Positions 1 to 64,000 of a DNA stretch of 64,000 nucleotides are shown in pieces. This stretch comes from Parasphaerochaeta coccoides DSM 17374. GTDB lineage: Bacteria; Spirochaetota; Spirochaetia; Sphaerochaetales; Sphaerochaetaceae. The DNA is taken from the NCBI RefSeq assembly GCF_000208385.1, contig NC_015436.1, positions 434,001 to 498,000 on the forward strand, in the 5' to 3' direction. A model generated the notes under the pieces. That model did not search any database and was not told the DNA's origin. It was given only the letters and a program-made list of their open reading frames with translations. The translations under genes and the position numbers were made by a program. Within the stretch, counting starts at the first letter, position 1. Each line of letters opens with the position of its first letter.

Positions 1-1
1 A

Positions 2-1078
2 ATCGAAGGTATTGCCGCACTGACGAGCTGGTCTGCCAAGATCATCGGTGATGGCTGGTATGTTGGAATCCTTGAGGCTCCCCGTGCTGCTAACTTCGCC
101 ACGTCCGCTATCGACTCCAAGGATTTCCCGCAGTCAACAAATGATTCTGGCTATGACCGGGATGACAAGACTTACTATGCGGACGTTCGGCCTCGCGACT
201 ACTTTGATCGCATTTCTTCGCCGAATGCCGGTATTGAAATTGGCGTAGCTGGCGCAAAGATTGGTCTGGGTCTTATTGGTCAGACTTCTTCTGAAATGAT
301 TAATCTCTTTGGTTCTGTTGTTTCTCCTGAGTTTGAAGTTGCTGATGGCATCAAGCTCACCGCTGGCGCATCTGGTAGTTACAATGCTCAAAAATCGGGT
401 ACTCAATTTGAGAAGACTGGCGCGTCTTTCTCCCTTAAGGGTGCATATGCTGTTGATGATATCAAGGCTTCTGTCGCGGCTGACCTTGTATACTTCAATA
501 ACAAGGGCGTGACTGCTGATGATGACAAGATCAACGCTGACGTTGCTTTGAACGTCCAGGTCGCTCCTGTCGCTCTTGATGTGTACTATGCAACTGAGCT
601 AAGTTACAAAGAAGCTGATTCTACTTTTATTCCCACTGTTGACAACCTGCTTTCCGCAAAGGCTGTCGCTGACCTGAACGGCTTTGACGTTCCTGTGAAG
701 GTGACTGTGACCGGTAAGGATCTTATCAACAGCCAGGATCTGAGCCTTGCTGCTGCTATCTCCCTCGGCGACGGTTTGACTGTTACCCCGAAGGGTGGTT
801 ATGTCCTCAAGTCCAAGGTTTGGAACGTTGGTGCGGATGTTGAATACAAGACTGACGCTTACACCGCTAAGCTCGGAACCAAGTATTCTGCCACTGCTGG
901 AACTGATAATACTTCCAGACTGCAACTGACTGCTTCCGTCGAGTCTTCTGCTATCATCAACGGCGCGACTTTGGCACTTGCCTATACTGACGCTGACCGT
1001 TCTCAGAACCTGTTTAATGGAAATGCTACGGCTAAGGATCTTGGAAGTATCGTTGCTTCCGCAAAGATTGCTTTCTAA
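2..1078 (+). CDS. Outer-membrane beta-barrel protein, C-terminal part (5' end outside window)
   Basis: The reading frame is open from base 2 and runs to a TAA at 1078, so the start codon lies before the window. The visible 358 residues alternate polar and hydrophobic residues in short strands rich in Gly, Ala, Asp and Thr. The chain ends in Ala-Phe. A terminal Phe after an amphipathic strand is the usual signal for outer-membrane assembly by BAM. There are no Cys residues and no catalytic motif. A porin or major surface protein is the best guess; I do not recognise the family. A strong intrinsic terminator follows 30 bases later, so it ends its transcription unit. An internal ATG at 296 exists, but the protein pattern upstream is continuous, so 296 is not the true start. 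Confidence 0.7.
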   Translation: MEGIAALTSWSAKIIGDGWYVGILEAPRAANFATSAIDSKDFPQSTNDSGYDRDDKTYYADVRPRDYFDRISSPNAGIEIGVAGAKIGLGLIGQTSSEMINLFGSVVSPEFEVADGIKLTAGASGSYNAQKSGTQFEKTGASFSLKGAYAVDDIKASVAADLVYFNNKGVTADDDKINADVALNVQVAPVALDVYYATELSYKEADSTFIPTVDNLLSAKAVADLNGFDVPVKVTVTGKDLINSQDLSLAAAISLGDGLTVTPKGGYVLKSKVWNVGADVEYKTDAYTAKLGTKYSATAGTDNTSRLQLTASVESSAIINGATLALAYTDADRSQNLFNGNATAKDLGSIVASAKIAF

Positions 1079-1107
1079 GTTAAAGACTTTACACCAAGTT
1101 ATGAATG

Positions 1108-1134
1108 GCGGACTGTTTCGGCAGTCCGCTTTTT
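1108..1134 (+). terminator. Intrinsic terminator after the barrel gene
   Basis: An 8-bp stem GCGGACTG/CAGTCCGC (1108-1115 and 1122-1129) closes a 6-base loop and is followed at once by TTTTT. It lies 30 bases after the stop codon. Confidence 0.9.
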
Positions 1135-1173
1135 CATATCCCCAGGTTTTCTTTTTTCAACCTTGTGATGAGA

Positions 1174-1203
1174 TTTACATTTCATATATGAATACGGTAT
1201 ATT
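1174..1203 (+). promoter_or_regulatory. Candidate sigma70 promoter of gdhA
   Basis: TTTACA at 1174-1179 and TATATT at 1198-1203 are separated by 18 bases and lie about 80 bases before the gdhA start, after the preceding terminator. Prediction from match to consensus only. Confidence 0.45.
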
Positions 1204-1281
1204 CATGCAATCGGTCGCGCTTGTTGACTGCGAAGAAAGAGCTTATGTTGAAAGCGGCCCGCAAAAGGAGTAACCCACATC

Positions 1282-2643
1282 ATGCATGAATATGTCTCCC
1301 GGATTCTGGAAGGGGTCATTCGCCGCGACCCTGAGCAGAAAGAATTTCATCAGGCTGTTACAGAATTTTTGAAGTCAGTGGATTCCATCATTGACCAACT
1401 TCCCCGTCTACGTTTTGAGAAGATTCTTGAACGCATGGTAGAGCCGGAACGCATTGTTCAGTTCCGTGTGCCATGGGTGGATGACAGCGGTTCTCTGCAA
1501 ATCAACCGTGGATACCGTATCCAGATGAGTAGTGCGCTTGGCCCTTACAAGGGAGGTTTGCGTTTCCATGCTTCGGTCAATCTGTCCGTCTTGAAGTTCC
1601 TGGCTTTCGAGCAAGTCTACAAGAACAGCCTGACCGGTCTGTTGCTTGGAGGCGGCAAGGGGGGAAGTGATTTTTCCCCTCGTGGCAAGAGTGACCGAGA
1701 AGTCATGGCTTTCTGCCAGAGTTTCATGACCGAGCTTACCCGCCATATAGGTCCTGACACCGATGTCCCTGCTGGTGACATTGGCGTAGGAGCGCGTGAA
1801 ATCGGCTACATGTTCGGTCAGTACAAACGTCTGGCAAATGAGTTTACCGGCGTATTCACCGGAAAATCCCCGGTATGGGGAGGTTCCTTCATACGTCCCG
1901 AAGCCACAGGCTATGGCTTGGTCTACTTTGCTGAACAAGCCCTGATGGACGCTGGTCTTTCCCTTTCTGGTTCGACGTCCCTGGTTTCAGGGAGCGGGAA
2001 TGTCGCTCAGTATACCATTGAAAAACTTTTGGAAAGGGGAAGCAAACCCCTTACCATCAGCGATTCCGAGGGTATCATCTATGATCCGGAAGGTATCGAT
2101 AACAAAAAACTTGCATATATCAAGACCCTCAAGAACGTGAAACGGGGCAGGGTAAAAGAATACGCCGACACTTATCGTAATTCTGTTTTCACTCCTCGTT
2201 CAGCTTATGGTGAAGGCAATCCTTTGTGGAATTATCCTGCGGATTACGCTTTTCCCTGTGCTACCCAGAATGAAATCAACGAAGTGGATGCTCGCAATCT
2301 GGTGGCCAATAACATAAAAGCTGTGATGGAAGGGGCAAATATGCCGACCAATCTGGAAGCGCAGCATATTCTGACCGGTTCAGGAGTCATCTTCGGACCC
2401 GGCAAGGCCGCAAACGCAGGAGGAGTGGCTGTCAGCGGACTGGAAATGGCACAGAACAGTTCGCGGTTGCAGTGGACACCCCAAGAAGTTGACGCCCGTC
2501 TTGTTAGCATCATGAAAAATATCTATAAGACCGTAGATCAGGCCGCAACGACCTATGCCAAGAAAGGAGATTTGGTTGCCGGAGCCAATATCGCTGGTAT
2601 GCTCCGTGTCTCGGACGCCATGCTTGCGCAAGGCTACGTTTGA
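1282..2643 (+). CDS. gdhA: Glutamate dehydrogenase, hexameric NADP-type
   Basis: The enzyme interconverts 2-oxoglutarate plus ammonium and glutamate in the cytoplasm, so it links nitrogen assimilation to the citric acid cycle intermediates. The 453-residue length matches the hexameric ~450-residue class. The N-terminal substrate domain shows the KGGLRFH segment near residue 90 and the GGGKGG catalytic-lysine segment near residue 123, followed by PAGDIGVGAREIGYM. The C-terminal dinucleotide domain has a GSGNVAQY Rossmann loop near residue 238. NADP preference is inferred from the class. AAAGGAG at 1264-1270 sits 11 bases before the ATG. The gene has its own candidate promoter and terminator and appears monocistronic. 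Confidence 0.95.
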   Translation: MHEYVSRILEGVIRRDPEQKEFHQAVTEFLKSVDSIIDQLPRLRFEKILERMVEPERIVQFRVPWVDDSGSLQINRGYRIQMSSALGPYKGGLRFHASVNLSVLKFLAFEQVYKNSLTGLLLGGGKGGSDFSPRGKSDREVMAFCQSFMTELTRHIGPDTDVPAGDIGVGAREIGYMFGQYKRLANEFTGVFTGKSPVWGGSFIRPEATGYGLVYFAEQALMDAGLSLSGSTSLVSGSGNVAQYTIEKLLERGSKPLTISDSEGIIYDPEGIDNKKLAYIKTLKNVKRGRVKEYADTYRNSVFTPRSAYGEGNPLWNYPADYAFPCATQNEINEVDARNLVANNIKAVMEGANMPTNLEAQHILTGSGVIFGPGKAANAGGVAVSGLEMAQNSSRLQWTPQEVDARLVSIMKNIYKTVDQAATTYAKKGDLVAGANIAGMLRVSDAMLAQGYV

Positions 2644-2728
2644 TTGACAGCGTAGCGGACAATACGAGTATTGCCGACAGGTAAGCGGAAAAACCGCAGT
2701 TCTGATACTATGTCTGTATCGAATCATG

Positions 2729-2765
2729 GAGCCGGGAGGGAATGAAGTTTCCCCTCCGGCTTTTT
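2729..2765 (+). terminator. Intrinsic terminator after gdhA
   Basis: A GC-rich hairpin (arms 2730-2741 and 2747-2760, pairing AGCCGG with CCGGCT at the base) is followed by TTTTT. It lies 86 bases after the gdhA stop. Confidence 0.85.
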
Positions 2766-2851
2766 CTTATGAAAAATATATGAAGTGGAGCAGCTTTCTG
2801 TGGCGGACATGCGTTGTACTTGGTATTCTTACTTTATACGGAGGACATAGC

Positions 2852-4168
2852 ATGAAAGATACCCGTAAAGGCATAATCTCATGGGCACTCTACGACTGGG
2901 GGAACAGCGCATTCGCTACGACTGTGATGGCCGGATTCTTTCCCATCTTCTTTAGCGCGTACTGGAGCGGAGGAGCTGACTCCGTGACCACCACCTTCTA
3001 TCTGGGACTGGCGAACAGCATAGCCTCTCTTGTCATTGCTTTGCTCGCTCCTGTACTTGGGGCAATAGCCGACCATGGCAGCTACCGCAAGAGACTGCTT
3101 GTCTTCTTTGCCTTCCTGGGCGCAGTCATGACGGCAGGGCTCTGGTTCGTCCGTTCAGGACAATGGGTCTTGGCCATCTGCTTTTACATTGCCGCGACGA
3201 TAGGTTTTTCCGGTGGCAATACCTTCTACGACTCCCTGCTGCCATCCGTTGCGTCGGAAAAGAAAATAGATTATGTCTCTGGTTTGGGCTACAGCCTGGG
3301 ATATATCGGCGGCGGGCTTCTTTTCCTGCTCAACGTACTGATGTACCTGATGCCGGAAACCTTTGGTCTTCCAGGCGATGATGGAGGAGCGACCGCTATT
3401 CGTGTTTCCTTCTTCATGGTGGCTATCTGGTGGGCAGTCTTCACCATCCCCCTGATGCTTTTTGTCAAAGAACCTGAACGGAAAGAGGGTGGCTTAGGCA
3501 TGGGAGAGAGCATACGTACAGGATTGAAGGAACTGGCGGTCACGTTCCGTGAAATCAAGACTTTGAAAACGGTCGGCATTTTCCTGCTGGCGTACTGGTG
3601 CTACATCGATGGCGTGGATACCATCATCCGCATGGCCGTCGATTACGGCACGGCTCTGGGCTTCCCGGCGTCATCTCTGATTGTTGCCCTGCTGATTACG
3701 CAGTTCGTTGCATTTCCTGCTGCGCTGGCATACAGTTGGTTCGGCAAACTCATTGGCATACGTCGTGCCCTGTTGGTCGCAATCGGTGCCTATGGCGTCA
3801 TTTCTGTCATGGGTTTCTTCATGATGAAGGAGATTCATTTCTATATCCTGGCCTGTCTGATTGGTTTGTTCCAGGGAGGTATACAGGCTTTGAGCCGAAG
3901 CTATTATACCCGTTTGATTCCGTCATCTCGTTCAGCGCAATTTTTTGGATTCTTTAACATGCTCGGTAAATTCGCCGCTATCGTCGGTCCTCTGCTCATG
4001 AGCTTGACGACGGTCATTACGGGAGACAACCGTTACGGAATCCTTTCTCTTGTAATTCTCTTTGTCATTGGTGGTGTGATGCTGACGAAAGTTGATGAGG
4101 AAGAAGGACGCAAGAGCGTCGCCATTTTTGAATCGAGGCATGAGAGGCACATGAAGGGAGAGAAATAA
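2852..4168 (+). CDS. UMF1 family MFS transporter (Atg22-like)
   Basis: A 438-residue polytopic membrane protein of the major facilitator superfamily. The N-terminal segment WALYDWGNSAFATTV is diagnostic of the UMF1/Atg22-like family, some members of which export amino acids from vacuoles in fungi. About twelve hydrophobic segments can be seen, with a motif-A-like loop (ADHGSYRKR) after the second or third. The frame is open further upstream, but GGAGG at 2840-2844 sits 7 bases before the ATG at 2852 and the family starts just before the WALYDW motif, so that start was chosen. The substrate cannot be told from sequence; amino acid or small-metabolite transport is a guess. It lies alone between gdhA and tRNA-Val. 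Confidence 0.88.
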   Translation: MKDTRKGIISWALYDWGNSAFATTVMAGFFPIFFSAYWSGGADSVTTTFYLGLANSIASLVIALLAPVLGAIADHGSYRKRLLVFFAFLGAVMTAGLWFVRSGQWVLAICFYIAATIGFSGGNTFYDSLLPSVASEKKIDYVSGLGYSLGYIGGGLLFLLNVLMYLMPETFGLPGDDGGATAIRVSFFMVAIWWAVFTIPLMLFVKEPERKEGGLGMGESIRTGLKELAVTFREIKTLKTVGIFLLAYWCYIDGVDTIIRMAVDYGTALGFPASSLIVALLITQFVAFPAALAYSWFGKLIGIRRALLVAIGAYGVISVMGFFMMKEIHFYILACLIGLFQGGIQALSRSYYTRLIPSSRSAQFFGFFNMLGKFAAIVGPLLMSLTTVITGDNRYGILSLVILFVIGGVMLTKVDEEEGRKSVAIFESRHERHMKGEK

Positions 4169-4197
4169 AAGCAGAGGGGATGCTTAAGGAAATTTTT

Positions 4198-4264
4198 CCG
4201 GGAAGACAAGTCAGAAAAACATTGTTTTACATGGTCTTGGCATGAGGTGGCTTGTCTTCTCCGG
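4198..4264. repeat. Long inverted repeat between the MFS gene and tRNA-Val
   Basis: CCGGGAAGACAAG (4198-4210) is matched by CTTGTCTTCTCCGG (4251-4264), giving a 13-bp stem with one bulge and a 40-base loop. No T-run follows directly, so it is not a standard terminator. The rest of 4169-4361 shows no gene. It could be a weak terminator, a remnant repeat element or a structured RNA. Confidence 0.5.
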
Positions 4265-4363
4265 AGTGCGTGGGTTTTCTCTTTATCCTGTTGACTCATC
4301 CGTCTAAGTGATTCTTTCTCTTCTGTTACCTTATCTTCCCACAACTTTCCGCGTTGAGCCTAC

Positions 4364-4402
4364 AAAAAAAGCAACTAATTACTTATATAGTAACTAGTTG
4401 CT
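4364..4402 (-). terminator. Intrinsic terminator of tRNA-Val
   Basis: On the minus strand an 8-bp stem AGCAACTA/TAGTTGCT, extended by a G-T pair and five more pairs, ends in seven T. It starts 3 bases beyond the tRNA 3' end. Confidence 0.92.
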
Positions 4403-4405
4403 AAA

Positions 4406-4477
4406 TGGGCGCGATTGGGTTTGAACCAACGACTTCTACCGTGTGAAGGTAGCACTCTCCCGCTGAGTTACGCGCCC
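4406..4477 (-). tRNA. tRNA-Val (anticodon CAC)
   Basis: On the minus strand the 72 bases fold as a full cloverleaf: acceptor GGGCGCG/CGCGCCC, D stem ACTC/GAGT, anticodon stem CTACC/GGTAG with loop TTCACAC, T stem GTTGG/CCAAT with loop TTCAAAC, discriminator A. The anticodon is CAC, reading GUG. CCA is not encoded. It is a substrate of both valyl-tRNA synthetases coded in this window. It has its own promoter and terminator. Confidence 0.95.
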
Positions 4478-4500
4478 GTTATATGCTCCCAGCAAAAAGC

Positions 4501-4529
4501 AAGATACACGAGAAAGAAGGTCTTGTCAA
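4501..4529 (-). promoter_or_regulatory. Promoter of tRNA-Val
   Basis: On the minus strand TTGACA (4529-4524) and TATCTT (4506-4501) are 17 bases apart, with the -10 ending 23 bases before the tRNA 5' end. Good consensus match with a plausible start point. Confidence 0.75.
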
Positions 4530-4679
4530 ATAGGAGACAGCCCAAGAAGAAGACTCAAGAAGAAATGCTCAAAGCCGAAATCATGTACCCGATATCATGT
4601 CACCTTGGACATCTATTCCCATATCCGGATGAAACACGATTGACGCCAGGGATATATCCATGTATGGGAGGGCTGGAAT

Positions 4680-6152
4680 ATGCCAGGAAGCATCATCCAT
4701 GTACATGTCCATGCGGGAATCCTTCTGCTGTGTCTTGTCGGTTTGTGTTTTGTCCCGATATCCCTTTATTCTGGGTCTTCCACCACTGAAGAAGCTGACA
4801 TGCATCGGATCCAGCTGTCCGGACAGGTGTCGCTGTCCTGCTCTTTTTCTCAAGGGGTGGATGTCCGGCGTACATCTCCGGCACTGTCTGTTTTCCTGGA
4901 AAGCGAGGGAAAGGAACCCGTGATACTTTCCTGGGGTTTCGCGCATCCGGTCGGCATCATTTCCCGTCTCATCCGACCATCATCCACGACCAGTCTTTTT
5001 GTTTCTCCCCAAGGGATGAAGGTCTCGGCACAGCCAACATCCCTGCTTGAAGGACATGTGCTTACAGTGTTCTTCCAACGCGCTAATCTTTTTGTAGTGA
5101 AGAAGGGGGTTGCTATTTCAGGGATAGGAGGGTCAATCATCCTTCCGGAAAAAACAGGAACAGGTAAATCGGGGTTCACCATGGCCGGACTTATTCTCCA
5201 CAGACATGATCCCCATACCGTCCTCATGAAAACAGGAACGCGGAAAGCTGAGGCAGGGTGGCAGGCAATTCTTCCTTGGGATGAACGCCCGGTGGACAGA
5301 CTTGTCACAGTGGGAGGGCACTGCCTCTCTGATTCAGCTATTGTCCATGGAGCCGCCTTCAGGACAACGGCCTTTTTGCGTGCAGGGTGGACGGAAGCCA
5401 TAGGATGTCGTCTGTCGCATGCCGTAGGCTTTGAGATTCTTGCTCCCGTTCTGGATGATGGGAACCTGAAATTACAGATGCTTGCGGAGAGAGGACTTTC
5501 CCATCTTGGGTGGGGTGGTGTACTTGTCCGTTCCCATAGCCCTTTTGTGAGAAGGACGCATCTGTCTGCGACGGCATGGGGAAAAGACATGAAGTTCACC
5601 GTGAATGCGGAGATATCCATGGGAAAAAGACCTGCTGCCCGTATGAGCCGTCCTTATCTGAGTGCAAAACGGTCATGGAACGTGTCCTTCCCTCTGGGAC
5701 CGGGAGAGATATCTACTGGAGGGCGATGGAAAACAACCGTTCTTGAGACAGGACGGACAAATAAAAACGGAGCCGCCTCCGTCACTTTCCGGTTAGGAAC
5801 CGGGCAATCACGATGTGTTGTCGGGATACAGGGGGAGAGAACAGTGACGGGAAAAATTGCATTCGTCAGCGCCATCCGCTGGAAAGGAGGTACCCTGACA
5901 TGGCACGTAGGCAACATCCCTGTACTCTCATGGGTCTGGAACGGCCATCTGGGAGACATGTCTCTCCGACTGGAAGCGTCGAGCCGTGGGGAATTGACCG
6001 TACGGTGTTCGTGGACACAGGAAGGAGGGACATCAGGCTTTGGTATTGCAAATGTCCCAGTCGCCGATGAGCCTGACTTCCCTCTGGAGATCGATGCCGG
6101 TTTCCTTGAAGACAGTCTCATGGATGAGTCGGGAGAGTTCAAAGATATCTGA
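4680..6152 (+). CDS. Unknown exported protein
   Basis: I do not recognise this 490-residue protein. Residues 10-30 form a hydrophobic stretch fitting a signal peptide or membrane anchor. The rest is rich in short beta-strand-like stretches with many Gly, Ser, Thr and Arg and no catalytic motif, suggesting a surface or periplasmic beta protein. GGGAGGG at 4666-4672 is well placed for the ATG at 4680. The 3' end overlaps the convergent murB 3' end by 120 bases, which is long. The MurB C-terminus is secure, so either the overlap is real or this gene's end is degenerate. Opposite-strand frames here are rich in Arg, Pro and Ser and look like shadows. Confidence 0.55.
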   Translation: MPGSIIHVHVHAGILLLCLVGLCFVPISLYSGSSTTEEADMHRIQLSGQVSLSCSFSQGVDVRRTSPALSVFLESEGKEPVILSWGFAHPVGIISRLIRPSSTTSLFVSPQGMKVSAQPTSLLEGHVLTVFFQRANLFVVKKGVAISGIGGSIILPEKTGTGKSGFTMAGLILHRHDPHTVLMKTGTRKAEAGWQAILPWDERPVDRLVTVGGHCLSDSAIVHGAAFRTTAFLRAGWTEAIGCRLSHAVGFEILAPVLDDGNLKLQMLAERGLSHLGWGGVLVRSHSPFVRRTHLSATAWGKDMKFTVNAEISMGKRPAARMSRPYLSAKRSWNVSFPLGPGEISTGGRWKTTVLETGRTNKNGAASVTFRLGTGQSRCVVGIQGERTVTGKIAFVSAIRWKGGTLTWHVGNIPVLSWVWNGHLGDMSLRLEASSRGELTVRCSWTQEGGTSGFGIANVPVADEPDFPLEIDAGFLEDSLMDESGEFKDI

Positions 6153-6977
6153 ACTGGTTGCCTTGCCTTCTGGATTGATGATGAAATTGGCATGAGAGAA
6201 ACTAACCTGCGCTCCTCCCACCGTTTTCCCCTTGAGTCCGAGGTTGTCAATGATGCGTCCGGCGGAACCTTCCACCGGATTGCGGAACGTGCAACCAGCT
6301 GAAGGATAGCGGTAATGCCCATGTTCCGTCCGGCGTCTCAGGGCTTCCTCCTTTTTCAAACGAGCTTCTGCCATCTTGCGGGTCGGGTTCAGGATAAAGC
6401 CCGCCTCTATGATGAAACACTGTTCATCCCCAGGGAAAGACGAATGATGATAGGCGAAGGTTTCACCAGTGTTCTGCATTCTATGCAATGCTCCGTCAGG
6501 AGTCATGTAATCGATGTACAACAATACATCGCTGATTGTCATTTCTTTGATTCCGGCGTTTCCCGCTATGGCACCTCCTACGGTACCAGGCAGTCCGCCC
6601 AGAAGTTCAAGGCCGGTGAGTCCCATTTCAATGGACGTGTTGATTGCATTGTCAAGGGACAGACCGGACTGGGTGCAGAAAAGCCTGCCCCGGCTGTGGC
6701 ATGATGTCAGGTGATCTGAAAAAATCACCAGGCCGCGTATGCCTTTGTCGCTGACAAGGATGTTCGTTCCTCCTCCGACATACGTGACGGGCACATTCCT
6801 GCTATGGGCAAACTCCATGGCCTCACGGAGCTGTTCGGAAGTCGAAGGCCACGCCGCCCAATCCGCGAAACCTCCTGTCCCCAGGGAAGTATGAGCGGAC
6901 ATGAGGACATTCTGCCTGATGAAGGGATCCGATTTTGATTCCGGGTTTGATTTTCCCCCCTCATTGCTTATTTTCAT
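6033..6977 (-). CDS. murB: UDP-N-acetylenolpyruvoylglucosamine reductase
   Basis: The FAD enzyme reduces UDP-GlcNAc-enolpyruvate to UDP-MurNAc with NADPH, the second committed step of peptidoglycan precursor synthesis. The FAD domain shows GGGTNILVSDKGIRG and LGGLPGTVGGAIAGNAG. The C-terminal substrate domain has YPSAGCTFRNP, where Cys replaces the Ser proton donor of the E. coli enzyme, and ends with the GIDL-EV-IGDW block. The frame is open far upstream but overlaps cysS, so the start is ATG 6977 or ATG 6983, two codons earlier; neither has a strong ribosome site. It is divergent from cysS. Its presence argues for a cell wall precursor pathway in this organism. Confidence 0.9.
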   Translation of the reverse strand: MKISNEGGKSNPESKSDPFIRQNVLMSAHTSLGTGGFADWAAWPSTSEQLREAMEFAHSRNVPVTYVGGGTNILVSDKGIRGLVIFSDHLTSCHSRGRLFCTQSGLSLDNAINTSIEMGLTGLELLGGLPGTVGGAIAGNAGIKEMTISDVLLYIDYMTPDGALHRMQNTGETFAYHHSSFPGDEQCFIIEAGFILNPTRKMAEARLKKEEALRRRTEHGHYRYPSAGCTFRNPVEGSAGRIIDNLGLKGKTVGGAQVSFSHANFIINPEGKATSSDIFELSRLIHETVFKETGIDLQREVRLIGDWDICNTKA

Positions 6978-7049
6978 TTGCATGAGTACTATGGTAATGT
7001 GTTTTCCTGTTGCGGACAACAGCCGCATATCATATATAAGGAGCGAGCC

Positions 7050-8486
7050 ATGCCATTTTCCGTCTACAATACAATGAGCCGTACCATCGAGGAATTCCAA
7101 CCCATCGAAGAAGGTAAGGTCGGCATGTATTGTTGCGGCCCTACTGTTTACAACTATGCCCATATTGGCAATCTCAGGACGTATGTCTTTGAAGATGTCC
7201 TGCGCAGGGTTCTGTCGTATGCCGGGTACAATGTCAAACATGTGATGAATATTACGGATGTAGGACATCTGACCGATGACGGAGATGCGGGTGAGGACAA
7301 GATGCTCAAAAGCGCCAGGGAGAAAGGAATGAGCGTCTGGGACATCGCCAGTTTTTACACTGATGCGTTCTTCCGGGATTTCGACGCACTGGGCAACATG
7401 CGCCCTCAAATCATCTGCAAGGCCACTGACCATGTACAGCAGATGATTACCCTTATCCAGAAGCTTGAGGAAGGCGGCCATACATATGCAGCGGGCGGGA
7501 ACGTCTATTTCAGCATTGATACCTTTCCTGATTATGGGAAGCTGGCAGGTCTGCATCTGCATATGGACGAACTGAAAGCTGGCGCGCGCATAGAAGTGGA
7601 CACTTTCAAACGCAATCCCAAAGACTTCGTACTCTGGTTCACAAACAGTAAGTTTGGTGAGCAGGCAATGATGTGGGACTCACCGTGGGGTCGGGGATAT
7701 CCCGGCTGGCACATTGAGTGTTCGGCCATGAGCATGACATATCTTGGTGACAAGTTTGACCTTCACTGCGGAGGCATTGATGCCATTCCTGTTCATCATA
7801 CCAATGAGATTGCGCAGAGTGAGGCCGCTACAGGTGATCATCCATGGGTCAAGTACTGGATGCACGGGGAATTTCTGCTCAATGACACAGGTAAGATGAG
7901 CAAAAGCTCTGGAAGTTTCCTGACGTTGCAGGTACTGATTGACAAGGGATATGAACCTCTGGATTACCGTTTCTTCTGCCTTGGAGCCCATTACCGTACC
8001 CAGTTGCGTTTTTCTTGGGAAGCTCTTGACGGAGCCAGATCCTCACGCAGGAATCTGGTCGGTCGCATCGGACGCCTGAAAGCTGAGGCGGGTATTCCCT
8101 CACCACAGCCAGGTGAGACGGCGAGTGGGTATCTTGCCAATTTCACTGAACAGATATTCAATGATTTGAATATGCCCCGCGCCCTTGCCGTCATGTGGGG
8201 ACTCCTGAAGGATGACTCGGTGTCGGCGGCAGACAAGCTTGCTGTTCTTCTTGAAATGGACAAGATTTTTGGGCTTTCCTTTGACAAAGTGCAGCCACAG
8301 GAAGATTCAACTCCCGTTGAAGGGGCGGATGATCCTGAAGCGTTGGAGCTTGTACGTCTGCGAGCCGAGGCCAAGAAATCCAGAGATTTCGCCACGGCTG
8401 ACCGTTTGCGGGCGAAGCTGGAGGGAATCGGATACATTGTCACGGACACCCCTTCCGGGACGACCTTGACGAAAAAAGAAATGTAA
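7050..8486 (+). CDS. cysS: Cysteinyl-tRNA synthetase
   Basis: Charges tRNA-Cys with cysteine in the cytoplasm. The 478-residue chain has the class I motifs: CGPTVYNYAHIGNLRTYVFEDVLRR near residue 30, with the zinc-site Cys and the HIGN version of HIGH, and GKMSKSSGSF near residue 280. The zinc ligands GWHIECSAM near residue 220 and CGGIDAIPVHHTNEIAQSEA are intact. Upstream frame extension exists, but AAGGAG at 7039-7043 fixes the ATG at 7050. The C-terminus is the usual small helical tail. The downstream ECF sigma gene follows after 28 bases. Confidence 0.96.
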   Translation: MPFSVYNTMSRTIEEFQPIEEGKVGMYCCGPTVYNYAHIGNLRTYVFEDVLRRVLSYAGYNVKHVMNITDVGHLTDDGDAGEDKMLKSAREKGMSVWDIASFYTDAFFRDFDALGNMRPQIICKATDHVQQMITLIQKLEEGGHTYAAGGNVYFSIDTFPDYGKLAGLHLHMDELKAGARIEVDTFKRNPKDFVLWFTNSKFGEQAMMWDSPWGRGYPGWHIECSAMSMTYLGDKFDLHCGGIDAIPVHHTNEIAQSEAATGDHPWVKYWMHGEFLLNDTGKMSKSSGSFLTLQVLIDKGYEPLDYRFFCLGAHYRTQLRFSWEALDGARSSRRNLVGRIGRLKAEAGIPSPQPGETASGYLANFTEQIFNDLNMPRALAVMWGLLKDDSVSAADKLAVLLEMDKIFGLSFDKVQPQEDSTPVEGADDPEALELVRLRAEAKKSRDFATADRLRAKLEGIGYIVTDTPSGTTLTKKEM

Positions 8487-8514
8487 CCTCACATGGAGGT
8501 CGGTTGTTACACAG

Positions 8515-9042
8515 ATGGAAATAAAAAGCAGCAACGAAGCGTCATTCAGACTTGTATATGAGCAGGTTTTCCCCGTCATCATGCGTGTAGCGTACCACAT
8601 TAGCTATAACATGGATGTCGCGGAAGACATAGCACAGGAAACGTTCATACGTTTCTTTGACAAGAACATGGATTTCGCTACCATGGATGATGCCCGTTAT
8701 TGGTTGATCAGGGTGGCGAAGAACTTGGCCATCAATCATGTGAAGCGTAGGAGCAGGGAGCGTGGTGCTTTAGAGCAGTTGAAGACTATACCCGTGGCTC
8801 CGTCCATTGACGGTGGTGATGTGATGATGGCCGATGAGACCAAGGCTTTGGTACGGGAGGCGATAGCGAATTTGCCGGAAAAGTTCCGTACCGTCATGGT
8901 TCTCAAGGAGTATTCTGGCTTGGATTACCGGCAGATTGCTTCGGTGTTGCAGATTTCTGAGAGCAATGTGAAGGTTCGCGTTCATCGCGCACGCAAGATG
9001 ATGGAATCATTGCTGGACAGGGAGGATGTTCATGTGCCTTGA
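8515..9042 (+). CDS. ECF-type RNA polymerase sigma factor
   Basis: A 175-residue sigma factor of the extracytoplasmic-function class that directs RNA polymerase to a small set of stress or envelope promoters. Region 2 runs from about residue 10 to 75, with the DVAEDIAQETFIRFF segment and the YWLIRVAKNLAINHVKRR helix. Region 4 runs from about 115 to 168, with LPEKFRTVMVLKEYSGLDYRQIA and a helix-turn-helix ending NVKVRVHRARK. GGAGGT lies 14 bases before the ATG, rather far. The gene overlaps the following anti-sigma gene, the standard ECF arrangement, so its activity is probably held by that partner. Confidence 0.92.
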   Translation: MEIKSSNEASFRLVYEQVFPVIMRVAYHISYNMDVAEDIAQETFIRFFDKNMDFATMDDARYWLIRVAKNLAINHVKRRSRERGALEQLKTIPVAPSIDGGDVMMADETKALVREAIANLPEKFRTVMVLKEYSGLDYRQIASVLQISESNVKVRVHRARKMMESLLDREDVHVP

Positions 9043-9646
9043 TGATCAGATTCTGGATACATATCTTGATGGCGAGCTTGCGGAGCCGTGGAAGACTCAG
9101 GTTGAGGAACACTTGGGTTATTGCCCCGCGTGCAAGGTTCGGCTTGATCATCTCGACGCGGTGCGGCGAACCATCCGTTCCGCTGTCCTGACTGACAAGG
9201 AAATAGAATCACACCGCCGCAAAGTCCTCAGCTACATGGAAAACAACTATTTTGCCAGAAAGAAGAAGGTGAGTTTCTTTCGCAAAAAGCTCAATGTAGG
9301 TATCCCTGCCTTGCTGACCAGTGCCGCCGCGTTTGTCGTTGTCTTTGTCGGCGCATTTGTCCTTTTTGGCATCAACGGTCAGCAGACAGCGGAAATCATC
9401 CCCGAAGTCTCGCCACTGCTTAATCAGGGGAACATTGTCCAGGTGCGTGCCACCGACAATGCCGGAGCTTCCCGGACTCTTGATGACTATTCATTGGAAG
9501 AAATACTGACATTCCTTAACACCAAGGGATATAACGTAGATGTGAGCATCCGTACCCGGAATATTATTCCGCTGGACTCATCTGTCGTTTCTTCACCATC
9601 CGAGACTCCCTCTGAGGATGGGGTTGAAGACGGGGCAGGGAACTGA
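9032..9646 (+). CDS. Anti-sigma factor, zinc-finger type, single-pass membrane protein
   Basis: The N-terminus carries EEHLGYCPACK, an HxxxCxxC zinc-binding anti-sigma motif, near residues 28-38, that would clamp the ECF sigma encoded just upstream. A single membrane helix lies near residues 92-115, followed by a ~90-residue extracytoplasmic part ending in a Ser/Glu/Asp-rich tail. The frame has ATGs at 9026 and 9032. GGGAGG at 9018-9023 suits the second (8-base spacing), so 9032 is used. It overlaps the sigma gene by 11 bases, indicating translational coupling. The sensed signal is unknown. Confidence 0.85.
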   Translation: MCLDDQILDTYLDGELAEPWKTQVEEHLGYCPACKVRLDHLDAVRRTIRSAVLTDKEIESHRRKVLSYMENNYFARKKKVSFFRKKLNVGIPALLTSAAAFVVVFVGAFVLFGINGQQTAEIIPEVSPLLNQGNIVQVRATDNAGASRTLDDYSLEEILTFLNTKGYNVDVSIRTRNIIPLDSSVVSSPSETPSEDGVEDGAGN

Positions 9647-9682
9647 CCACGCTTTAAAAAGGACAGGCAAGCATTGGATATT

Positions 9683-9710
9683 GGGGATGTTGCGGCATCC
9701 CCTTTATGTT
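9683..9710 (+). terminator. Terminator after the sigma/anti-sigma operon
   Basis: GGGGATG (9683-9689) pairs with CATCCCC (9696-9702) across a 6-base loop, followed by a T-rich but interrupted run. It lies 37 bases after the stop. The rest of 9711-9844 shows no gene. Confidence 0.65.
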
Positions 9711-9844
9711 TATCAACGGATTTCTTCTATTCTTGGTGAAATCCACAAGATGATAAAGATATATTCCCGCCGGCATTATTTCCCGTCTCACCGATCTTCA
9801 TCCGTTCTTCATTCACGACTGGTCTTTTTACTTCTTACATCAAA

Positions 9845-10750
9845 TCAGCCCTTGACACTTCCAATCATGATGCCCTTGATAAAGTATCTTTGGACAAAAG
9901 GATAGAGAAAAAGAATAGGGCCAGTGACAACAAGAGCTGTTGCCATTTTAAGGGTTTCACTTGGTAAAGTAACCGTATCAAGGAAAATACCGGCAGCGGC
10001 AGCCTGTTTCATATATTCTGCATTTGAAAGCATCCTGTACAGCAAATATTGGAGTGGGTATAAGCTTTCTTTGGTTATATACAAGCTAGCATGATACCAG
10101 TCATTCCAGTATGTCAGAGCTATGAAAAGCCCAACGGTTGCGAGTCCTGCTTTGCTGAGAGGCAGAATCACTTTTTCATAGATCTGCCAGTCGTTTGCGC
10201 CATCTATCTTGGATGCATCAATTAAGCTGTAGGGAATGGATTTCATGAAATTCCTCATGAGGAAGATATTCCAGGGGCTTAACAAGCAGGGTAGAATCAA
10301 TGCCCATAGAGAGTTCTTCAGATTCAGATATTTTACAAACAGGATATAAGTGGGAATTACACCGCCACTGAACAAAGTCGTGAAATATATGAAAAAGGAG
10401 ACCATATTCCGTTTGCGAAAGTCCTGTCGGATTAAGACATACCCTGTCATTGAGGTCAGCAGCAAAGAAAAAACTGTGCCTATGACTGTTATGAGGATTG
10501 TAACAAGATATGATTTCATCAAACTGTCAAAACCTTGGAAGATAGAGCGATATGCGGCAAAGGAAATGAGTGCTGGCCATAACTTGAACCCTTCTGCCAA
10601 AACCATATGCTCATCTGAAATACTGGCAACGACAATAAGCCAGAATGGGATGAAGCAGATTATCGTAATGATAGTCATTACGAAATAACCGAGTAGTGTA
10701 AAGGTTCTTGTTCCTTTATCGGGTTTTACTTGTAGTGTGATGGTTTTCAT
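9845..10750 (-). CDS. Carbohydrate ABC transporter permease, LplC/YtcP type
   Basis: A 301-residue inner-membrane permease with about six hydrophobic helices. The cytoplasmic EAA loop reads IDASKIDGANDWQIYEKVILPLSK near residue 190 and would dock the ATPase. The family (CUT1, LplC-like) imports oligosaccharides or glycosides. It partners the permease just upstream (11-base gap), with the binding protein gene at 14291 on the other strand. No ATPase gene is present here, so a shared MsmK-type ATPase elsewhere is likely. AGGAG at 10755-10759 precedes the ATG at 10750. Confidence 0.92.
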   Translation of the reverse strand: MKTITLQVKPDKGTRTFTLLGYFVMTIITIICFIPFWLIVVASISDEHMVLAEGFKLWPALISFAAYRSIFQGFDSLMKSYLVTILITVIGTVFSLLLTSMTGYVLIRQDFRKRNMVSFFIYFTTLFSGGVIPTYILFVKYLNLKNSLWALILPCLLSPWNIFLMRNFMKSIPYSLIDASKIDGANDWQIYEKVILPLSKAGLATVGLFIALTYWNDWYHASLYITKESLYPLQYLLYRMLSNAEYMKQAAAAGIFLDTVTLPSETLKMATALVVTGPILFLYPFVQRYFIKGIMIGSVKG

Positions 10751-10761
10751 AGCGACTCCTG

Positions 10762-11712
10762 TTAAAACAATGCAAGATCTTCATTGAAACGTTTGACCAG
10801 GGCATTGACTGTAAGTACCAGAATGCAACCGAAAACTGACTGAAAGACACCGGCGGCAGAACCCATTCCTATGTCGAAGTTGACTGTCAAGGATCTATAA
10901 ACATAGGTATCGATGATATCGGTTACGTTATACAAAAGGCCATTATTGCCTATCAGTTGATAGAACAATTGGAATTGACCCTTGAGGATGTTGCCTAGAT
11001 TGAACATGACCAAGAGAATGAAAGTTGGTTTTATCATGGGAAGCGTGATATACGAAATCTGCTGCCATTTTGTAGCGCCATCTATTCGTGCTGATTCGTA
11101 AATTTCCTGATCAATACCACTGATGACAGAGAGATACACGACACTACCATAGCCAAGCCCTTTCCATATCTGGACTGCAATTATGATGAAGGGCCAAGCC
11201 TGGGGCTTGAGATAGAAATTATATTGTACAAATCCCAGATTTCTCAGGATTGTGTTGATTACGCCATTATCTATATTGAAGAGAGCATAGGAGAAAAGCC
11301 CTACAAGTACATACGATATGAAATAGGGTAGGAAGATTATGGATTGGCTTATTTTGACAAAACGCTTATTCTTTATTTCTCCCAAGAAAACCGCGCAGAT
11401 GATTTGTACAATATTCCCGCCCAGAATGAACGCCAGATTATAAAGGATTGTGTTTCTGAGCAAACGGCCAAAGATGCCGCTTTTGAAGAGATAATCAAAG
11501 TTCTTCAGTCCTATAAAAGGACTTTTTAACAAGCCAAGACGGAAATCAAACTTTGTAAAGGCAAGCCAAATGCCTACCATGGGGATATAAGCAAAAAGGA
11601 CGAAATATGCAATTACAGGAATCAGCATGAACCATAATAATTTGGTTTTCATGAATCGATGGTATAAGGTGGGTTTAGTCAGAGTATCTGTAAAATTATC
11701 AAGCTTCTTCAT
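10762..11712 (-). CDS. Carbohydrate ABC transporter permease, LplB/YteP type
   Basis: A 316-residue permease with a cytoplasmic N-terminus, first helix near residues 28-50 and an EAA loop YESARIDGATKWQQISYITLP near residue 210. It pairs with the LplC-type permease to form the import channel. The frame begins at a TTG at 11718, but GGAGG (11723-11719) is correctly spaced for ATG 11712, so that start is used. It is the first gene of a two-gene operon divergent from the GH59 gene, suggesting shared control of uptake and hydrolysis. Confidence 0.92.
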   Translation of the reverse strand: MKKLDNFTDTLTKPTLYHRFMKTKLLWFMLIPVIAYFVLFAYIPMVGIWLAFTKFDFRLGLLKSPFIGLKNFDYLFKSGIFGRLLRNTILYNLAFILGGNIVQIICAVFLGEIKNKRFVKISQSIIFLPYFISYVLVGLFSYALFNIDNGVINTILRNLGFVQYNFYLKPQAWPFIIIAVQIWKGLGYGSVVYLSVISGIDQEIYESARIDGATKWQQISYITLPMIKPTFILLVMFNLGNILKGQFQLFYQLIGNNGLLYNVTDIIDTYVYRSLTVNFDIGMGSAAGVFQSVFGCILVLTVNALVKRFNEDLALF

Positions 11713-11782
11713 AAACAACCTCCAAAAGACAGGGATTAAGAAACAAATCAGAATTTTATTCTAAACTCTTGAATTTTAGTTG

Positions 11783-11933
11783 CAATTTGAAATATAAGCT
11801 CTGATTGTGTTTTAAAGACATTCTTCAATATCTGTTAACCTGATTAAAAATAAATAATTATGTTGGGATAGGCTTGTTTGTCCAATAATCTCTTTTATTT
11901 CAAATTGACAGCCCAAAAAGTCGCTGCCTATCC
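11783..11933. promoter_or_regulatory. Divergent control region with two nested inverted repeats
   Basis: Between the permease operon and the GH59 gene, CAATTTGAAAT (11783-11793) is perfectly matched in inverse by ATTTCAAATTG (11897-11907), and GGATAGGC (11866-11873) by GCCTATCC (11926-11933). A TTGACA lies at 11905-11910 with a poor -10 (CTATCC) 17 bases further, typical of an activator-dependent promoter. The AraC-type regulator at 15890 is the obvious candidate to bind here. Inference from position and symmetry. Confidence 0.55.
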
Positions 11934-11974
11934 TTTTCTTACTGAACTTTGGAATCAATTAAGAGGTATGTTCA

Positions 11975-14254
11975 ATGACTGTTACAATTATGGTAGACGG
12001 TAAAAAATCGGGACGTACATATCAAGGGATTGGGGGAGTCACCAGCAATGGCATGACAAAACTTCTGTATGAATATCCGGAAAACCAACAAAAGGATATT
12101 CTGAATTTTCTCTTCCGCCCAAAGTTTGGCGCCAGCCTTCAGATGTTAAAGGTTGAAATTGGTTCTGATGCAAATGGTACTGGTGGTACAGAACCAAGTC
12201 ATATGCGCTCCGAGACAGATTATGACATCACGAGAGGTGTTGGCTTGAGGATGGCTCAGGACGCAAAACAAAGAAGCAAGGATATTCTTCTTGATGCGAT
12301 ACGCTGGGGGACTCCTTCCTGGCTTACGGATAATGAAAGGAAATACCGGTATTACCTGAATTTTCTAAAAGGAGCGAAGGACATTTTCGGTCTTGATTTT
12401 GACTATCTTGCGCCGGATGAAAATGAAGGAGACTATAGCATAGATTGGGTCGTTGACGTACTTAGGCCAGGTCTTGATAGGGATGGATTCAGTAAAGTCA
12501 AACTGTCAGGCGCGGATAGCACAGAAGACTGGAACATAGCACCGATCATAGAAGGTAATGCTGATTTAAAGAATAGTCTTGCTGCAATTACCCGGCACTA
12601 CAAGCAGGACAGTCCGCAGTCTCTCAAAGAATGTGGTCTTCCGATTTTCAATAGTGAAGATCTTGCGCCTTTCAGGAACAAGTTTTCCTTTGCCTTGGAT
12701 ATGGCCTATAAAATCATTCGCTCCTATGCATCGGGAAAGATGGTACAGTATGTGATGCATCCGGTCATCGAAGCGATATATGATAATGTTCCCTATACCT
12801 GCAAGAGCATTCTGCTGGCAGCAAATCCGTGGACAGGGCATTACGAGATTCAACCAAGTCTGTGGGTTGTCGCCCATTTTACCCAATTCATACAGCTGGG
12901 TTGGCACTATATTGATAGCGCCTGTTATTCTTCGGTTCCCTATAGTTATCTGACCTTGCAGGACTCCCGGACACAGGATGTAAGTATCATAGTGCTTAAT
13001 AGAAGCGAAGCAATAGTGAACTTTGAGGTGCGGCTTGAAAATATCTCTGCTTCATGCCTCCATGTTTGGTTGACCGATGAAGATCAGCAGTTTATACAAA
13101 AGAAGGATATACGCCTCATCGACAATAAAGTCTGCTTCTCCCTTGTCCCTAAATCCATTTGCACACTTACGACTACTACCGGCCAGCAAAAAGGACATGC
13201 AGAGTTTGATATCCCAAAGGAAATGCAATTCAGCCTTCCTTATCACGAGGATTTCAATTCTTATGAACTCGGCAAGCAGCCAAAATATACGATTGATCAA
13301 TCGGGCGCCTTTGAAATCAGTACTGGAGGAAAGGACGGCAGGCAATGTCTGAAACAGGTCTTGGTCAATTCCCAGAAGCCAATTGATTGGGAAAGGCGTC
13401 CCACCCCCTTGCCGTATACCATCCTGGGTGGGCAGGAATTGACGAATTACAAAGTCAGTTTTGATTTTTGCATGGAGGAAATGCCTGAAAGGGATTATGT
13501 GGGTTACGTGCTTCTTGGCGCTCGATGCAATCATGCGTCTCTCACCTGCGATATTCCCGAATGTTACAACGTAAGGTTGTATCACAACGGAAGATGGTTT
13601 TTATCCTGTGGTCAGATTGTCTTGGCGGCCGGTAGAGTCCGGGATTTTTCCCTTTGTACATGGCATGAGCTTGCTATGTGCTGTGAACAGGATAAAATCA
13701 GTGCTTTCTACAATGGGACTGTACTTGCGACTATAGTGGATCAATCCATCCCAAGCGGGAACAGTGTTATCGGCAGCGGCTATAACATAGTAAAATATGA
13801 CAACTTCAAAATTGAGAAAACAGGGAACCTTCCAGAGACTTGCAGACGTTACTCATTATGTGCTGATGGTATTGAAAAGACTGGGAAGTGGACGGAAGTC
13901 GGTAATGCTGCTGATAATTACTATCGTACACTACTTAGGTCTTCGGAGAAAGGCGATCAGATAGCCTTTGCTTTCACAGGAACAGCTCTTAGTCTCATAG
14001 GAGTAGTCGATGCCGAATCTGGAAAAGCTGATATCTACATAGATAAAGGCAAGGTCGCGACAATCGATTGCTTTTCTACTTCAAAGATGTTCAGGAGAAG
14101 CCTATTCTCAATCCACGGACTTGAGAGTGGAGTTCATGAATTCAGACTGGTTGTCTCAGGTGTTCATCAGGATGATGCACTGGGAAGCAACATTAACCTT
14201 AATGCGATTGAGCTTATTGGAGGATTGGTTTTATCGGATTGTAGCAGTGGATGA
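11975..14254 (+). CDS. Glycoside hydrolase family 59, galactocerebrosidase-like
   Basis: The 759-residue protein resembles human galactosylceramidase along its whole length. The start of the barrel reads YQGIGGVTSNG, followed by FGASLQMLKVEIG and GTEPSHMR near residues 51-77. The acid/base Glu fits E151 (in DENEG) and the nucleophile E228 (in FNSEDL), aligned to NER and SSED of the human enzyme. The PWTGHYEI and VVAHFTQFIQLGWHYI segments follow, then a lectin-like domain near 415-630. About 130 extra C-terminal residues look like a second beta-sandwich carbohydrate-binding domain. No signal peptide is visible, so a cytoplasmic enzyme acting on an imported beta-galactoside is likely. The true substrate is unknown. 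It sits first in an operon with a sugar-binding protein. Confidence 0.88.
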   Translation: MTVTIMVDGKKSGRTYQGIGGVTSNGMTKLLYEYPENQQKDILNFLFRPKFGASLQMLKVEIGSDANGTGGTEPSHMRSETDYDITRGVGLRMAQDAKQRSKDILLDAIRWGTPSWLTDNERKYRYYLNFLKGAKDIFGLDFDYLAPDENEGDYSIDWVVDVLRPGLDRDGFSKVKLSGADSTEDWNIAPIIEGNADLKNSLAAITRHYKQDSPQSLKECGLPIFNSEDLAPFRNKFSFALDMAYKIIRSYASGKMVQYVMHPVIEAIYDNVPYTCKSILLAANPWTGHYEIQPSLWVVAHFTQFIQLGWHYIDSACYSSVPYSYLTLQDSRTQDVSIIVLNRSEAIVNFEVRLENISASCLHVWLTDEDQQFIQKKDIRLIDNKVCFSLVPKSICTLTTTTGQQKGHAEFDIPKEMQFSLPYHEDFNSYELGKQPKYTIDQSGAFEISTGGKDGRQCLKQVLVNSQKPIDWERRPTPLPYTILGGQELTNYKVSFDFCMEEMPERDYVGYVLLGARCNHASLTCDIPECYNVRLYHNGRWFLSCGQIVLAAGRVRDFSLCTWHELAMCCEQDKISAFYNGTVLATIVDQSIPSGNSVIGSGYNIVKYDNFKIEKTGNLPETCRRYSLCADGIEKTGKWTEVGNAADNYYRTLLRSSEKGDQIAFAFTGTALSLIGVVDAESGKADIYIDKGKVATIDCFSTSKMFRRSLFSIHGLESGVHEFRLVVSGVHQDDALGSNINLNAIELIGGLVLSDCSSG

Positions 14255-14290
14255 CGCCCCCGGAAGACGGGTACAAAAATGGAGGAGAGT

Positions 14291-15820
14291 ATGAAAAGAT
14301 TTCTCGTTGGCATGTTAGTTTTATGCTGTGCTTTTACTGCTTTTGCAAGAGGTAATGCTGAAATAAGTACTACAGTTCAAAGCAGTGACAATCCCTTTGA
14401 AGAATATGTGGAATTGATAATGTACAGTTCAGGATCTTCAGGCGCGGATACAGAGAAGGTAATAGCGAAGTTCAATGAGATGCTCAAGGAAAAATACAAT
14501 ACAACAATCAACGTTACCTGCCTTGGTTGGAATAACTATCAAAATCAGTATCAGTTGATTTTGACAACTGGAGAGCCAGCAGATTTGATGTATGTAAACC
14601 CGAATCTCTATAACTTGTATGCATCTAATGGAGCTTTCACTGATTTGACGGATTTATTTGAGAAATATATGCCGAGGATTCATGGTAATTTCAAGGAAGG
14701 CCAGCTTGAGCAGGCATATGTTGATGGCAAGTTGTACATGATTCCGACATATGAATCCAATTATCCCCAGTATGGTATTTTCTATCGTTTTGACCTTGCC
14801 AAAAAATATGGTCTTGGTGAGATTACAAGCATTGATTCCTTTGAGAAATATGCCGATATCATTGCTACCAAGGAAACGGATCTGAGAGTCATTGATGGCA
14901 ACCCGGAGCAGACTCTGTTCCAGATGTTCAAGGCTTATTACGGTTTTGAGTCCATTGCCGGATCGAACAGCTCCATAGTGATGGCCCGGAGCTATGACGA
15001 TATTCATGACATTATTGCGTATCCTTTTACCGATGAATATGTTGAATGGGCACGGAGGATGAAGCAGTGGGCAGACAAAGGTTATTGGAGTTCCAATGCT
15101 CTCTCCAGCACAACGGATCCCTGGAGTAGCATCCAGATAGGAAAAAGTGCGATCACACAGGCCAATGCAGATGGTGCCAAGAACATGATGAGTTATATGG
15201 CCACTAAACTTCCCGGCACTGAATGCGCTTATTGGAGCCTGGCGAACCTTACAGGATATTCTTATGTAAACCCCGTGACTGAAAATGGTTTCGCGGTTCC
15301 CGCATCTTCGCCCAATGCAGAGAGGGCTCTTAGGATTCTTGAAGCAATCAAAACAGACCAGCAACTGTTTGACCTTTGGATGTATGGCATAGAGGGACTT
15401 CACTTCTCTCTTACTGAAGATGGAAAGTTGATTAAACCTGCGGTAGGCGTAAATCCTTCTACCGTCAATAATCACAGTATGAGCGGTGCCCAGTATGCAA
15501 TGCGGATAAAGAACCTGATGCGTAGTGAGTCCGGTGTTTGGGAAGGATCTGAGGGTTTGCTCAATTGGCTCTCATCCATTGAAGTCCTGAATAAGTTTGG
15601 TGCTGTTACCCTTGATTATTCAAATGTCCAGGCTGAACTTGCGGCAGTAAACAATGTTGTCCAGCAATATGGATACCCCATAAATATTGGTATTGTTGAA
15701 AATGTTGATGCCGCAGTAGCAGAGTATAGAAGGCAGCTCAAGATTGCTGGTATTGATAAGCTGCTGGAGGTCGTGGCTCAGCAGATGGAAGTGTACTACA
15801 AGAAGAACGGAATCATCTGA
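14291..15820 (+). CDS. Extracellular solute-binding protein of the sugar ABC system
   Basis: A 509-residue binding protein of the large LplA-like class. A signal sequence covers about residues 1-20, with likely cleavage after AFA; a lipobox is not convincing, although a Cys pair lies in the hydrophobic core. The mature part has the expected clues: TEKVIAKFNEMLKEKY near the start, NQYQLILTTGEPADLMYVNPN, and the C-terminal VAEYRRQLKIAGIDKLLEVVAQQMEVYYKK helix usual in LplA homologues. GGAGGAG sits before ATG 14291; the frame also has an ATG at 14279. It delivers the glycan to the permeases encoded at 9845-11712. A strong terminator follows. Confidence 0.9.
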   Translation: MKRFLVGMLVLCCAFTAFARGNAEISTTVQSSDNPFEEYVELIMYSSGSSGADTEKVIAKFNEMLKEKYNTTINVTCLGWNNYQNQYQLILTTGEPADLMYVNPNLYNLYASNGAFTDLTDLFEKYMPRIHGNFKEGQLEQAYVDGKLYMIPTYESNYPQYGIFYRFDLAKKYGLGEITSIDSFEKYADIIATKETDLRVIDGNPEQTLFQMFKAYYGFESIAGSNSSIVMARSYDDIHDIIAYPFTDEYVEWARRMKQWADKGYWSSNALSSTTDPWSSIQIGKSAITQANADGAKNMMSYMATKLPGTECAYWSLANLTGYSYVNPVTENGFAVPASSPNAERALRILEAIKTDQQLFDLWMYGIEGLHFSLTEDGKLIKPAVGVNPSTVNNHSMSGAQYAMRIKNLMRSESGVWEGSEGLLNWLSSIEVLNKFGAVTLDYSNVQAELAAVNNVVQQYGYPINIGIVENVDAAVAEYRRQLKIAGIDKLLEVVAQQMEVYYKKNGII

Positions 15821-15834
15821 GTGTGAATGGTTTC

Positions 15835-15873
15835 AGCACATCATCTGTTTCTGCTAGGTGATGTGCTGTTTTT
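15835..15873 (+). terminator. Intrinsic terminator between binding protein and AraC gene
   Basis: AGCACATCA (15835-15843) pairs perfectly with TGATGTGCT (15859-15867), then GTTTTT. It would limit read-through from the abundant binding-protein transcript into the regulator gene. Confidence 0.88.
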
Positions 15874-15889
15874 GGCTTAAAATGAGAAG

Positions 15890-18097
15890 ATGAAAAATAC
15901 TATCCTGAAAAAATTCCACAATATATTCATCCTTTATTTCGTTAGCATCCTGATAGTATTGGCTGTATCCGTATACAGTCTCATGCATTTATTTGAAACG
16001 GCAACTCAAAAGCAATTGTTGTCTTATGGGCAAATTGCTCTTGATAGCGATGTCCTATACATCAATACAATTACAAACTCAGTCAAGGACATTTTTGATA
16101 GCATCAGTTTTGACTCCCAGATATCCAAATTGCTGAATTATGAATCAATCCAGGCCAGTGATCTTTATCTTGGTTTGCAACGCCTGAGAACCTATGCCGA
16201 CTCTAATGTTTTCATCGACTCGATTTATATCTATAACCGTAGCGATGATACCATCTATGTATCCTCTCCCAACGCTTTAGAGGCAGTGTATTCTCCTTCG
16301 GATTTCTATGATGAAGGGGCTTCGGATTTAATGGAGCATTACTCTGCTTATAAAAATATGCAGCCAATCTTCAGAAGGATCGAGGTCACGTATCCCGATG
16401 AATCAGTTTCTTCGTATGTCAGCTTCATACGGTATAATACATTGAAGCCGACGAACCATTCTGATGTTGTGATGATTAACGTAAAGCTGGATATTTTCTC
16501 TCAATTATTAAGCTCTGTTCCTGAAAACAACAATAGATTGTTGCTGTTTGCTGATTCTGCTGGCTGGTACGAAGTCATAGCAGGAAGCCGTGCCAGTTAT
16601 TCGGAACATACAATTGAAACTGTACTCCAGAAATTAAATGAAGGGAGCTTCGATATAAGGTTGGAAGATAAGCACTATATAGTTTGCTCGCAGCGTGTTA
16701 TGAGCAGTGCCATACATATCGTGCTTATTGCTGATGAAAGTACTATGAGTACCATTACCCAAGCAAAAGGGTATAGTCATTCGCTGATGTTGTTGGCTCT
16801 CCTGTTTGCAGTCTGCATTATCGCTACAATATCAGTAATCAAGCGAATAATCAGAATAAACGCACTCCATAAGTCAACCATGGCAAATCTGCAAAAGGAA
16901 AAGTTAGAGCTTTCCTTTGAGAACAAACGCAGACAGATTCTTGTTTACTTTCATGGTAATTCTTCCGAGGAAATCTCCGACAATGATATGGCGGATCTGT
17001 GTGGATTGATAGGACATGAGAACAATGCTTCTTTAAGGACTGTGTTGATATTGCTCTCCATTAATTCGTATCACTCAAAAATATCACTTCGCTATGAAAG
17101 GGTGAAGGACCGTAATGTTCTGAAATATGACATCTGTAAAACAGCAGAGGAGGTAATGTCCGGTTTTCAGGTGGTTTGTTCTACCTTTGATGATAATGAG
17201 AATTGCTTTTTTGTTGTTCAGAAGATGGAAGATCAGTGTGGTCTGATAGAGGCTTTGGCCAATGTAAGCAATTTTATTAAAGAAAAATATAGTGTTACGG
17301 CTACCATATTCGTGTCAGCGGACACAGAATTCTCCAAACTCCCATCCTCTTATGCTGAGTTAAGCAAGCATCTTCCTTACAAAACTCTCTATGAACCAGG
17401 AAGCATTATCACTTCCGATATGCTGGATGCCAGGGAGATGTTTACGTGCAGCATTCCGGATGTGCTTTCACGACGGCTTTCCCAGAACATCTTACAGCTC
17501 AATGTGGCCATGGCAATTTTGGATCTGAAGGAAATATTGGAGATTATTTCCAAGGGTTCTTACAAGAGTTTCCAGCTGAATCTCTTCCAGCTTGTGGTGG
17601 ATTTGGACGATGTTCTCAGTAAACTCCAGGTCAATAATGGCATTGAGAAGACAATTTATATCGATGTCTTGTTGTATAATCTGACTTCCTTTGAAACGCT
17701 CGATTCAATCTATAAGGCATTCGAAGCCGTGATCCTGCAAGCAGAGCAGATTGTTATGCAGAATAAGAATAGCCATCAGGCAAATATAATAACTCAAATG
17801 CAGGATATCATCAGAAATAATTACTTTATGAAGGATTTCTCAATTGTCATTGTTTCCGAACAGATTGGTATGAATGCTTCTTATTTGGGAAAATTGTTCA
17901 AGCGGAGTACAGGACTGACTTTCATTGAGTTCCTGCATGAGGAAAGGATGGCGGCTGCCTGCAATCTGCTTGAAACAACAGACATGAAAATTGTAGAAAT
18001 CGTATCAACTGTAGGGTACAGCGATGTTCCTTATTTCTATAAGCTGTTCAAAAAGGTGAATGGCTGTACTCCAATGAGTTATAGGCAGAAGCATTAA
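15890..18097 (+). CDS. Membrane-anchored AraC-family regulator
   Basis: A 735-residue regulator. Hydrophobic helices near residues 12-35 and 297-318 flank an extracytoplasmic sensor of about 260 residues, probably Cache-like. A poorly conserved cytoplasmic middle part follows. The C-terminal ~105 residues hold two helix-turn-helix motifs of the AraC class, with FSIVIVSEQIGMNASYLGKLFK and IVEIVSTVGYSDVPYFYKLFKK. Such one-component regulators usually sit beside LplABC-type transporters and activate them in response to a glycan. Likely targets are the divergent promoters at 11.8 kb. The ATG at 15890 has only a weak ribosome site, in line with low expression. Confidence 0.88.
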   Translation: MKNTILKKFHNIFILYFVSILIVLAVSVYSLMHLFETATQKQLLSYGQIALDSDVLYINTITNSVKDIFDSISFDSQISKLLNYESIQASDLYLGLQRLRTYADSNVFIDSIYIYNRSDDTIYVSSPNALEAVYSPSDFYDEGASDLMEHYSAYKNMQPIFRRIEVTYPDESVSSYVSFIRYNTLKPTNHSDVVMINVKLDIFSQLLSSVPENNNRLLLFADSAGWYEVIAGSRASYSEHTIETVLQKLNEGSFDIRLEDKHYIVCSQRVMSSAIHIVLIADESTMSTITQAKGYSHSLMLLALLFAVCIIATISVIKRIIRINALHKSTMANLQKEKLELSFENKRRQILVYFHGNSSEEISDNDMADLCGLIGHENNASLRTVLILLSINSYHSKISLRYERVKDRNVLKYDICKTAEEVMSGFQVVCSTFDDNENCFFVVQKMEDQCGLIEALANVSNFIKEKYSVTATIFVSADTEFSKLPSSYAELSKHLPYKTLYEPGSIITSDMLDAREMFTCSIPDVLSRRLSQNILQLNVAMAILDLKEILEIISKGSYKSFQLNLFQLVVDLDDVLSKLQVNNGIEKTIYIDVLLYNLTSFETLDSIYKAFEAVILQAEQIVMQNKNSHQANIITQMQDIIRNNYFMKDFSIVIVSEQIGMNASYLGKLFKRSTGLTFIEFLHEERMAAACNLLETTDMKIVEIVSTVGYSDVPYFYKLFKKVNGCTPMSYRQKH

Positions 18098-18283
18098 CTA
18101 CAAGGAGTTGGAACATCCATGTTGTCCTAGGTTGTATAATCTGTATCAGAAGTTCGTTTTCCTCCGTTTCCCCGCAGTTCACCCTCCCAAATATCTCTCC
18201 ATCCTTGTCTTTTCACAAGGTAATTTGATACCATAGGCAGACGTTCCCCGCCGTTGTGCCGGGAACTTGGATGGAGGCATGGA

Positions 18284-20938
18284 ATGAAAGCTATCGAGCT
18301 GGAAAAGGCTTATGACCCGAAGGACTTCGAGGACAGGATTTATGAAGCATGGAGACGTGACGGACTGTTCAAGCCGCAGGATGTACCGGGCAAGCCGTTC
18401 ACCATCGTCATGCCGCCTCCCAATGTCACGGGCATACTCCACATGGGTCATGCCCTCAACAACTCCCTGCCGGATACCATCATTCGTTACCAGCGCATGG
18501 CCGGTCGCAAGACCCTCTGGGTTCCGGGAACCGACCATGCTGGCATAGCGACCCAGAACGTCGTTGAACGCCAGCTTGCCAGGGAAGGCTTGAGCCGCCA
18601 TGACTTGGGCAGGGAGAAATTCCTTGAACGGACATGGCAGGTCAAGAAAAAGCATCACTCCGTCATTGTCAAACAATTGGAAAAGATTGGTTGTTCCTGT
18701 GATTGGGAGCATGAACGCTTTACCATGGACGAAGGACTTTCCCGTGCCGTGCGCGAAGCATTCGTCACTCTGTATGAAAGAGGATTGATTTACAAAGGCA
18801 AGTACCTGATCAACTATTGTCCCCATTGCGGGACGGCTCTTGCTGATGACGAAGTGGAATACAAGACCCTGGAAGGACGGCTTTATCAAGTCAGCTATCC
18901 TTATGCGGATGGTTCGGGAAGCATCAGCGTTGCCACGACACGTCCAGAGACGATGTTCGGAGATGTCGCTGTCGCGGTGAACCCAGATGATGAACGATAC
19001 GCCGCGGTCGTGGGGAAAAAGCTCCGCCTGCCTCTGACCGACCGTGAAATCCCCATCATCGCCGATGGTTTCGTTGACAAGGAATTTGGTACGGGTATGG
19101 TAAAGATAACTCCCGCCCATGATCCTAATGACTGGGAATGCGGACGTCGGCACAACGTGGAAGCTATAAACATCCTCAACCCTGACGGAACCCTCAATGA
19201 TGAAGTTCCGCCAGCGTACCGTGGCGTCCAGGCGGCTGGCGCACGGGATATGGTCGCCCATGATTTGGAAGGACAGGGGTATCTGCTGGGCAGCACGCCG
19301 TATGTCCACGAGGTAGGACATTGCTACCGCTGTAACACCATCATAGAACCATACCTTTCAGACCAATGGTTCGTCAGGATGCGGGGCATGGCGGACAAGG
19401 CTTTGAAGGCATGGAAGGACGGCGAGGTCACCTTCTATCCCCGTCGTTGGGAGAACACCTACAGCAGCTGGCTTGAGAATATCAGGGACTGGTGCATCAG
19501 TCGTCAGCTCTGGTGGGGACACCGCATTCCTGTCTGGTACTGTGAAGACTGTGGCGAAATGATTGTTTCCCGGAACGATGTCACGGTCTGTCCGAAATGC
19601 GGCAGCTCTCACCTGCGTCAGGAAGAAGATGTCCTGGATACGTGGTTCTCCTCATGGCTGTGGCCGTTCAGCACGCTGGGCTGGCCGGAGGATACTCCCG
19701 ACCTGAAGGAATTCTTCCCGACCCAGACTCTGATCACCGGATACGACATCATTTTCTTCTGGGTGGCCCGCATGATCATGGCGTCCCTTGAGTTCACCGG
19801 AAAGGTGCCTTTCAAGGATGTGTACATGACCGGTCTTGTGAGGGATCGACAGGGCAGGAAGATGTCGAAGTCCTTGGGCAATGGAATCGATCCTCTTGAA
19901 GTGGTTGACCTCTATGGAGCCGACGCCATGAAGTTCACGCTTGCTTACATGGCCGCGCAAGGCCAGGACGTGCTTCTTGACATGGATTCGTTCAAGATGG
20001 GATCCCGTTTCGCCAACAAGATATGGAACGCTTCACGTTTCCTGCTGATGCGGCTTGAAGGACGCACCAAGGTCACTGTCGAGGAAAAAGACTTGTCGGT
20101 CATGGATAAATGGATTTTTGCTGAATTGAACCATGCGGCAGGGAAGGTGAGGGCTGCTCTGGAAGGATACCGTTTCAATGAGGCAAGCCAGACGGTCTAT
20201 GATTTCTTCTGGAATGATTTCTGTGACTGGTACATCGAGGCGTCGAAGCACAACCTTGAGAGCAATGACCCTGTGGTACAGGACAGGGCTGTCTCCCTAT
20301 TGCTCGACATCCTTGAGGAATCGCTGCGGCTGCTGCATCCGTTCCTTCCGTTCATCACACAAGAAATATACAGCAAACTTCCCAATGCCCGTCCTCATCT
20401 GATGACTGCGCCTTATCCGGAATGGAGTGCTTCACGGGAGTATCCGGAAGCCAGGGCCCATGTCGCCGCAATGCAGGACTTGGTTCGTAGGGTGCGTGGC
20501 ATCAGGGCGGAGCTGGGCATCCCCGTCGATAAAAAGGTACATGTTACGGTGAAACCTGATGGAGGCTTTGCATCGACCGGATTTCTTCTGGGGCAGAGGG
20601 AGCTTCTTGCCGGCTTCATCAATGCCAGCGAGCTGACCATTGATACTACCGGTGAGAAGGATGTGAAAGGAGCTGTGCCCGTCGCCGGACAGGGTTTTGA
20701 GTGCTTCCTCTTTGTCCGCGAGGCAATAGACGTGGAAAGTGAGATGAGTCGTCTCCGTGCGGACGTGGAGAAAAGCCGGAAAGCATTGGAAGGCGTCCTG
20801 AAAAAGCTGGGAAACGAACAGTTCATGACAAACGCCAAGGGTGAAGCCATAGAGAAGGAAAATGCCAAGAAAGCAGAGTTTGAAGAAAAGATTGCCAAGG
20901 GTGAGAAAAACCTGCTGATTTTAGGAACCTTAGCCTGA
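18284..20938 (+). CDS. valS: Valyl-tRNA synthetase, housekeeping copy
   Basis: Charges tRNA-Val. The 884-residue protein has the HIGH version HMGH in PNVTGILHMGHALNN near residue 55, the editing domain with ATTRPETMFGDVAVAV and ITPAHDPNDWE, the conserved TGYDIIFFW segment, KMSKS at residues 526-530, the anticodon-binding domain with DFCDWYIE, and the C-terminal coiled-coil arm. Two CxxC zinc sites are visible (CPHCG and CEDCG...CPKCG). GGAGG at 18273-18277 supports ATG 18284 over the upstream in-frame start. Codon use matches the chromosome, unlike the second ValRS at 57744. GTTCCC/GGGAAC (18243-18266) can form a hairpin just before the start. A terminator follows. Confidence 0.96.
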   Translation: MKAIELEKAYDPKDFEDRIYEAWRRDGLFKPQDVPGKPFTIVMPPPNVTGILHMGHALNNSLPDTIIRYQRMAGRKTLWVPGTDHAGIATQNVVERQLAREGLSRHDLGREKFLERTWQVKKKHHSVIVKQLEKIGCSCDWEHERFTMDEGLSRAVREAFVTLYERGLIYKGKYLINYCPHCGTALADDEVEYKTLEGRLYQVSYPYADGSGSISVATTRPETMFGDVAVAVNPDDERYAAVVGKKLRLPLTDREIPIIADGFVDKEFGTGMVKITPAHDPNDWECGRRHNVEAINILNPDGTLNDEVPPAYRGVQAAGARDMVAHDLEGQGYLLGSTPYVHEVGHCYRCNTIIEPYLSDQWFVRMRGMADKALKAWKDGEVTFYPRRWENTYSSWLENIRDWCISRQLWWGHRIPVWYCEDCGEMIVSRNDVTVCPKCGSSHLRQEEDVLDTWFSSWLWPFSTLGWPEDTPDLKEFFPTQTLITGYDIIFFWVARMIMASLEFTGKVPFKDVYMTGLVRDRQGRKMSKSLGNGIDPLEVVDLYGADAMKFTLAYMAAQGQDVLLDMDSFKMGSRFANKIWNASRFLLMRLEGRTKVTVEEKDLSVMDKWIFAELNHAAGKVRAALEGYRFNEASQTVYDFFWNDFCDWYIEASKHNLESNDPVVQDRAVSLLLDILEESLRLLHPFLPFITQEIYSKLPNARPHLMTAPYPEWSASREYPEARAHVAAMQDLVRRVRGIRAELGIPVDKKVHVTVKPDGGFASTGFLLGQRELLAGFINASELTIDTTGEKDVKGAVPVAGQGFECFLFVREAIDVESEMSRLRADVEKSRKALEGVLKKLGNEQFMTNAKGEAIEKENAKKAEFEEKIAKGEKNLLILGTLA

Positions 20939-20979
20939 AGACGCGGCAGCGCGACAACGGGAGCAAAGAAAAGGAAAAG

Positions 20980-21013
20980 GGCATGGCCGTTTGAGCGAAC
21001 CATGCCTTTTTCA
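20980..21013. terminator. Bidirectional terminator between valS and the histone-like gene
   Basis: GGCATGG (20980-20986) pairs with CCATGCC (21000-21006). A T-run follows on the plus strand and an A-rich run precedes it, so it can end both convergent genes. Confidence 0.85.
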
Positions 21014-21034
21014 TTGATTGACAAAAGTCGGAAC

Positions 21035-21214
21035 TTAAAGTTCAGTAGTCTTTTCGTCTTGGATTTCTTTTCTTCTTTCTTTTGCAAGTTTAGCTATTTC
21101 ACCCAGAGCCTTGCGCGCACGGGCGGCAGATGCCTTGACTCCCTTCTCCGTGAACCGAGCGTTTTCGGCAATGTAGGTTTCATATTGTTCGACAATCTGT
21201 TCGTGAATGGTCAT
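21035..21214 (-). CDS. Small histone H1-like (Hc1-type) DNA-binding protein
   Basis: A 59-residue protein missed by length cut-offs. It begins MTIHEQIVEQYETYIAENA and continues with KGVKASAARARKALGEIAKL, a single basic helix pair rich in Lys, Arg and Ala that matches the short bacterial histone-H1/Hc1-like family found in spirochaetes, chlamydiae and Bacteroidetes. The family is thought to bind nucleic acid non-specifically and compact DNA. A perfect AGGAGG lies 5 bases before the ATG at 21214. It is monocistronic and shares a terminator with valS. Confidence 0.85.
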   Translation of the reverse strand: MTIHEQIVEQYETYIAENARFTEKGVKASAARARKALGEIAKLAKERRKEIQDEKTTEL

Positions 21215-21342
21215 GTAGGCCTCCTAAATAATATACATAATTCTAGCACACATCCCCTGAAAAACAATATTTCGGGCGGGGAAAATACGAAAAAAGCACA
21301 AAAATGGTGTTTTTTAGCCTATAAAGAGGTTTTATGCTTGAG

Positions 21343-22689
21343 TTATGCCTGAGTTCCGGTGATTGGAGCCGATTCATCATCCATGAGTGTCCGAATCATG
21401 AAACCAGATTCTATAGGACGGTTTGAATAGAGATATCCTGCATGACCATGGCTCACGCTGCTTGTGGCCTCTTTGTTTTCATCCAAAAGAGTGAAATCAT
21501 CATCCTCAATGAAGGGGACATGAGGCCCTATGTACTCAATCTTCCAATCCGTGGAAATTTTGTTCTTGATGTCCAGTGACCAGATGTTTGGCGCAACTTC
21601 ATCCTTGACCGTGCCGAGGAATGTATAAGCGCGGATATAGCCGGAACCTGCCTCGAACTGCTGGAGAGTGTCCTTTGCGTGTCCCTGTGCATGTTTCTTT
21701 GCTGCCCTGGCATCTTCCACCGGTCCGCTATCAAAGAAGAAGCCTGTGGTATAAGCGCGATGACTGACCCTTTCCAAGTCTTCCTTATATGCCTGCCAGT
21801 CTTTAGAATCTCCCAGACCGTACAAGGCATCCAGTGCCTTGCGATATGCACGGGTCACTACGGCGGTATAATATACTGATTTCATCCTTCCTTCAATTTT
21901 CAGCGATGTGACGCCGCTTTCCTGGAGGTCCTTCAGATGGTCAATCATATTGAGATCCTTTGAAGAAAGGATTGTGGTATAGTCCTCGTATTCCTCAATA
22001 GGGTAGTAGACACCCGGTCGTTCTTTTTCTTCAAGTGCCAGACGATAGTTCCAGCGACAAGTATGGGAACAGGCGCCTTCATTTGCGCTGCGTCCTGCCA
22101 TGAAAGAAGAAAGAAGACATCGGCCTGAATAGGCCATGCACATAGCCCCATGGATAAAGACTTCAAGCTCCATGGCGGGGACTGCGTCCTTCATCATCTT
22201 GATGTCAGCAAGCGTTGCTTCCCGTCCCAGGACAATGCGGGAGAAGCCCATGTTTCTGTAAACGCGCAACGCAACGCTGTTCAGGCAGCTTGCTTGTGTG
22301 GAGAGATGAAGGGAGCAATCAGGATACCGTTCCTTCAGAAGGGAAGCGACACCCAGATCAGAGACAATGTAGGCATCGAAAGGCCAGTCTCCCAAGGAGG
22401 AAATCACTGCTTTCATTTCATCCAGCCGGCTTTCATGCAGGACAGTATTCAACGTGCAATAAAGTTTCTTTCCCTGTCCTGCCAGACTTTTCTTCCATGC
22501 GTGAAGTTCTTCCCTGACATGTTCGTCAAAGTTCCCGGCACCTGCACGCATGGAGAAGCTGGTCAATCCCATGTAGGCCGCATCAGCTCCATAGGCGCAT
22601 GCAGCCTGTAGCTTTTCAAAAGTCCCCGCAGGAGAAAGAAGCTCCATACGGGTCGATTCCCTGCAATCTGGTTCCATACGTTCCTTCAT
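21343..22689 (-). CDS. U32 peptidase-family protein (TrhP/YegQ-like)
   Basis: A 448-residue protein of the U32 family. It starts with MELLSPAGTFEKLQAACAYGADAAYMG and carries the family signature ELEVFIHGAMCMAYSGRC near residue 175, followed by two more Cys (ACSHTC) that with the first two may bind a cofactor. Homologues of this type (TrhP/YegQ) install 5-hydroxyuridine at tRNA position 34; others were described as collagenases. tRNA modification is the more likely role, from family knowledge only. It overlaps the upstream lon stop by 4 bases, so the two are translationally coupled. The start could be ATG 22689, ATG 22677 or the later ATG in RMELLSP. Confidence 0.85.
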   Translation of the reverse strand: MKERMEPDCRESTRMELLSPAGTFEKLQAACAYGADAAYMGLTSFSMRAGAGNFDEHVREELHAWKKSLAGQGKKLYCTLNTVLHESRLDEMKAVISSLGDWPFDAYIVSDLGVASLLKERYPDCSLHLSTQASCLNSVALRVYRNMGFSRIVLGREATLADIKMMKDAVPAMELEVFIHGAMCMAYSGRCLLSSFMAGRSANEGACSHTCRWNYRLALEEKERPGVYYPIEEYEDYTTILSSKDLNMIDHLKDLQESGVTSLKIEGRMKSVYYTAVVTRAYRKALDALYGLGDSKDWQAYKEDLERVSHRAYTTGFFFDSGPVEDARAAKKHAQGHAKDTLQQFEAGSGYIRAYTFLGTVKDEVAPNIWSLDIKNKISTDWKIEYIGPHVPFIEDDDFTLLDENKEATSSVSHGHAGYLYSNRPIESGFMIRTLMDDESAPITGTQA

Positions 22690-25337
22690 GACCGCCCCAG
22701 AGCTTCCGTGACCGCTTTTGCTATGGCAATGCTCATCTTTAAGCTGTTTTTATCAGCCTCCTCGGCTCTTTTCTTTTCTGATCCCTCGATTCTGGCCTTG
22801 ATTTCCATTTCGGTCAGATGAGGCATCTTGTCATGAGGGAACGCCAATGCCAGGACTTCTTCCATGTCGGAAACCGGATGGAAGGTAATGCCGGTCTTGA
22901 TGTTGGCGTCGAGCTTGTCTAGATCCCGCTGGTTTTGCTTGGGGAACAGGATTGTTTGTATCTTGTTACGCCGCGCAGCAAGAATCTTCTCCTTGAGACC
23001 GCCAATGGGCATGACATTGCCCTTCAAGGTCAGCTCACCTGTCATGGCCATGTGAGGAGCCATGACTTGACCAGTGACAAGTGAATACAGGGCGACGGTC
23101 ATGGTGATGCCGGCTGATGGACCGTCCTTCGGCGTAGCACCTTCGGGAAGATGAAGATGGATGCTGTTCTTCTCATACCATGACGGGTCAATTCCATGGC
23201 GGAGACTTGACGCCTTAAGCCAGGAATAAGCAATGTTCGCCGACTCCTGCATTACCGAGCCGAGTTGACCGGTCAGCTTCAATTCCCCCTTGCCCGGCAG
23301 ATTCTGGGATTCAATCAGCAGGGTATCTCCACCCATGCTGGTCCACGCCAGACCGACCGATGTTCCGGGTCTGTCGGCAGCGATTAGCTCGTCTTCCCTG
23401 AAAATCGGCTGGCCGAGATACTCAATCAGCTTCTGCCGGTCAATGGTGATGGGCTGGATGATTGAATCGGAGGTTCGGCTTGTATTTTCACTCAAAACTG
23501 GTTCTCTTTGCGAATTTTCCTGTTGGACGCTTTGTTCCTCATCACCGGAGGTTTGGCTTACGCCTTCACTCCTCTCCGGTGTGCTTTGCGCATCCTCGTG
23601 TCGTACGCGAGTACGCTCCCAATCAGGATTGGAAACCAACTCGAAAGCGACTTTCCGATTGATTTTGTCCAGTTGCTTTTCATAGTTGCGGACGCCGGCT
23701 TCCCTGGCGTATTCATCGGCAATGGCACGGAGGATGGAGGAAGGGAACTTGACGTCCTTCTGTGTCAAACCGTGCTTCTTGAGGCTTTTCGGCACCAGGT
23801 ATTTTTTGCCAATGGCAAGTTTTTCCTCCGACGTATAGCCGGAAAGAGGAATGACTTCCATGCGGTCGAGCAAGGGACGTGGTATGGTGTCCAGCGTATT
23901 GCATGTTACCACAAAGAGGATATCCGAGAGGTCAAAGGGAAGGTCGAGGTAATTATCCCTGAAACTAGTGTTCTGCTCAGGGTCAAGGACTTCGAGCAGC
24001 GCAGACGCGGGGTCTCCCTGGAACGACACTCCCATCTTGTCTATCTCGTCAATGAGAAAGAGGGGATTGCGTGTCTTGACCTGTTTCAGCCCCTGGATGA
24101 TTTTGCCGGGCATGGCTCCGATGTAGGTGCGGCGATGACCTTTGATTTCGGCCTCGTCACGCATGCCGCCGACGGAGAAGCGGAAGAATTTTTTCTTCAA
24201 GGCACGGGCAATGGAATAGGCTACCGAAGTTTTACCAACTCCCGGAGGTCCGACCAGACAGATGATTGAGCCTTTTGGATCATTCTTCAACTTGCGGACG
24301 GCAAGATATTCCAGGATGCGTTCCTTCACATCCTTCATTCCGTAATGGTCTTTTTCCAATATTTTACGCGCATTCTCAATGGAGATGTTATCCGGTTTAG
24401 GCTCGTTCCATGGCAGGTCGGCGATGATTTCCAGGTATGTGCGGGTGATGGCATAGTCCGGACTGTTGCTATCCAGGCTCTGCAAGCGATCGAACTCACT
24501 TTCAACGCTTTCCTTGATTTCGGGAGACATCTTTAGCTTTGCTATTTTCTCTCGTATCTTGCGGAGAGCTTCCATCCGGGGATCGGTGGTGATACCCAAC
24601 TCCATCTGGATGTTCTTCAATTCCTCCCGCAGGAAATACTCACGCTGGTTCTTCTCTATCTTTTGGTTGACGCGGTTCTGTATCTTTTGCTGCATCGCCG
24701 CAATCTTCTGTTCTTTCTTGATGACGAGCAGGACTTTCTCGATGCGTTCACGGACATTCAAGGTCTCAAGAATATTCTGTTGCAGTATCCTGTCTATGTT
24801 GAGGATGCTGGTCAGGAAATCAGCCAGTTTTCCGGGGTGGTCAATGTTGACCATGTTCAGACGCATTTCCTCGCTGAAAAGCTGGTTGTTGCGGGACAAA
24901 TCCTTCATTTCAGTGATTAACTGACGAGTCCATGCCCGCAGTTCTTCCGGCTTGTCCTCAATGTCATCCTGGTATTCGACTTCAGCGACCAAGTATGAGC
25001 CGCTAGGGTAGAACTGTTTTACGACAAAGCGCTTGAGGGTCGATACGAAGATGTTGATGCCTCCGTCTGGCAGCTTGATCTTCTTGATAATTTTGACCAC
25101 CGTGCCGACCGTATGGAGATTGGCCGGGCTGTATTCGTCTTCTTCGGGCGACTTGACCAGCAGCAGGCCAAGATTGCCGCCGTGATTGACGGCCTGGTTC
25201 ACAATGGCCACGTCATTGGCATCGGAGATGACAAGTGGCGTGAAAAGACCGGGAAACACGGGGTTTCCGGTCAAGGGAAGGATGAACAGATTATTCGGAA
25301 GCATCTGCTCTATCGGAAGCAGTTCCTTGTCAGACAT
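22686..25337 (-). CDS. lon: ATP-dependent protease Lon
   Basis: A cytoplasmic AAA+ serine protease that degrades misfolded and regulatory proteins. The N-terminal substrate domain covers about residues 1-205, the Walker A GPPGVGKT lies near 361, Walker B is FLIDEIDKM, and the protease domain has the Ser in KDGPSAG near 740 and the Lys in GGLKEKILAARR near 782. At 883 residues it is longer than most Lon proteins (about 780-820). The excess is a low-complexity insert near residues 577-624, between the AAA+ and protease parts, made of two diverged copies of a ~21-residue unit. The ATG at 25337 follows GGAGG by 6 bases; a TTG one codon earlier is also in frame. Confidence 0.95.
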   Translation of the reverse strand: MSDKELLPIEQMLPNNLFILPLTGNPVFPGLFTPLVISDANDVAIVNQAVNHGGNLGLLLVKSPEEDEYSPANLHTVGTVVKIIKKIKLPDGGINIFVSTLKRFVVKQFYPSGSYLVAEVEYQDDIEDKPEELRAWTRQLITEMKDLSRNNQLFSEEMRLNMVNIDHPGKLADFLTSILNIDRILQQNILETLNVRERIEKVLLVIKKEQKIAAMQQKIQNRVNQKIEKNQREYFLREELKNIQMELGITTDPRMEALRKIREKIAKLKMSPEIKESVESEFDRLQSLDSNSPDYAITRTYLEIIADLPWNEPKPDNISIENARKILEKDHYGMKDVKERILEYLAVRKLKNDPKGSIICLVGPPGVGKTSVAYSIARALKKKFFRFSVGGMRDEAEIKGHRRTYIGAMPGKIIQGLKQVKTRNPLFLIDEIDKMGVSFQGDPASALLEVLDPEQNTSFRDNYLDLPFDLSDILFVVTCNTLDTIPRPLLDRMEVIPLSGYTSEEKLAIGKKYLVPKSLKKHGLTQKDVKFPSSILRAIADEYAREAGVRNYEKQLDKINRKVAFELVSNPDWERTRVRHEDAQSTPERSEGVSQTSGDEEQSVQQENSQREPVLSENTSRTSDSIIQPITIDRQKLIEYLGQPIFREDELIAADRPGTSVGLAWTSMGGDTLLIESQNLPGKGELKLTGQLGSVMQESANIAYSWLKASSLRHGIDPSWYEKNSIHLHLPEGATPKDGPSAGITMTVALYSLVTGQVMAPHMAMTGELTLKGNVMPIGGLKEKILAARRNKIQTILFPKQNQRDLDKLDANIKTGITFHPVSDMEEVLALAFPHDKMPHLTEMEIKARIEGSEKKRAEEADKNSLKMSIAIAKAVTEALGRS
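23468..23607 (-). repeat. Two diverged copies of a ~60-bp element inside lon
   Basis: Segments at about 23468-23530 and 23545-23607 align, sharing CGGAGGTT-GGCTT and CTTTGCG blocks. In protein they align as QENSQREPVLSENTSRTSDS and HEDAQSTPERSEGVSQTSGD. This is an in-frame insertion in the linker of Lon; the PERSEG-type peptide recalls palindromic repeat elements seen inside genes of other bacteria. Confidence 0.55.
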
Positions 25338-25531
25338 CAAGGTTCCTCCAGTATCTTATGGTTTCAGCATCCCGTATGTCCGTCCTGGAACGTATCGCTC
25401 ATAGCGTCCGTAAGATTTCATCGGGCTTCCCGGAAGGGAATGGCTCTGCTGACGTATGAGAAGATAATCAAACTTCCGGCAAGAGGAAAGACCCTATGGC
25501 CGGACAGTGTGACTTCCTTCATTTTCCAGCA

Positions 25532-26233
25532 TTATTCTGGGAAAACCAGTTCTGCCTTATCTACAATCACATCCCCGTTGGTGTCCAGCTTTGGCGCATC
25601 CCCACCGGAACGGAGCCACTTCACTCCCATGTATGCCAAAGGAGTGTCCAGCCAGGCGAAGATTACTTTCACTATCCAGTAAGGGATGATGAGGGAGAAC
25701 ACTTTGGCAGCGGTAAAATCAGGGTTCAGCCGATAGAACGAGATGAACATGAACAGTGTGGTGTCAGCGAACTGGCTTACCACTGTGCTCAGGTTCTTGC
25801 GAATCCAGAGGCCGCGACCGCCAGTGATTCGTCTGAGTACTGAGAACAGGAACACATCAATGTTCTGGCTGACCAGGAAGCCAATGATGCTGGCAGCGGT
25901 CATCCGCAGGCTGTTGCTGAATACGGCGGCATATTCCTGCTGGAGATGCCACGAGGGATTCGGTATCATGGAAATGCATGCCCATGCAATGAGGAAATAG
26001 AACGTCAGCATGATGGTTGATATCTGGACGAAAGAATATGACACTTTTCTGCCGTACACTTCATTAATCATGTCGGGGATGAGGAACAGGAAAGGCATGA
26101 ACACAATACCCACCGACATGCGGATGCCGAGTATGGTGGTAATCTTCGAGCCCAGGATGTTTACCAAGACCATTGACGTGATGAACAGGGCGAAAAGGAA
26201 CATTTTCTTCGTTTCTTGAGAAATTTTCTTCAC
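25532..26233 (-). CDS. Queuosine precursor transporter family protein (YhhQ/VUT)
   Basis: A 233-residue integral membrane protein with about six helices. VNILGSKITTI near residue 22 and the loop PDMINEVYGRK near residue 55 mark the VUT/YhhQ family, which takes up queuosine precursors such as preQ0 or preQ1 for tRNA modification. The frame opens further upstream, but GAGGAG followed 6-7 bases later by GTG at 26233 gives the best start and the family's usual N-terminus. A consensus promoter lies 44 bases upstream. No preQ1 riboswitch fold was seen in the leader. The 25338-25531 gap to lon has no gene. Confidence 0.85.
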   Translation of the reverse strand: MKKISQETKKMFLFALFITSMVLVNILGSKITTILGIRMSVGIVFMPFLFLIPDMINEVYGRKVSYSFVQISTIMLTFYFLIAWACISMIPNPSWHLQQEYAAVFSNSLRMTAASIIGFLVSQNIDVFLFSVLRRITGGRGLWIRKNLSTVVSQFADTTLFMFISFYRLNPDFTAAKVFSLIIPYWIVKVIFAWLDTPLAYMGVKWLRSGGDAPKLDTNGDVIVDKAELVFPE

Positions 26234-26276
26234 GGGACGCTCCTCATGCAGACAGGATGTGGAAAAGATGAGACAA

Positions 26277-26305
26277 ACGATACCGGGAAAAACCAAATAG
26301 GTCAA
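26277..26305 (-). promoter_or_regulatory. Promoter of the YhhQ-type transporter gene
   Basis: On the minus strand TTGACC (26305-26300) and TATCGT (26282-26277) are 17 bases apart, 43 bases before the GTG start. Confidence 0.6.
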
Positions 26306-26407
26306 ATACCGTTTACCACTTGGGTTTACGGGAGCAGTATGTGGACATGCTTATGGGCATCCTCAAAGAACGTCACGTATGGAGGGGCTTTGCGCCAGGG
26401 AGCTGCG

Positions 26408-27784
26408 TCAGCTGTGGAAATAGGGCAGAATCACCCGGTTTCTTTCCTTCCTGCCGAATGGTTGCGCAGGGTAGACCGGATAGCTGCCGATTCCATTCAT
26501 GGAAACGGTGTCATTTTCAATCCATCCGTTTGAATAAACGTCAATGTCCAGTTCCGTCAGTTCATGAAGCAATTCAAAGAATCGTCGTACTACATCAGAT
26601 TCCACCGTGTTACCTGTGAAAGAGATATTCAACTTGTCGTTGACGGAGCAAACACCGCAACTGATGGATGCTGCCTCCTGGGATGGCAAAAGCACTTCCA
26701 TCATGAGTATATGTTTTTCCATGGATGGGGGGAGCTTTATGCAGCCCAGGTTGGTCATGACAGAAGTCACGGCATTGTTTGCCCGCTGTGATATAAAGCT
26801 GATTACGGCTTTTTTCAGGAACCACGGTATCAGCCGCACTCCAAGCATTTTCTCATAGCTGACATACGTCGCTATCCTGGCAGATAAATTTTCCTGTGTC
26901 AGCGTCGCTTCCATCTGTGCAGTCACGGATTCCACCATATCCCCGAAGTCCTGTTGCCCGGAAGACGCAGGAAGATTGACGCTGACCTGAGATACAAAAT
27001 TTCTCAACGTCTTTGATGGAAAAAACTTGCGAAGATTGACCGGTATGCCAATCTGAATAGGATATTTATCATAACCCTGTTGGGAATCAGCCAAAGAAAT
27101 TGCTTGGGCGAATACTGCCGCAAGATAGCCAGTCACGGTAGTTCCGTGCCGACGGGCATGCTCTTTGAACGCAGAGGAGGGAATAACACCGTGGACGACA
27201 TGCGTTCCCCGGTTCTTGAGGAGTGTCCCCTGTATGGCGCGGGCTTTCCTCATTTCTACTTTTGATGTTCTGGCATGTTCATCATGGTATTTCAGGCATC
27301 CGTCCTCTTCTTCCTCCTTTTGGGGGACACCTTCCGGCAGCAGAATCAGGCCATCGTCCCGGACATCCTTTCCCATCAGAAGAAGATATTGATATACCAG
27401 CGACTTCAAGAACTCCATGGCTCCCGTTCCGTCCGTAATTGCATGGAAACATTCCAGTGAGATACGGCGTTTGAAATACATGATTTTAAACAGATATTCA
27501 TTGGTTTCCTTGTCTCCCATGATTGGCATGCAGGGATAGGTCGCTTCTGCCTGCACCACCAGCGGATTGGTGTTTTCATAAAGATAGGCCCAGAATACGC
27601 CCGTCTTTAATTTCACGGCCATAGTAGGAAAACGGCTTATGGTTGTTTCAGCGGCACGCTGGAGGGTGGCAGGGTCAATATTTTCGGCCAATACCGCCGA
27701 AACCCTAAAGACACAAGCATTTGTCTTCTTCATGACCGCTGGGTAAAGTTTTGCAGTGTTGTCGAGTTTGTACCATCTTTTCAT
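26408..27784 (-). CDS. Condensation/alcohol acetyltransferase-fold protein
   Basis: A 458-residue acyltransferase of the chloramphenicol acetyltransferase-like fold. The catalytic HxxxDG motif reads H114-AITD-G119. The C-terminal half keeps the NFVSQVSVNLP and TNLGCIKLP segments typical of alcohol acetyltransferase-like proteins found beside regulators in Firmicutes and spirochaetes. It would transfer an acyl group to an alcohol or amine; neither substrate nor donor can be told. It stands alone, just downstream of the two-component genes. Its promoter region carries two 11-bp repeats like those in front of the response regulator, suggesting control by that system. Confidence 0.75.
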   Translation of the reverse strand: MKRWYKLDNTAKLYPAVMKKTNACVFRVSAVLAENIDPATLQRAAETTISRFPTMAVKLKTGVFWAYLYENTNPLVVQAEATYPCMPIMGDKETNEYLFKIMYFKRRISLECFHAITDGTGAMEFLKSLVYQYLLLMGKDVRDDGLILLPEGVPQKEEEEDGCLKYHDEHARTSKVEMRKARAIQGTLLKNRGTHVVHGVIPSSAFKEHARRHGTTVTGYLAAVFAQAISLADSQQGYDKYPIQIGIPVNLRKFFPSKTLRNFVSQVSVNLPASSGQQDFGDMVESVTAQMEATLTQENLSARIATYVSYEKMLGVRLIPWFLKKAVISFISQRANNAVTSVMTNLGCIKLPPSMEKHILMMEVLLPSQEAASISCGVCSVNDKLNISFTGNTVESDVVRRFFELLHELTELDIDVYSNGWIENDTVSMNGIGSYPVYPAQPFGRKERNRVILPYFHS

Positions 27785-27839
27785 TCTGACATCTCCCTGT
27801 TGATCGCATGAGGGAAACCATCTTTTGCATGCGTGTGCA

Positions 27840-27877
27840 AGAATACTGATGTCGTGTTAACTGAATGTAAACCCGAT
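27840..27877 (-). promoter_or_regulatory. Promoter of the acyltransferase gene with two 11-bp direct repeats
   Basis: GTTAACTGAAT (27856-27866) and GTAAACCCGAT (27867-27877) repeat at 11-bp spacing and resemble the array at 30209-30263. On the minus strand a TATTCT -10 lies at 27845-27840, so the repeats cover the -35 zone, the usual place for an activating OmpR-type regulator. Confidence 0.55.
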
Positions 27878-27905
27878 GAATTTTATTGTAAAATATAAAA
27901 GGTCT

Positions 27906-29459
27906 TTACATCGGCGGGGATACAGGCAGGGATACTGTGAACGTAGTTCCCGCGCCAAGTTTGCTGTACACAGTAATAGTGCCTCCATGCATTTCTATGA
28001 TTGTCTTTGCAATGGCAAGCCCTAGTCCGCTTCCTTTTTTTGTTCGTTCCCGTGATTTATCCGCCTTATAGAATCGTTCAAAGATATGTTTCTGCGCATC
28101 TTCGGCAATTCCTATGCCCGTATCGGAAATCTTGCATATGACGGACTTTCCATGTTCGTGCAATTCTACCTGTATACTACCGCCATCCGGAGTGAATTTT
28201 ATGCTGTTGTGGATAAGGTTTATCCACACTTGGCTCATCATGTCTTCATCTGCGGTGAGGGTCACAGTATCAAGAGACGCTTCCATAGTGATGTTTTTTT
28301 CATTCCATTGCGGTTCGTAGCCGAGAAGCAGGGCGCGAAGCTGTTTGTCAATTCGGTATGGCTTGGGTTCGAATTTCACGCTGTCCGTTTCCAGCGCGGC
28401 AAGTTTCAGAAGGTTTTCGCTCAATCTGGAAAGTCGCATCGTTTCAGTCTCGATGATATTGAGAAAATGGTTTCGTTTTTCAGGTGACAATTCATCGTTG
28501 TACAGAAGCCGGGCGAACCCATTGATGGTAGCAAGAGGGGATTGAATTTCATGGGACACATTGGAGATGAATTCCTGCCGCATGTTTTCCATCTGTTCAA
28601 GGCTCAAGGTCATCTCATTGATACTCTTGACCAATGTTTCGAATGGTTCGTTTTCTTTCAGGTCATGATTCAATCGTACACTGAAATCTCCTCTCGCTAT
28701 GCAGTCAAGGGCTTTCATTACTTCCGACAGCAGACGGATGTGCTTTGTGATGGGGGATTGCCTGAAATACCAGCGGAGAAAAAAGAAGAACGCCACGCTT
28801 GAGTAGCGCCATAGGAGAGTGAAGAACGTAGCACCGTTTTCCGGTACAGTGTGACCCATATAGGCGGCGTATAGAACAAAAGCAAGAAAATATGCAACGA
28901 CCACTCCACCCGCTATCAATGCCGCGACGACAAGCGTCATGGCAATGCCTTGGAGAATGTCCTGCCGCTTGATATGGTGATCATCGACAGGGAGTCTGTC
29001 CAACAGGAGTTTTTTTACAAGAACCAACAGGAGTATCCAGAACAAAAAACCAAGTCCCCAGAACACTCGTGGATACTGGGCTTGCAGTAAAAAGCCTATG
29101 AGTCCGAAGATGGTGCTGGTCAATGCATATGCAATGGCAAAACAACCGAGCAGGACTGAAATTATGGTAATGGTAAGGATGAGCTTCCGGACATTGATTG
29201 GTTTCCGCGTGAAATCAATACCAAGCAACAATCTGACGCGCTGGCTTTTCTTTGCGGAGAGGAACAGCACTATCCACCCAATGAAAGAAAACAGGTAAAA
29301 GCTCAGCACGACATCATCCGTCATTTCAATCTTTGACAAGATGGCAATGATATATGACAGCGAAATTACAACAGTAAAAGCCATGACAAAACAGATTGTC
29401 AGCCCGGACAGTTCCGAAACAATGCCTTCCCAAAAAAACTGATGGTTTTGTTTTTTCAT
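27906..29459 (-). CDS. Sensor histidine kinase
   Basis: A 517-residue membrane kinase. Several hydrophobic helices occupy residues ~15-225, an unusually long membrane part with small loops, pointing to membrane-state sensing. A HAMP-like linker is followed by the phosphorylated His in FISNVSHEIQSPLATINGFARLL, near residue 302, and the ATP domain with N box NLIHNSIKFTPDGGSI, G1 DTGIGIA and G2 GSGLGLAIAK. It passes phosphate to the response regulator encoded just before it. Its ATG overlaps the regulator stop as ATGA, giving coupled translation. Confidence 0.93.
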   Translation of the reverse strand: MKKQNHQFFWEGIVSELSGLTICFVMAFTVVISLSYIIAILSKIEMTDDVVLSFYLFSFIGWIVLFLSAKKSQRVRLLLGIDFTRKPINVRKLILTITIISVLLGCFAIAYALTSTIFGLIGFLLQAQYPRVFWGLGFLFWILLLVLVKKLLLDRLPVDDHHIKRQDILQGIAMTLVVAALIAGGVVVAYFLAFVLYAAYMGHTVPENGATFFTLLWRYSSVAFFFFLRWYFRQSPITKHIRLLSEVMKALDCIARGDFSVRLNHDLKENEPFETLVKSINEMTLSLEQMENMRQEFISNVSHEIQSPLATINGFARLLYNDELSPEKRNHFLNIIETETMRLSRLSENLLKLAALETDSVKFEPKPYRIDKQLRALLLGYEPQWNEKNITMEASLDTVTLTADEDMMSQVWINLIHNSIKFTPDGGSIQVELHEHGKSVICKISDTGIGIAEDAQKHIFERFYKADKSRERTKKGSGLGLAIAKTIIEMHGGTITVYSKLGAGTTFTVSLPVSPPM

Positions 29460-30130
29460 GAATCTACTTCCAGACGATAACCCAGTCCACGGATGGTCGT
29501 AATCCTGAAATCGGTTTTTTCTTCCGGGAAACGTTGGCGCAGACGGTTGATATGGACATCAAGCGTCCGTTCATTGCCCTCGAAACCATAACCCCAGATA
29601 TCTTCAATCAACGTATCACGTGAGAATGTCCGTCCGGGATATCCTGCCAGCTTGAACAGAAGTTCAAATTCCTTGAGGGGAAGGGTGAACTTCATATTGC
29701 CCGCAATCACTTCATAATTCTTCCGGTTCATCATCAGCTTGCCAATTTGGACATTCTGCGAGGCAATGATCTGATAGCGTTTCAACAGTGCTTTCACCCG
29801 TGCCATCAATTCCAACGGCTCAAAGGGTTTGACCAGGTAATCATCCGCTCCCGCCTGAAAACCTTTGATTTTCTGCGCGGTTTCTCCTTTTGCCGTCAAC
29901 ATGAGCACGGGAATATCATAAGATGCTCGAAGTTCCTGACACAGCTCAAAGCCATCCATGTTCGGCATCATCAGGTCAATGATGGCAAGGTCGGCTTTTG
30001 ATGTTTCCAGCTTTGAAAGAGCTTCAAGCCCATCGGCGGCCTCGTATACGGCAAACCCTTCCTTTTGCAAGATAATCCTTACCAATTCGCGAAGATGAGG
30101 GTCATCGTCAACGACCAGAATCTTATTCAT
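29456..30130 (-). CDS. OmpR-family response regulator
   Basis: A 224-residue regulator with the receiver at residues 1-115 (acidic D8-D9-D10, phospho-acceptor D52, K near 102) and a winged-helix domain at 125-222 ending RLRQRFPEE and TTIRGLGYRLE. Controls transcription on phosphorylation by the kinase encoded next. The five 11-bp repeats upstream, placed just ahead of the -35 zone, suggest it activates its own operon. A second repeat pair before the acyltransferase gene makes that a likely target. AGGAGGCTCCTCGGC precedes the ATG. Confidence 0.95.
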   Translation of the reverse strand: MNKILVVDDDPHLRELVRIILQKEGFAVYEAADGLEALSKLETSKADLAIIDLMMPNMDGFELCQELRASYDIPVLMLTAKGETAQKIKGFQAGADDYLVKPFEPLELMARVKALLKRYQIIASQNVQIGKLMMNRKNYEVIAGNMKFTLPLKEFELLFKLAGYPGRTFSRDTLIEDIWGYGFEGNERTLDVHINRLRQRFPEEKTDFRITTIRGLGYRLEVDS

Positions 30131-30174
30131 GCCGAGGAGCCTCCTTCTGCGATGCTTTCTGCAATATCTTCTAC

Positions 30175-30263
30175 ATTATAATATCATTGATTACAGTCTG
30201 GGCGGTATGTAAACTGAAGATAAACTGAAGATAAACTGGAAATAAACTGGAAATAAACGAGAT
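30175..30263 (-). promoter_or_regulatory. Autoregulated promoter: TATAAT plus five 11-bp direct repeats
   Basis: Five head-to-tail 11-bp units with core TAAAC start at 30209, 30220, 30231, 30242 and 30253: GTAAACTGAAG, ATAAACTGAAG, ATAAACTGGAA, ATAAACTGGAA and ATAAACGAGAT. On the minus strand a TATAAT -10 lies at 30180-30175 with no good -35, so the array ends near position -41. One-turn spacing is the standard half-site geometry of OmpR/PhoB-type dimers. Confidence 0.75.
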
Positions 30264-30272
30264 TGCTGAGGA

Positions 30273-31703
30273 CTATGTTTCTGTCAGTTTGCCCGTACTT
30301 TTTTTAGTTTTCAGGGGAAGGGACGGTCGTACCAGCCAGCCAAGGACGGCGTACAAGGGGAAGATGGAAGCAATGATGTTCCAGTTCATCTGGAAGAAGG
30401 TGTCGGAGAACAGGCACTTGAAGATCATCAGGGCGCAGGTCGCAAGGGCAAAGCATCTCATTGAGGCGGAAAGTTTCACCAGGCATTCATGCTCTTTTCG
30501 ACCAAAAGCAATACGGAACGCATAAACTGCGGGGATGATGAGCAACGGGTTGATGAAAATGATGTTCTCATTCCACCATGCCACATCGTGAGTGGAGAAA
30601 AACATCATGAAAAGCAGGAGCAAGGAAACAAAGGATAAGGCAAGAAAAAGCAGGCCGAGGGGAACTCCGTAGAGAATGCGCGGCAGAATAGGGGAATGTC
30701 CGTCACTTTTCCTCTTTGTCCGTATGAGCAGATAGTGGAGAAATCCGAAGAAAACAGCTAGCGCGACACCAAAGATGAGCGTGCGTGTAACAAAAATAGG
30801 GGCAGTGTCCGCAACCTCAGGACGAATGCCCTGTCCTGTGGTGTCGGAGATGACATTGACCACTGTGGCGAGAGCTGTGGCGTTCCCTCCATTTACTCCT
30901 TCATTTTTCAAGGGAAAATCGAGAATGGCTTGTTCCAGTATCTCCGGCAGGAACATTTCCTCCCACAATGTCAGCGGCTTGTCGATTACGCTGCTCTGGA
31001 GGTAGTCAAGGAGCCATGCCCAGAGAGGACTGGCATAGGAATGTCGCCGGACATGGTCGCGGTATGTCCCGGTTCCCGGTATGGAGCGAGCCCATTCGCC
31101 AAACTGTCCACCGGTCATTGCGTCAATGATGTCACGTATCCGTGTCGCGCAATTGTCATAGTAATGATGGTAAAGATATGTGTCGTTGCCGGGAGAAGTG
31201 TTGTATACCAGAAATTCCACCAAGGCGAGCTTCATGTCGGGAGATAGTTCAATCTCCATTGTCCTGACATCTCGTCTTTGCACATCTGTGCTCCAGTCCT
31301 GACGCCACAGCGCATCGGAGCTGATGACACGGTATAACATCCTGCCACGGGCGAAATCAAAAAAGAAATTATCGCTGGCCAGGTCAAAGATGCCATAGTC
31401 GAACATCACCGGTCTTTTGTCCGGTTCCTCAATGACGATTGCTGAATGTCCGAACCATTCCCACACGGCGTCACCGTTGCCGATTGTCTGTAGTTTGACG
31501 GTGAGTCCTTCGGCATATGCCTGTCTTTCGGATGTGCCTGCCTCAGCGGTAAAATCCCAGCCCTCCAGGAGTGTCCTGGACGAATTGAGCGTGGGGGTTT
31601 CCCGTGGGAGCATGCTGACTGCCCCAAGGTGGAGTACCGGTAGGATTAACGACACCAGAGCTGCAATGAAAAATTTTGCCCTGACGAAACCACATGATGA
31701 CAT
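30273..31703 (-). CDS. DUF4105 (Lnb N-terminal periplasmic-like) membrane protein
   Basis: A 476-residue envelope protein. A signal or anchor helix lies near residues 10-32. The extracytoplasmic part from ~35 to 290 holds GNGDAVWEWFGHSAIVI, FDYGIF and YHHYYDNCATRIRDIID, with the His and Asn-Cys pair typical of DUF4105, a papain-like fold. Four or more C-terminal helices follow. The role is unknown; a peptidase or lipid-related activity has been suggested for relatives. The open frame reaches 31823, but the hydrophobic start favours ATG 31703. No strong ribosome site is seen. Divergent from recO. Confidence 0.7.
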   Translation of the reverse strand: MSSCGFVRAKFFIAALVSLILPVLHLGAVSMLPRETPTLNSSRTLLEGWDFTAEAGTSERQAYAEGLTVKLQTIGNGDAVWEWFGHSAIVIEEPDKRPVMFDYGIFDLASDNFFFDFARGRMLYRVISSDALWRQDWSTDVQRRDVRTMEIELSPDMKLALVEFLVYNTSPGNDTYLYHHYYDNCATRIRDIIDAMTGGQFGEWARSIPGTGTYRDHVRRHSYASPLWAWLLDYLQSSVIDKPLTLWEEMFLPEILEQAILDFPLKNEGVNGGNATALATVVNVISDTTGQGIRPEVADTAPIFVTRTLIFGVALAVFFGFLHYLLIRTKRKSDGHSPILPRILYGVPLGLLFLALSFVSLLLLFMMFFSTHDVAWWNENIIFINPLLIIPAVYAFRIAFGRKEHECLVKLSASMRCFALATCALMIFKCLFSDTFFQMNWNIIASIFPLYAVLGWLVRPSLPLKTKKSTGKLTET

Positions 31704-31816
31704 GAAAACATCATAGCACAAGGAGAGTGTGGCGACCAAGTGTTTCAAGAAAGGTTCCAACGCAAAGGATTCCAAGCAGGAGGAGGCGCGGGGGAGAGTC
31801 AAATTTCTTGCTTCAC

Positions 31817-31845
31817 TTGACACTGGACGGGTGAGCGTCTACTCT
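31817..31845 (+). promoter_or_regulatory. Promoter of recO-recJ
   Basis: TTGACA (31817-31822) and TACTCT (31840-31845) are 17 bases apart, ending 26 bases before the recO ATG. Confidence 0.65.
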
Positions 31846-31871
31846 CATTCCATGCAAGGAGAAAACACGCC

Positions 31872-32675
31872 ATGGACCGCGACCTGACCGTAGACGGCAT
31901 CGTCCTGCGGACACGGCGCATGGGCGATATGCATCGCCGGCTCTCCCTGCTTTGTCCCGACTTGGGTATCATAGATGTCATAGCCTATGGGGCGCGCAAG
32001 GGCAAGAGGGCAATGAATGCGCAGATGTTTTCCCGTTCTACGTTTTTCCTGTATCATAATCCTGTCCGCAAGGAATATACGTTGAAGGATGCCCGGATGG
32101 AGAGTCCTCATGACGGTGTGCGTTCCCGCCTTGACAGCATGTGGGCGGCTTCGTTCTGGTCGGAGCTGTGTACCCGCACGGCGGGCGGTGATTGGAACGC
32201 CCTGTTCCTGTTGCTTTCCGAATGCCTGGACGCCCTGGAGGAAGACCCTTCCAGCGTTGAAAGGGCGAGCATCCAGTTTGTCTGGCATCTGCTCCATCTG
32301 GCGGGGATTGCGCCGGATCTGACGCGCTGTCCGGTGAGCGAGAGGGTTTATACCCATGATGAGATTCTGGGATTTTCCGCTTCTCTGCTGTCACCCTGTT
32401 CACGGGAAAACGGGGATGTCGATGACATGCTGCTTCCTCCCGGCGCACGGCGTTATCTTGCCATGACAGCCGGACGCGCGGTACGGGAGGCGGTGGCCGT
32501 ACAATTGAACGACATCACTGCCCTGCGAATCAGGAGATACATGGTTCGCTACGCGCATCTTTTTGCCGGAGGACATCTGATGACCGTAGAATCTGGCTTT
32601 GGCATGATGGACATGGATGATGAAAGCGGGAATGTCTCCAATGAAGGTTCCGGGGATGGTTCCGATGATGAATGA
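31872..32675 (+). CDS. recO: DNA repair protein RecO
   Basis: Anneals single strands and helps load RecA in the RecFOR pathway. The 267-residue protein has the N-terminal OB fold (VDGIVLRTRRMGDMHRRLSLLCPDLGIIDVIAYGARKGK) and a helical C-terminal domain. The four-Cys zinc site seen in many RecO proteins is reduced: only a few Cys are present. The acidic tail after residue 245 (MDDESGN...GDGSDDE) is unusual. AAGGAG at 31856-31861 precedes the ATG. It is followed after 26 bases by recJ, giving a small recombination operon. Confidence 0.85.
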   Translation: MDRDLTVDGIVLRTRRMGDMHRRLSLLCPDLGIIDVIAYGARKGKRAMNAQMFSRSTFFLYHNPVRKEYTLKDARMESPHDGVRSRLDSMWAASFWSELCTRTAGGDWNALFLLLSECLDALEEDPSSVERASIQFVWHLLHLAGIAPDLTRCPVSERVYTHDEILGFSASLLSPCSRENGDVDDMLLPPGARRYLAMTAGRAVREAVAVQLNDITALRIRRYMVRYAHLFAGGHLMTVESGFGMMDMDDESGNVSNEGSGDGSDDE

Positions 32676-32701
32676 GAAATTAAAAGACAAGGTTGATATA
32701 T

Positions 32702-34828
32702 ATGACATGGGAAAAGAAAAGGGTTTCCACGGAGACTGTCGGGAAACTGCACGAGCGGCTTGGACTGGATGTAATCACGGCCTCTATACTGGCGCGACGG
32801 GGCATTGAGGAAGTCCAGGATGTAAAATTCTTCCTGGAGAACGAACTGACGTTCCTGCACAATCCCTTCCATTTCGATGACATGGAAGTGTTCGTCGAGA
32901 GGATGCAGCAGGCTGTCGAAGATAAGGAGAAAGTCCGAATCTTTGGCGACAGGGATGTCGATGGCATCACAGGGACGGTGCTGCTTCATCAGGAATTTGA
33001 GCGTCTGGGACTGGATGCTTCCTATAAGTTGCCCGAAGGTGACGAGCCGTATGGACTGACCATGGCGGGCGTAGATGCCGCGCATGCTGACGGGGTGACA
33101 CTTTTGGTGACGGTGGACTGCGGAATTTCCAACAACGATGAGATTGCGTATGCTTCGACTTTGGGACTCGACACGTTGGTTCTCGACCACCATCTAGGCG
33201 GAGATGTTCTGCCGCCCGCCATGGCAATCATCAATCCGAAGCTGGAAGGGAGCGGCTATCCATTCTCCCATCTGGCGGGATGCGGGGTAGCGGCGAAGTG
33301 CATCTGGGCGTTACGGTTCTCATATACGGACTTTTTCCGGGAGGAGTGCATCCTTCTCCATGCCCAGCCAGGAAACGACACGGTAATCATCAGGGCGTTG
33401 CGCTTGCGCAACATGATTGTGGATGATCGGATTTCTGAGGAGGTCGTGCCGGGAATGCTTCCTCCGGAAAAAAGCCGACTGCTTCAGTTCCTCTCTGCCG
33501 GTGTTCCTATCCTTGTCCTTGACGAGGAGGAGGAGACCAGTCAGTTGCGTAAGGCGTTTGGTCGCGGGGTGGACATCCATTGTGTGTCAATGCGTCAGGA
33601 GATGGAAAAAGTTCTGCCGCAGATACGGGGCAAGAGTATCTTTGCCTTGACCAGCATCAGCCGAGGCGCCCGCTACGGACTACTGGGTCGGGATGAGCTT
33701 GATGCTTTGTACATGCTTTTCATGGCGTTCGTCATGCACAAGGAGCCTTTGCTTTCCGAGGACTATGATTCCCTGCTCGACTTGGTGGCTATTGGGACTA
33801 TCGCGGACTTGATGCCGATGATTGATGAGAACAGAATCCTGGTGCGGCGTGGGCTGTCCGTTCTCAAGTCCAGTCGTCGCAAAGCTCTCCAGCCGCTGAT
33901 GGCCATGCAGAATCTCATTGGACGGAGTCTATCTACGACGGACATAAGCTGGAACCTGACGCCCTTGATTAACGCCGCAGGGCGCATGGGTGAACCGTCC
34001 ATCGCCGTTGAGATGCTGCTGAGCAAGGATGCCCATGAAAGCGAGAGGCTGGCAGGAGAGCTGGTTCAGCTTAACAAAAAACGTCAGAAGATGGGAGAGG
34101 ATGTCTGGGTACGTCTTGAACCCAAGGCAAAGGCAAGCAAGGAAAGTCATGGAGGCAAGTTCCTGATGGTTGAGGATCCCTCGATCAGCAGGGGATTGAC
34201 TGGCATCATGGCAAGCCGCCTGCTCCGTCAGTTCAGCATCCCGTCACTTGTCATTGCCAAGACGGACGACCACCGGGTTACCGGCTCCATGCGCAGCCCT
34301 GATGATTTTCACGTCAGGGATTTCCTGTCCCAGTTTGAAGACTTGTTCCTTGATTATGGAGGACATGCGCGGGCGGGAGGTTTCTCCATGGAGACGGATA
34401 ACCTGTCCGGTTTCAAGGACAGGCTGATGGACGTGGTGGAAAGGATGGACGGCGTGGACGAGCATGGCGAAAGTATCAGGATTGACTGTTCCCTGCCAGC
34501 ACGTTTCATGACGCCGGACATCATGAAGGTCGTGGAATTTTTCGAGCCATACGGGGAGCAGAATCCGCCCATACATTTCATGATTGAGGGTGCGATTATC
34601 TCTGATATATCTTCCATGAACAACAGGCAAGGCTCTGACCATCTCCGTCTGTCGGTTTCCTACGGGAGCCATACATGGCCGGCTGTCTACTGGCAGGCGG
34701 CTGACAAGTTGGACAGGGAGTTTTCCCTTGGGGATAGTGTCAATGTCGTTTTCCGGCTTGGCCGCAACTATTTCCGCAATACGGAGATTGTGCAGTTGAC
34801 CGTAATGGACATTGTCCGGCACTCTTGA
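32702..34828 (+). CDS. recJ: Single-strand-specific 5'-3' exonuclease RecJ
   Basis: Resects 5' ends during recombination and mismatch repair. The 708-residue protein shows DHH-family motifs: D83-R-D85-V-D87-G88 for the metal-binding loop, VDCGISN near 140, LDHHLGG near 160 and AGRMGEP near 425, with the DHHA1 GGH segment (YGGHARAGGF) near 555 and a C-terminal OB part. The first Asp-Tyr of the usual DYDVDG is Asp-Arg here. An in-frame TTG at 32693 exists; ATG 32702 fits the AAGG better. It acts with RecO encoded just upstream and MutL encoded in this window. Confidence 0.92.
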   Translation: MTWEKKRVSTETVGKLHERLGLDVITASILARRGIEEVQDVKFFLENELTFLHNPFHFDDMEVFVERMQQAVEDKEKVRIFGDRDVDGITGTVLLHQEFERLGLDASYKLPEGDEPYGLTMAGVDAAHADGVTLLVTVDCGISNNDEIAYASTLGLDTLVLDHHLGGDVLPPAMAIINPKLEGSGYPFSHLAGCGVAAKCIWALRFSYTDFFREECILLHAQPGNDTVIIRALRLRNMIVDDRISEEVVPGMLPPEKSRLLQFLSAGVPILVLDEEEETSQLRKAFGRGVDIHCVSMRQEMEKVLPQIRGKSIFALTSISRGARYGLLGRDELDALYMLFMAFVMHKEPLLSEDYDSLLDLVAIGTIADLMPMIDENRILVRRGLSVLKSSRRKALQPLMAMQNLIGRSLSTTDISWNLTPLINAAGRMGEPSIAVEMLLSKDAHESERLAGELVQLNKKRQKMGEDVWVRLEPKAKASKESHGGKFLMVEDPSISRGLTGIMASRLLRQFSIPSLVIAKTDDHRVTGSMRSPDDFHVRDFLSQFEDLFLDYGGHARAGGFSMETDNLSGFKDRLMDVVERMDGVDEHGESIRIDCSLPARFMTPDIMKVVEFFEPYGEQNPPIHFMIEGAIISDISSMNNRQGSDHLRLSVSYGSHTWPAVYWQAADKLDREFSLGDSVNVVFRLGRNYFRNTEIVQLTVMDIVRHS

Positions 34829-34896
34829 CAAACAGGCGGGTTTTTTGCATGCTGATTTAGCATTTATTCCCATGGACGGGAGAGGAGGTGATTAAT

Positions 34897-35106
34897 TTGG
34901 CTTTTGTACGTGTAGACGACAACGAACCGCTCGAAAAGTCAATCAAGCGTTTCAAGCGCATGGTTGAAAAAGAAGGCATCATTCGCGAGTGGAAGAAAAG
35001 AGAGTACTACGAGAAGCCTTCGACCATCCTCAACCGCAAGAATAAGGCTATGAGTCGCAGACAGCTCAAGAAGGTACGCAAATTGCACAACCAGAAAAGT
35101 GTATGA
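34897..35106 (+). CDS. rpsU: Ribosomal protein S21
   Basis: A 69-residue basic protein of the small ribosomal subunit that helps select mRNA in the start complex. It reads [27 protein letters not shown] and ends with the basic ARRxxLK-type helix. The start is a TTG at 34897, set by an excellent AGGAGGT 8 bases upstream; a GTG three codons earlier overlaps the ribosome site and is rejected. A terminator follows. Confidence 0.95.
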
Positions 35107-35142
35107 TGCACCTTCCTAACATGTGATTTAGTATGTAACGAT

Positions 35143-35177
35143 TCCCCTGCCCAATGAGAAGGCGGGGGATTTTGTTT
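35143..35177 (+). terminator. Intrinsic terminator after rpsU
   Basis: TCCCCTGCC (35143-35151) pairs with GGCGGGGGA (35161-35169), with one wobble pair, then TTTTGTTTTT. The rest of 35178-35357 shows no gene. Confidence 0.85.
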
Positions 35178-35357
35178 TTATGTGTCTGTATGCTGTCAGA
35201 GAATTATCTGTATCACTACTTTTCTGTTAGTCGTAGTGCCGTCACCCAGTGTCACATCATGAACGGGAAAGATGAAAGAGAAACCATATTGTCCTCTTAA
35301 AAAAACTTTTTCCCCTTTGCACTCATGATAGCCTGGAATCCATTTCTATCCAGTCCT

Positions 35358-35822
35358 TTATTCTGCATGAGCCTGTATGAGCGTCAGGACAGTTTTCCGT
35401 ATCTTTTCCAATCCTTCCAGAGGATCTTCACTATCAATGACTGACTGCTCAATGGGACACATTCCGGTCTTGTACCTGTTTTCAATGACATCGACATAGC
35501 GTCCATATTCGGTTTCAATGGAATGGGCGTCCAAATATTTTTTTGCCGCCGCGCTCATGATCTGGCCATATGCCTTGCGGACACCACCTGCCACCAGTAT
35601 CATTGCCGCCGCCTTGCCTATGATTTTATCAATGACCACTGCATCCTTCAGCTTTTCCGGGGCGGTATCATACAGTTTCAAAAGAGGAGATACACCACGC
35701 CCATCCGCTTTATGGACAATGGCATCATCCTGTATGACAACGCAGCTTATCGTGCCGGTCTCAATTAAATGAAGTGCTTCATCACACGCCCCTTGCTTTT
35801 GAGAGGATGAACTTTTTATCAT
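35358..35822 (-). CDS. DUF1893 domain protein
   Basis: A 154-residue protein. ISCVVIQDDAIVHKADGRGVSPLLKLY and the DKIIGKAAAMILVAGGV block match DUF1893, a small alpha/beta fold related to the deaminase superfamily. The ENRYKTGMCPIEQSV segment keeps the conserved Cys-Pro. No function is established. Its ATG overlaps the stop of the LarC-like gene by 4 bases, so both proteins are made together and may act in one step. Confidence 0.8.
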   Translation of the reverse strand: MIKSSSSQKQGACDEALHLIETGTISCVVIQDDAIVHKADGRGVSPLLKLYDTAPEKLKDAVVIDKIIGKAAAMILVAGGVRKAYGQIMSAAAKKYLDAHSIETEYGRYVDVIENRYKTGMCPIEQSVIDSEDPLEGLEKIRKTVLTLIQAHAE

Positions 35823-36607
35823 GATGTGGAACCTCCTGATGTATCTTCACTGTGACCATAATGAACGCGCAAACCTCCGGGAATCCCAAAGTCCCGGCTT
35901 CCCATACCGCATCCGGTTTTTGTGACGGACATGTTTCCCATGGGACGGAAATCATCCGTAAAATATTTTATCAAAGCGACACCGGTAGGTGTGCAGAACT
36001 CTCCCCGTGTGTCACCACTGTAGAACGGGATGCCATGCAAGAGATGAGCTGTCGCGGGAGCTGGAACAGGCAATATCTTTCCTCCCCACTGATTTTCCCC
36101 GTATCCTGTGCGGATGGATGAGGAAAAAATGCGGTCAGGATTCAATTCCTCCATCAAAATACAACAACCCAAGACATCAATGACAGCATCCATCGTTCCC
36201 AAACGACTGTCATGGATATCCTGTATCGCCATGCCATGCACGCGACTCTCGGCCTCAACAATCATATGCAGTATAGCGCGGGCATTCTTCTTGATGCCAT
36301 GGGGGAGGGTAAGCGAAGCAATGATATGCTCGATTTTCGCGAATCCGCCTGTCTCATCTTGAAAATCTTCTTTTCTCTCAAAGACAGCATTATCAGATTC
36401 TTCCGTCTGACCGTTCCACAGGACTTCCGTATGAGTGCCCTCACTTCCATGCCTCGACAGTTTCTTGCATGATACGTACATTCCCGGAATGCCCAGTCCG
36501 TTGATTGCTTCCAAAAACACATGAGGATTGGGAACCAGCTCAAGCAATGCCGACATGAGCATGTCGCCGGCGACTCCCATGCTGCAATCAATATATATCG
36601 TTTTCAT
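35819..36607 (-). CDS. LarC-like protein, N-terminal (LarC1) part only
   Basis: A 262-residue protein starting YIDCSMGVAGDMLMSALLEL, the hallmark of LarC, which inserts nickel into the pincer cofactor of lactate racemase and relatives. The middle shows RVHGMAIQDIHDSRLGTMDAVIDVLG and LPVPAPAT, and the end TPTGVALIKYF and GCGMGSRDF. Full LarC has about 400 residues; the C-terminal LarC2 part, which in Lactobacillus is joined by frameshifting, is missing, and the next frame is DUF1893 instead. No LarB or LarE gene is in the window, so nickel cofactor work is uncertain. Confidence 0.72.
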   Translation of the reverse strand: MKTIYIDCSMGVAGDMLMSALLELVPNPHVFLEAINGLGIPGMYVSCKKLSRHGSEGTHTEVLWNGQTEESDNAVFERKEDFQDETGGFAKIEHIIASLTLPHGIKKNARAILHMIVEAESRVHGMAIQDIHDSRLGTMDAVIDVLGCCILMEELNPDRIFSSSIRTGYGENQWGGKILPVPAPATAHLLHGIPFYSGDTRGEFCTPTGVALIKYFTDDFRPMGNMSVTKTGCGMGSRDFGIPGGLRVHYGHSEDTSGGSTS

Positions 36608-36765
36608 GAAAAACCCTTGCCTATGGTTATTCTTGCTACCACATGATTACTGAACATAATGTCTCACATTTTACATAAAAAAAGAACACATACATTGTGG
36701 GAAACTTACAAAAGATTTAAATTATTCACTATATATCAAAATTTATACCGTCTAAACTTAATTTT

Positions 36766-36816
36766 TCATGAATATCATGATGTCTATTTGACATTTTCAT
36801 CATTTTTCTCTAGAAT
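36766..36816 (+). promoter_or_regulatory. Promoter of serA-serC-Lrp with adjoining palindrome
   Basis: TTGACA (36788-36793), 17 bases, TAGAAT (36811-36816), 24 bases before the serA ATG. Just upstream, TCATGAATATCATGA (36766-36780) is a repeated, near-palindromic site that could bind the Lrp-type regulator coded in the same operon. The -10/-35 match is strong; the operator is inference. Confidence 0.65.
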
Positions 36817-36840
36817 GCTCAAAATATTAGGAGATGATAC

Positions 36841-37725
36841 ATGCTTATTCTGATTGCTGATGCATTCGACACGTCTTTGCCAAAACAATTATCCCGGTTC
36901 GGTGAAGTGACCTCAGATCCCGCAAGGCTGGGGGAAGCCGATATTGTCCTGGTTCGCAGCAAGACCAAATGTACCAGTGATTGGATGGCAGGTGCGCCCC
37001 GTGTCAAGGCCATCATCCGTGGTGGAGTAGGGATGGATAACATCGACATGGAGAGTGCTGCCAGCAAAGGAATTTTGACCCTGAACACGCCGACAGCTTC
37101 CAGCATTGCTGTCGCCGAGCTTGCGTTCTCCCTGATGCTTGCGGTTCCTAACCACATAAGCGAATATGACGCTGGCATGAAATCTGGAAAATGGTTGAAA
37201 AATCTCAAACGCACTGAATTGTACGGGAAAACCATTGCGCTTCTGGGAATGGGCAATATAGCCACGGAAGTAGCAAAACGCGCTCTTGCGTTCGGCATGA
37301 AGGTTGTGGCTTATGATTGCTCCAAGAAGGGTTCTCCCTATGCGGAAATGAAGGACTCGGTAGAGGATGCAGTCAGGGATGCCGACTATGTCTCCGTCCA
37401 TCTGCCGTTGAATGCCGCCACCAACCATCTGGTTGACCGGAAACTTCTGGAAGTCATGACGCGCAAGCCGGTCATCATCAATACAGCCCGCGGACTATGC
37501 ATTGATGCACAGGCAATGGTAGATGCCTTGGAGAATGGCCAGGTTTCCTGGTATGCGGCGGATGTCTATCCGAGCGATCCTCCATCGCCTGACTATCCTC
37601 TTTTGAAATGCGAACATGTGACGCTGACTCCTCATGTGGGGGCAAACAGCGAGGAAAACCTGGGGCGTATCGGCGACGAAGTCGTCCGTATCATCGAAAG
37701 ACTGAAAGATGAAGGGAAGGTGTGA
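36841..37725 (+). CDS. serA: D-3-phosphoglycerate dehydrogenase-type enzyme
   Basis: A 294-residue 2-hydroxyacid dehydrogenase, the short SerA form without ACT domains. It has the NAD loop LLGMGNIATEVAK near residue 138, catalytic Arg in NTARG near 222 and His in TPHVG near 265. The usual Glu of the DVFEEEP segment is replaced in DVYPSDPP, which puts an Asp close by. Paired with serC, it makes phosphohydroxypyruvate from 3-phosphoglycerate, the first step to serine. AGGAG at 36830-36834 precedes the ATG. It heads a three-gene operon. Confidence 0.9.
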   Translation: MLILIADAFDTSLPKQLSRFGEVTSDPARLGEADIVLVRSKTKCTSDWMAGAPRVKAIIRGGVGMDNIDMESAASKGILTLNTPTASSIAVAELAFSLMLAVPNHISEYDAGMKSGKWLKNLKRTELYGKTIALLGMGNIATEVAKRALAFGMKVVAYDCSKKGSPYAEMKDSVEDAVRDADYVSVHLPLNAATNHLVDRKLLEVMTRKPVIINTARGLCIDAQAMVDALENGQVSWYAADVYPSDPPSPDYPLLKCEHVTLTPHVGANSEENLGRIGDEVVRIIERLKDEGKV

Positions 37726-37726
37726 A

Positions 37727-38812
37727 GTGGAGCGCAAGAAGATCTTTTTTGCAGGGCCTTCGGTGATGCCCGTCGAAGTATTGACGGAGATGTCTGAGAA
37801 TCTTGTCGATTATCATGGGCAGGGATTGTCCATGCTTGAAGCAAGCCATCGTGGGGGCATGTTCGAGGATATGTACGATGAGACCTTGGCTTTGATACGT
37901 CAGGTCATGGACATTCCCGACGAGTATGAAGTTTTTTTCCTTGGGGGAGGCGCAACCCTTCAGTTTTCCATGATACCCTTGAACTTTCTGAAAAAAGATG
38001 GCTTTGCCGACTATGCTGATACCGGCACGTGGTCAGGCAAGGCGGCCAGTGATGCCAAGACCATAGGAACCGTCCGGCTGGCATATGACGGCGCGTCTTC
38101 TCATTATACCAGCATGCCGGATCCTGCCGCTTTCAAGCCGGATTCCGCGGCCTCATACCTCTACATCTGTAGCAATGAGACAGTCGGAGGAATCGAATGG
38201 CCGGCGTATCCCGAAACAGGTAACGTTCCGCTTATCGCGGACATGTCCAGTGATTTCTTTTCACGCCCGGTGCGGGTGAAGGACTTCGGCATGATTTATG
38301 GGGGAATACAGAAGAACCTTGGTCCCGCGGGGGCAACCCTGCTCATCATCCGCAAGGATTTGCTGGAGAGCCGCAATTCCGGTTTACCCACCTATCTGGA
38401 CTACGGCACGCATGTCTCGCAGAAAGGGCTTTATAATACACCTCCGGTCTTTGCCATCTGGGCTGTGAAACTGGTCCTTGACTGGATAGTGCGCAACGGA
38501 GGGTTGGCGGGAATGGATGAAAAGGCACGTTCAAAGAGTTCCTTGCTTTATGATGTCATAGACAACAGTGGAGGGTTCTACCGTTCTCCCGTGGACAGAC
38601 GCTTCCGCTCCCGAATGAACATAGTGTTTCGCCTTGCTACTGAGGAATTGGAGAACGAACTGATAGCCGAGTCAAAGAAGCTGGGCATGCTGGGACTCAA
38701 GGGACACCGTTCAGTAGGAGGACTAAGGGCGTCGGTCTATAATGCGCTTCCAGAAGCGGATGTCCATGCCTTGGTTGATTACATGCGTGACTTCCAGGCA
38801 CGCAAAGGGTAA
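37727..38812 (+). CDS. serC: Phosphoserine aminotransferase
   Basis: A PLP enzyme converting 3-phosphohydroxypyruvate and glutamate to phosphoserine and 2-oxoglutarate. The 361-residue chain has FFAGPSVMPVEVLTEM at the start, FLGGGATLQF near 75, the phosphate-site Asp in ADMSSDFFSRP and the PLP lysine in YGGIQKNLGPAGATLLI near 190, and ends with GHRSVGGLRASVYNA. The start is taken as GTG 37727, one base after the serA stop, preceded by GGGAAGG; an ATG at 37709 inside serA is possible. No serB is in the window. Confidence 0.93.
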   Translation: MERKKIFFAGPSVMPVEVLTEMSENLVDYHGQGLSMLEASHRGGMFEDMYDETLALIRQVMDIPDEYEVFFLGGGATLQFSMIPLNFLKKDGFADYADTGTWSGKAASDAKTIGTVRLAYDGASSHYTSMPDPAAFKPDSAASYLYICSNETVGGIEWPAYPETGNVPLIADMSSDFFSRPVRVKDFGMIYGGIQKNLGPAGATLLIIRKDLLESRNSGLPTYLDYGTHVSQKGLYNTPPVFAIWAVKLVLDWIVRNGGLAGMDEKARSKSSLLYDVIDNSGGFYRSPVDRRFRSRMNIVFRLATEELENELIAESKKLGMLGLKGHRSVGGLRASVYNALPEADVHALVDYMRDFQARKG

Positions 38813-38823
38813 GAGGAAGTACT

Positions 38824-39285
38824 ATGGGAACAAAATTTGATGCGACCAACAAGGAAATTCTGAGAAGGCTCGGTAAAGACGGGCGTAAGCCCTTCAGCGT
38901 CATTGCAGATGAGTTGAAGATAACAGAAAATACAGTGCGTTCCCGTGTGAACAAACTGATAGAAGAAGGAACGCTTCAGATTAACGGTCTGATAGATCCT
39001 GCCCATTCATCAGGACTCCAGGCGTTTTTCATGGGGGTCAGGATGAAGACTTCCCTTGACCTGGGGCAGAAAGCCTCCGACTTCTCGAAACTTCGGGGAG
39101 TGGTTTCCGCCGTCGTGGTCACTGGGCGGTATGACCTGATTGTCCAGCTCATCCTCTCTGAGAACGAAGGCGTGACCTTGCTTGATTTTTTCAAGAATGA
39201 GTTGGTCAAGGTCAAGGACATCATGGAAGTGGAGACTTTCCTGGTCTACGAAGCATGCAACCATAGGGTACCATACGTGTTGTGA
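38824..39285 (+). CDS. Lrp/AsnC-family transcriptional regulator
   Basis: A 153-residue regulator with an N-terminal winged helix (DATNKEILRRLGKDGRKPFSVIADELKITENTVRSRVNKLIEEGTL) and a C-terminal RAM ligand-binding domain. Members of the family sense amino acids. As the third gene of the serine operon, 11 bases after serC, it probably controls this operon, perhaps at the palindrome at 36766. GAGGAAG precedes the ATG. Confidence 0.9.
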   Translation: MGTKFDATNKEILRRLGKDGRKPFSVIADELKITENTVRSRVNKLIEEGTLQINGLIDPAHSSGLQAFFMGVRMKTSLDLGQKASDFSKLRGVVSAVVVTGRYDLIVQLILSENEGVTLLDFFKNELVKVKDIMEVETFLVYEACNHRVPYVL

Positions 39286-39460
39286 CGGCACTGTCTTGCA
39301 TATGAGAATGCGTAAATAGTGCGCAAAAGATAAGCTCTCGACAGATATCATTCTAAATTGTTAAGAATTGGTGTATATTTGTGTCATGATTTCTCTTTGG
39401 GGTAACTGCAATGAAAAGAACGCGGAGTGATTCGCGGGAACTGGGCAAGGGACAGCAGGC

Positions 39461-40633
39461 ATGGATAGAAGCAAGTACACAGATATAGCGCCATATGATG
39501 AAAAAGAGATTGCGGCGGCGGTTGCTCGGCTTCAGGCGAAACCGGGTATATATGATGTAATCACCGATCTGATCATCAAGTCCAATCCTCTGACCGCTTG
39601 GTACAAGAAAAGCGTCTTCAAAGACAAATTCCAGGAATCGCTTGCCCAAGTCCGGAGCTATGATGATTTTCAGCGCAACATTACCGCAGGAATCTTCATC
39701 CCTGCCATCCTCAAAGGCTCGGTGGATGATTTCTCATACAGCGGAGTGCAAGAGCTTGATCATTCCAAACCATATCTTTTTATCAGCAATCATCGGGACA
39801 TTGTCCTTGACTGTGCCCTCTTGGACTATGCGCTTCTTAACGAGGGTCATAATCTCTGTGAAATGGCCATCGGCGACAATCTCCTGATTCATCCTCTTGC
39901 CTTGGATCTTTTCAAGCTCAACGGTGGAGTCACCGTTAAGAGAACCCTTCCGTTGCGGGAGAAATACTTGGAGTCCATCCGGCTGTCCCGTTATTTCGTT
40001 GAATTAATCACGGAGGAGAAGACTTCCATCTGGATTGCGCAGAAAAGCGGCCGGGCAAAGGATGGCATTGATGTCACAAGTCCTTCCATCATCAAGATGC
40101 TGTATCTTTCCAGCAAAACGAAAGGCATTGGATTTTCCGACTTGATCAACGCCTGTAATATTGTGCCCGTGGCAATCAGCTATCAATATGATCCCTGTGA
40201 CATCAACAAGGGACGTGAGGAAATCAGCAAGAAGTTGCACGGGGGCGAATATACGAAACGTAAATATGAGGATATCCTCAACATGCTTCGCGGTTTAAGG
40301 AAATATAAGGGGAACATTCATATTGCTTTCGGTACAAAGCTGGAAGGGAATTTTCAGGATCCCAATGAAGTAGCTGCGGAAATCGACCGGCAGATACATA
40401 TGAATTATCGGCTTTGGGATACAAATTATTTTGCTTATGACTATGTGACGGACTCACAGGACTATGCAGGTGAATATGAATCCCTCAACCAGAGAAAATT
40501 CCTTGCCCGTTATAAGCGCTTGAGTCATGATGTGCGCACTTATGTCCTCAATGCCTATGCCAATCCTGTTCGTTCACGTCTTGCCGCAGAAGGAGCGGGA
40601 GCATATCCCTGTTCGCTGGAAGCTATTATATAG
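39461..40633 (+). CDS. PlsC-type acyltransferase
   Basis: A 390-residue acyltransferase of the glycerolipid family. The catalytic NHxxxxD motif is NHRDIVLD near residue 109, followed by a GGVTVKR segment near 155 (second block) and WIAQKSGRAKDG near 190 (third block with the acyl-acceptor pocket). Likely acylates 1-acylglycerol-3-phosphate or another lipid acceptor at the inner membrane. It is longer than PlsC (about 240), the C-terminal ~160 residues being family-specific. The ribosome site is weak. The gap 39286-39460 holds no other gene I can support. Confidence 0.8.
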   Translation: MDRSKYTDIAPYDEKEIAAAVARLQAKPGIYDVITDLIIKSNPLTAWYKKSVFKDKFQESLAQVRSYDDFQRNITAGIFIPAILKGSVDDFSYSGVQELDHSKPYLFISNHRDIVLDCALLDYALLNEGHNLCEMAIGDNLLIHPLALDLFKLNGGVTVKRTLPLREKYLESIRLSRYFVELITEEKTSIWIAQKSGRAKDGIDVTSPSIIKMLYLSSKTKGIGFSDLINACNIVPVAISYQYDPCDINKGREEISKKLHGGEYTKRKYEDILNMLRGLRKYKGNIHIAFGTKLEGNFQDPNEVAAEIDRQIHMNYRLWDTNYFAYDYVTDSQDYAGEYESLNQRKFLARYKRLSHDVRTYVLNAYANPVRSRLAAEGAGAYPCSLEAII

Positions 40634-40709
40634 AGGGAATCGTATAGGTTACGTCAGCGCAAACACTGCTAAACGTCGGTAGCATTTGACGGATTATGTG
40701 CCAGCTGGA

Positions 40710-42590
40710 TTATGTGCGTCCTACCGATTTCCTCAACTCATCTTGTGAGAGTCTCACCAAAAATGTACGACCATGGGGACAGCGGGGTTCTGCCATGGCA
40801 AAGACTTTGCGCAGGATTTCTTCCGCAGCCATCTTGTCCAGTGTGTCTCCGTCACGTATGGCGGAATGGCAGGCGATGATTGCATACAGTCCTTTGTCAA
40901 GTTCCGTCATGTCGCCGCAGTGGTGGCTGATGAAGTCTACGACCTGTTTTTCCACGGGTTTGCCGAGGGCAGGCATGGTCATGATTTCCCATTGCCGTTC
41001 ATCGGGTCTGGTCAGTTCAATGCCGTACTCCGCGTACAGATGCGAGTTCTGCTGGAGGTATTCATCGACATCTCCGTCCACATCGAAGCTCAAGGGAACC
41101 ATCAGCTTCTGTATGTCCTTACGGCTCACGATTTCATCGTAAAGGATGCGTTCATGCGCGGCATGTTGGTCAACTATGTAGAGATCTCCATCTTTCTCAG
41201 CGATGAGGAAAAGGGAAAATGCCTGTCCTATGTAGGTGAAGTCCTGTTCCGAAGCATTTTCAGGTATCCATGTGGTGGCGTCAGCGGCGGTTCTGTCCGC
41301 TTTGATGGTCACGGCGGACGATGTCCCGGATTTCTGGAGGAAATCACGCGCTTTCTCAAACCAACAGAAATCAGCTGGTTTGCCACTGTTCTTCAGGGCT
41401 TCTGCAACAGAGGACGGGGCAGGCGAATATCCTGAAGCGGAACCATAACCATAGGTGACGTGTTTGGATGCGACATGAGTGTCGGCGGTTCGTTCTCCTT
41501 GATGACGTGGGGAGGCGCCAAGTTCCGGTTGCACGTCGGACTGCACGTCGGCCGCATGGTCTTCCTGCATCATGCCCCTCAGACGTGGTATGGTGCGGCG
41601 AACTTGTGTCCTGACCATTTCTACAATCTGATGATGTATTTCAGCCTTGTTCCTCAGCTTGACTTCCCGCTTTGCCGGATGGATGTTGAAATCAGCTAGT
41701 TCAGGATCCACGGAAATGAAAAGATAGCAGTATGGGAATGAACCGCCAGGCAGCATTTCCCCATAGCCATAGGTAACGGCCTGTACGAGCGCATAATCTT
41801 CAATCGGCCTGTTGTTGACATACACCTTGATGTGGGAACGGTCAGAACGGAACGTAGAAGGGGTCGAGCAGACGGCATACAGGTCAAAGCGTCCGGCGTG
41901 GTCGGTCAATTCCATTGTTTCGGAACGCACAAGGTTCTTGTCCGTAGCCAGTGCATCAAGGACACGCTCCTTGCGGTTTGTGACAGGGAAATGAACACGG
42001 AGGCTATCGTCAACCAGCAGCCGAAATTCAATGGAAGGGAAGGCAAGGCTTTTTTCAACCATGACGGCACGGCAGCTTGCCGCCTCCGCAGAGGCTCTTT
42101 TCATGAAGTTACGGCGGGCAGGGATGAACTTGAAAAGCCCTTCCACGTCTACCTTGGTGCCAGTGGAAGGCCCTCCGGGGACGGGTTCTTCCTTCCGTCC
42201 GTTGTCAACGGTCATGCTCCATGGGCTTTGTCCGTGCCAGCTGCTGGCTATCGTCACCCGTGAGCAGGCCGCAATGCTGTACAAGGCTTCTCCACGAAAA
42301 CCCATGGTGGACAGATGATACAGGTCATCGACCGAGGCCACCTTGCTGGTGGCATGGCTTTCACAGCACAACGGCAGGTCGTCAGGAGCGATGCCTGAGC
42401 CGTTATCCATGATGGAGATGAGATCCAGTCCTCCGTTTTCAATGGCGACGGTGATGGTCGTGGCCCCGGCATCGACGGCATTGTCTATGAGTTCACGAAC
42501 AACGGACGATGGGCGTTCAATGACTTCTCCCGCTGCAATCCTCTGGGCGACAATGGGATCCAGCCGTTTGATGCGTCCTGTTTTTTCCAT
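40710..42590 (-). CDS. mutL: DNA mismatch repair protein MutL
   Basis: Couples mismatch recognition by MutS to strand removal. The 626-residue protein has the GHKL ATPase domain at residues 1-330, with VAQRIAAGEVIERPSSVVREL, DNGSGI and TMGFRGEAL, a Pro/Ser-rich linker, and the C-terminal dimer domain from about 435, with DQHAAHERI and ACHSAIRDGDTL. The endonuclease DQHAxxERxxYE motif is close (DQHAAHERILYDE), with CPHGR near the end, so strand nicking is possible. Convergent with the acyltransferase gene. Confidence 0.95.
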   Translation of the reverse strand: MEKTGRIKRLDPIVAQRIAAGEVIERPSSVVRELIDNAVDAGATTITVAIENGGLDLISIMDNGSGIAPDDLPLCCESHATSKVASVDDLYHLSTMGFRGEALYSIAACSRVTIASSWHGQSPWSMTVDNGRKEEPVPGGPSTGTKVDVEGLFKFIPARRNFMKRASAEAASCRAVMVEKSLAFPSIEFRLLVDDSLRVHFPVTNRKERVLDALATDKNLVRSETMELTDHAGRFDLYAVCSTPSTFRSDRSHIKVYVNNRPIEDYALVQAVTYGYGEMLPGGSFPYCYLFISVDPELADFNIHPAKREVKLRNKAEIHHQIVEMVRTQVRRTIPRLRGMMQEDHAADVQSDVQPELGASPRHQGERTADTHVASKHVTYGYGSASGYSPAPSSVAEALKNSGKPADFCWFEKARDFLQKSGTSSAVTIKADRTAADATTWIPENASEQDFTYIGQAFSLFLIAEKDGDLYIVDQHAAHERILYDEIVSRKDIQKLMVPLSFDVDGDVDEYLQQNSHLYAEYGIELTRPDERQWEIMTMPALGKPVEKQVVDFISHHCGDMTELDKGLYAIIACHSAIRDGDTLDKMAAEEILRKVFAMAEPRCPHGRTFLVRLSQDELRKSVGRT

Positions 42591-42811
42591 GATCTTATCA
42601 TACCATGATAAAGAAAAAATGTCGCAGGGATGTTGTTTGCGGGTTTTGTTTCATTGGACATACAATTACAAGTGTCCATCAGGACTGAATTTCGGAACAT
42701 GAGCGAGGCTACAGAGAAAATATCCATGTACGAAAAAGGTATGACAATCCGCCAAAAGAATTTTCTGATGCCTTGTGTGCTTATCTGGAAAAAAGATTTT
42801 CATAAAAACAG
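42591..42811. other. Gene-free stretch between mutL and the FecR-like gene
   Basis: No frame here has a convincing ribosome site with a protein-like composition. It would contain the mutL promoter on the minus strand; no good -10/-35 pair was found. Confidence 0.5.
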
Positions 42812-42843
42812 AAAAAAAACGAACCCAGCATCAGCATGGGTCC
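42812..42843 (-). terminator. Intrinsic terminator of the FecR-like gene
   Basis: Read on the minus strand, GGACCCA and TGGGTTC form a 7-bp stem followed by eight T. It lies 46 bases beyond the stop at 42890. Confidence 0.85.
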
Positions 42844-42889
42844 GTCTTTATAAAGTCTATTAAGCAGCATCTATCGGTAATGGCCGTTC

Positions 42890-45652
42890 CTATTTATTGC
42901 CCACGTGCAATACTCCGCTCAGGGTGAGCAGGGGAGATATGCCGATGGGAGATGTGTCATCCTGACGAACCTCAGCACGTGCCCGTATGCCGAAGGTTCC
43001 GTTGTCATAGCCACCTTCAGCGTACCATGCCGCATAAACAGGATTGAGGAAGCTTTCAATACCAGAGCTACTGGAGAACAAGGCTTTCCAACTATCGATG
43101 ACGCTGATGTGGCTCATGCCGACACCGAGTATCCACGATTTCAGGTTGATGCTCAGGCCAATGCTGCCGCGATCCGCTTTCCGAGTGGAATCAACGTTAG
43201 GAAGCGCCGGATTCAGGGTCGCCAAGGCAAACCCCTGTGCCTCGAAAGGAAGCGTATAGTCGGCGGACAGGGAGAAAACACCCAAAGACAGCAAGATGTC
43301 GCCGCCTATGACAATCGTATCACTGCCAGATGTAAGCGGGATACCGGAGAAAGACGTACTGTTAAACCTGTCCGTGCTGGGTTCACCATGGTTGTAGGCA
43401 ACGAACAGAGAAGCGCGGGTACTGTCGGCAATGCGTGTGTCAAGGCGCACGCTGAGCAGTGCATTGGGGAACTTATCCTCGAAACCGGAACCCGTGCCAA
43501 CATAGATGGTGGAAGACGATGGATTCAGGGCATCAACATACGTGCCGAGCGTCAACGAGAGTCCAAGGAAAAGGTCGCGTGTATCCTGTAAGGTGAAAGA
43601 AACATCCATGGCGGGGAAAAGTGGCATATCGGAAAGAGTGCCTCCGGTCATCCTTAACCCCATGACTCCTGAAAATCCGATAGCAAAGGATGATGACGGC
43701 TTTAAAGCAAACCGGAGCATGGCGGCCTGGAAACCGCCTCCTACAAGGGATGTTCCATACAGGTCATCAATATACAGCTCCTGGGCAATAAGATTTGAAT
43801 TATAAGCCTGTCTGAGAGGCAGAATCTTGCCTGAACTGAATTTCGGGTCATAGGCACTCATCACGGTCAGATGGTCACGCCCTTGAAAGGAGGAACCATC
43901 GGCGTTAATGAAGAACCCATTGTAGCGGGAACCATAACTGATATGGTCGATGAAACGCAGGACGGAAGCTCCGATGGACAGGGGTGAGGATGTATCGAAA
44001 TCAACGACGTTTCCTCCCCATGAAAGAGGAGAGTCAAAGACAAGCGAAACATCTGCACGCAATCCCAGGCGGAAACCATTGGTGATGAAGTACGGTATGA
44101 GAGCGAGAGACATTCCTGACTTACCGTTCTCCACCTGGTGGAAACCAGACAGCACGGAGTCAACGCCCCAGATAAAAGATGGCGCAGGCGCGTCACCCCT
44201 CAGGATTGCCGCGGCTCCTGTTTGTGGAACGACGACAGGGGAGGATGAACTACCGGATGAAACAGGGGCATCGGTTCCCACGGTTTCCGTGTTCAGGCGA
44301 TTGTCAATTACGGTGGAGTCATCAGAAAATACGGGAGCTGGCGGAACGTTCGATGTTATTTCAGACAAAGAGAATTCAGGAGCTGGCGGCCGGGTAGCAG
44401 GAGCGTTCAACGTTACTTCACTCCAAGAGAATTCAGGGGTAGACGGACGGGCAGGCACGACATTCCAAGTCGCTGTCGAAGAAAATTCCGGCGTAGGAGC
44501 AACGAGCAAAGTCACGGATGGTGACGTGCTGAATTCTGGAGTATCGGGCGTAGTCTTCATGATTTCCACAGAGATTGTGGAAGCGAACAAAGGCACTGGA
44601 GGAGGCAAAAAATCTGTCTTTATTCCATCGCTGAATTGCGGTGCATCAGGAACAATAATGACTGTAGGTGGTTCAGGAAGTGTAGGCGGCTCAGGAACTG
44701 TAGGCGGTTCAGAAATGGGTTCAGGAATAATTACATCAACTCCGATGATTGAGGAAAAAACAGGGATATCAGGCGGAGCTATGATTGATGTCGTGCCAGA
44801 ATCAGGATCTTCCGATGTGTAAAATTCCACCTGTATGGTGCTGGAGAACTCAGGAGCAACAGGTGTGCCATGTACGACAGGCACATCAGGAGAAACAGGC
44901 GTGGCAGGCTCGTCAGGTACGTCAGGAGAAACAGGTGTGGCAGGTTCGTCAGGTACGTCAGGAGAAACAGGTGTGGCAGGTTCGTCGGGTACATCAGGAG
45001 AAACAGGCGTGGCAGGTTCGTCGGGTACATCAGGAGAAACAGGCGTGGCAGGTTCGTCAGGTACATCAGGAGAAAGGGGGACGACCATGGGACCAGAGCC
45101 ATAATATTCTTCCGGACCGGGGATCATATCCAGGAACGTCATGTCATGAAGATCTGTCAGAGTACCTGTGATGCTGTTGAAAGCAGTGACTTCACCGGTG
45201 AACGTATAAATCCATTCTTCATCATCCATCGTGGCGACCATGAATTCAGCAGGAGCTTGGGCGGTGAACAGGGATACCGGAGTGAAGACAGTGATGGCAA
45301 CCATAGGGTTATTGCTGGTTCTAGCCCTTATTGTTCCTTCCAGCACATAGAGATCAAGCTTATTAGAGGAAAAACGGCTGAACGCCACTGTAGAACCGGC
45401 AGTCATGCTGACGCGGAAATTCAGATTCTCGGAAACCAGGCGCGTCGGACGAACGGCGTGAACCAGCCATGACTCCTCAAGACCGTTGGTGGAGATGCGA
45501 TTGTCTTCTACCCTGGTTCCGTCTTTATCATAAACGATGACGCTATCGGCGGTTTCTCCATCAATGAATAACCGAGCAGAGAACGCGGGAATTGTCGCGG
45601 AAGCCAATAGCAGCACTATCAATAAAATCCGTGACATATTTATTTTTCTCAT
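42890..45652 (-). CDS. Exported repeat protein with FecR-like start and beta-barrel end
   Basis: A 920-residue surface protein. Residues 1-26 are a signal peptide ending AFSA. Residues ~60-160 resemble a FecR-like beta domain (AGSTVAFSRFSSNKLDLYVLEGTIRA, then FTAQAPAEFMVATM). From ~190 to 265 there are five full and one partial 12-residue repeats, SPDVPDEPATPV, coded by 36-bp tandem repeats. More Pro-rich degenerate repeats follow, such as PEFSSTI, to about residue 460. The last ~440 residues are strand-rich and would form an outer-membrane barrel or adhesin domain. A rigid Pro spacer between periplasmic and barrel parts is likely. Confidence 0.7.
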   Translation of the reverse strand: MRKINMSRILLIVLLLASATIPAFSARLFIDGETADSVIVYDKDGTRVEDNRISTNGLEESWLVHAVRPTRLVSENLNFRVSMTAGSTVAFSRFSSNKLDLYVLEGTIRARTSNNPMVAITVFTPVSLFTAQAPAEFMVATMDDEEWIYTFTGEVTAFNSITGTLTDLHDMTFLDMIPGPEEYYGSGPMVVPLSPDVPDEPATPVSPDVPDEPATPVSPDVPDEPATPVSPDVPDEPATPVSPDVPDEPATPVSPDVPVVHGTPVAPEFSSTIQVEFYTSEDPDSGTTSIIAPPDIPVFSSIIGVDVIIPEPISEPPTVPEPPTLPEPPTVIIVPDAPQFSDGIKTDFLPPPVPLFASTISVEIMKTTPDTPEFSTSPSVTLLVAPTPEFSSTATWNVVPARPSTPEFSWSEVTLNAPATRPPAPEFSLSEITSNVPPAPVFSDDSTVIDNRLNTETVGTDAPVSSGSSSSPVVVPQTGAAAILRGDAPAPSFIWGVDSVLSGFHQVENGKSGMSLALIPYFITNGFRLGLRADVSLVFDSPLSWGGNVVDFDTSSPLSIGASVLRFIDHISYGSRYNGFFINADGSSFQGRDHLTVMSAYDPKFSSGKILPLRQAYNSNLIAQELYIDDLYGTSLVGGGFQAAMLRFALKPSSSFAIGFSGVMGLRMTGGTLSDMPLFPAMDVSFTLQDTRDLFLGLSLTLGTYVDALNPSSSTIYVGTGSGFEDKFPNALLSVRLDTRIADSTRASLFVAYNHGEPSTDRFNSTSFSGIPLTSGSDTIVIGGDILLSLGVFSLSADYTLPFEAQGFALATLNPALPNVDSTRKADRGSIGLSINLKSWILGVGMSHISVIDSWKALFSSSSGIESFLNPVYAAWYAEGGYDNGTFGIRARAEVRQDDTSPIGISPLLTLSGVLHVGNK
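44880..45075. repeat. 36-bp tandem repeat, five full copies plus a partial one
   Basis: Copies start at 44880, 44916, 44952, 44988 and 45024, with a partial copy at 45060. They differ at only a few positions, so they are recently amplified or kept alike by recombination. Each is an exact multiple of three and codes a 12-residue Pro-rich unit on the minus strand, so copy number changes would not break the frame. Confidence 0.92.
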
Positions 45653-45709
45653 AACCCATCCTTTCTGATCAGGTCGTTAAGATCAACATAGTATATCATG
45701 TTAAGTACC

Positions 45710-47053
45710 CTACAAGGCAAGATGAACAGCTACATCAACCAGAACACTATTTTTATTGATGCTCCATTCCTTTTCATTAAAAGGTAGAGTCATACCTATG
45801 TCAAATGCTAATGCACCCATTTTTACGAAAGCCGCGCCGGAGATTTTCGCGTTTTCAGGGGATGAGAAATCCGGCAGAGGTGTCGTGAACATGGATTCGG
45901 ATGTCTTGGAGAAAGTAAGCTCCAGGCCAATGAGCTTCAAAAGGTCAAAATCCATCCGCACCGTAGCCTCGAACGTCTGGTCTACCCACAGTTCATTGAC
46001 AAGGAATGATGTCGCGGAGGCTCCGAGATATATGCCTCCATCAAAAGCGGATAAGCCAATTCGTGCCTCAAGGAAAAGGTCGCCCAGGTTGAGAGTCCGG
46101 CGTTCTTCAAGATCATGGAATCCAGTCTTGAAATATGCCGGAATGAATTTTTCTCCTGACAAGGGGAACGTTGCTGCCATGTTGTATTGCAAGAAAGTCA
46201 GGAGATTTCCCCCAAAACCCAAACGGAAAGCCGTGGTAGACGTTTCCATGTTATGCCAGGAGGCTTGGATGGCGACATCCGTAAAAAGTTCCCATGAAAA
46301 GAATTTATGGTCAATCACCGTATAGCCGATGTCAAAGGCGGTCATCCACATCTCAGGTTTGACACGACTCTCTGGCATCGGTTGTGCCGCATCATTCTTT
46401 TCCTTCCGGTATCCTGTATCTTGTGCAAACGATGCGCCTACCACAAGTTTACCCTGCTTCCCGGCATTTCCGGCAGGTCGGATGCCGATGCGACTGGCGA
46501 AAAGGGAAGGGTAAAAGACATTGTCAGTCACCACGTGAAGGCTGATATTCATGTTGTCGGAATTTTGGTAGGAGAGAAGCGTGTTGATCCCTGGTCGGGT
46601 TTCATTGAAATAGACGGAGGTATCATAAAAGAAATTGAGGATAAGCCCGTCTCCCATGAAGACTCCGTTCAGCTTGCCCCAACGGAAATAAAAAGGATCG
46701 GCTTGGTTTCCCCAGACTACATACCTGACAAAAGAGGTGTAATGCTCAGCCGTGGTGAGTATGTATGTCAGGTTGTTTGTGTTTTCCTCCCGTGGCGGAG
46801 GTAGCCAGTTGGAAGGATCAAAGGCAAGGGAAAAAGGTTCTTTCGTATACAGGAAGCGTAACGAAAGGGCAAGTGAAACGTCGAGTTTTCCCACTGAAAA
46901 GTTTGGTTCGACATAGAGGATAAATGTCTGTGCTTCCAAATCGATGCTAGCCCCTGCGCTGCTATCAAGAGAAGAAAAAGATGCGGTAATGGAAACCGGG
47001 GAGGTGAGCAGAACCAACAGGAAAAGAATGATTGTCATGCGTTGTCGTGTCAT
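45710..47053 (-). CDS. Exported outer-membrane beta-barrel-type protein
   Basis: A 447-residue protein with a clear signal peptide (residues 1-24, IILFLLVLLTSPVSITASF). The mature part shows alternating strands and aromatic girdle residues with turns rich in Gly, Asn and Asp, and ends in VDVAVHLAL. No known domain is recognised. It follows the FecR-like gene on the same strand, 57 bases upstream of its start, so both surface proteins may share a transcript. GGAAGGAGAG precedes the ATG. Confidence 0.65.
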   Translation of the reverse strand: MTRQRMTIILFLLVLLTSPVSITASFSSLDSSAGASIDLEAQTFILYVEPNFSVGKLDVSLALSLRFLYTKEPFSLAFDPSNWLPPPREENTNNLTYILTTAEHYTSFVRYVVWGNQADPFYFRWGKLNGVFMGDGLILNFFYDTSVYFNETRPGINTLLSYQNSDNMNISLHVVTDNVFYPSLFASRIGIRPAGNAGKQGKLVVGASFAQDTGYRKEKNDAAQPMPESRVKPEMWMTAFDIGYTVIDHKFFSWELFTDVAIQASWHNMETSTTAFRLGFGGNLLTFLQYNMAATFPLSGEKFIPAYFKTGFHDLEERRTLNLGDLFLEARIGLSAFDGGIYLGASATSFLVNELWVDQTFEATVRMDFDLLKLIGLELTFSKTSESMFTTPLPDFSSPENAKISGAAFVKMGALAFDIGMTLPFNEKEWSINKNSVLVDVAVHLAL

Positions 47054-47185
47054 CTTGCTCTCCTTCCTTGCGGCTCGCTATTTATATAGTATACAAGAAT
47101 GCTGTAGAAAGAAAAAGATGATGATATTCATGCATGTTTATGTCAAAGGATGTCAAAGAATCTTCTCCGGTTGTTTAGTCTGAAC

Positions 47186-48484
47186 TCATCCGTCCATCAT
47201 GGTCTGGACAATATCACGGCAGGCATCTTCCTGTTCGGCAGGGACAAAGACTCTTACGCGGCGCAGGAGCCTGGCCGGGTTTTCTGATACTTTGCAGTCA
47301 AAGATGCCTGATACTGCGGAAAATGGGATTGTGCCGCCGTTTTCCGTGATGAGCGGTATATCGACCTCAAAGGAAAGGGGTTCAGGAATGTCGATGATGA
47401 CATCCCACGGGGAGAGTGCGTGAATCTTCCGGGAAAGCCGGGCATGGATGTTTTGCTTTATTTCTTTTCGTTCAGCGAGATTCAGACTCTGCCGGTGGTT
47501 TTGATTTCCCTCATCATATGGTTTGTCATAACAAGGCACGTACAGTCTATTGTCCCGCACATGGGAAATCAGGGCGAGCGCGGGGTGGGAATGTAAACAT
47601 GAAAGGAAGGAAAACTGCTCGTCATCCAGTCCATAGAGATCATCGGCGTGCAAGTCGCCGTCGTCAAGAGTGGTGATGACCGCCTCTTTGATCATTGCCG
47701 TTGCCGCACGATTCCTCTTGTGCCAGTAGACATTGCGGTACATCTGATATTTGCTGAAAAGCAGGTGTTCAATGGAGCCTGCTGCACGATCGGGAACCGC
47801 AGGCATCCCTTCATGAATATATATTTTGTTGATGATGTACGATGTATCTTGGCTTCCGTAGGGGACGCCGCAAAAGAATGCGTCACGGTTGAGATAATCA
47901 AGTTTGTCAGGATCCAGCGTACCGGAGAGCAAGGCGCGGTAGAACCGGATTTCATCTGATGAAGGCGGCTGGCTGTCATCTATGATCTCGCAGACATCAT
48001 TGGCATCAATCCCTGCTTTGTCCAACGCGTCATGTAGTTCTTTGTCGGCGCGGATGATTCGGGTTCCGAGAAATTCGTGTTTAAGCAAGGGTAGTTCCTT
48101 CAAGGAATGGGCATAAGGGAAATGTCCCAGGTCATGGAGCAGCGCTGCCGCCAGGAACGCGGATATGCCGTTGATGGTCAGATTGCCATCCTTGCCTTCA
48201 TTGATGCTGTGGCGCAGCAGGGAAGCGGAAATGAGACGGGCGACATGGTAAACTCCCAGGCTATGGTTCAGGCGGGTATGCACGGCTCCCGGATAGGTGA
48301 GGTAGGCGGGGCCCAGTTGTTTGATGCGTCCGAGCTTCTGAAAAGCCACGGTTGCCCTGATGCGGTCGAAGTTTTCGTTTAGGAGGATGTTTCCCCACAA
48401 AGGGTCGCGGACAGGTTCTTGGAAACTGCCATCCAGCCATGAAAGGATTACCTGGGGATCTTTTTGGTCTCCGGAAAATTTCAT
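47186..48484 (-). CDS. HD-domain phosphohydrolase
   Basis: A 432-residue cytoplasmic hydrolase of the dGTPase-like HD superfamily (YwfO-like). The metal site is formed by H in HTRLNHSLGVYHVARL near residue 68, HD in LLHDLGHFPYAH near 115 and the later D in SGTLDPDKLDYLNRD near 190. It may hydrolyse nucleotides or phosphoesters; the substrate is not known. It is the last core gene before the tRNA-Met site and the AT-rich block. Confidence 0.88.
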   Translation of the reverse strand: MKFSGDQKDPQVILSWLDGSFQEPVRDPLWGNILLNENFDRIRATVAFQKLGRIKQLGPAYLTYPGAVHTRLNHSLGVYHVARLISASLLRHSINEGKDGNLTINGISAFLAAALLHDLGHFPYAHSLKELPLLKHEFLGTRIIRADKELHDALDKAGIDANDVCEIIDDSQPPSSDEIRFYRALLSGTLDPDKLDYLNRDAFFCGVPYGSQDTSYIINKIYIHEGMPAVPDRAAGSIEHLLFSKYQMYRNVYWHKRNRAATAMIKEAVITTLDDGDLHADDLYGLDDEQFSFLSCLHSHPALALISHVRDNRLYVPCYDKPYDEGNQNHRQSLNLAERKEIKQNIHARLSRKIHALSPWDVIIDIPEPLSFEVDIPLITENGGTIPFSAVSGIFDCKVSENPARLLRRVRVFVPAEQEDACRDIVQTMMDG

Positions 48485-48596
48485 GGTTTCATACTAATCG
48501 TTGTGGAAGTCCCTGTCCATAGACTGGTTTTGCAGGTCTGGAAAAGCGTTTGCTTTTGCCATTTTTCTACTGCCGAATCTTTACTTTCGGCTCGTC

Positions 48597-48625
48597 TTGA
48601 CAGATACGGAGGCAATCTGTATAGT
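48597..48625 (+). promoter_or_regulatory. Promoter of tRNA-Met
   Basis: Perfect TTGACA (48597-48602), 17 bases, TATAGT (48620-48625), ending 39 bases before the tRNA 5' end. Confidence 0.85.
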
Positions 48626-48664
48626 TCCGTTGTTGTCGATACGACAAGCCAGTACAGGTTCCAT

Positions 48665-48737
48665 GGCGGCGTAGCTCAGTTGGTAGAGCACACGGCTCAT
48701 ATCCGTTAGGTCAGGGGTCCGAGTCCCTTCGCCGCTA
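48665..48737 (+). tRNA. tRNA-Met (anticodon CAT)
   Basis: Folds as a cloverleaf: acceptor GGCGGCG/CGCCGCT with one G-T pair, D stem GCTC/GAGC, anticodon loop CTCATAT, T loop TCCGAGT, discriminator A. CAT anticodons also occur in initiator and Ile2 tRNAs; the G1-U72 pair and the anticodon stem without three G-C pairs argue against an initiator. No terminator hairpin follows; the AT-rich block begins 80 bases on. Confidence 0.88.
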
Positions 48738-48754
48738 AAACATTTTTGTTTTTC

Positions 48755-48784
48755 TTGACGCTTTGGAAAAATAAGAAATTATAT
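48755..48784 (+). promoter_or_regulatory. Likely promoter of the AT-rich biosynthetic block
   Basis: TTGACG (48755-48760), 18 bases, TTATAT (48779-48784), 35 bases before the TTG start of the first gene. It lies in the short gap after tRNA-Met and would drive the whole co-directional set. Confidence 0.6.
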
Positions 48785-48819
48785 AAATATAACAGTTTTT
48801 CTGGAAATGGAGAGGAGTA

Positions 48820-49494
48820 TTGCAGTATACAAACGATTATATTTTTAAAAACAAAGAGAAAGTTATTTTTAAGAAGAATGAAATAATAGCTGGCGAAAAT
48901 ATTTCTATTGTCCTCTTTAAACCAGATTGTTTTTATAAAAAGAGAGATGATATCGTTTTGTATGACATTATTAGATCTATTTTTGATTTTTATATATGCA
49001 AGAACTCAATGAGAATTTCAATTGAAGCGTGGATAAATACAACACATAAGAAGATTGTATCTTCATATACTAATCTGCATTATCTTGATTTAGTTTACAA
49101 AAATGGTAAGGGAAATACATGGTTAGATGCGGGATTAAAATATATCCAAAATGCTGATTTGAACTATCACTATCCCATAATTTTTATTTTGCTTGTTGGA
49201 CCACATTCTTCAAAGGATTGTATTAAGCAGTTTGTGGATTATTTCTTTAGGATTAATCCCAAGTTATCATCTCATGAGAACACCAAAGTGTTCAACTCTT
49301 CCCCATATTTAAACTCTTTAACTGAAATAAAAAACAAGTATATACATAAAAAAGATAATTTGCTTCATGCATCGGATAATCCTTATGAATGTTTACGAGA
49401 GCTAACAGCCTTTGCAAAATATTATTTGTCGGGAGAAGAATATGAAAACATTCTCAGAGTGGTCGGTAAAAATTGCTTTAACGTCGAATTGTAA
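48820..49494 (+). CDS. Unknown protein, possibly a degenerate VWA domain
   Basis: First gene of the AT-rich block, 224 residues. I do not recognise it with confidence. ISIVLFKPD, GNTWLDAGLKYI and YPIIFILLVGPHSSKD lie in the order of strand and loop elements of von Willebrand A domains, but the DxSxS metal site is absent. Such VWA proteins sit in several peptide-modification and tellurite-type clusters as scaffolds. The start is a TTG at 48820 supported by GGAGAGGAG 4 bases upstream. It overlaps the next gene by 53 bases. Confidence 0.6.
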   Translation: MQYTNDYIFKNKEKVIFKKNEIIAGENISIVLFKPDCFYKKRDDIVLYDIIRSIFDFYICKNSMRISIEAWINTTHKKIVSSYTNLHYLDLVYKNGKGNTWLDAGLKYIQNADLNYHYPIIFILLVGPHSSKDCIKQFVDYFFRINPKLSSHENTKVFNSSPYLNSLTEIKNKYIHKKDNLLHASDNPYECLRELTAFAKYYLSGEEYENILRVVGKNCFNVEL

Positions 49495-50329
49495 TTATTC
49501 TTGTTTTTATTGTAATGATTCTCTAATCCAAGCCCAGAAAAAAAGATTGGATTATGACAAGGTTTCTGCTTTTTTAAAAGCTGCCGCTAACTTGGGAATT
49601 ACGAGAGAAATTCATTGGACAGGAGGAGAATGCACATTAGAAAATCTTGAGGCGTATATGCAACTAGCACATGTTTTGGGGTTCAAGAAGCAAGCAATTA
49701 CATCTAATGGGTTACTGATTGACAAGCATATGGATGCTTTTATTAAGTATAATTTAGAACGGGCAAACCTAAGCATAGACTCTCTCGATAATCAAAAATA
49801 TTTGGAGATTACCGGTATTGATGGTCTCGATAAGGTATTAGAAAATACTCGAAAACTGTTAGACAACAATATAAAAGTAAAGTTCAATGTGGTTTTGATG
49901 CGTCGAAATGTCGACGAAGTATTGGATTTTATTGAATATACTAAACATAATAATATTACTTTAAAAATACATGAGTTATGGAATTATGGTGATGAAAGCC
50001 AATTTCATAAAGAGTATATTGATATTCATTCGATTGAATTATCTATTAAACAATTAGGTTATGATATCGATGAAATTCCTGTCGATTTGCCAACTATAAA
50101 ATATTTCAAGAAAGGCGATCATAATATTGGATTACTTTCTTCTCCCAAAAAAGGAATATGTAATTCAAGATTTTGTAAGCAAATTAAACTTTACGCAGAT
50201 GGAACAACTTGTGAGGGTTGTAGAATTAACAATTACTCGAATCTAGATTTTTTGTTATCCGATTTAATGAATAGTCGGCGACTGGGCGAAATTAAATGGG
50301 GGGATAAAGAGCATGAAGCAGATTTATAA
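49442..50329 (+). CDS. Radical SAM enzyme, MoaA-like (first)
   Basis: A 295-residue radical SAM enzyme. The SAM-binding cluster ligands are C17, C21 and C24 (CNYSCFYC), followed by a GGE motif (WTGGECTLE) that contacts SAM. The C-terminal part has CNSRFCKQIKLYADGTTCEGC, laid out like the second cluster of MoaA. MoaA acts on GTP, so a nucleotide or a peptide substrate is possible. ATG 49442 preceded by GGGAG is preferred to ATG 49412. It overlaps the next radical SAM gene by 17 bases. Confidence 0.88.
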   Translation: MKTFSEWSVKIALTSNCNYSCFYCNDSLIQAQKKRLDYDKVSAFLKAAANLGITREIHWTGGECTLENLEAYMQLAHVLGFKKQAITSNGLLIDKHMDAFIKYNLERANLSIDSLDNQKYLEITGIDGLDKVLENTRKLLDNNIKVKFNVVLMRRNVDEVLDFIEYTKHNNITLKIHELWNYGDESQFHKEYIDIHSIELSIKQLGYDIDEIPVDLPTIKYFKKGDHNIGLLSSPKKGICNSRFCKQIKLYADGTTCEGCRINNYSNLDFLLSDLMNSRRLGEIKWGDKEHEADL

Positions 50330-51320
50330 TCAATGGCATTTAAGGATTTTTTCTACGCCGAAGTGTAATTTGCGGTGCATATACTGTAATCCAGAAGGTA
50401 AGTTTGAAGATCGCAAAATTATGGACGAACAAGTGTTGAATAATGTTATTAAAGCATGTAGTGAATTATCTTTCAAAGGGGTTCATTTTACTGGAGGTGA
50501 ACCAATGATGAGAGAAAATATTATATTGGCCATCAAGTATTGTAAAAACCTTAATTATCATGATATAAGCATGACAACAAATGGAACAGAGTTATTTAAC
50601 CGAAATATTGAAGAACTTGCTCATGCAGGGTTAAAAAGGGTAAATATTAGTTTAGATACAATGTATCGAAATGAATATAAAAAATTATGTGGGTTTGATT
50701 CCTTATTGACAGTAAAAGATTCGATAATAAAGGCTTGTTCATTTTTTTCTTTTGTAAAAATTAATTCAGTCCTATTGCGAAATAATTTGGATAGTATTTC
50801 ATCGCTAATTGATTTTATTCTTTCAATTAAATCAAAGAATATATCACTTAAACTCATTACACTAATGCCTTGCAATCCAATCATGATTACTGAATCCGGA
50901 CATGATTTATTTCACTCAGAGGTTATTGCAGAAGAAGAATTATTAACATATTTGAGGAACAAGTATGATGTAGTTAAAACATGTAGAGTTGTTCCTGGTG
51001 ATAATCCTAATACAGTCCACATGACTTTAGATGGGTTATCTGTGGAATATTTATCTATGCCATCTTGGAATTATAAATGTGCTGATGCAGGATGTAAAAA
51101 ATTCCGGTTGTCACCATATGGCGAACTATCAATTTGTTTAAACGATAATCCTTACAATATAAATGGATTATCTGTCGAAGAAATTAGAGATATTATCCGG
51201 ATGAAAGTAGATTCTAAGGAAGAGACTCTGCCTAAAGATCGGATACATTATGCAAAAACCATAGGTGCAGTTCGATTTGGAAATGTTTATGGACGGACTG
51301 ATATAAATACTTTTCAATAA
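50313..51320 (+). CDS. Radical SAM enzyme, MoaA-like (second)
   Basis: A 335-residue enzyme related to the preceding one. Cluster ligands C18, C22 and C25 (CNLRCIYC), GGEPMM for SAM binding, and a C-terminal CADAGCKKFRLSPYGELSICL block matching the MoaA second cluster. Both radical SAM proteins begin with a similar Trp-containing strand (W-x-x-(K/R)I), which suggests an old duplication. Having two such enzymes side by side points to two successive radical steps or a heterodimer. The ribosome site GGGGGGATAAAGAG lies inside the previous gene. Confidence 0.88.
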   Translation: MKQIYNQWHLRIFSTPKCNLRCIYCNPEGKFEDRKIMDEQVLNNVIKACSELSFKGVHFTGGEPMMRENIILAIKYCKNLNYHDISMTTNGTELFNRNIEELAHAGLKRVNISLDTMYRNEYKKLCGFDSLLTVKDSIIKACSFFSFVKINSVLLRNNLDSISSLIDFILSIKSKNISLKLITLMPCNPIMITESGHDLFHSEVIAEEELLTYLRNKYDVVKTCRVVPGDNPNTVHMTLDGLSVEYLSMPSWNYKCADAGCKKFRLSPYGELSICLNDNPYNINGLSVEEIRDIIRMKVDSKEETLPKDRIHYAKTIGAVRFGNVYGRTDINTFQ

Positions 51321-51332
51321 AAAAGGAATTGT

Positions 51333-52103
51333 ATGAGAGAAATTAATATCCCAAATTATTTAATTGATTCTTTTAGAACGCTTTATTTGGCGGGATCTTA
51401 TGTTGAGGGCTTTAATACAACAACATCAGATATAGATATATATGAAATTTGTAAAGACGAACATCCTAAGGCAGATAGGGTTTGGGATTATAGGAAGATT
51501 CAAGACATCCATGATAATGGCATACATTATGAAATAGAATTAATTCCCGAAAAGCATATTAGTGATCTAAAGAAGAAAGTCGAATGCTCCATTAAGGAAT
51601 TAGATGACAATAATTTTATCTTAAGTTTCCATGAATTTCAAATGATATGGGATATAATTATTGGAGTCCCCATTGGTGATAAGACCTCGTTCAGGGAATA
51701 TCAAACATACTTTTTGGAGAAAAAAAATCAAATCTCAATTCTCCTTGTAAAACAGAATGGATTGTTTGTTCGAAATGCTTATGAAGATATTTTGGGCTTA
51801 ATGCAAGCTGATGACTATTTTTCTGCATATTTTCGTAGTATAGATTTACTTAATCGTACCGCGGACTTATTAATCGCATTTAATGAAATATTAAATACAA
51901 AAACAAAATGGCGATATAAGAAACTTGGTCAGGCGGGCTTATATACGTTCCAAAAGAAATATTATACTTTTTTTGCAGAAAAGGTTATCAGGTCTCAGAT
52001 TTTCATTGAGGAGATTATTCAATTTTGTCATAAAGAAATATCCAAACTGGGTATTAACAAGGACGCACAAGAATGGATAGATTTGACAAAATACTATGGA
52101 TAA
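51333..52103 (+). CDS. Nucleotidyltransferase (first of three)
   Basis: A 256-residue protein of the pol-beta/kanamycin nucleotidyltransferase superfamily. The active site is intact: GSYVEGFNTTTSDIDIY near residues 20-36, with GS and the paired Asp that bind metal and the nucleotide phosphates. A third acidic residue (EIELIPE) lies near residue 70. The C-terminal part is helical. It would transfer a nucleoside monophosphate to a small molecule, peptide or protein. AAAGGAA precedes the ATG. Confidence 0.8.
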   Translation: MREINIPNYLIDSFRTLYLAGSYVEGFNTTTSDIDIYEICKDEHPKADRVWDYRKIQDIHDNGIHYEIELIPEKHISDLKKKVECSIKELDDNNFILSFHEFQMIWDIIIGVPIGDKTSFREYQTYFLEKKNQISILLVKQNGLFVRNAYEDILGLMQADDYFSAYFRSIDLLNRTADLLIAFNEILNTKTKWRYKKLGQAGLYTFQKKYYTFFAEKVIRSQIFIEEIIQFCHKEISKLGINKDAQEWIDLTKYYG

Positions 52104-52657
52104 GAGAAAGGCTAAGTAGCCTACAAATATCACAAAATGATATATCAATTCTAGGGGTTTGTGGTTCCTATGGGAGATGTGATTTCACTCCTAGTTCTAA
52201 TATTGATATCATGTATATTAATAAAAATTTGTCGCTAGAAACAAAGCAAAGATATGTTACAGGTATTTTCCCAAATGATGTAATACGCATTCATGAATTC
52301 AAAAATGGTAATTTTTTCATTAATGAAATCGATTCAATTATTCTAAGGATTCTTTTCTTGTCTGAAACGATACCTTTCTTTTGTGAAAACTCTTATTGGG
52401 AATTGTACTCAAGAGTTAGTAATTCATTATTAAGAACACACATCAATCCGCAGGAATTGGTTGACTACAAATTATCAAAATATGATATAATTCAAGTCAA
52501 AAAAAGAGAAAGAGTTCAATCTATTTTTCCTCTCCAAATTCGATATGTTTTTTATATACTAGAGTATGAAAATCTAGATTTGCAAAAAAAGATTAATAAC
52601 CTTCCTTTTCTGCAAAAGTATGAAATTATCAAAAATAAAAAGAGGTTTACCTTATGA
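52073..52657 (+). CDS. Nucleotidyltransferase-fold protein with altered metal site (second)
   Basis: A 194-residue protein with CGSYGRCDFTPSSNIDIMYI near residues 30-49. The GS loop is kept, but the first metal-binding Asp of SDxD is Asn (S-N-I-D). It may be an inactive partner or act with a different metal arrangement. It overlaps the first nucleotidyltransferase gene by 31 bases, so the two may form a pair. Confidence 0.7.
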   Translation: MDRFDKILWIRERLSSLQISQNDISILGVCGSYGRCDFTPSSNIDIMYINKNLSLETKQRYVTGIFPNDVIRIHEFKNGNFFINEIDSIILRILFLSETIPFFCENSYWELYSRVSNSLLRTHINPQELVDYKLSKYDIIQVKKRERVQSIFPLQIRYVFYILEYENLDLQKKINNLPFLQKYEIIKNKKRFTL

Positions 52658-53616
52658 GTTTTCGTTTGGATTGGTTAAAAACAAAAGAAAGTCAGTATGA
52701 TATTAACTTATGGCGCGATAAGTATTTTTTTGGTTTTGATTCTTCAGTTATTAAGTCTGCAAGAAAAATTATGGACTACGGATGCGGGGTTGGATATTAC
52801 CTTATTCCTCTTTCACAGCAAGAAGAATACGAAGTTATTGGCGTAGAAAAAGATTTAGATATAATTGGTTATTTAGAATCGATTGGGCAAAAAAATGTAA
52901 TAAATCTTACTAGATTTGAAGAAATAGTTAAGAATGAATCAATGAAATTTGATTTAATTTTATTAATTGATGTTCTTCATAATTATTATTTTTCAATGAC
53001 AGATAGAGCTTTACTAATCTTGAAACTTAAGAAATGTTTATATGAACATGGTCGTATCGTGGTAACATTCAATCATATTTCTGAAAATGAAAGAGAAAGA
53101 ATTTGTTACATTTTCCACATGCTTGGCTTTCAATTATATGAAAAAACTAAATTGAAAGTAATTCATGATGGGCTTCTCAAGTTTGAAACTTTCTATTTTT
53201 TTAGCTTAGAAAGCAATACAAAGCAAACAGATAATTTTTTTCCGTTTCTTTTCTCAAATGTCAAAGACGATATACTTAAAAAATTAGCGTATTCATTGCA
53301 TACGAACTCATTCATAGATATGGAAAAATATGTTGAAAACATAAGCGAACAATATAAAAAGATTTATTTAGAGAATTTCTTTCAAATCCTTGTTGATAGC
53401 AAAAAATTTGAAAAAATATTTCTCTTATTACGGGAACCCTTTGAAATAAAATATAAAAATGATGAATTTGGCGCGGAAATTATTTCTGTGAATAATAGGC
53501 TAAAAGAACAGAATAAAAGATTTGGAGACATTTTTTTCTGGAAAGATTCATTGCTAGAAATAATCATCTCTTCGAAAGATGATACAATAAAAATACATTA
53601 TATTAGTTTTAAATAA
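52654..53616 (+). CDS. SAM-dependent methyltransferase
   Basis: A 320-residue class I methyltransferase. Motif I is MDYGCGVGYYLIPLS near residue 38, followed by an acidic strand end VIGVEKD and the motif IV-like FDLILLIDVLHNYY near residue 100. The C-terminal 140 residues after the fold are of unknown role and very rich in Lys, Phe and Ile. It overlaps the previous gene by 4 bases (ATGA). Likely tailors the block's product. Confidence 0.82.
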   Translation: MSFRLDWLKTKESQYDINLWRDKYFFGFDSSVIKSARKIMDYGCGVGYYLIPLSQQEEYEVIGVEKDLDIIGYLESIGQKNVINLTRFEEIVKNESMKFDLILLIDVLHNYYFSMTDRALLILKLKKCLYEHGRIVVTFNHISENERERICYIFHMLGFQLYEKTKLKVIHDGLLKFETFYFFSLESNTKQTDNFFPFLFSNVKDDILKKLAYSLHTNSFIDMEKYVENISEQYKKIYLENFFQILVDSKKFEKIFLLLREPFEIKYKNDEFGAEIISVNNRLKEQNKRFGDIFFWKDSLLEIIISSKDDTIKIHYISFK

Positions 53617-53628
53617 TGGGAGATAGCT

Positions 53629-54843
53629 ATGAAATTGATCTCACAATACAAAGGACTGAATAAAAACTTTTATATTATGACTTTTACTGTACTAATTAAT
53701 TGTGCAGGAAGTTTTGTTTCTGTTTTCTTATCTTTGTACCTAACTATTATGCTCGGTTTTAATACTGCGTATACAGGCTTAATTGTTTCAATATATACAT
53801 TATTACATATTCCGGGTTCTCTGATTGGTGGAAAACTTGCTGATGCTTGTGGACGAAAAGTGACAATGGTCGTCAGCCAAATCATTATGGGAGTATGCTT
53901 TATTCTTGCAGGCTTTATCTTATATTCTGAATTTGTTTTAATCGTATTGTTTATCGCAAACTTTTGCGATGGAATAACAGACCCCGCTCGAAGTGCTTTA
54001 GAAGTAGATATGACCACTCCACAAGACAGACAAGTTGCTTTCAGCCTTTTATACCAAGCCTTCAACATTGGTTTTGCAATAGGACCACTTCTTGCTGGCA
54101 TGCTTTTTTATTCTCATCCGCAATGGTTGTTCTGGGGGAATGGGATTGCGTTGATTACTTCAATTTTGGCGGTGACTTTGTTTGTCCCTGATTATAGGCC
54201 TAAAATAATACCAAATTCACCAGACACAATTAACAATTCTGGTGAGAATGCAGTTGAGGGTTCAATAGTAAAGGTATTGCTCTCTCGCCCACAATTGCTT
54301 CTATTCTCTGTTGGGGTTTTCTTTGTTGCATTTTCTTATAAACAAATATCATTTGTGTTGCCAATACAGTTAAACACAATGTTTGGTGCTGACGGAGTAC
54401 GAATATATGGAATTGTTGCAGCTATAAATGCCTTTTCTGTAATTATTTTGAATCCTGTGATATTAAATATAAGTAAGAAAAATAACATTTTAAAAAATAT
54501 CCTATTTGCTATTCTACTTTATGCAATTGCTTTTTCTTTTTTGGGATTTGCGAATATTCCTTGGCATTTTTTCCTACTAACTTTGCTTTATACAATAGGA
54601 GAAATACTGTTAAATAATAATTCGAAAGCTTATCAAAATAATAATACACCCGTAAACTTTAGGGGCCGGTTTAATGCCATACTTCCATTATATAAAACAT
54701 CTGGTACCATGATTGCGCCAATCATTGGTGGGATTATTTTATCCAGATACTCTTATATTGTGTTATGGATACTCTCTGGAAGCTTGTCATTAATAACTTA
54801 TTTTATTTATTTGCACATATATAAAAAATATGAGAGTAAATAA
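53629..54843 (+). CDS. MFS transporter, probable exporter
   Basis: A 404-residue transporter with twelve hydrophobic helices. Motif A appears as GGKLADACGRKVTM after helix 2, typical of drug and peptide efflux members. In this setting it most likely exports the pathway product and gives part of the self-protection. Ribosome site GGGAGATAG precedes the ATG. Confidence 0.85.
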   Translation: MKLISQYKGLNKNFYIMTFTVLINCAGSFVSVFLSLYLTIMLGFNTAYTGLIVSIYTLLHIPGSLIGGKLADACGRKVTMVVSQIIMGVCFILAGFILYSEFVLIVLFIANFCDGITDPARSALEVDMTTPQDRQVAFSLLYQAFNIGFAIGPLLAGMLFYSHPQWLFWGNGIALITSILAVTLFVPDYRPKIIPNSPDTINNSGENAVEGSIVKVLLSRPQLLLFSVGVFFVAFSYKQISFVLPIQLNTMFGADGVRIYGIVAAINAFSVIILNPVILNISKKNNILKNILFAILLYAIAFSFLGFANIPWHFFLLTLLYTIGEILLNNNSKAYQNNNTPVNFRGRFNAILPLYKTSGTMIAPIIGGIILSRYSYIVLWILSGSLSLITYFIYLHIYKKYESK

Positions 54844-54861
54844 TTAACGGGAGGGAGTAAA

Positions 54862-55629
54862 ATGAAAAAAGAATTAATAATAAAAGGTATAGAGAATTAT
54901 ATTTGCCAGAAATTGAATGAAAATATTGAGTCAGAAGATATTGTGCTATGGATAGGTTCAACAGCCAATGGATTGAGTAATAGTTATTCAGATATTGATT
55001 TACTACTGATAACAGCTTCTCCTGATTACAAGACGTACACAGCATTTGATGGGGAAACTTATTTGATTTCTGAAATACATAATGATTTAAGATTTGATGT
55101 TGAAATAATTGACAAGGGAAAACTACTCAACATAATTGGTAGGGTTAACTCAGTTCAGGATCTAATGAAATTTCATGATTTGATTCTTTCTGAATCAGAA
55201 TTGGATTTACTATGTAATGTTCTAAATGCAATATGTATAAGAAATAAAGATGGATATCTTAGATTAAGAGACAAGATTTCTCTAGATAGGTTGTGCGAGT
55301 GTATCAAAAATCGATATCAAGGAAGATTTTATAATGAACTAGAAGATATGCGTGGCTTTATTTCTGAAAAGCAATTTTATAATATATCATATATGACTTT
55401 CAGGATGATAGTTTCTTTTCTTCTTGTATTACTATCACATTTTAGAATTGCGTTTATTAAGGAAAAATGGCTATTAAATTACGTAATGAGAAAGATACCA
55501 ACAACACAGTTTGATTTGGATTCGGTTAAGGAATTATATTCGTATTGTATTGATCCAAGCAATCCTAACATGGATACAATTAATAATTTTTTATTTAGAA
55601 TAACAAATCTGATGAATATACTTGCGTAG
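54862..55629 (+). CDS. Nucleotidyltransferase (third)
   Basis: A 255-residue nucleotidyltransferase with intact GSTANGLSNSYSDIDLLLI near residues 32-50 and an acidic FDVEIID strand near 85. The C-terminal half is helical, as in the first nucleotidyltransferase; the two differ enough to have separate roles. Separated from the MFS gene by 18 bases and followed after 9 bases by the PqqD-type gene. GGGAGG precedes the ATG. Confidence 0.82.
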   Translation: MKKELIIKGIENYICQKLNENIESEDIVLWIGSTANGLSNSYSDIDLLLITASPDYKTYTAFDGETYLISEIHNDLRFDVEIIDKGKLLNIIGRVNSVQDLMKFHDLILSESELDLLCNVLNAICIRNKDGYLRLRDKISLDRLCECIKNRYQGRFYNELEDMRGFISEKQFYNISYMTFRMIVSFLLVLLSHFRIAFIKEKWLLNYVMRKIPTTQFDLDSVKELYSYCIDPSNPNMDTINNFLFRITNLMNILA

Positions 55630-55638
55630 GAGGAATGT

Positions 55639-55905
55639 ATGGCAGAAAAATATGTGAGAAATATTTTTGTTAGGTTGGGAAAAATTGGCGATCAGAGTTT
55701 TTTAATTAACGGAAGGCAATGCTTCGAGGTTAATGAGATTGGCGCCTTTATTTGGAATTGCTTTTCAACTCCTACTGATATTGATGTTATTCGAAAAAAA
55801 GTACTTGATTCTTATGAAGTGGAGAATGAAAAGAAAATTGAGCATGACTTGTATAAGTTTATTGAAATGTTAAAAAAGTTTGATTTGATAGATAAGGTTG
55901 TCTAA
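55639..55905 (+). CDS. PqqD-family leader-peptide-binding protein
   Basis: An 88-residue protein with the PqqD/RRE pattern: three strands at the start (GKIGDQSFLINGRQCFEVNEIGAFIWNCF) and a helical end (IEHDLYKFIEMLKKFDLIDK). RREs bind the leader of a ribosomal precursor peptide and present it to modifying enzymes. This is the strongest single sign that the block makes a RiPP. Stop codon and next start abut (TAA-ATG). AGGAGG precedes the ATG. Confidence 0.85.
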   Translation: MAEKYVRNIFVRLGKIGDQSFLINGRQCFEVNEIGAFIWNCFSTPTDIDVIRKKVLDSYEVENEKKIEHDLYKFIEMLKKFDLIDKVV

Positions 55906-56640
55906 ATGAATTATGAACCAAATAAAACTGGCTACACAGTATTGCAAAGCATTTTTTTGCTTGTTATTACGACGACTGTGTTATTATATTGTTATATTGA
56001 GGGAAAACTTTATTATGGCTTGATTATTATGGTGTCATTTTCTTTGCAACAAATATGTCTATGGAAATTAAAACGAAAAAGAATTTTTCTTGAAAAAACA
56101 ATTTTATTTTTTACATATTTTTTCCCATTGCTATTTGGATTAAAAGATAATACGGAATTTACTGTTCCAATGCAGGTTTTTCTTTTTAGCGGTATTGTTG
56201 TAATTGTTTTATATTATCTGATAAACAGACGCAGTATAAAAATACTTCTATCGAAAGAATACATCGAAAAATATAGTCCACCCCTTAATAAAAAAGAGTT
56301 CTCTATAGAATGTTATTCGCTATTTACAATACCAATTGCCGAGGAGTTTTTTTTTAGAAACTTTCTTTTCTCGCTATTTAATAAATCTTTGATTTCTGTG
56401 ATATTTACTGTCTTAATTATCTCTTTTTTGTTTGTTGTATCACACTATAATTCTCCCTGGGCTCCCTATTTAATGGGGAAAAAAGATTTGTTTTGGCTTT
56501 TCATATTATCTAGTTTTTTAATTATCTTAAAGCTATCATTTCAATCAATTATTTTATGTATTTTAGTTCATTATTTTTTTAATTTACCTACTTTCTTAAA
56601 TTACCTTAGTAGGCTAAAAAAAAGTAAAGTATACAAATAG
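55906..56640 (+). CDS. CPBP-family intramembrane protease
   Basis: A 244-residue membrane protein with about seven helices. The CPBP (Abi) metal-protease motifs are present: E146-E147-x3-R151 in AEEFFFRN, a His in SHYNSPW near residue 181 and HxxxN in LVHYFFNLP near 225. CPBP proteins are found as leader proteases and as bacteriocin immunity proteins; either fits here. It starts directly after the PqqD stop codon. Confidence 0.8.
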   Translation: MNYEPNKTGYTVLQSIFLLVITTTVLLYCYIEGKLYYGLIIMVSFSLQQICLWKLKRKRIFLEKTILFFTYFFPLLFGLKDNTEFTVPMQVFLFSGIVVIVLYYLINRRSIKILLSKEYIEKYSPPLNKKEFSIECYSLFTIPIAEEFFFRNFLFSLFNKSLISVIFTVLIISFLFVVSHYNSPWAPYLMGKKDLFWLFILSSFLIILKLSFQSIILCILVHYFFNLPTFLNYLSRLKKSKVYK

Positions 56641-56652
56641 ATTTTTCTTTGA

Positions 56653-56671
56653 TATAATAAAAAAAAGGAGG
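56653..56671 (+). promoter_or_regulatory. TATAAT -10 and strong ribosome site of the precursor gene
   Basis: A perfect TATAAT lies at 56653-56658, with no good -35, and AAAGGAGG at about 56664-56671, seven bases before the ATG at 56679. A private promoter would raise peptide output above that of the enzymes. Confidence 0.5.
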
Positions 56672-56678
56672 CATAGAT

Positions 56679-56747
56679 ATGAAACAGAAATATTCTAAAC
56701 CTGTTATTCGTGTCGTTAAATTACCTGCTGGATTTGTATCACTCTAG
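56679..56747 (+). CDS. Putative 22-residue RiPP precursor peptide
   Basis: A short gene with the best ribosome site in the block. It encodes 22 residues: a basic start (MKQK), then Y5-S-K-P8-V-I and an ending LPAGFVSL, with no Cys. Y-x-x-P at residues 5-8 resembles the leader motif bound by PqqD-type (RRE) proteins in lasso-peptide systems. With a leader of about 13 residues, a core of only about 9 is implied. It lies between the CPBP protease and the SPASM radical SAM gene, as precursors do, and is followed by a hairpin. Precursor status is inference; no homologue was searched. Confidence 0.68.
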   Translation: MKQKYSKPVIRVVKLPAGFVSL

Positions 56748-56769
56748 ATGATAATTATTCACTTCGATG

Positions 56770-56791
56770 GCAGAGAGGGTAGCCTCTCTGC
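56770..56791 (+). terminator. Hairpin between precursor and radical SAM gene (possible attenuator)
   Basis: GCAGAGAGG (56770-56778) pairs perfectly with CCTCTCTGC (56783-56791) around a 4-base loop. Only TTATTAGTT follows, so termination would be partial. Such hairpins after precursor genes let peptide mRNA exceed enzyme mRNA, and also protect it from decay. Confidence 0.7.
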
Positions 56792-56809
56792 TTATTAGTT
56801 GACTATTCT

Positions 56810-57742
56810 ATGAAAGATGATTTAAATAATTATCCGCAAAAATTCAATGTCTTAATTACATCAAAATGTAATTTACGTTGTAAGCATTGCTATTTGGATC
56901 CGAGACAAACTGAATTATCAGTCAAAGACTTCTCTTCCATAATAGATTATCTAAAGAAAATAAAAATAAAAGAACTTTGTATAGAAGGTGGTGAGCCTTT
57001 ATGTCATCAATATTTTGATCAAATTTGTTCCTCGCTTCTTAATCTGAGATGCAATAAAAAAATAGTTACTAACGCAACGTTGCTAACAGAAGAAATAGTT
57101 TATTTAATTGACAAAACATTTGACACTGTTCAAGTAAGTATTGATGGAGGAACAAAGGAAGAATATGAAATAATAAGAGGTAAAAACTCTTTCTCTAAAC
57201 TAATAACTGGGCTAAATTATTTATCAAAAATAAAAGATAAAGTTCAAATTAATTTTGTTCTGACTGCATTAAATTATTTTCAAATTGATAAACTTTTTTC
57301 TTTAGCTAGGGAATATGGACTATATCAGTTCCGTTTTATTTATGTAGTAGATTTTTCTGGGAATATCGTTCCTTCAGAAGAAATAGTTTTATATTTTATT
57401 TCTAAATTACTAGGGTTAATTACGATATACAAGGAAGCAAAAATAAATTTAGTTTTTCCCGAAAGAGTAATACATAAATATAGGGACTTACTATTATCTA
57501 ATAAAATTGAAAATTATGTTGGGATTTGTTATGCAGGAACTGTTTATACGGTAATTGATTCTGATAAAATTGTGTACCCGTGTAATTTCTTAGTAGGAAA
57601 AAAACCTCTGTTTTCGTTTGAACCACAAAGTTTTTATAGCGAGTGGCAAAGATGTGTTTTTTTTAATAATTTGCGAAATGATTTGCAGAATAAAGAGTGT
57701 GAAGGATGTCCGGCTAATATAAACTGTATTGATAGGGGGTGA
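56810..57742 (+). CDS. Radical SAM/SPASM enzyme, probable precursor-modifying
   Basis: A 310-residue radical SAM enzyme. SAM-cluster ligands are C20, C24 and C27 (CNLRCKHC), with GGEPL for SAM contact near residue 62. The C-terminal part has Cys in GICYAGTV, YPCNFL, WQRCVFF and ECEGCPANINC (C297, C300, C306), a SPASM-type auxiliary cluster set typical of enzymes that act on peptides. Coming straight after the precursor gene, it is the likely peptide-modifying enzyme. The next gene, the ValRS, starts 1 base after its TGA. Confidence 0.88.
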   Translation: MKDDLNNYPQKFNVLITSKCNLRCKHCYLDPRQTELSVKDFSSIIDYLKKIKIKELCIEGGEPLCHQYFDQICSSLLNLRCNKKIVTNATLLTEEIVYLIDKTFDTVQVSIDGGTKEEYEIIRGKNSFSKLITGLNYLSKIKDKVQINFVLTALNYFQIDKLFSLAREYGLYQFRFIYVVDFSGNIVPSEEIVLYFISKLLGLITIYKEAKINLVFPERVIHKYRDLLLSNKIENYVGICYAGTVYTVIDSDKIVYPCNFLVGKKPLFSFEPQSFYSEWQRCVFFNNLRNDLQNKECEGCPANINCIDRG

Positions 57743-57743
57743 T

Positions 57744-60383
57744 ATGGATTCTCAGTTTTGGCATAAAGAATGCGAAGAAAAGATTTATACTATGTGGAGA
57801 TCAAAAAAAGAATTTTCTCCTCAGTATGATAAGTTAAAAGAGACTTTTTCCATGGTAATGCCTCCTCCTAATGTAACTGGCATTCTCCATATGGGTCATG
57901 CCTTGAACAATAGCCTTCAGGATGTAATAGTAAGATATCACAGAATGAAAGGAATGGCTGTTCTTTGGCTCCCGGGGACCGACCATGCTGGCATCGCCAC
58001 TCAAAATGTTGTAGAACGCCAATTGAATAATGAGGGACTAGGAAGACATGATATTGGTCGGGAAAAATTCTTGGAACGTACTTGGTTAGTCAAGGAAAAT
58101 CATCACAACATCATAAAAAGTCAGCTCGAGAAGATGGGTTGCTCTTGCGATTGGGAACATGAGCGTTTCACCATGGACGAGGGAGCAAGCCGTGCCGTTA
58201 GAGAAGCATTTGTTACTCTTTACGAAAAAGGACTAATTTATAAAGGCAAATACCTTGTAAACTATTGCTATAAATGCGGTACAGCTCTCTCAGATGACGA
58301 GGTGGAATATGATAGTATTCAGGGTAAGCTTTATCATGTGAGATACCCATATGCAGATGGTTTGGGATATATAACTGTAGCCACAACTAGGCCTGAAACT
58401 ATGTTTGGGGATGTTGCTGTAGCTGTGCATCCGGAGGATAAAAGATATAAAAATATTGTCGGAACTATTTTGTGTATTCCGCTAACAGATAGGAAAATAC
58501 CAATTATTGCTGATAGTTTTGTCGACAGAGAATTTGGAACAGGGATGGTTAAAATCACACCTGCACACGATACAAATGACTGGGAGTGTGGGATTAGAAA
58601 TAATTTAGAAATGGTGAACATTCTCAATCCTGACGGAACACTCAACGGCAATTGTCCTCAAAAATACAGGGGCATTCTAGCTTCCGATGCCAGAGATATT
58701 ATTGTCAAGGATTTAGAAGAAGGAGGATTTATAACCGAAATTAATGACCATGTTCATGATGTTGGTCATTGTTATCGTTGTCATACCGTTATTGAACCAT
58801 ACCTCTCTGATCAGTGGTTTGTTAAGATGAAAGGTCTTGCAAAAAAAGCTTTGGGGGCTCTAAAACGGAACGATATAGTGTTTTATCCTAGAAGATGGGA
58901 AAATACATATTGCCATTGGTTAGAGACAATTCGCGACTGGTGTATATCTCGCCAGTTGTGGTGGGGACACCGTATCCCTGTATGGTATTGCAAAGATTGT
59001 GGTAAGGTAATTGTGAGCAGGGAAGACCCTTCATGCTGTCCGAAATGCCATAAGACTAATCTCTTGCAGGATAATGATGTCCTCGATACATGGTTCTCTT
59101 CTTGGCTCTGGCCGTTCAGTACTCTTGGTTGGCCTGACAAGACAGCGGATCTTGATAATTTCTTCCCAACAAGTACTCTTGTATCTGCCTATGATATCAT
59201 ATTCTTCTGGATTAGCCGCATGATTATGAGCAGTAAAGAGTTTCTTGGTAAGGTTCCATTTAGAGACATCGTTATCACAGGACTTGTTAGAGACATAAAA
59301 GGTCGCAAGATGGCAAAATCTCTTGGTAACGGCATTGATCCTAATGAAATAATTGATCAATATGGCGCTGATGCGATGAAATTTACATTGTGCTATGTAA
59401 CTACCTTGGGTCAGGATTTGTTAATTGAAAAGAATTTATTTAATCTAGGAAGTCGGTTTACCAATAAAATCTGGAATGCCGCTCGCTTTTTGCTATTGAA
59501 TTTAGAAGGACGGAATATACGCACTATTGATGAGTCTGAATATTCTATTATGGATCGATGGATTTATGGTAGATTTAATTATGCCTGTCAAAAAATTAGT
59601 TATTCGATAGAGAATTATAAATTTAGTGATGCTGCTCAATGTATATATTCGTTTTTTTGGAATGATTTTTGTGATTGGTATATTGAGTCAAGCAAACAGA
59701 AACTTCTACATGGTACTAAGGAAGAAAAGGATAAGGCGATTTCAATTCTAATGGATATGCTTGAAGCATCTATGCGTCTTATGCACCCATTTCTCTCTTT
59801 TATTACTGAGGAAATTTATCAGAAGCTACCGAATCATATGGGGGATGTAATTGTCGCTCAATATCCGATATTTGATAAAACTCGTTGTTACGATGATGCG
59901 CATATACTTGTGACCTCACTCCAAGATGTTGTAAGAACTGTACGTGTTGTTAGAAACAACCTCCAAATTGCTCCTGATAAAAAATTGAAAGTAGTATTCA
60001 GACCGTCTGAAGTCTTTTTAGCATCAGATTTAATCGAGAGCGAGAAGGGATTCATATCTTCATTAATTGGTGCATCTATATTTATTGTTGATAAGGAGTC
60101 CACGCAGCCCATAAATGGTGCATTTCCTGTAAATGGGCTTGGATATGAATGCTTTGTCTTCGTGCGCGAAGCAATCAATGTAGATTCTGAAATTGAAAGA
60201 TTGAAAGCCGATACAGTAAAAGCAAAAAAAGCTCTTTCATTGGTTGAAGCCAAGCTTGCAAACCAATCATTTATAATGAATGCAAGACAGGCCGCAATTG
60301 AAAAGGAGCAAGCAAAAAGGAAAGAATTTCTTGAGGAAATTAGGAAAAACAATATACATATAGAATTATTGTCTTCTTTTTAA
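57744..60383 (+). CDS. Second valyl-tRNA synthetase, candidate self-immunity enzyme
   Basis: A full-length 879-residue ValRS, clearly homologous along its length to the housekeeping enzyme at 18284: HMGH at residues 49-52, editing domain ATTRPETMFGDVAVAV and ITPAHDTNDWE, zinc sites, anticodon domain DFCDWYIE and C-terminal coiled coil. It differs at conserved active-site places: KMAKS at 522-526 where the other has KMSKS, SAYD at 481-484 for TGYD, and IVITG for VYMTG before the KMSKS loop. Duplicate, drug-insensitive synthetases protect makers of mupirocin, albomycin, indolmycin and agrocin. Immunity to a ValRS inhibitor is the best reading; supply of Val-tRNA for biosynthesis is an alternative. 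ATG 57744 follows AGGGGG; a TTG at 57729 is in frame. Confidence 0.92.
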   Translation: MDSQFWHKECEEKIYTMWRSKKEFSPQYDKLKETFSMVMPPPNVTGILHMGHALNNSLQDVIVRYHRMKGMAVLWLPGTDHAGIATQNVVERQLNNEGLGRHDIGREKFLERTWLVKENHHNIIKSQLEKMGCSCDWEHERFTMDEGASRAVREAFVTLYEKGLIYKGKYLVNYCYKCGTALSDDEVEYDSIQGKLYHVRYPYADGLGYITVATTRPETMFGDVAVAVHPEDKRYKNIVGTILCIPLTDRKIPIIADSFVDREFGTGMVKITPAHDTNDWECGIRNNLEMVNILNPDGTLNGNCPQKYRGILASDARDIIVKDLEEGGFITEINDHVHDVGHCYRCHTVIEPYLSDQWFVKMKGLAKKALGALKRNDIVFYPRRWENTYCHWLETIRDWCISRQLWWGHRIPVWYCKDCGKVIVSREDPSCCPKCHKTNLLQDNDVLDTWFSSWLWPFSTLGWPDKTADLDNFFPTSTLVSAYDIIFFWISRMIMSSKEFLGKVPFRDIVITGLVRDIKGRKMAKSLGNGIDPNEIIDQYGADAMKFTLCYVTTLGQDLLIEKNLFNLGSRFTNKIWNAARFLLLNLEGRNIRTIDESEYSIMDRWIYGRFNYACQKISYSIENYKFSDAAQCIYSFFWNDFCDWYIESSKQKLLHGTKEEKDKAISILMDMLEASMRLMHPFLSFITEEIYQKLPNHMGDVIVAQYPIFDKTRCYDDAHILVTSLQDVVRTVRVVRNNLQIAPDKKLKVVFRPSEVFLASDLIESEKGFISSLIGASIFIVDKESTQPINGAFPVNGLGYECFVFVREAINVDSEIERLKADTVKAKKALSLVEAKLANQSFIMNARQAAIEKEQAKRKEFLEEIRKNNIHIELLSSF

Positions 60384-60498
60384 CAATTCCATTGGTATGG
60401 AAATCACTGTTGAGAAATAACATACTATGCCTACTACAAAGGTTGGTACTTTAATTATCATTTTTTATGCAACTTGTCTTACTAAGATTTCCAAACAG

Positions 60499-60545
60499 AG
60501 GCAATTTCACATGTGGTAAAAGTTACCCATGGAATTGCCTTTTTT
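60499..60545 (+). terminator. Strong terminator at the end of the AT-rich block
   Basis: AGGCAATT (60499-60506) pairs with AATTGCCT (60533-60540); an inner GGTAA/TTACC stem extends it. TTTTTT follows. It sits 116 bases after the ValRS stop and marks the block's right edge. The 60384-60498 stretch has no gene. Confidence 0.85.
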
Positions 60546-60596
60546 CGTTTTCATGAGATGGAAGGAGAAGGACTGGGCAGGAAGGGGTGGTACGTT

Positions 60597-62480
60597 TCAC
60601 TCCTTCTCATTGATATCGGGGAGCTGACCGTAGATAAGCTCGCTTTTGTCCTTGAAGCTCTGCATGAACTTCTGCTCGCGGGGAATGGTGATGGTGAAGG
60701 TCGAGCCTAGGTTCTCCACGCTCTGGACGGACACCTGGCCGCCGTGCATTGACACGACATGCTTGACAATGGACAGCCCCAGTCCAGTTCCTCCTTGGTT
60801 GCGGCTTCTCGCCTTGTCAACACGGTAAAAACGCTCGAAGATGCGGGTAAGATGCTTTTCCGGTATGCCACTTCCCTGATCCATGACAGAGAATGTCACA
60901 GTATCCTGATCACCTTCCGCCTTGATACGGACTTCTGAACCAGGCTCACTGTAGGTTATCGCGTTGATGACCAGGTTCACCAAAGCTTGAACCAGCAGGC
61001 TGGGATTCACCATGACCCCGCGACCATTCTCATCATGGACAGTCGTTGTCAGGATGACCGACCGGCTGTTCGCTCTGTACGAAGTGTCCTCGCAGGTTTC
61101 CTTGACCAGTTCCTCAAGGGTGCAACGTTTCATGGTAAGCGCGGCATGGTCGTCCTCAAGGGAGGCCAGGAGGAGCAAGTCGTCGATGATTCCCTGCATC
61201 TGTCGGGCATTGCGGTTGATTATCTTGGAGAACAGTCCTATATCCTCAGATGAAATCATACCTCCAAGCAAGGTCTCTGAGAAGCCATTGATTGCCGTGA
61301 GGGGTGTTTTAAGCTCGTGGGACACATTGGCTACGAAATCCTTGCGAACCTGTTCCAGTCTTTTCAGTTCGGTTATGTCAGTGAAGGTAATGAGGATTCC
61401 TCCGGTAACCGCCTTTCCTGATTCTTCCTGCATGCCGGGGACGATGGCCGTGGAGACTTGGAACGTCTGTTCACGCCCGGCTCCGACAAGGGAAGCGGTC
61501 TGTCCTGTCAGGTGTTTGTATTTCACTATGGATGTCTGTCCGACCTTGCCAGAGTGCATCGTCGTAGCGACGAGCTTGAGAAAATCATCGTCCGTGAATA
61601 TTTCGGACAATTTCGCACCGACAAGGCTTTGTGCTTCCGGGAATCCTTTGCCAAGCATTGTGTTCGCCGCATTGTTGCTCAGGACGATGATATTACGGGA
61701 GTCAACAAGGAGCAGACCTTCTGACATGGAGCTGAGAATGGAGGAATATTGCTGTTTGTCCCGTTCAAGTTGGCTGATCCTTGCCGCCAATTCCTTTGCC
61801 ATGGAATTCATCGTGGCGGAGAGTTCGGCAAGTTCCTCCGGACCTTCTATGGAACTGCGAACAAGAAGATTCCCTTGGTGGTATTCATGGGCGGTAGCAG
61901 CCAGTTGCTCTATCGGACGGGTCAGGTACCTGAGCATCAGTATGGTGAACAGGACGGCGATGACGAGGAAGACAAGAAGAAGGGGGATGAGGAGCGTGTA
62001 AAAAACGCTGCGCCATGCAATGAGCTCGACCAAAGGCGCGCTGGTACGGACAATGCGGATGTCACCATTGCTGTCCGTCGTCTTGACTGCCCTGTACAGC
62101 ATGGGGGTGTGCATTGAGCCGCTTGAACGGGATGATACCCCTGAGCCAGTGGACAGAGCCTCCTGTATTTCCTCGCGCCAGAGATGATTGTCCATGGTCG
62201 ATGGATCTACTTCACTGTCATAGGTGACAATCCCATTTTCATTGACTATCGTGATTCTTATGTCAAGGTTCTCGGCATAAGAATCCAGGGTGGCAATGGT
62301 ATCTTCGCTGTTCATGCGGGGCAGACGAGCGGCGAGGAAACGTGCTTCACCATCCAAGGTGCTGTCCGCTGATTTCCGTATGGCCTGTGAGAATGAGATA
62401 GTCGCCGCTATGATTGCACATGACATGGCGAAAGTCAGCAAGGCCGTCACGTAGACGAGCAGGCGGCTCCGGAGCTTCAT
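60597..62480 (-). CDS. PhoR-like sensor histidine kinase
   Basis: A 627-residue membrane kinase. Helix 1 near residues 8-32, a ~130-residue periplasmic sensor, helix 2 near 163-185, then HAMP, PAS (near 245-350), the phosphorylated His in FVANVSHELKTPLTAINGFSE near 380, and the ATP domain with NLVINAITYSEPGSEV and GTGLGLSIVKH. The layout matches PhoR, the phosphate-limitation kinase; the true signal is not shown. The ATG overlaps the regulator stop as ATGA. Confidence 0.92.
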   Translation of the reverse strand: MKLRSRLLVYVTALLTFAMSCAIIAATISFSQAIRKSADSTLDGEARFLAARLPRMNSEDTIATLDSYAENLDIRITIVNENGIVTYDSEVDPSTMDNHLWREEIQEALSTGSGVSSRSSGSMHTPMLYRAVKTTDSNGDIRIVRTSAPLVELIAWRSVFYTLLIPLLLVFLVIAVLFTILMLRYLTRPIEQLAATAHEYHQGNLLVRSSIEGPEELAELSATMNSMAKELAARISQLERDKQQYSSILSSMSEGLLLVDSRNIIVLSNNAANTMLGKGFPEAQSLVGAKLSEIFTDDDFLKLVATTMHSGKVGQTSIVKYKHLTGQTASLVGAGREQTFQVSTAIVPGMQEESGKAVTGGILITFTDITELKRLEQVRKDFVANVSHELKTPLTAINGFSETLLGGMISSEDIGLFSKIINRNARQMQGIIDDLLLLASLEDDHAALTMKRCTLEELVKETCEDTSYRANSRSVILTTTVHDENGRGVMVNPSLLVQALVNLVINAITYSEPGSEVRIKAEGDQDTVTFSVMDQGSGIPEKHLTRIFERFYRVDKARSRNQGGTGLGLSIVKHVVSMHGGQVSVQSVENLGSTFTITIPREQKFMQSFKDKSELIYGQLPDINEKE

Positions 62481-63232
62481 GTTTCTTCTTCCTGATATTT
62501 GTATCCGATTCCCCAGACAGTCTTCAGCGCGGCACCGCCTTCTCCCAGCTTTCGGCGGACGCTTGCCATTTGTACGTCAATGGATCGTTCGGTGACAGGG
62601 TAATCATCTCCCTTTATGGTACTGATGATTTGGTTGCGGGTAAATACCCGTCCGACACATCCTGCGAGCAGATGAAGAATGGCGAACTCAGTTGCTGTCA
62701 GGTTCAGCTTTGTTCCCTTGTATTCACATCCGTAGCGGGAAATGTCCATGGTCAGGCCGCCGGGAGTCTTGATGATGTCAGTATCTTCCTTTTTTGGGGA
62801 AGCGGCACGGGATTCCTGTTCCTGCGTTCTGCGGAGAATGGCTTTGACGCGAGCAATGAGAACTTTGGGGCTGAATGGTTTGGTAATGTAGTCATCGGCG
62901 CCGATTTCCAAGCCCATGATGATGTCGCTTTCTTCCGTCCGTGCCGATGCAATCAGTACGGGTAGGGCAGTCATTCCCCATGAATAGCGGATGGTCTTCA
63001 ATACTTCCAGTCCGCTGAGTTCGGGCAACATAAGGTCGAGCAGGACGAGATTCGGAGTTCCGACCTTGATCTGTTCCAAAGCCTGACGCCCGTCGAGAGC
63101 CTGCAAAACAGAATAACCTTCCTGCTTCAGATGGTAACTGATAAGCTCTTGGATGTCAGTCTCATCCTCAACAATGAGAACTACCTTACCTGTGTTTGTA
63201 TCCACAATGTCATGTGATGGCATTTTGTCCAT
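62477..63232 (-). CDS. PhoB-like response regulator
   Basis: A 251-residue OmpR/PhoB-class regulator. Receiver at ~15-130 with E22-D23, phospho-acceptor D66 (NLVLLDLMLPELSG) and the Lys in ITKPFSP near 120; DNA-binding domain at ~150-248 ending VWGIGYKYQEE. The linker between them is Glu/Ser-rich. It works with the kinase coded next. Two 11-bp direct repeats with ATACT lie upstream at 63291-63312. Confidence 0.92.
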   Translation of the reverse strand: MDKMPSHDIVDTNTGKVVLIVEDETDIQELISYHLKQEGYSVLQALDGRQALEQIKVGTPNLVLLDLMLPELSGLEVLKTIRYSWGMTALPVLIASARTEESDIIMGLEIGADDYITKPFSPKVLIARVKAILRRTQEQESRAASPKKEDTDIIKTPGGLTMDISRYGCEYKGTKLNLTATEFAILHLLAGCVGRVFTRNQIISTIKGDDYPVTERSIDVQMASVRRKLGEGGAALKTVWGIGYKYQEEET

Positions 63233-63353
63233 GTTTCAACCCTAACCGAACACCATTGACCAGACAAGTGGGAATATATGAGGAAAGTGCAAATTCATAC
63301 TTTTCACATACTTTCCGGCTAATCCGGATTGATTCCATTAATTCCAGGGTATG

Positions 63354-63395
63354 AAAAAAGCCACCCCGACATTGACATGCCGAAAGTGGCTTTTT
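63354..63395. terminator. Terminator of the small gene at 63411
   Basis: AAAAAGCCAC (63355-63364) pairs with GTGGCTTTTT (63386-63395) around a 21-base loop; T-runs on both strands make it usable in either direction. It ends the minus-strand gene at 63411. Confidence 0.8.
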
Positions 63396-63410
63396 GTGGT
63401 CTTGCAACCA

Positions 63411-63818
63411 TTAGGCTGAAAGGCGAGGTGTGCGGAGCCTGGAGACAAGGGCAGGAAGCCCGTGACCGTATTTTGCAGAATAATCAAGAGCAGCAAGGTC
63501 TGCCCATGCCTCAGGATGCTTCTCCAGGAGATAGTACCAGTGGTCGGACACCGCGAAATAAAGCTGCGCAAGCGTCATGTTTGGGAAAGCAGAACGGACT
63601 TCCCAGCGGGAAATATATTGCATCAAGGGGTTAAATACGTTCTCCAGCCAGGAGTACAACGCATCATCCCATGAAATGGTCCAAGGTATATTCTGGTTCA
63701 CCAGATATTTGTGGGTCGCCACCTGTTTCTTGAGCAACGCAAAGTCCTTGTCAGTGAAAATTCCATCAGTGCTGTCAAGCATGAATTTCTCGTCCAAATT
63801 TTCCAGGTCTTTCTTCAT
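63411..63818 (-). CDS. Unknown conserved-type small protein
   Basis: A 135-residue acidic, soluble protein without signal peptide or Cys. It is helical in character with many Trp, Tyr and Leu (NIPWTISWDDALYSWLENVFNPLMQYI, then LYFAVSDHWYYLLEK). I do not recognise the family. GGAGG lies 7 bases before ATG 63818 and 4 before ATG 63821. It has its own terminator and stands apart from the PhoB-like gene. Confidence 0.6.
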   Translation of the reverse strand: MKKDLENLDEKFMLDSTDGIFTDKDFALLKKQVATHKYLVNQNIPWTISWDDALYSWLENVFNPLMQYISRWEVRSAFPNMTLAQLYFAVSDHWYYLLEKHPEAWADLAALDYSAKYGHGLPALVSRLRTPRLSA

Positions 63819-63821
63819 CAT

Positions 63822-64000
63822 AGACCCTCCTTCGTTATTTCTAACTCTTTTTATATCTGTAATATCATACTAATGAAAAAAAGAATCAAGAGCGTTTTTA
63901 AAATTTTTTAAAAAAAACTTGACAAATAGACACTTATACCCATCTATCGTGTATTAATCATATTTTTATAAGATTTGACAAGGCATTCCCGCTTGTTTTC
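63822..64000. other. Gene-free right end with a candidate promoter
   Basis: Very AT-rich stretch. TTGACA at 63919-63924 with ATCTAT at 63942-63947 (17-base gap) could start a gene beyond the window. No coding frame is supported. Confidence 0.35.

Follow-up and report, generated by a model that had tools for sequence, protein, structure and literature searches.

What does a gene for a peptide of 22 residues do in a gene block where the peptide carries the YxxP motif associated with lasso peptide leaders, and the block has no lasso cyclase? The locus belongs to Parasphaerochaeta (Sphaerochaeta) coccoides DSM 17374, a spirochete of the termite gut, and was analyzed within a stretch of 64,000 nucleotides (the window) that corresponds to bases 434001-498000 of a complete genome of 2,227,296 bases. 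Unless otherwise indicated, positions are those of the window, and all the features of the block and its signals are on the plus strand.

The gene (56679..56747) has 22 codons and encodes the peptide MKQKYSKPVIRVVKLPAGFVSL, which includes the motif Y5-x-x-P8, lacks Cys and has the C-terminus LPAGFVSL. A Shine-Dalgarno sequence, AGGAGG (56666..56671), is placed 7 nt upstream of the ATG, and it is preceded by a promoter-like site with an extended −10 region, TATACA-17-TATAAT (56630..56658), that matches 10 of the 12 consensus positions and whose TATAAT (56653-56658) follows a TG dinucleotide; the assignment of this site is a consensus match only. The spacer between the peptide gene and the following SPASM gene carries a 10-bp hairpin (56769..56792) and folds with a dG of -20.6 kcal/mol (z -3.3). 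This hairpin was also a match in a terminator-like scan; its poor T run makes an attenuator or an mRNA end no less likely than a full terminator. Open reading frames were scanned for a length of 18-30 residues, a Shine-Dalgarno sequence, a basic start and the motif YxxPx[VIALTM]. The single match in the 64-kb window was 56679-56747; 30 Markov-shuffled windows gave none, and neither did 691 kb of other loci, except for a second copy of this same locus. The scan was built with the motif already known, therefore it gauges rarity and not discovery. An earlier note on this DNA had described the gene together with its ribosome site, the TATAAT, the downstream hairpin, the lack of Cys and the ending LPAGFVSL, and all of this is borne out by the sequence and its translation, the rarity in the scan and the folding. 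The open reading frame is short and no orthologue was found in other spirochetes, as might be expected if it were spurious; against this, the ribosome site, the promoter, the hairpin, the rare motif and six look-alikes make that reading extremely improbable, and we conclude that 56679-56747 is a real precursor-type peptide gene.

The peptide gene is the eleventh of a run that begins after a tRNA-Met gene (48664-48738). The first gene encodes a 224-residue protein with no assigned function (48820..49494), and it is followed by two MoaA-like radical SAM proteins, A (49412..50329) and B (50313..51320), the nucleotidyltransferase NT1 (51333..52103, PF01909), the nucleotidyltransferase-like protein NT2 (52073..52657), a SAM-dependent methyltransferase (52654..53616), an exporter of the MFS family (53629..54843) and a further nucleotidyltransferase, NT3 (54862..55629, PF01909). 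The GS..SDID motif is intact in NT3, and NT2 has SNID where the other nucleotidyltransferases have SDID, hence NT2 is possibly inactive. A comparison of the nucleotidyltransferase profile with the PDB gave weak matches only, to MNT antitoxin and terminal transferases. Immediately before the peptide gene are those for a PqqD-type RiPP recognition element (RRE) of 88 residues (55639..55905, PF05402, E 5e-11) and for a CPBP/Rce1-like intramembrane protease (55906..56640, PF02517), a candidate leader peptidase. After the peptide come a radical SAM protein with a short SPASM-like C-terminus (56810..57742) and an extra valyl-tRNA synthetase, ValRS (57744..60383), whose gene starts 1 nt past the SPASM stop codon. 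The nearest curated model for the 56810-57742 protein is the mycofactocin protein MftC (97 bits, with a cut-off of 265). Its SPASM part stops just past CxxCx5C, and usual SPASM domains are longer.

The GC content is 27-34% in the block and 35-40% in its valS gene, compared with 47-53% in both flanks, which indicates that the block is a foreign island that takes in valS. An orthologous block was not found in Spirochaetota when PqqD and the nucleotidyltransferase were searched in up to 393 spirochete genomes. Among viral and genome contigs no relevant homologue of the SPASM protein was detected, one match being a heme-biosynthesis locus; the best four spirochete SPASM matches belong to unrelated loci. 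Elsewhere in the window, the region 42890-45652 encodes a large protein in which PVSPDVPDEPAT is repeated about six times in tandem.

The YxxP motif is common to the leaders of lasso peptides, PQQ and the linear polyphosphorylated peptides (LPP), and peptides with YxxP and no cyclase have been described (PMC13381572). The missing lasso cyclase is thus not an anomaly. LppB recognizes the YxxP leader through N33 and D70, its contacts for the Pro kink and the Tyr, and loss of these residues weakens or nearly abolishes leader binding (PMC13381572). We aligned the PqqD protein of the block with PDB 9x8z, whose chain was taken as LppB because a numbering offset of 18 fits every contact residue named in that work. 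Residues N32, Y59, D70 and F74 of the block protein are identical to the LppB contacts N33, Y60, D70 and F74, and I34, I38, V55 and I67 are conservative with respect to other contact residues. An AlphaFold model of the block protein calculated without an alignment was poor (pLDDT 52) and was set aside. This match of the contact residues gives good support to predicted binding of the leader by the adjoining PqqD protein, as the earlier note had suggested from the motif: the N and D residues are present at the positions that would bind YxxP. There is strong support, as judged from these residues, for the N-terminal part of the peptide, KYSKPVIRVVKL, being a YxxP leader held by the 55639 PqqD protein. 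The locus thus has the features expected of a putative RiPP with a discrete PqqD-type RRE, in that the RRE adjoins a short peptide with an RRE-binding motif.

The label lasso-type that the earlier note gave to the motif does not stand, since YxxP is also found in PQQ and LPP leaders and, as the same note had correctly observed, the block has no cyclase; on both counts the peptide does not classify as a lasso peptide. A lasso pathway whose cyclase is encoded outside the block would account for the YxxP leader, the PqqD protein and the weak similarity of the latter to lasso_PqqD_Bac (34 bits, with a cut-off of 80). In addition, lasso clusters of the paeninodin/pseudomycoidin type share with the block the YxxP/WxxP leader, a PqqD-type B1 protein and, in some clusters, a nucleotidyltransferase (PMC8498205). 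They differ from it in the cyclase and in the core: the peptide has no acidic residue (Asp or Glu) among its 22, and its core of approximately 8 residues is short and lacks the ring-forming Asp/Glu that a lasso peptide has at core position 7-9 of a longer core. Moreover, the only Asn_synthase-type gene over the cut-off in the genome is 1.6 Mb away, no B2-type protease is present among the Pfam matches of the block, and the relatives in Parageobacillus and Corynebacterium have no cyclase either. We consider a lasso pathway very improbable.

These relatives were reached from plasmids. A tblastn search of plasmids with the block PqqD protein retrieved one locus, in Parageobacillus caldoxylosilyticus ER4B, that includes CPBP, MFS and PqqD genes as well as a nucleotidyltransferase related to NT1 and NT3; just upstream of its CPBP gene there is an unannotated open reading frame of 23 residues, MKKTYSTPKVTEVKVNTAVIINV. 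Further loci were reached by searching with the nucleotidyltransferase and PqqD of Parageobacillus. In plasmid pCgly1 of Corynebacterium glyciniphilum the peptide is MKKAYRKPEATKAEFGAIMAWPG, with 23 residues and the ending AWPG; on one side are genes for CPBP, nucleotidyltransferase, PqqD, a kinase and MFS, and on the other side trpS and a GNAT gene. The peptide of Nonomuraea gerenzanensis, MKKRYVKPVVRHIDLLGAVIID, has a weak ribosome site and lies in a record that is entirely unannotated. The remaining peptides are from Streptomyces europaeiscabiei (MRKYTKPTAKTISQGTVLRDNA), S. scopuliridis (MRKYTKPAVKAITQGTVLRDTA) and Streptomyces sp. NBC_00853 (MQKYIKPATKKADFGTVVKNNV). In each of these six loci PqqD, a nucleotidyltransferase and one unannotated YxxP peptide of 22-24 residues were found, so that, with the window, a PqqD, a PF01909-type nucleotidyltransferase and such a peptide coincide at seven loci. 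When NT1 was used as the query against plasmids, the matches were confined to two loci of this class. Nucleotidyltransferase loci of Agrobacterium and Neorhizobium showed no convincing YxxP peptide and were not counted.

All seven peptides keep the M, Y and P, and 17-18 residues separate the Y from the end; a strong hairpin is present directly 3' of the peptide gene at five of the seven loci (four of the six related ones), with z values from -3.3 to -6.7. The earlier note had proposed that related blocks should conserve the Y, the P and the ending of the peptide. The expectation holds for Y, P and the length, which are kept in six independent loci, and fails for the ending, given that LPAGFVSL is not conserved among the sister peptides. 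Enzymes other than PqqD and the nucleotidyltransferase vary among the seven loci: two of them encode radical SAM proteins, the CPBP gene recurs in Parageobacillus, Corynebacterium and Nonomuraea, the Streptomyces clusters carry AsnB and a diiron oxygenase, and Parageobacillus and NBC_00853 have inositol or aminocyclitol genes, which suggests that the chemistry of the product differs within the family. A description of such precursors was not found in the open-access literature (subscription journals and bioRxiv preprints were outside the search), and the YxxP peptides of 22-24 residues apparently represent an undescribed precursor family. That the sister peptides are unannotated means that gene finders overlook precursors of this kind.

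The last gene of the block bears on the possible target. The genome contains three full valS genes that score above the TIGR00422 cut-off, located at 18284-20938 of the window, at 1.76 Mb and in the block. The first is of the housekeeping type, near lon and a U32 peptidase gene, a context also observed in one relative. Among 139 genomes of the order, 129 had a valS match, and in each of them the gene is single except in P. coccoides; the few double entries among the 129 are partial matches at contig ends. In one related genome the match (G276:C1:244100-246139) has three in-frame TGA codons, an assembly error or a pseudogene, and a second copy was not found there. The 1.76-Mb copy has 91% identity to the housekeeping copy. 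The block copy shares 62% identity with it; in three genomes from another genus of the same family, each with a single valS, the identity rises to 77-78%. In a tree of 52 sequences it falls inside the group of this other genus (100/100) with a branch of 0.54, compared with 0.02-0.07 for its sisters. From the sequence comparisons, the block valS is judged to have been acquired from a relative and to be evolving fast.

The signature KMSKS, intact in 49 of 49 relatives, is KMAKS in the block enzyme. Of 340 near-invariant columns, 11 are changed in the block copy and 3 in the 1.76-Mb copy; three of the former (P 0.0008) and two of the latter (P 0.001) fall within the 7 invariant columns of the segment 553-572, which was chosen after inspection, and for which P is near 0.001 when it is taken from one copy and tested in the other. 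The altered alignment positions are 559, 566 and 569 in the block copy and 560 and 569 in the other. S569L is identical in both, and this shared site alone fits chance (P 0.12). The parallel change seemed stronger with 29 close relatives; with 49, variation appeared at positions 557 and 558, and these were left out. At residue 559 of the block enzyme (alignment position 563) L replaces V. The equivalent residue in the isoleucyl-tRNA synthetase (IleRS) of Staphylococcus aureus, with its numbering worked out from the ranges stated for 1ffy and 8c9e, is V631, and V631F in that enzyme brings about mupirocin resistance (PMC9927232). The changed signature and the segment that follows it thus correspond to places where mutations in IleRS confer resistance to mupirocin. 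Copy number, origin, changed segments and the MFS gene beside the second extra copy, taken together, read as repeated selection for a ValRS that would escape an inhibitor.

The surroundings of the second extra copy were also considered. On the chromosome, the region 1762481-1769308 includes this valS, an MFS gene whose product is 57% identical to the block MFS protein, and a three-gene ABC-2 type exporter with two PF06182 permeases, and it looks like a second locus for immunity or resistance. MFS orthologues are frequent in Sphaerochaetaceae and none is within 1.5 kb of valS, hence the MFS gene by itself is not informative as a marker. In one relative, which has no such cluster, 5 kb separates valS from an MFS gene that runs in the opposite direction, and this slightly weakens the link between the two.

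An extra valS at the end of the operon, together with three nucleotidyltransferase-like genes and an MFS exporter, all of them overlooked in the earlier note, points to an inhibitor of an aminoacyl-tRNA synthetase. We propose that the block probably directs the synthesis of a peptide antibiotic, made under the guidance of PqqD and directed against ValRS, to which the producer would be immune through a resistant ValRS and the MFS protein. The leader, approximately residues 1-14, would be bound by the 55639 PqqD protein, which would offer the C-terminal 7-8 residues (LPAGFVSL) as substrate for the nucleotidyltransferases and for the radical SAM and methyl-transferring enzymes. As gene anatomy suggests, the CPBP protease would cut off the leader and the MFS protein would export the product. 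This product, or a small molecule freed from it inside the target cell, would inhibit valyl-tRNA synthetase, and the ValRS of the block, as a drug-insensitive copy, would protect the producer; the copy number, the origin, the accelerated change and the places where changes occurred speak for such a self-immunity role of the block copy. As the most likely chemistry we tentatively suggest, by analogy with microcin C, a peptidyl- or aminoacyl-nucleotide-like mimic of Val-AMP that V20 or its vicinity would carry. With an altered ValRS of its own, such a cluster provides the precursor sequence, the target and the resistance determinant all at once, and the proposal is in consequence directly testable.

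Two other readings have to be weighed against this one. In the first, which overlaps with our proposal and differs from it in the product, the peptide is a scaffold or carrier, as in PQQ or mycofactocin: its C-terminal residues are the source of a small molecule or the site of its assembly, and the bulk of the precursor is discarded, so that the ValRS inhibitor would be an amino acid analogue derived from Val rather than a peptide. A length of 22 residues, the PqqD protein, a SPASM-type radical SAM protein with MftC as its best curated match, the large tailoring sets in the relatives and V20 near the end of the peptide all agree with it, and MftC acts on a C-terminal Val-Tyr. The peptide, however, has neither a Glu/Tyr pair like that of PqqA nor a C-terminal VY like that of MftA, and most relatives are devoid of the radical SAM protein; we regard the scaffold as possible, with clearly less than an even chance. 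It is also conceivable that the block ValRS, as a chance passenger or a stress-specific paralogue, is unrelated to the peptide and that the product of the cluster has another function. An aminoacyl-tRNA synthetase is nearby in just two of the seven peptide loci, ValRS can be swapped among relatives, and the relative with valS and MFS 5 kb apart has no such cluster. Yet the start of valS next to the SPASM stop codon, its inclusion in the low-GC island, the homologous MFS gene beside the second extra valS, the alterations in KMSKS and in the inhibitor-site segment, and the trpS that adjoins the Corynebacterium peptide make an unrelated ValRS unlikely.

The Corynebacterium locus also suggests a broader idea. 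Plasmid pCgly1 (locus coordinates 1300-8977) carries trpS, a GNAT acetyltransferase and an ABC importer adjoining the YxxP-peptide cluster, and its location on a plasmid suggests that this trpS is an additional copy. The third residue from the end is V20 of 22 in the peptide with the extra ValRS and W21 of 23 in that with trpS. A match between this residue and the synthetase rests on two cases, and valine is common; it is a lead and not a rule. One could speculate that ribosomal peptide antibiotics across Spirochaetota, Bacillota and Actinomycetota employ a PqqD-guided nucleotidyltransferase of the polymerase-beta type to make an aminoacyl-adenylate mimic from the tail of a peptide of 22-24 residues, the third-from-end residue naming the synthetase that is hit (V in ..GFVSL for ValRS, W in ..MAWPG for TrpRS), but this generalization is rather doubtful. 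The trpS-bearing locus offers a way to test whether the peptide sequence encodes the target.

Two additional plasmid loci with related nucleotidyltransferases were observed. In Exiguobacterium sp. Helios, a plasmid cluster with no PqqD gene includes two AlaRS-like genes, an S66 peptidase (the type to which MccF belongs), a kinase, ATP-grasp proteins and MFS, and is a candidate for an AlaRS-directed antibiotic locus, in line with the synthetase inhibitor proposed for the block. In Agrobacterium pAt1 the nucleotidyltransferase adjoins a dTMP-kinase-like gene, MFS, orotidine decarboxylase genes and ABC transporter genes, in what looks like a nucleotide antibiotic locus.

Among known systems, LPP are similar to the block in the discrete RRE with N and D contacts, the YxxP leader, the NTP transferase and the lack of a lasso cyclase. 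In contrast, LPP precursors have 35-200 residues with the motif YxxPxVLxHQxIxFETxxS, and the clusters include an SpI peptidase, an HprK kinase and an MsbA-type exporter (PMC13381572). The block has a peptide of 22 residues whose corresponding sequence is KYSKPVIRVVKLPAGFVSL, with CPBP, MFS and an aminoacyl-tRNA synthetase, and among its Pfam matches there is no SpI peptidase, HprK-like kinase or MsbA-like exporter. Mycofactocin and PQQ share with it a short precursor, a PqqD-type chaperone and a SPASM-type radical SAM protein; the C-terminal residues and partner genes do not correspond, the curated cut-offs are not reached, and the peptide ends in VSL where MftA ends in VY. With microcin C and other peptidyl-nucleotide antibiotics it has in common a very short ribosomal peptide, a nucleotidyl transfer enzyme, an exporter and an immunity centred on an aminoacyl-tRNA synthetase. 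The logic would be that of microcin C, with PqqD and a polymerase-beta-type nucleotidyltransferase replacing the ThiF-type MccB; no match to this adenylyltransferase was found in the block with Pfam, and the precursor is PqqD-guided and not a heptapeptide. MccF and the GNAT domain of MccE are the immunity proteins of microcin C (PMC12250964), whereas an insensitive ValRS is the proposed immunity here. The target, AspRS for microcin C, would be ValRS in the block. IleRS2, an extra class I synthetase, is a known case in which an altered signature motif brings about resistance to mupirocin (PMC10485003); in our case the altered KMSKS is located in a ValRS. Tested in this way, the locus is not a member of the lasso, LPP, microcin C, PQQ or mycofactocin systems, and it represents a RiPP-type pathway of a known kind whose target is most likely a new one.
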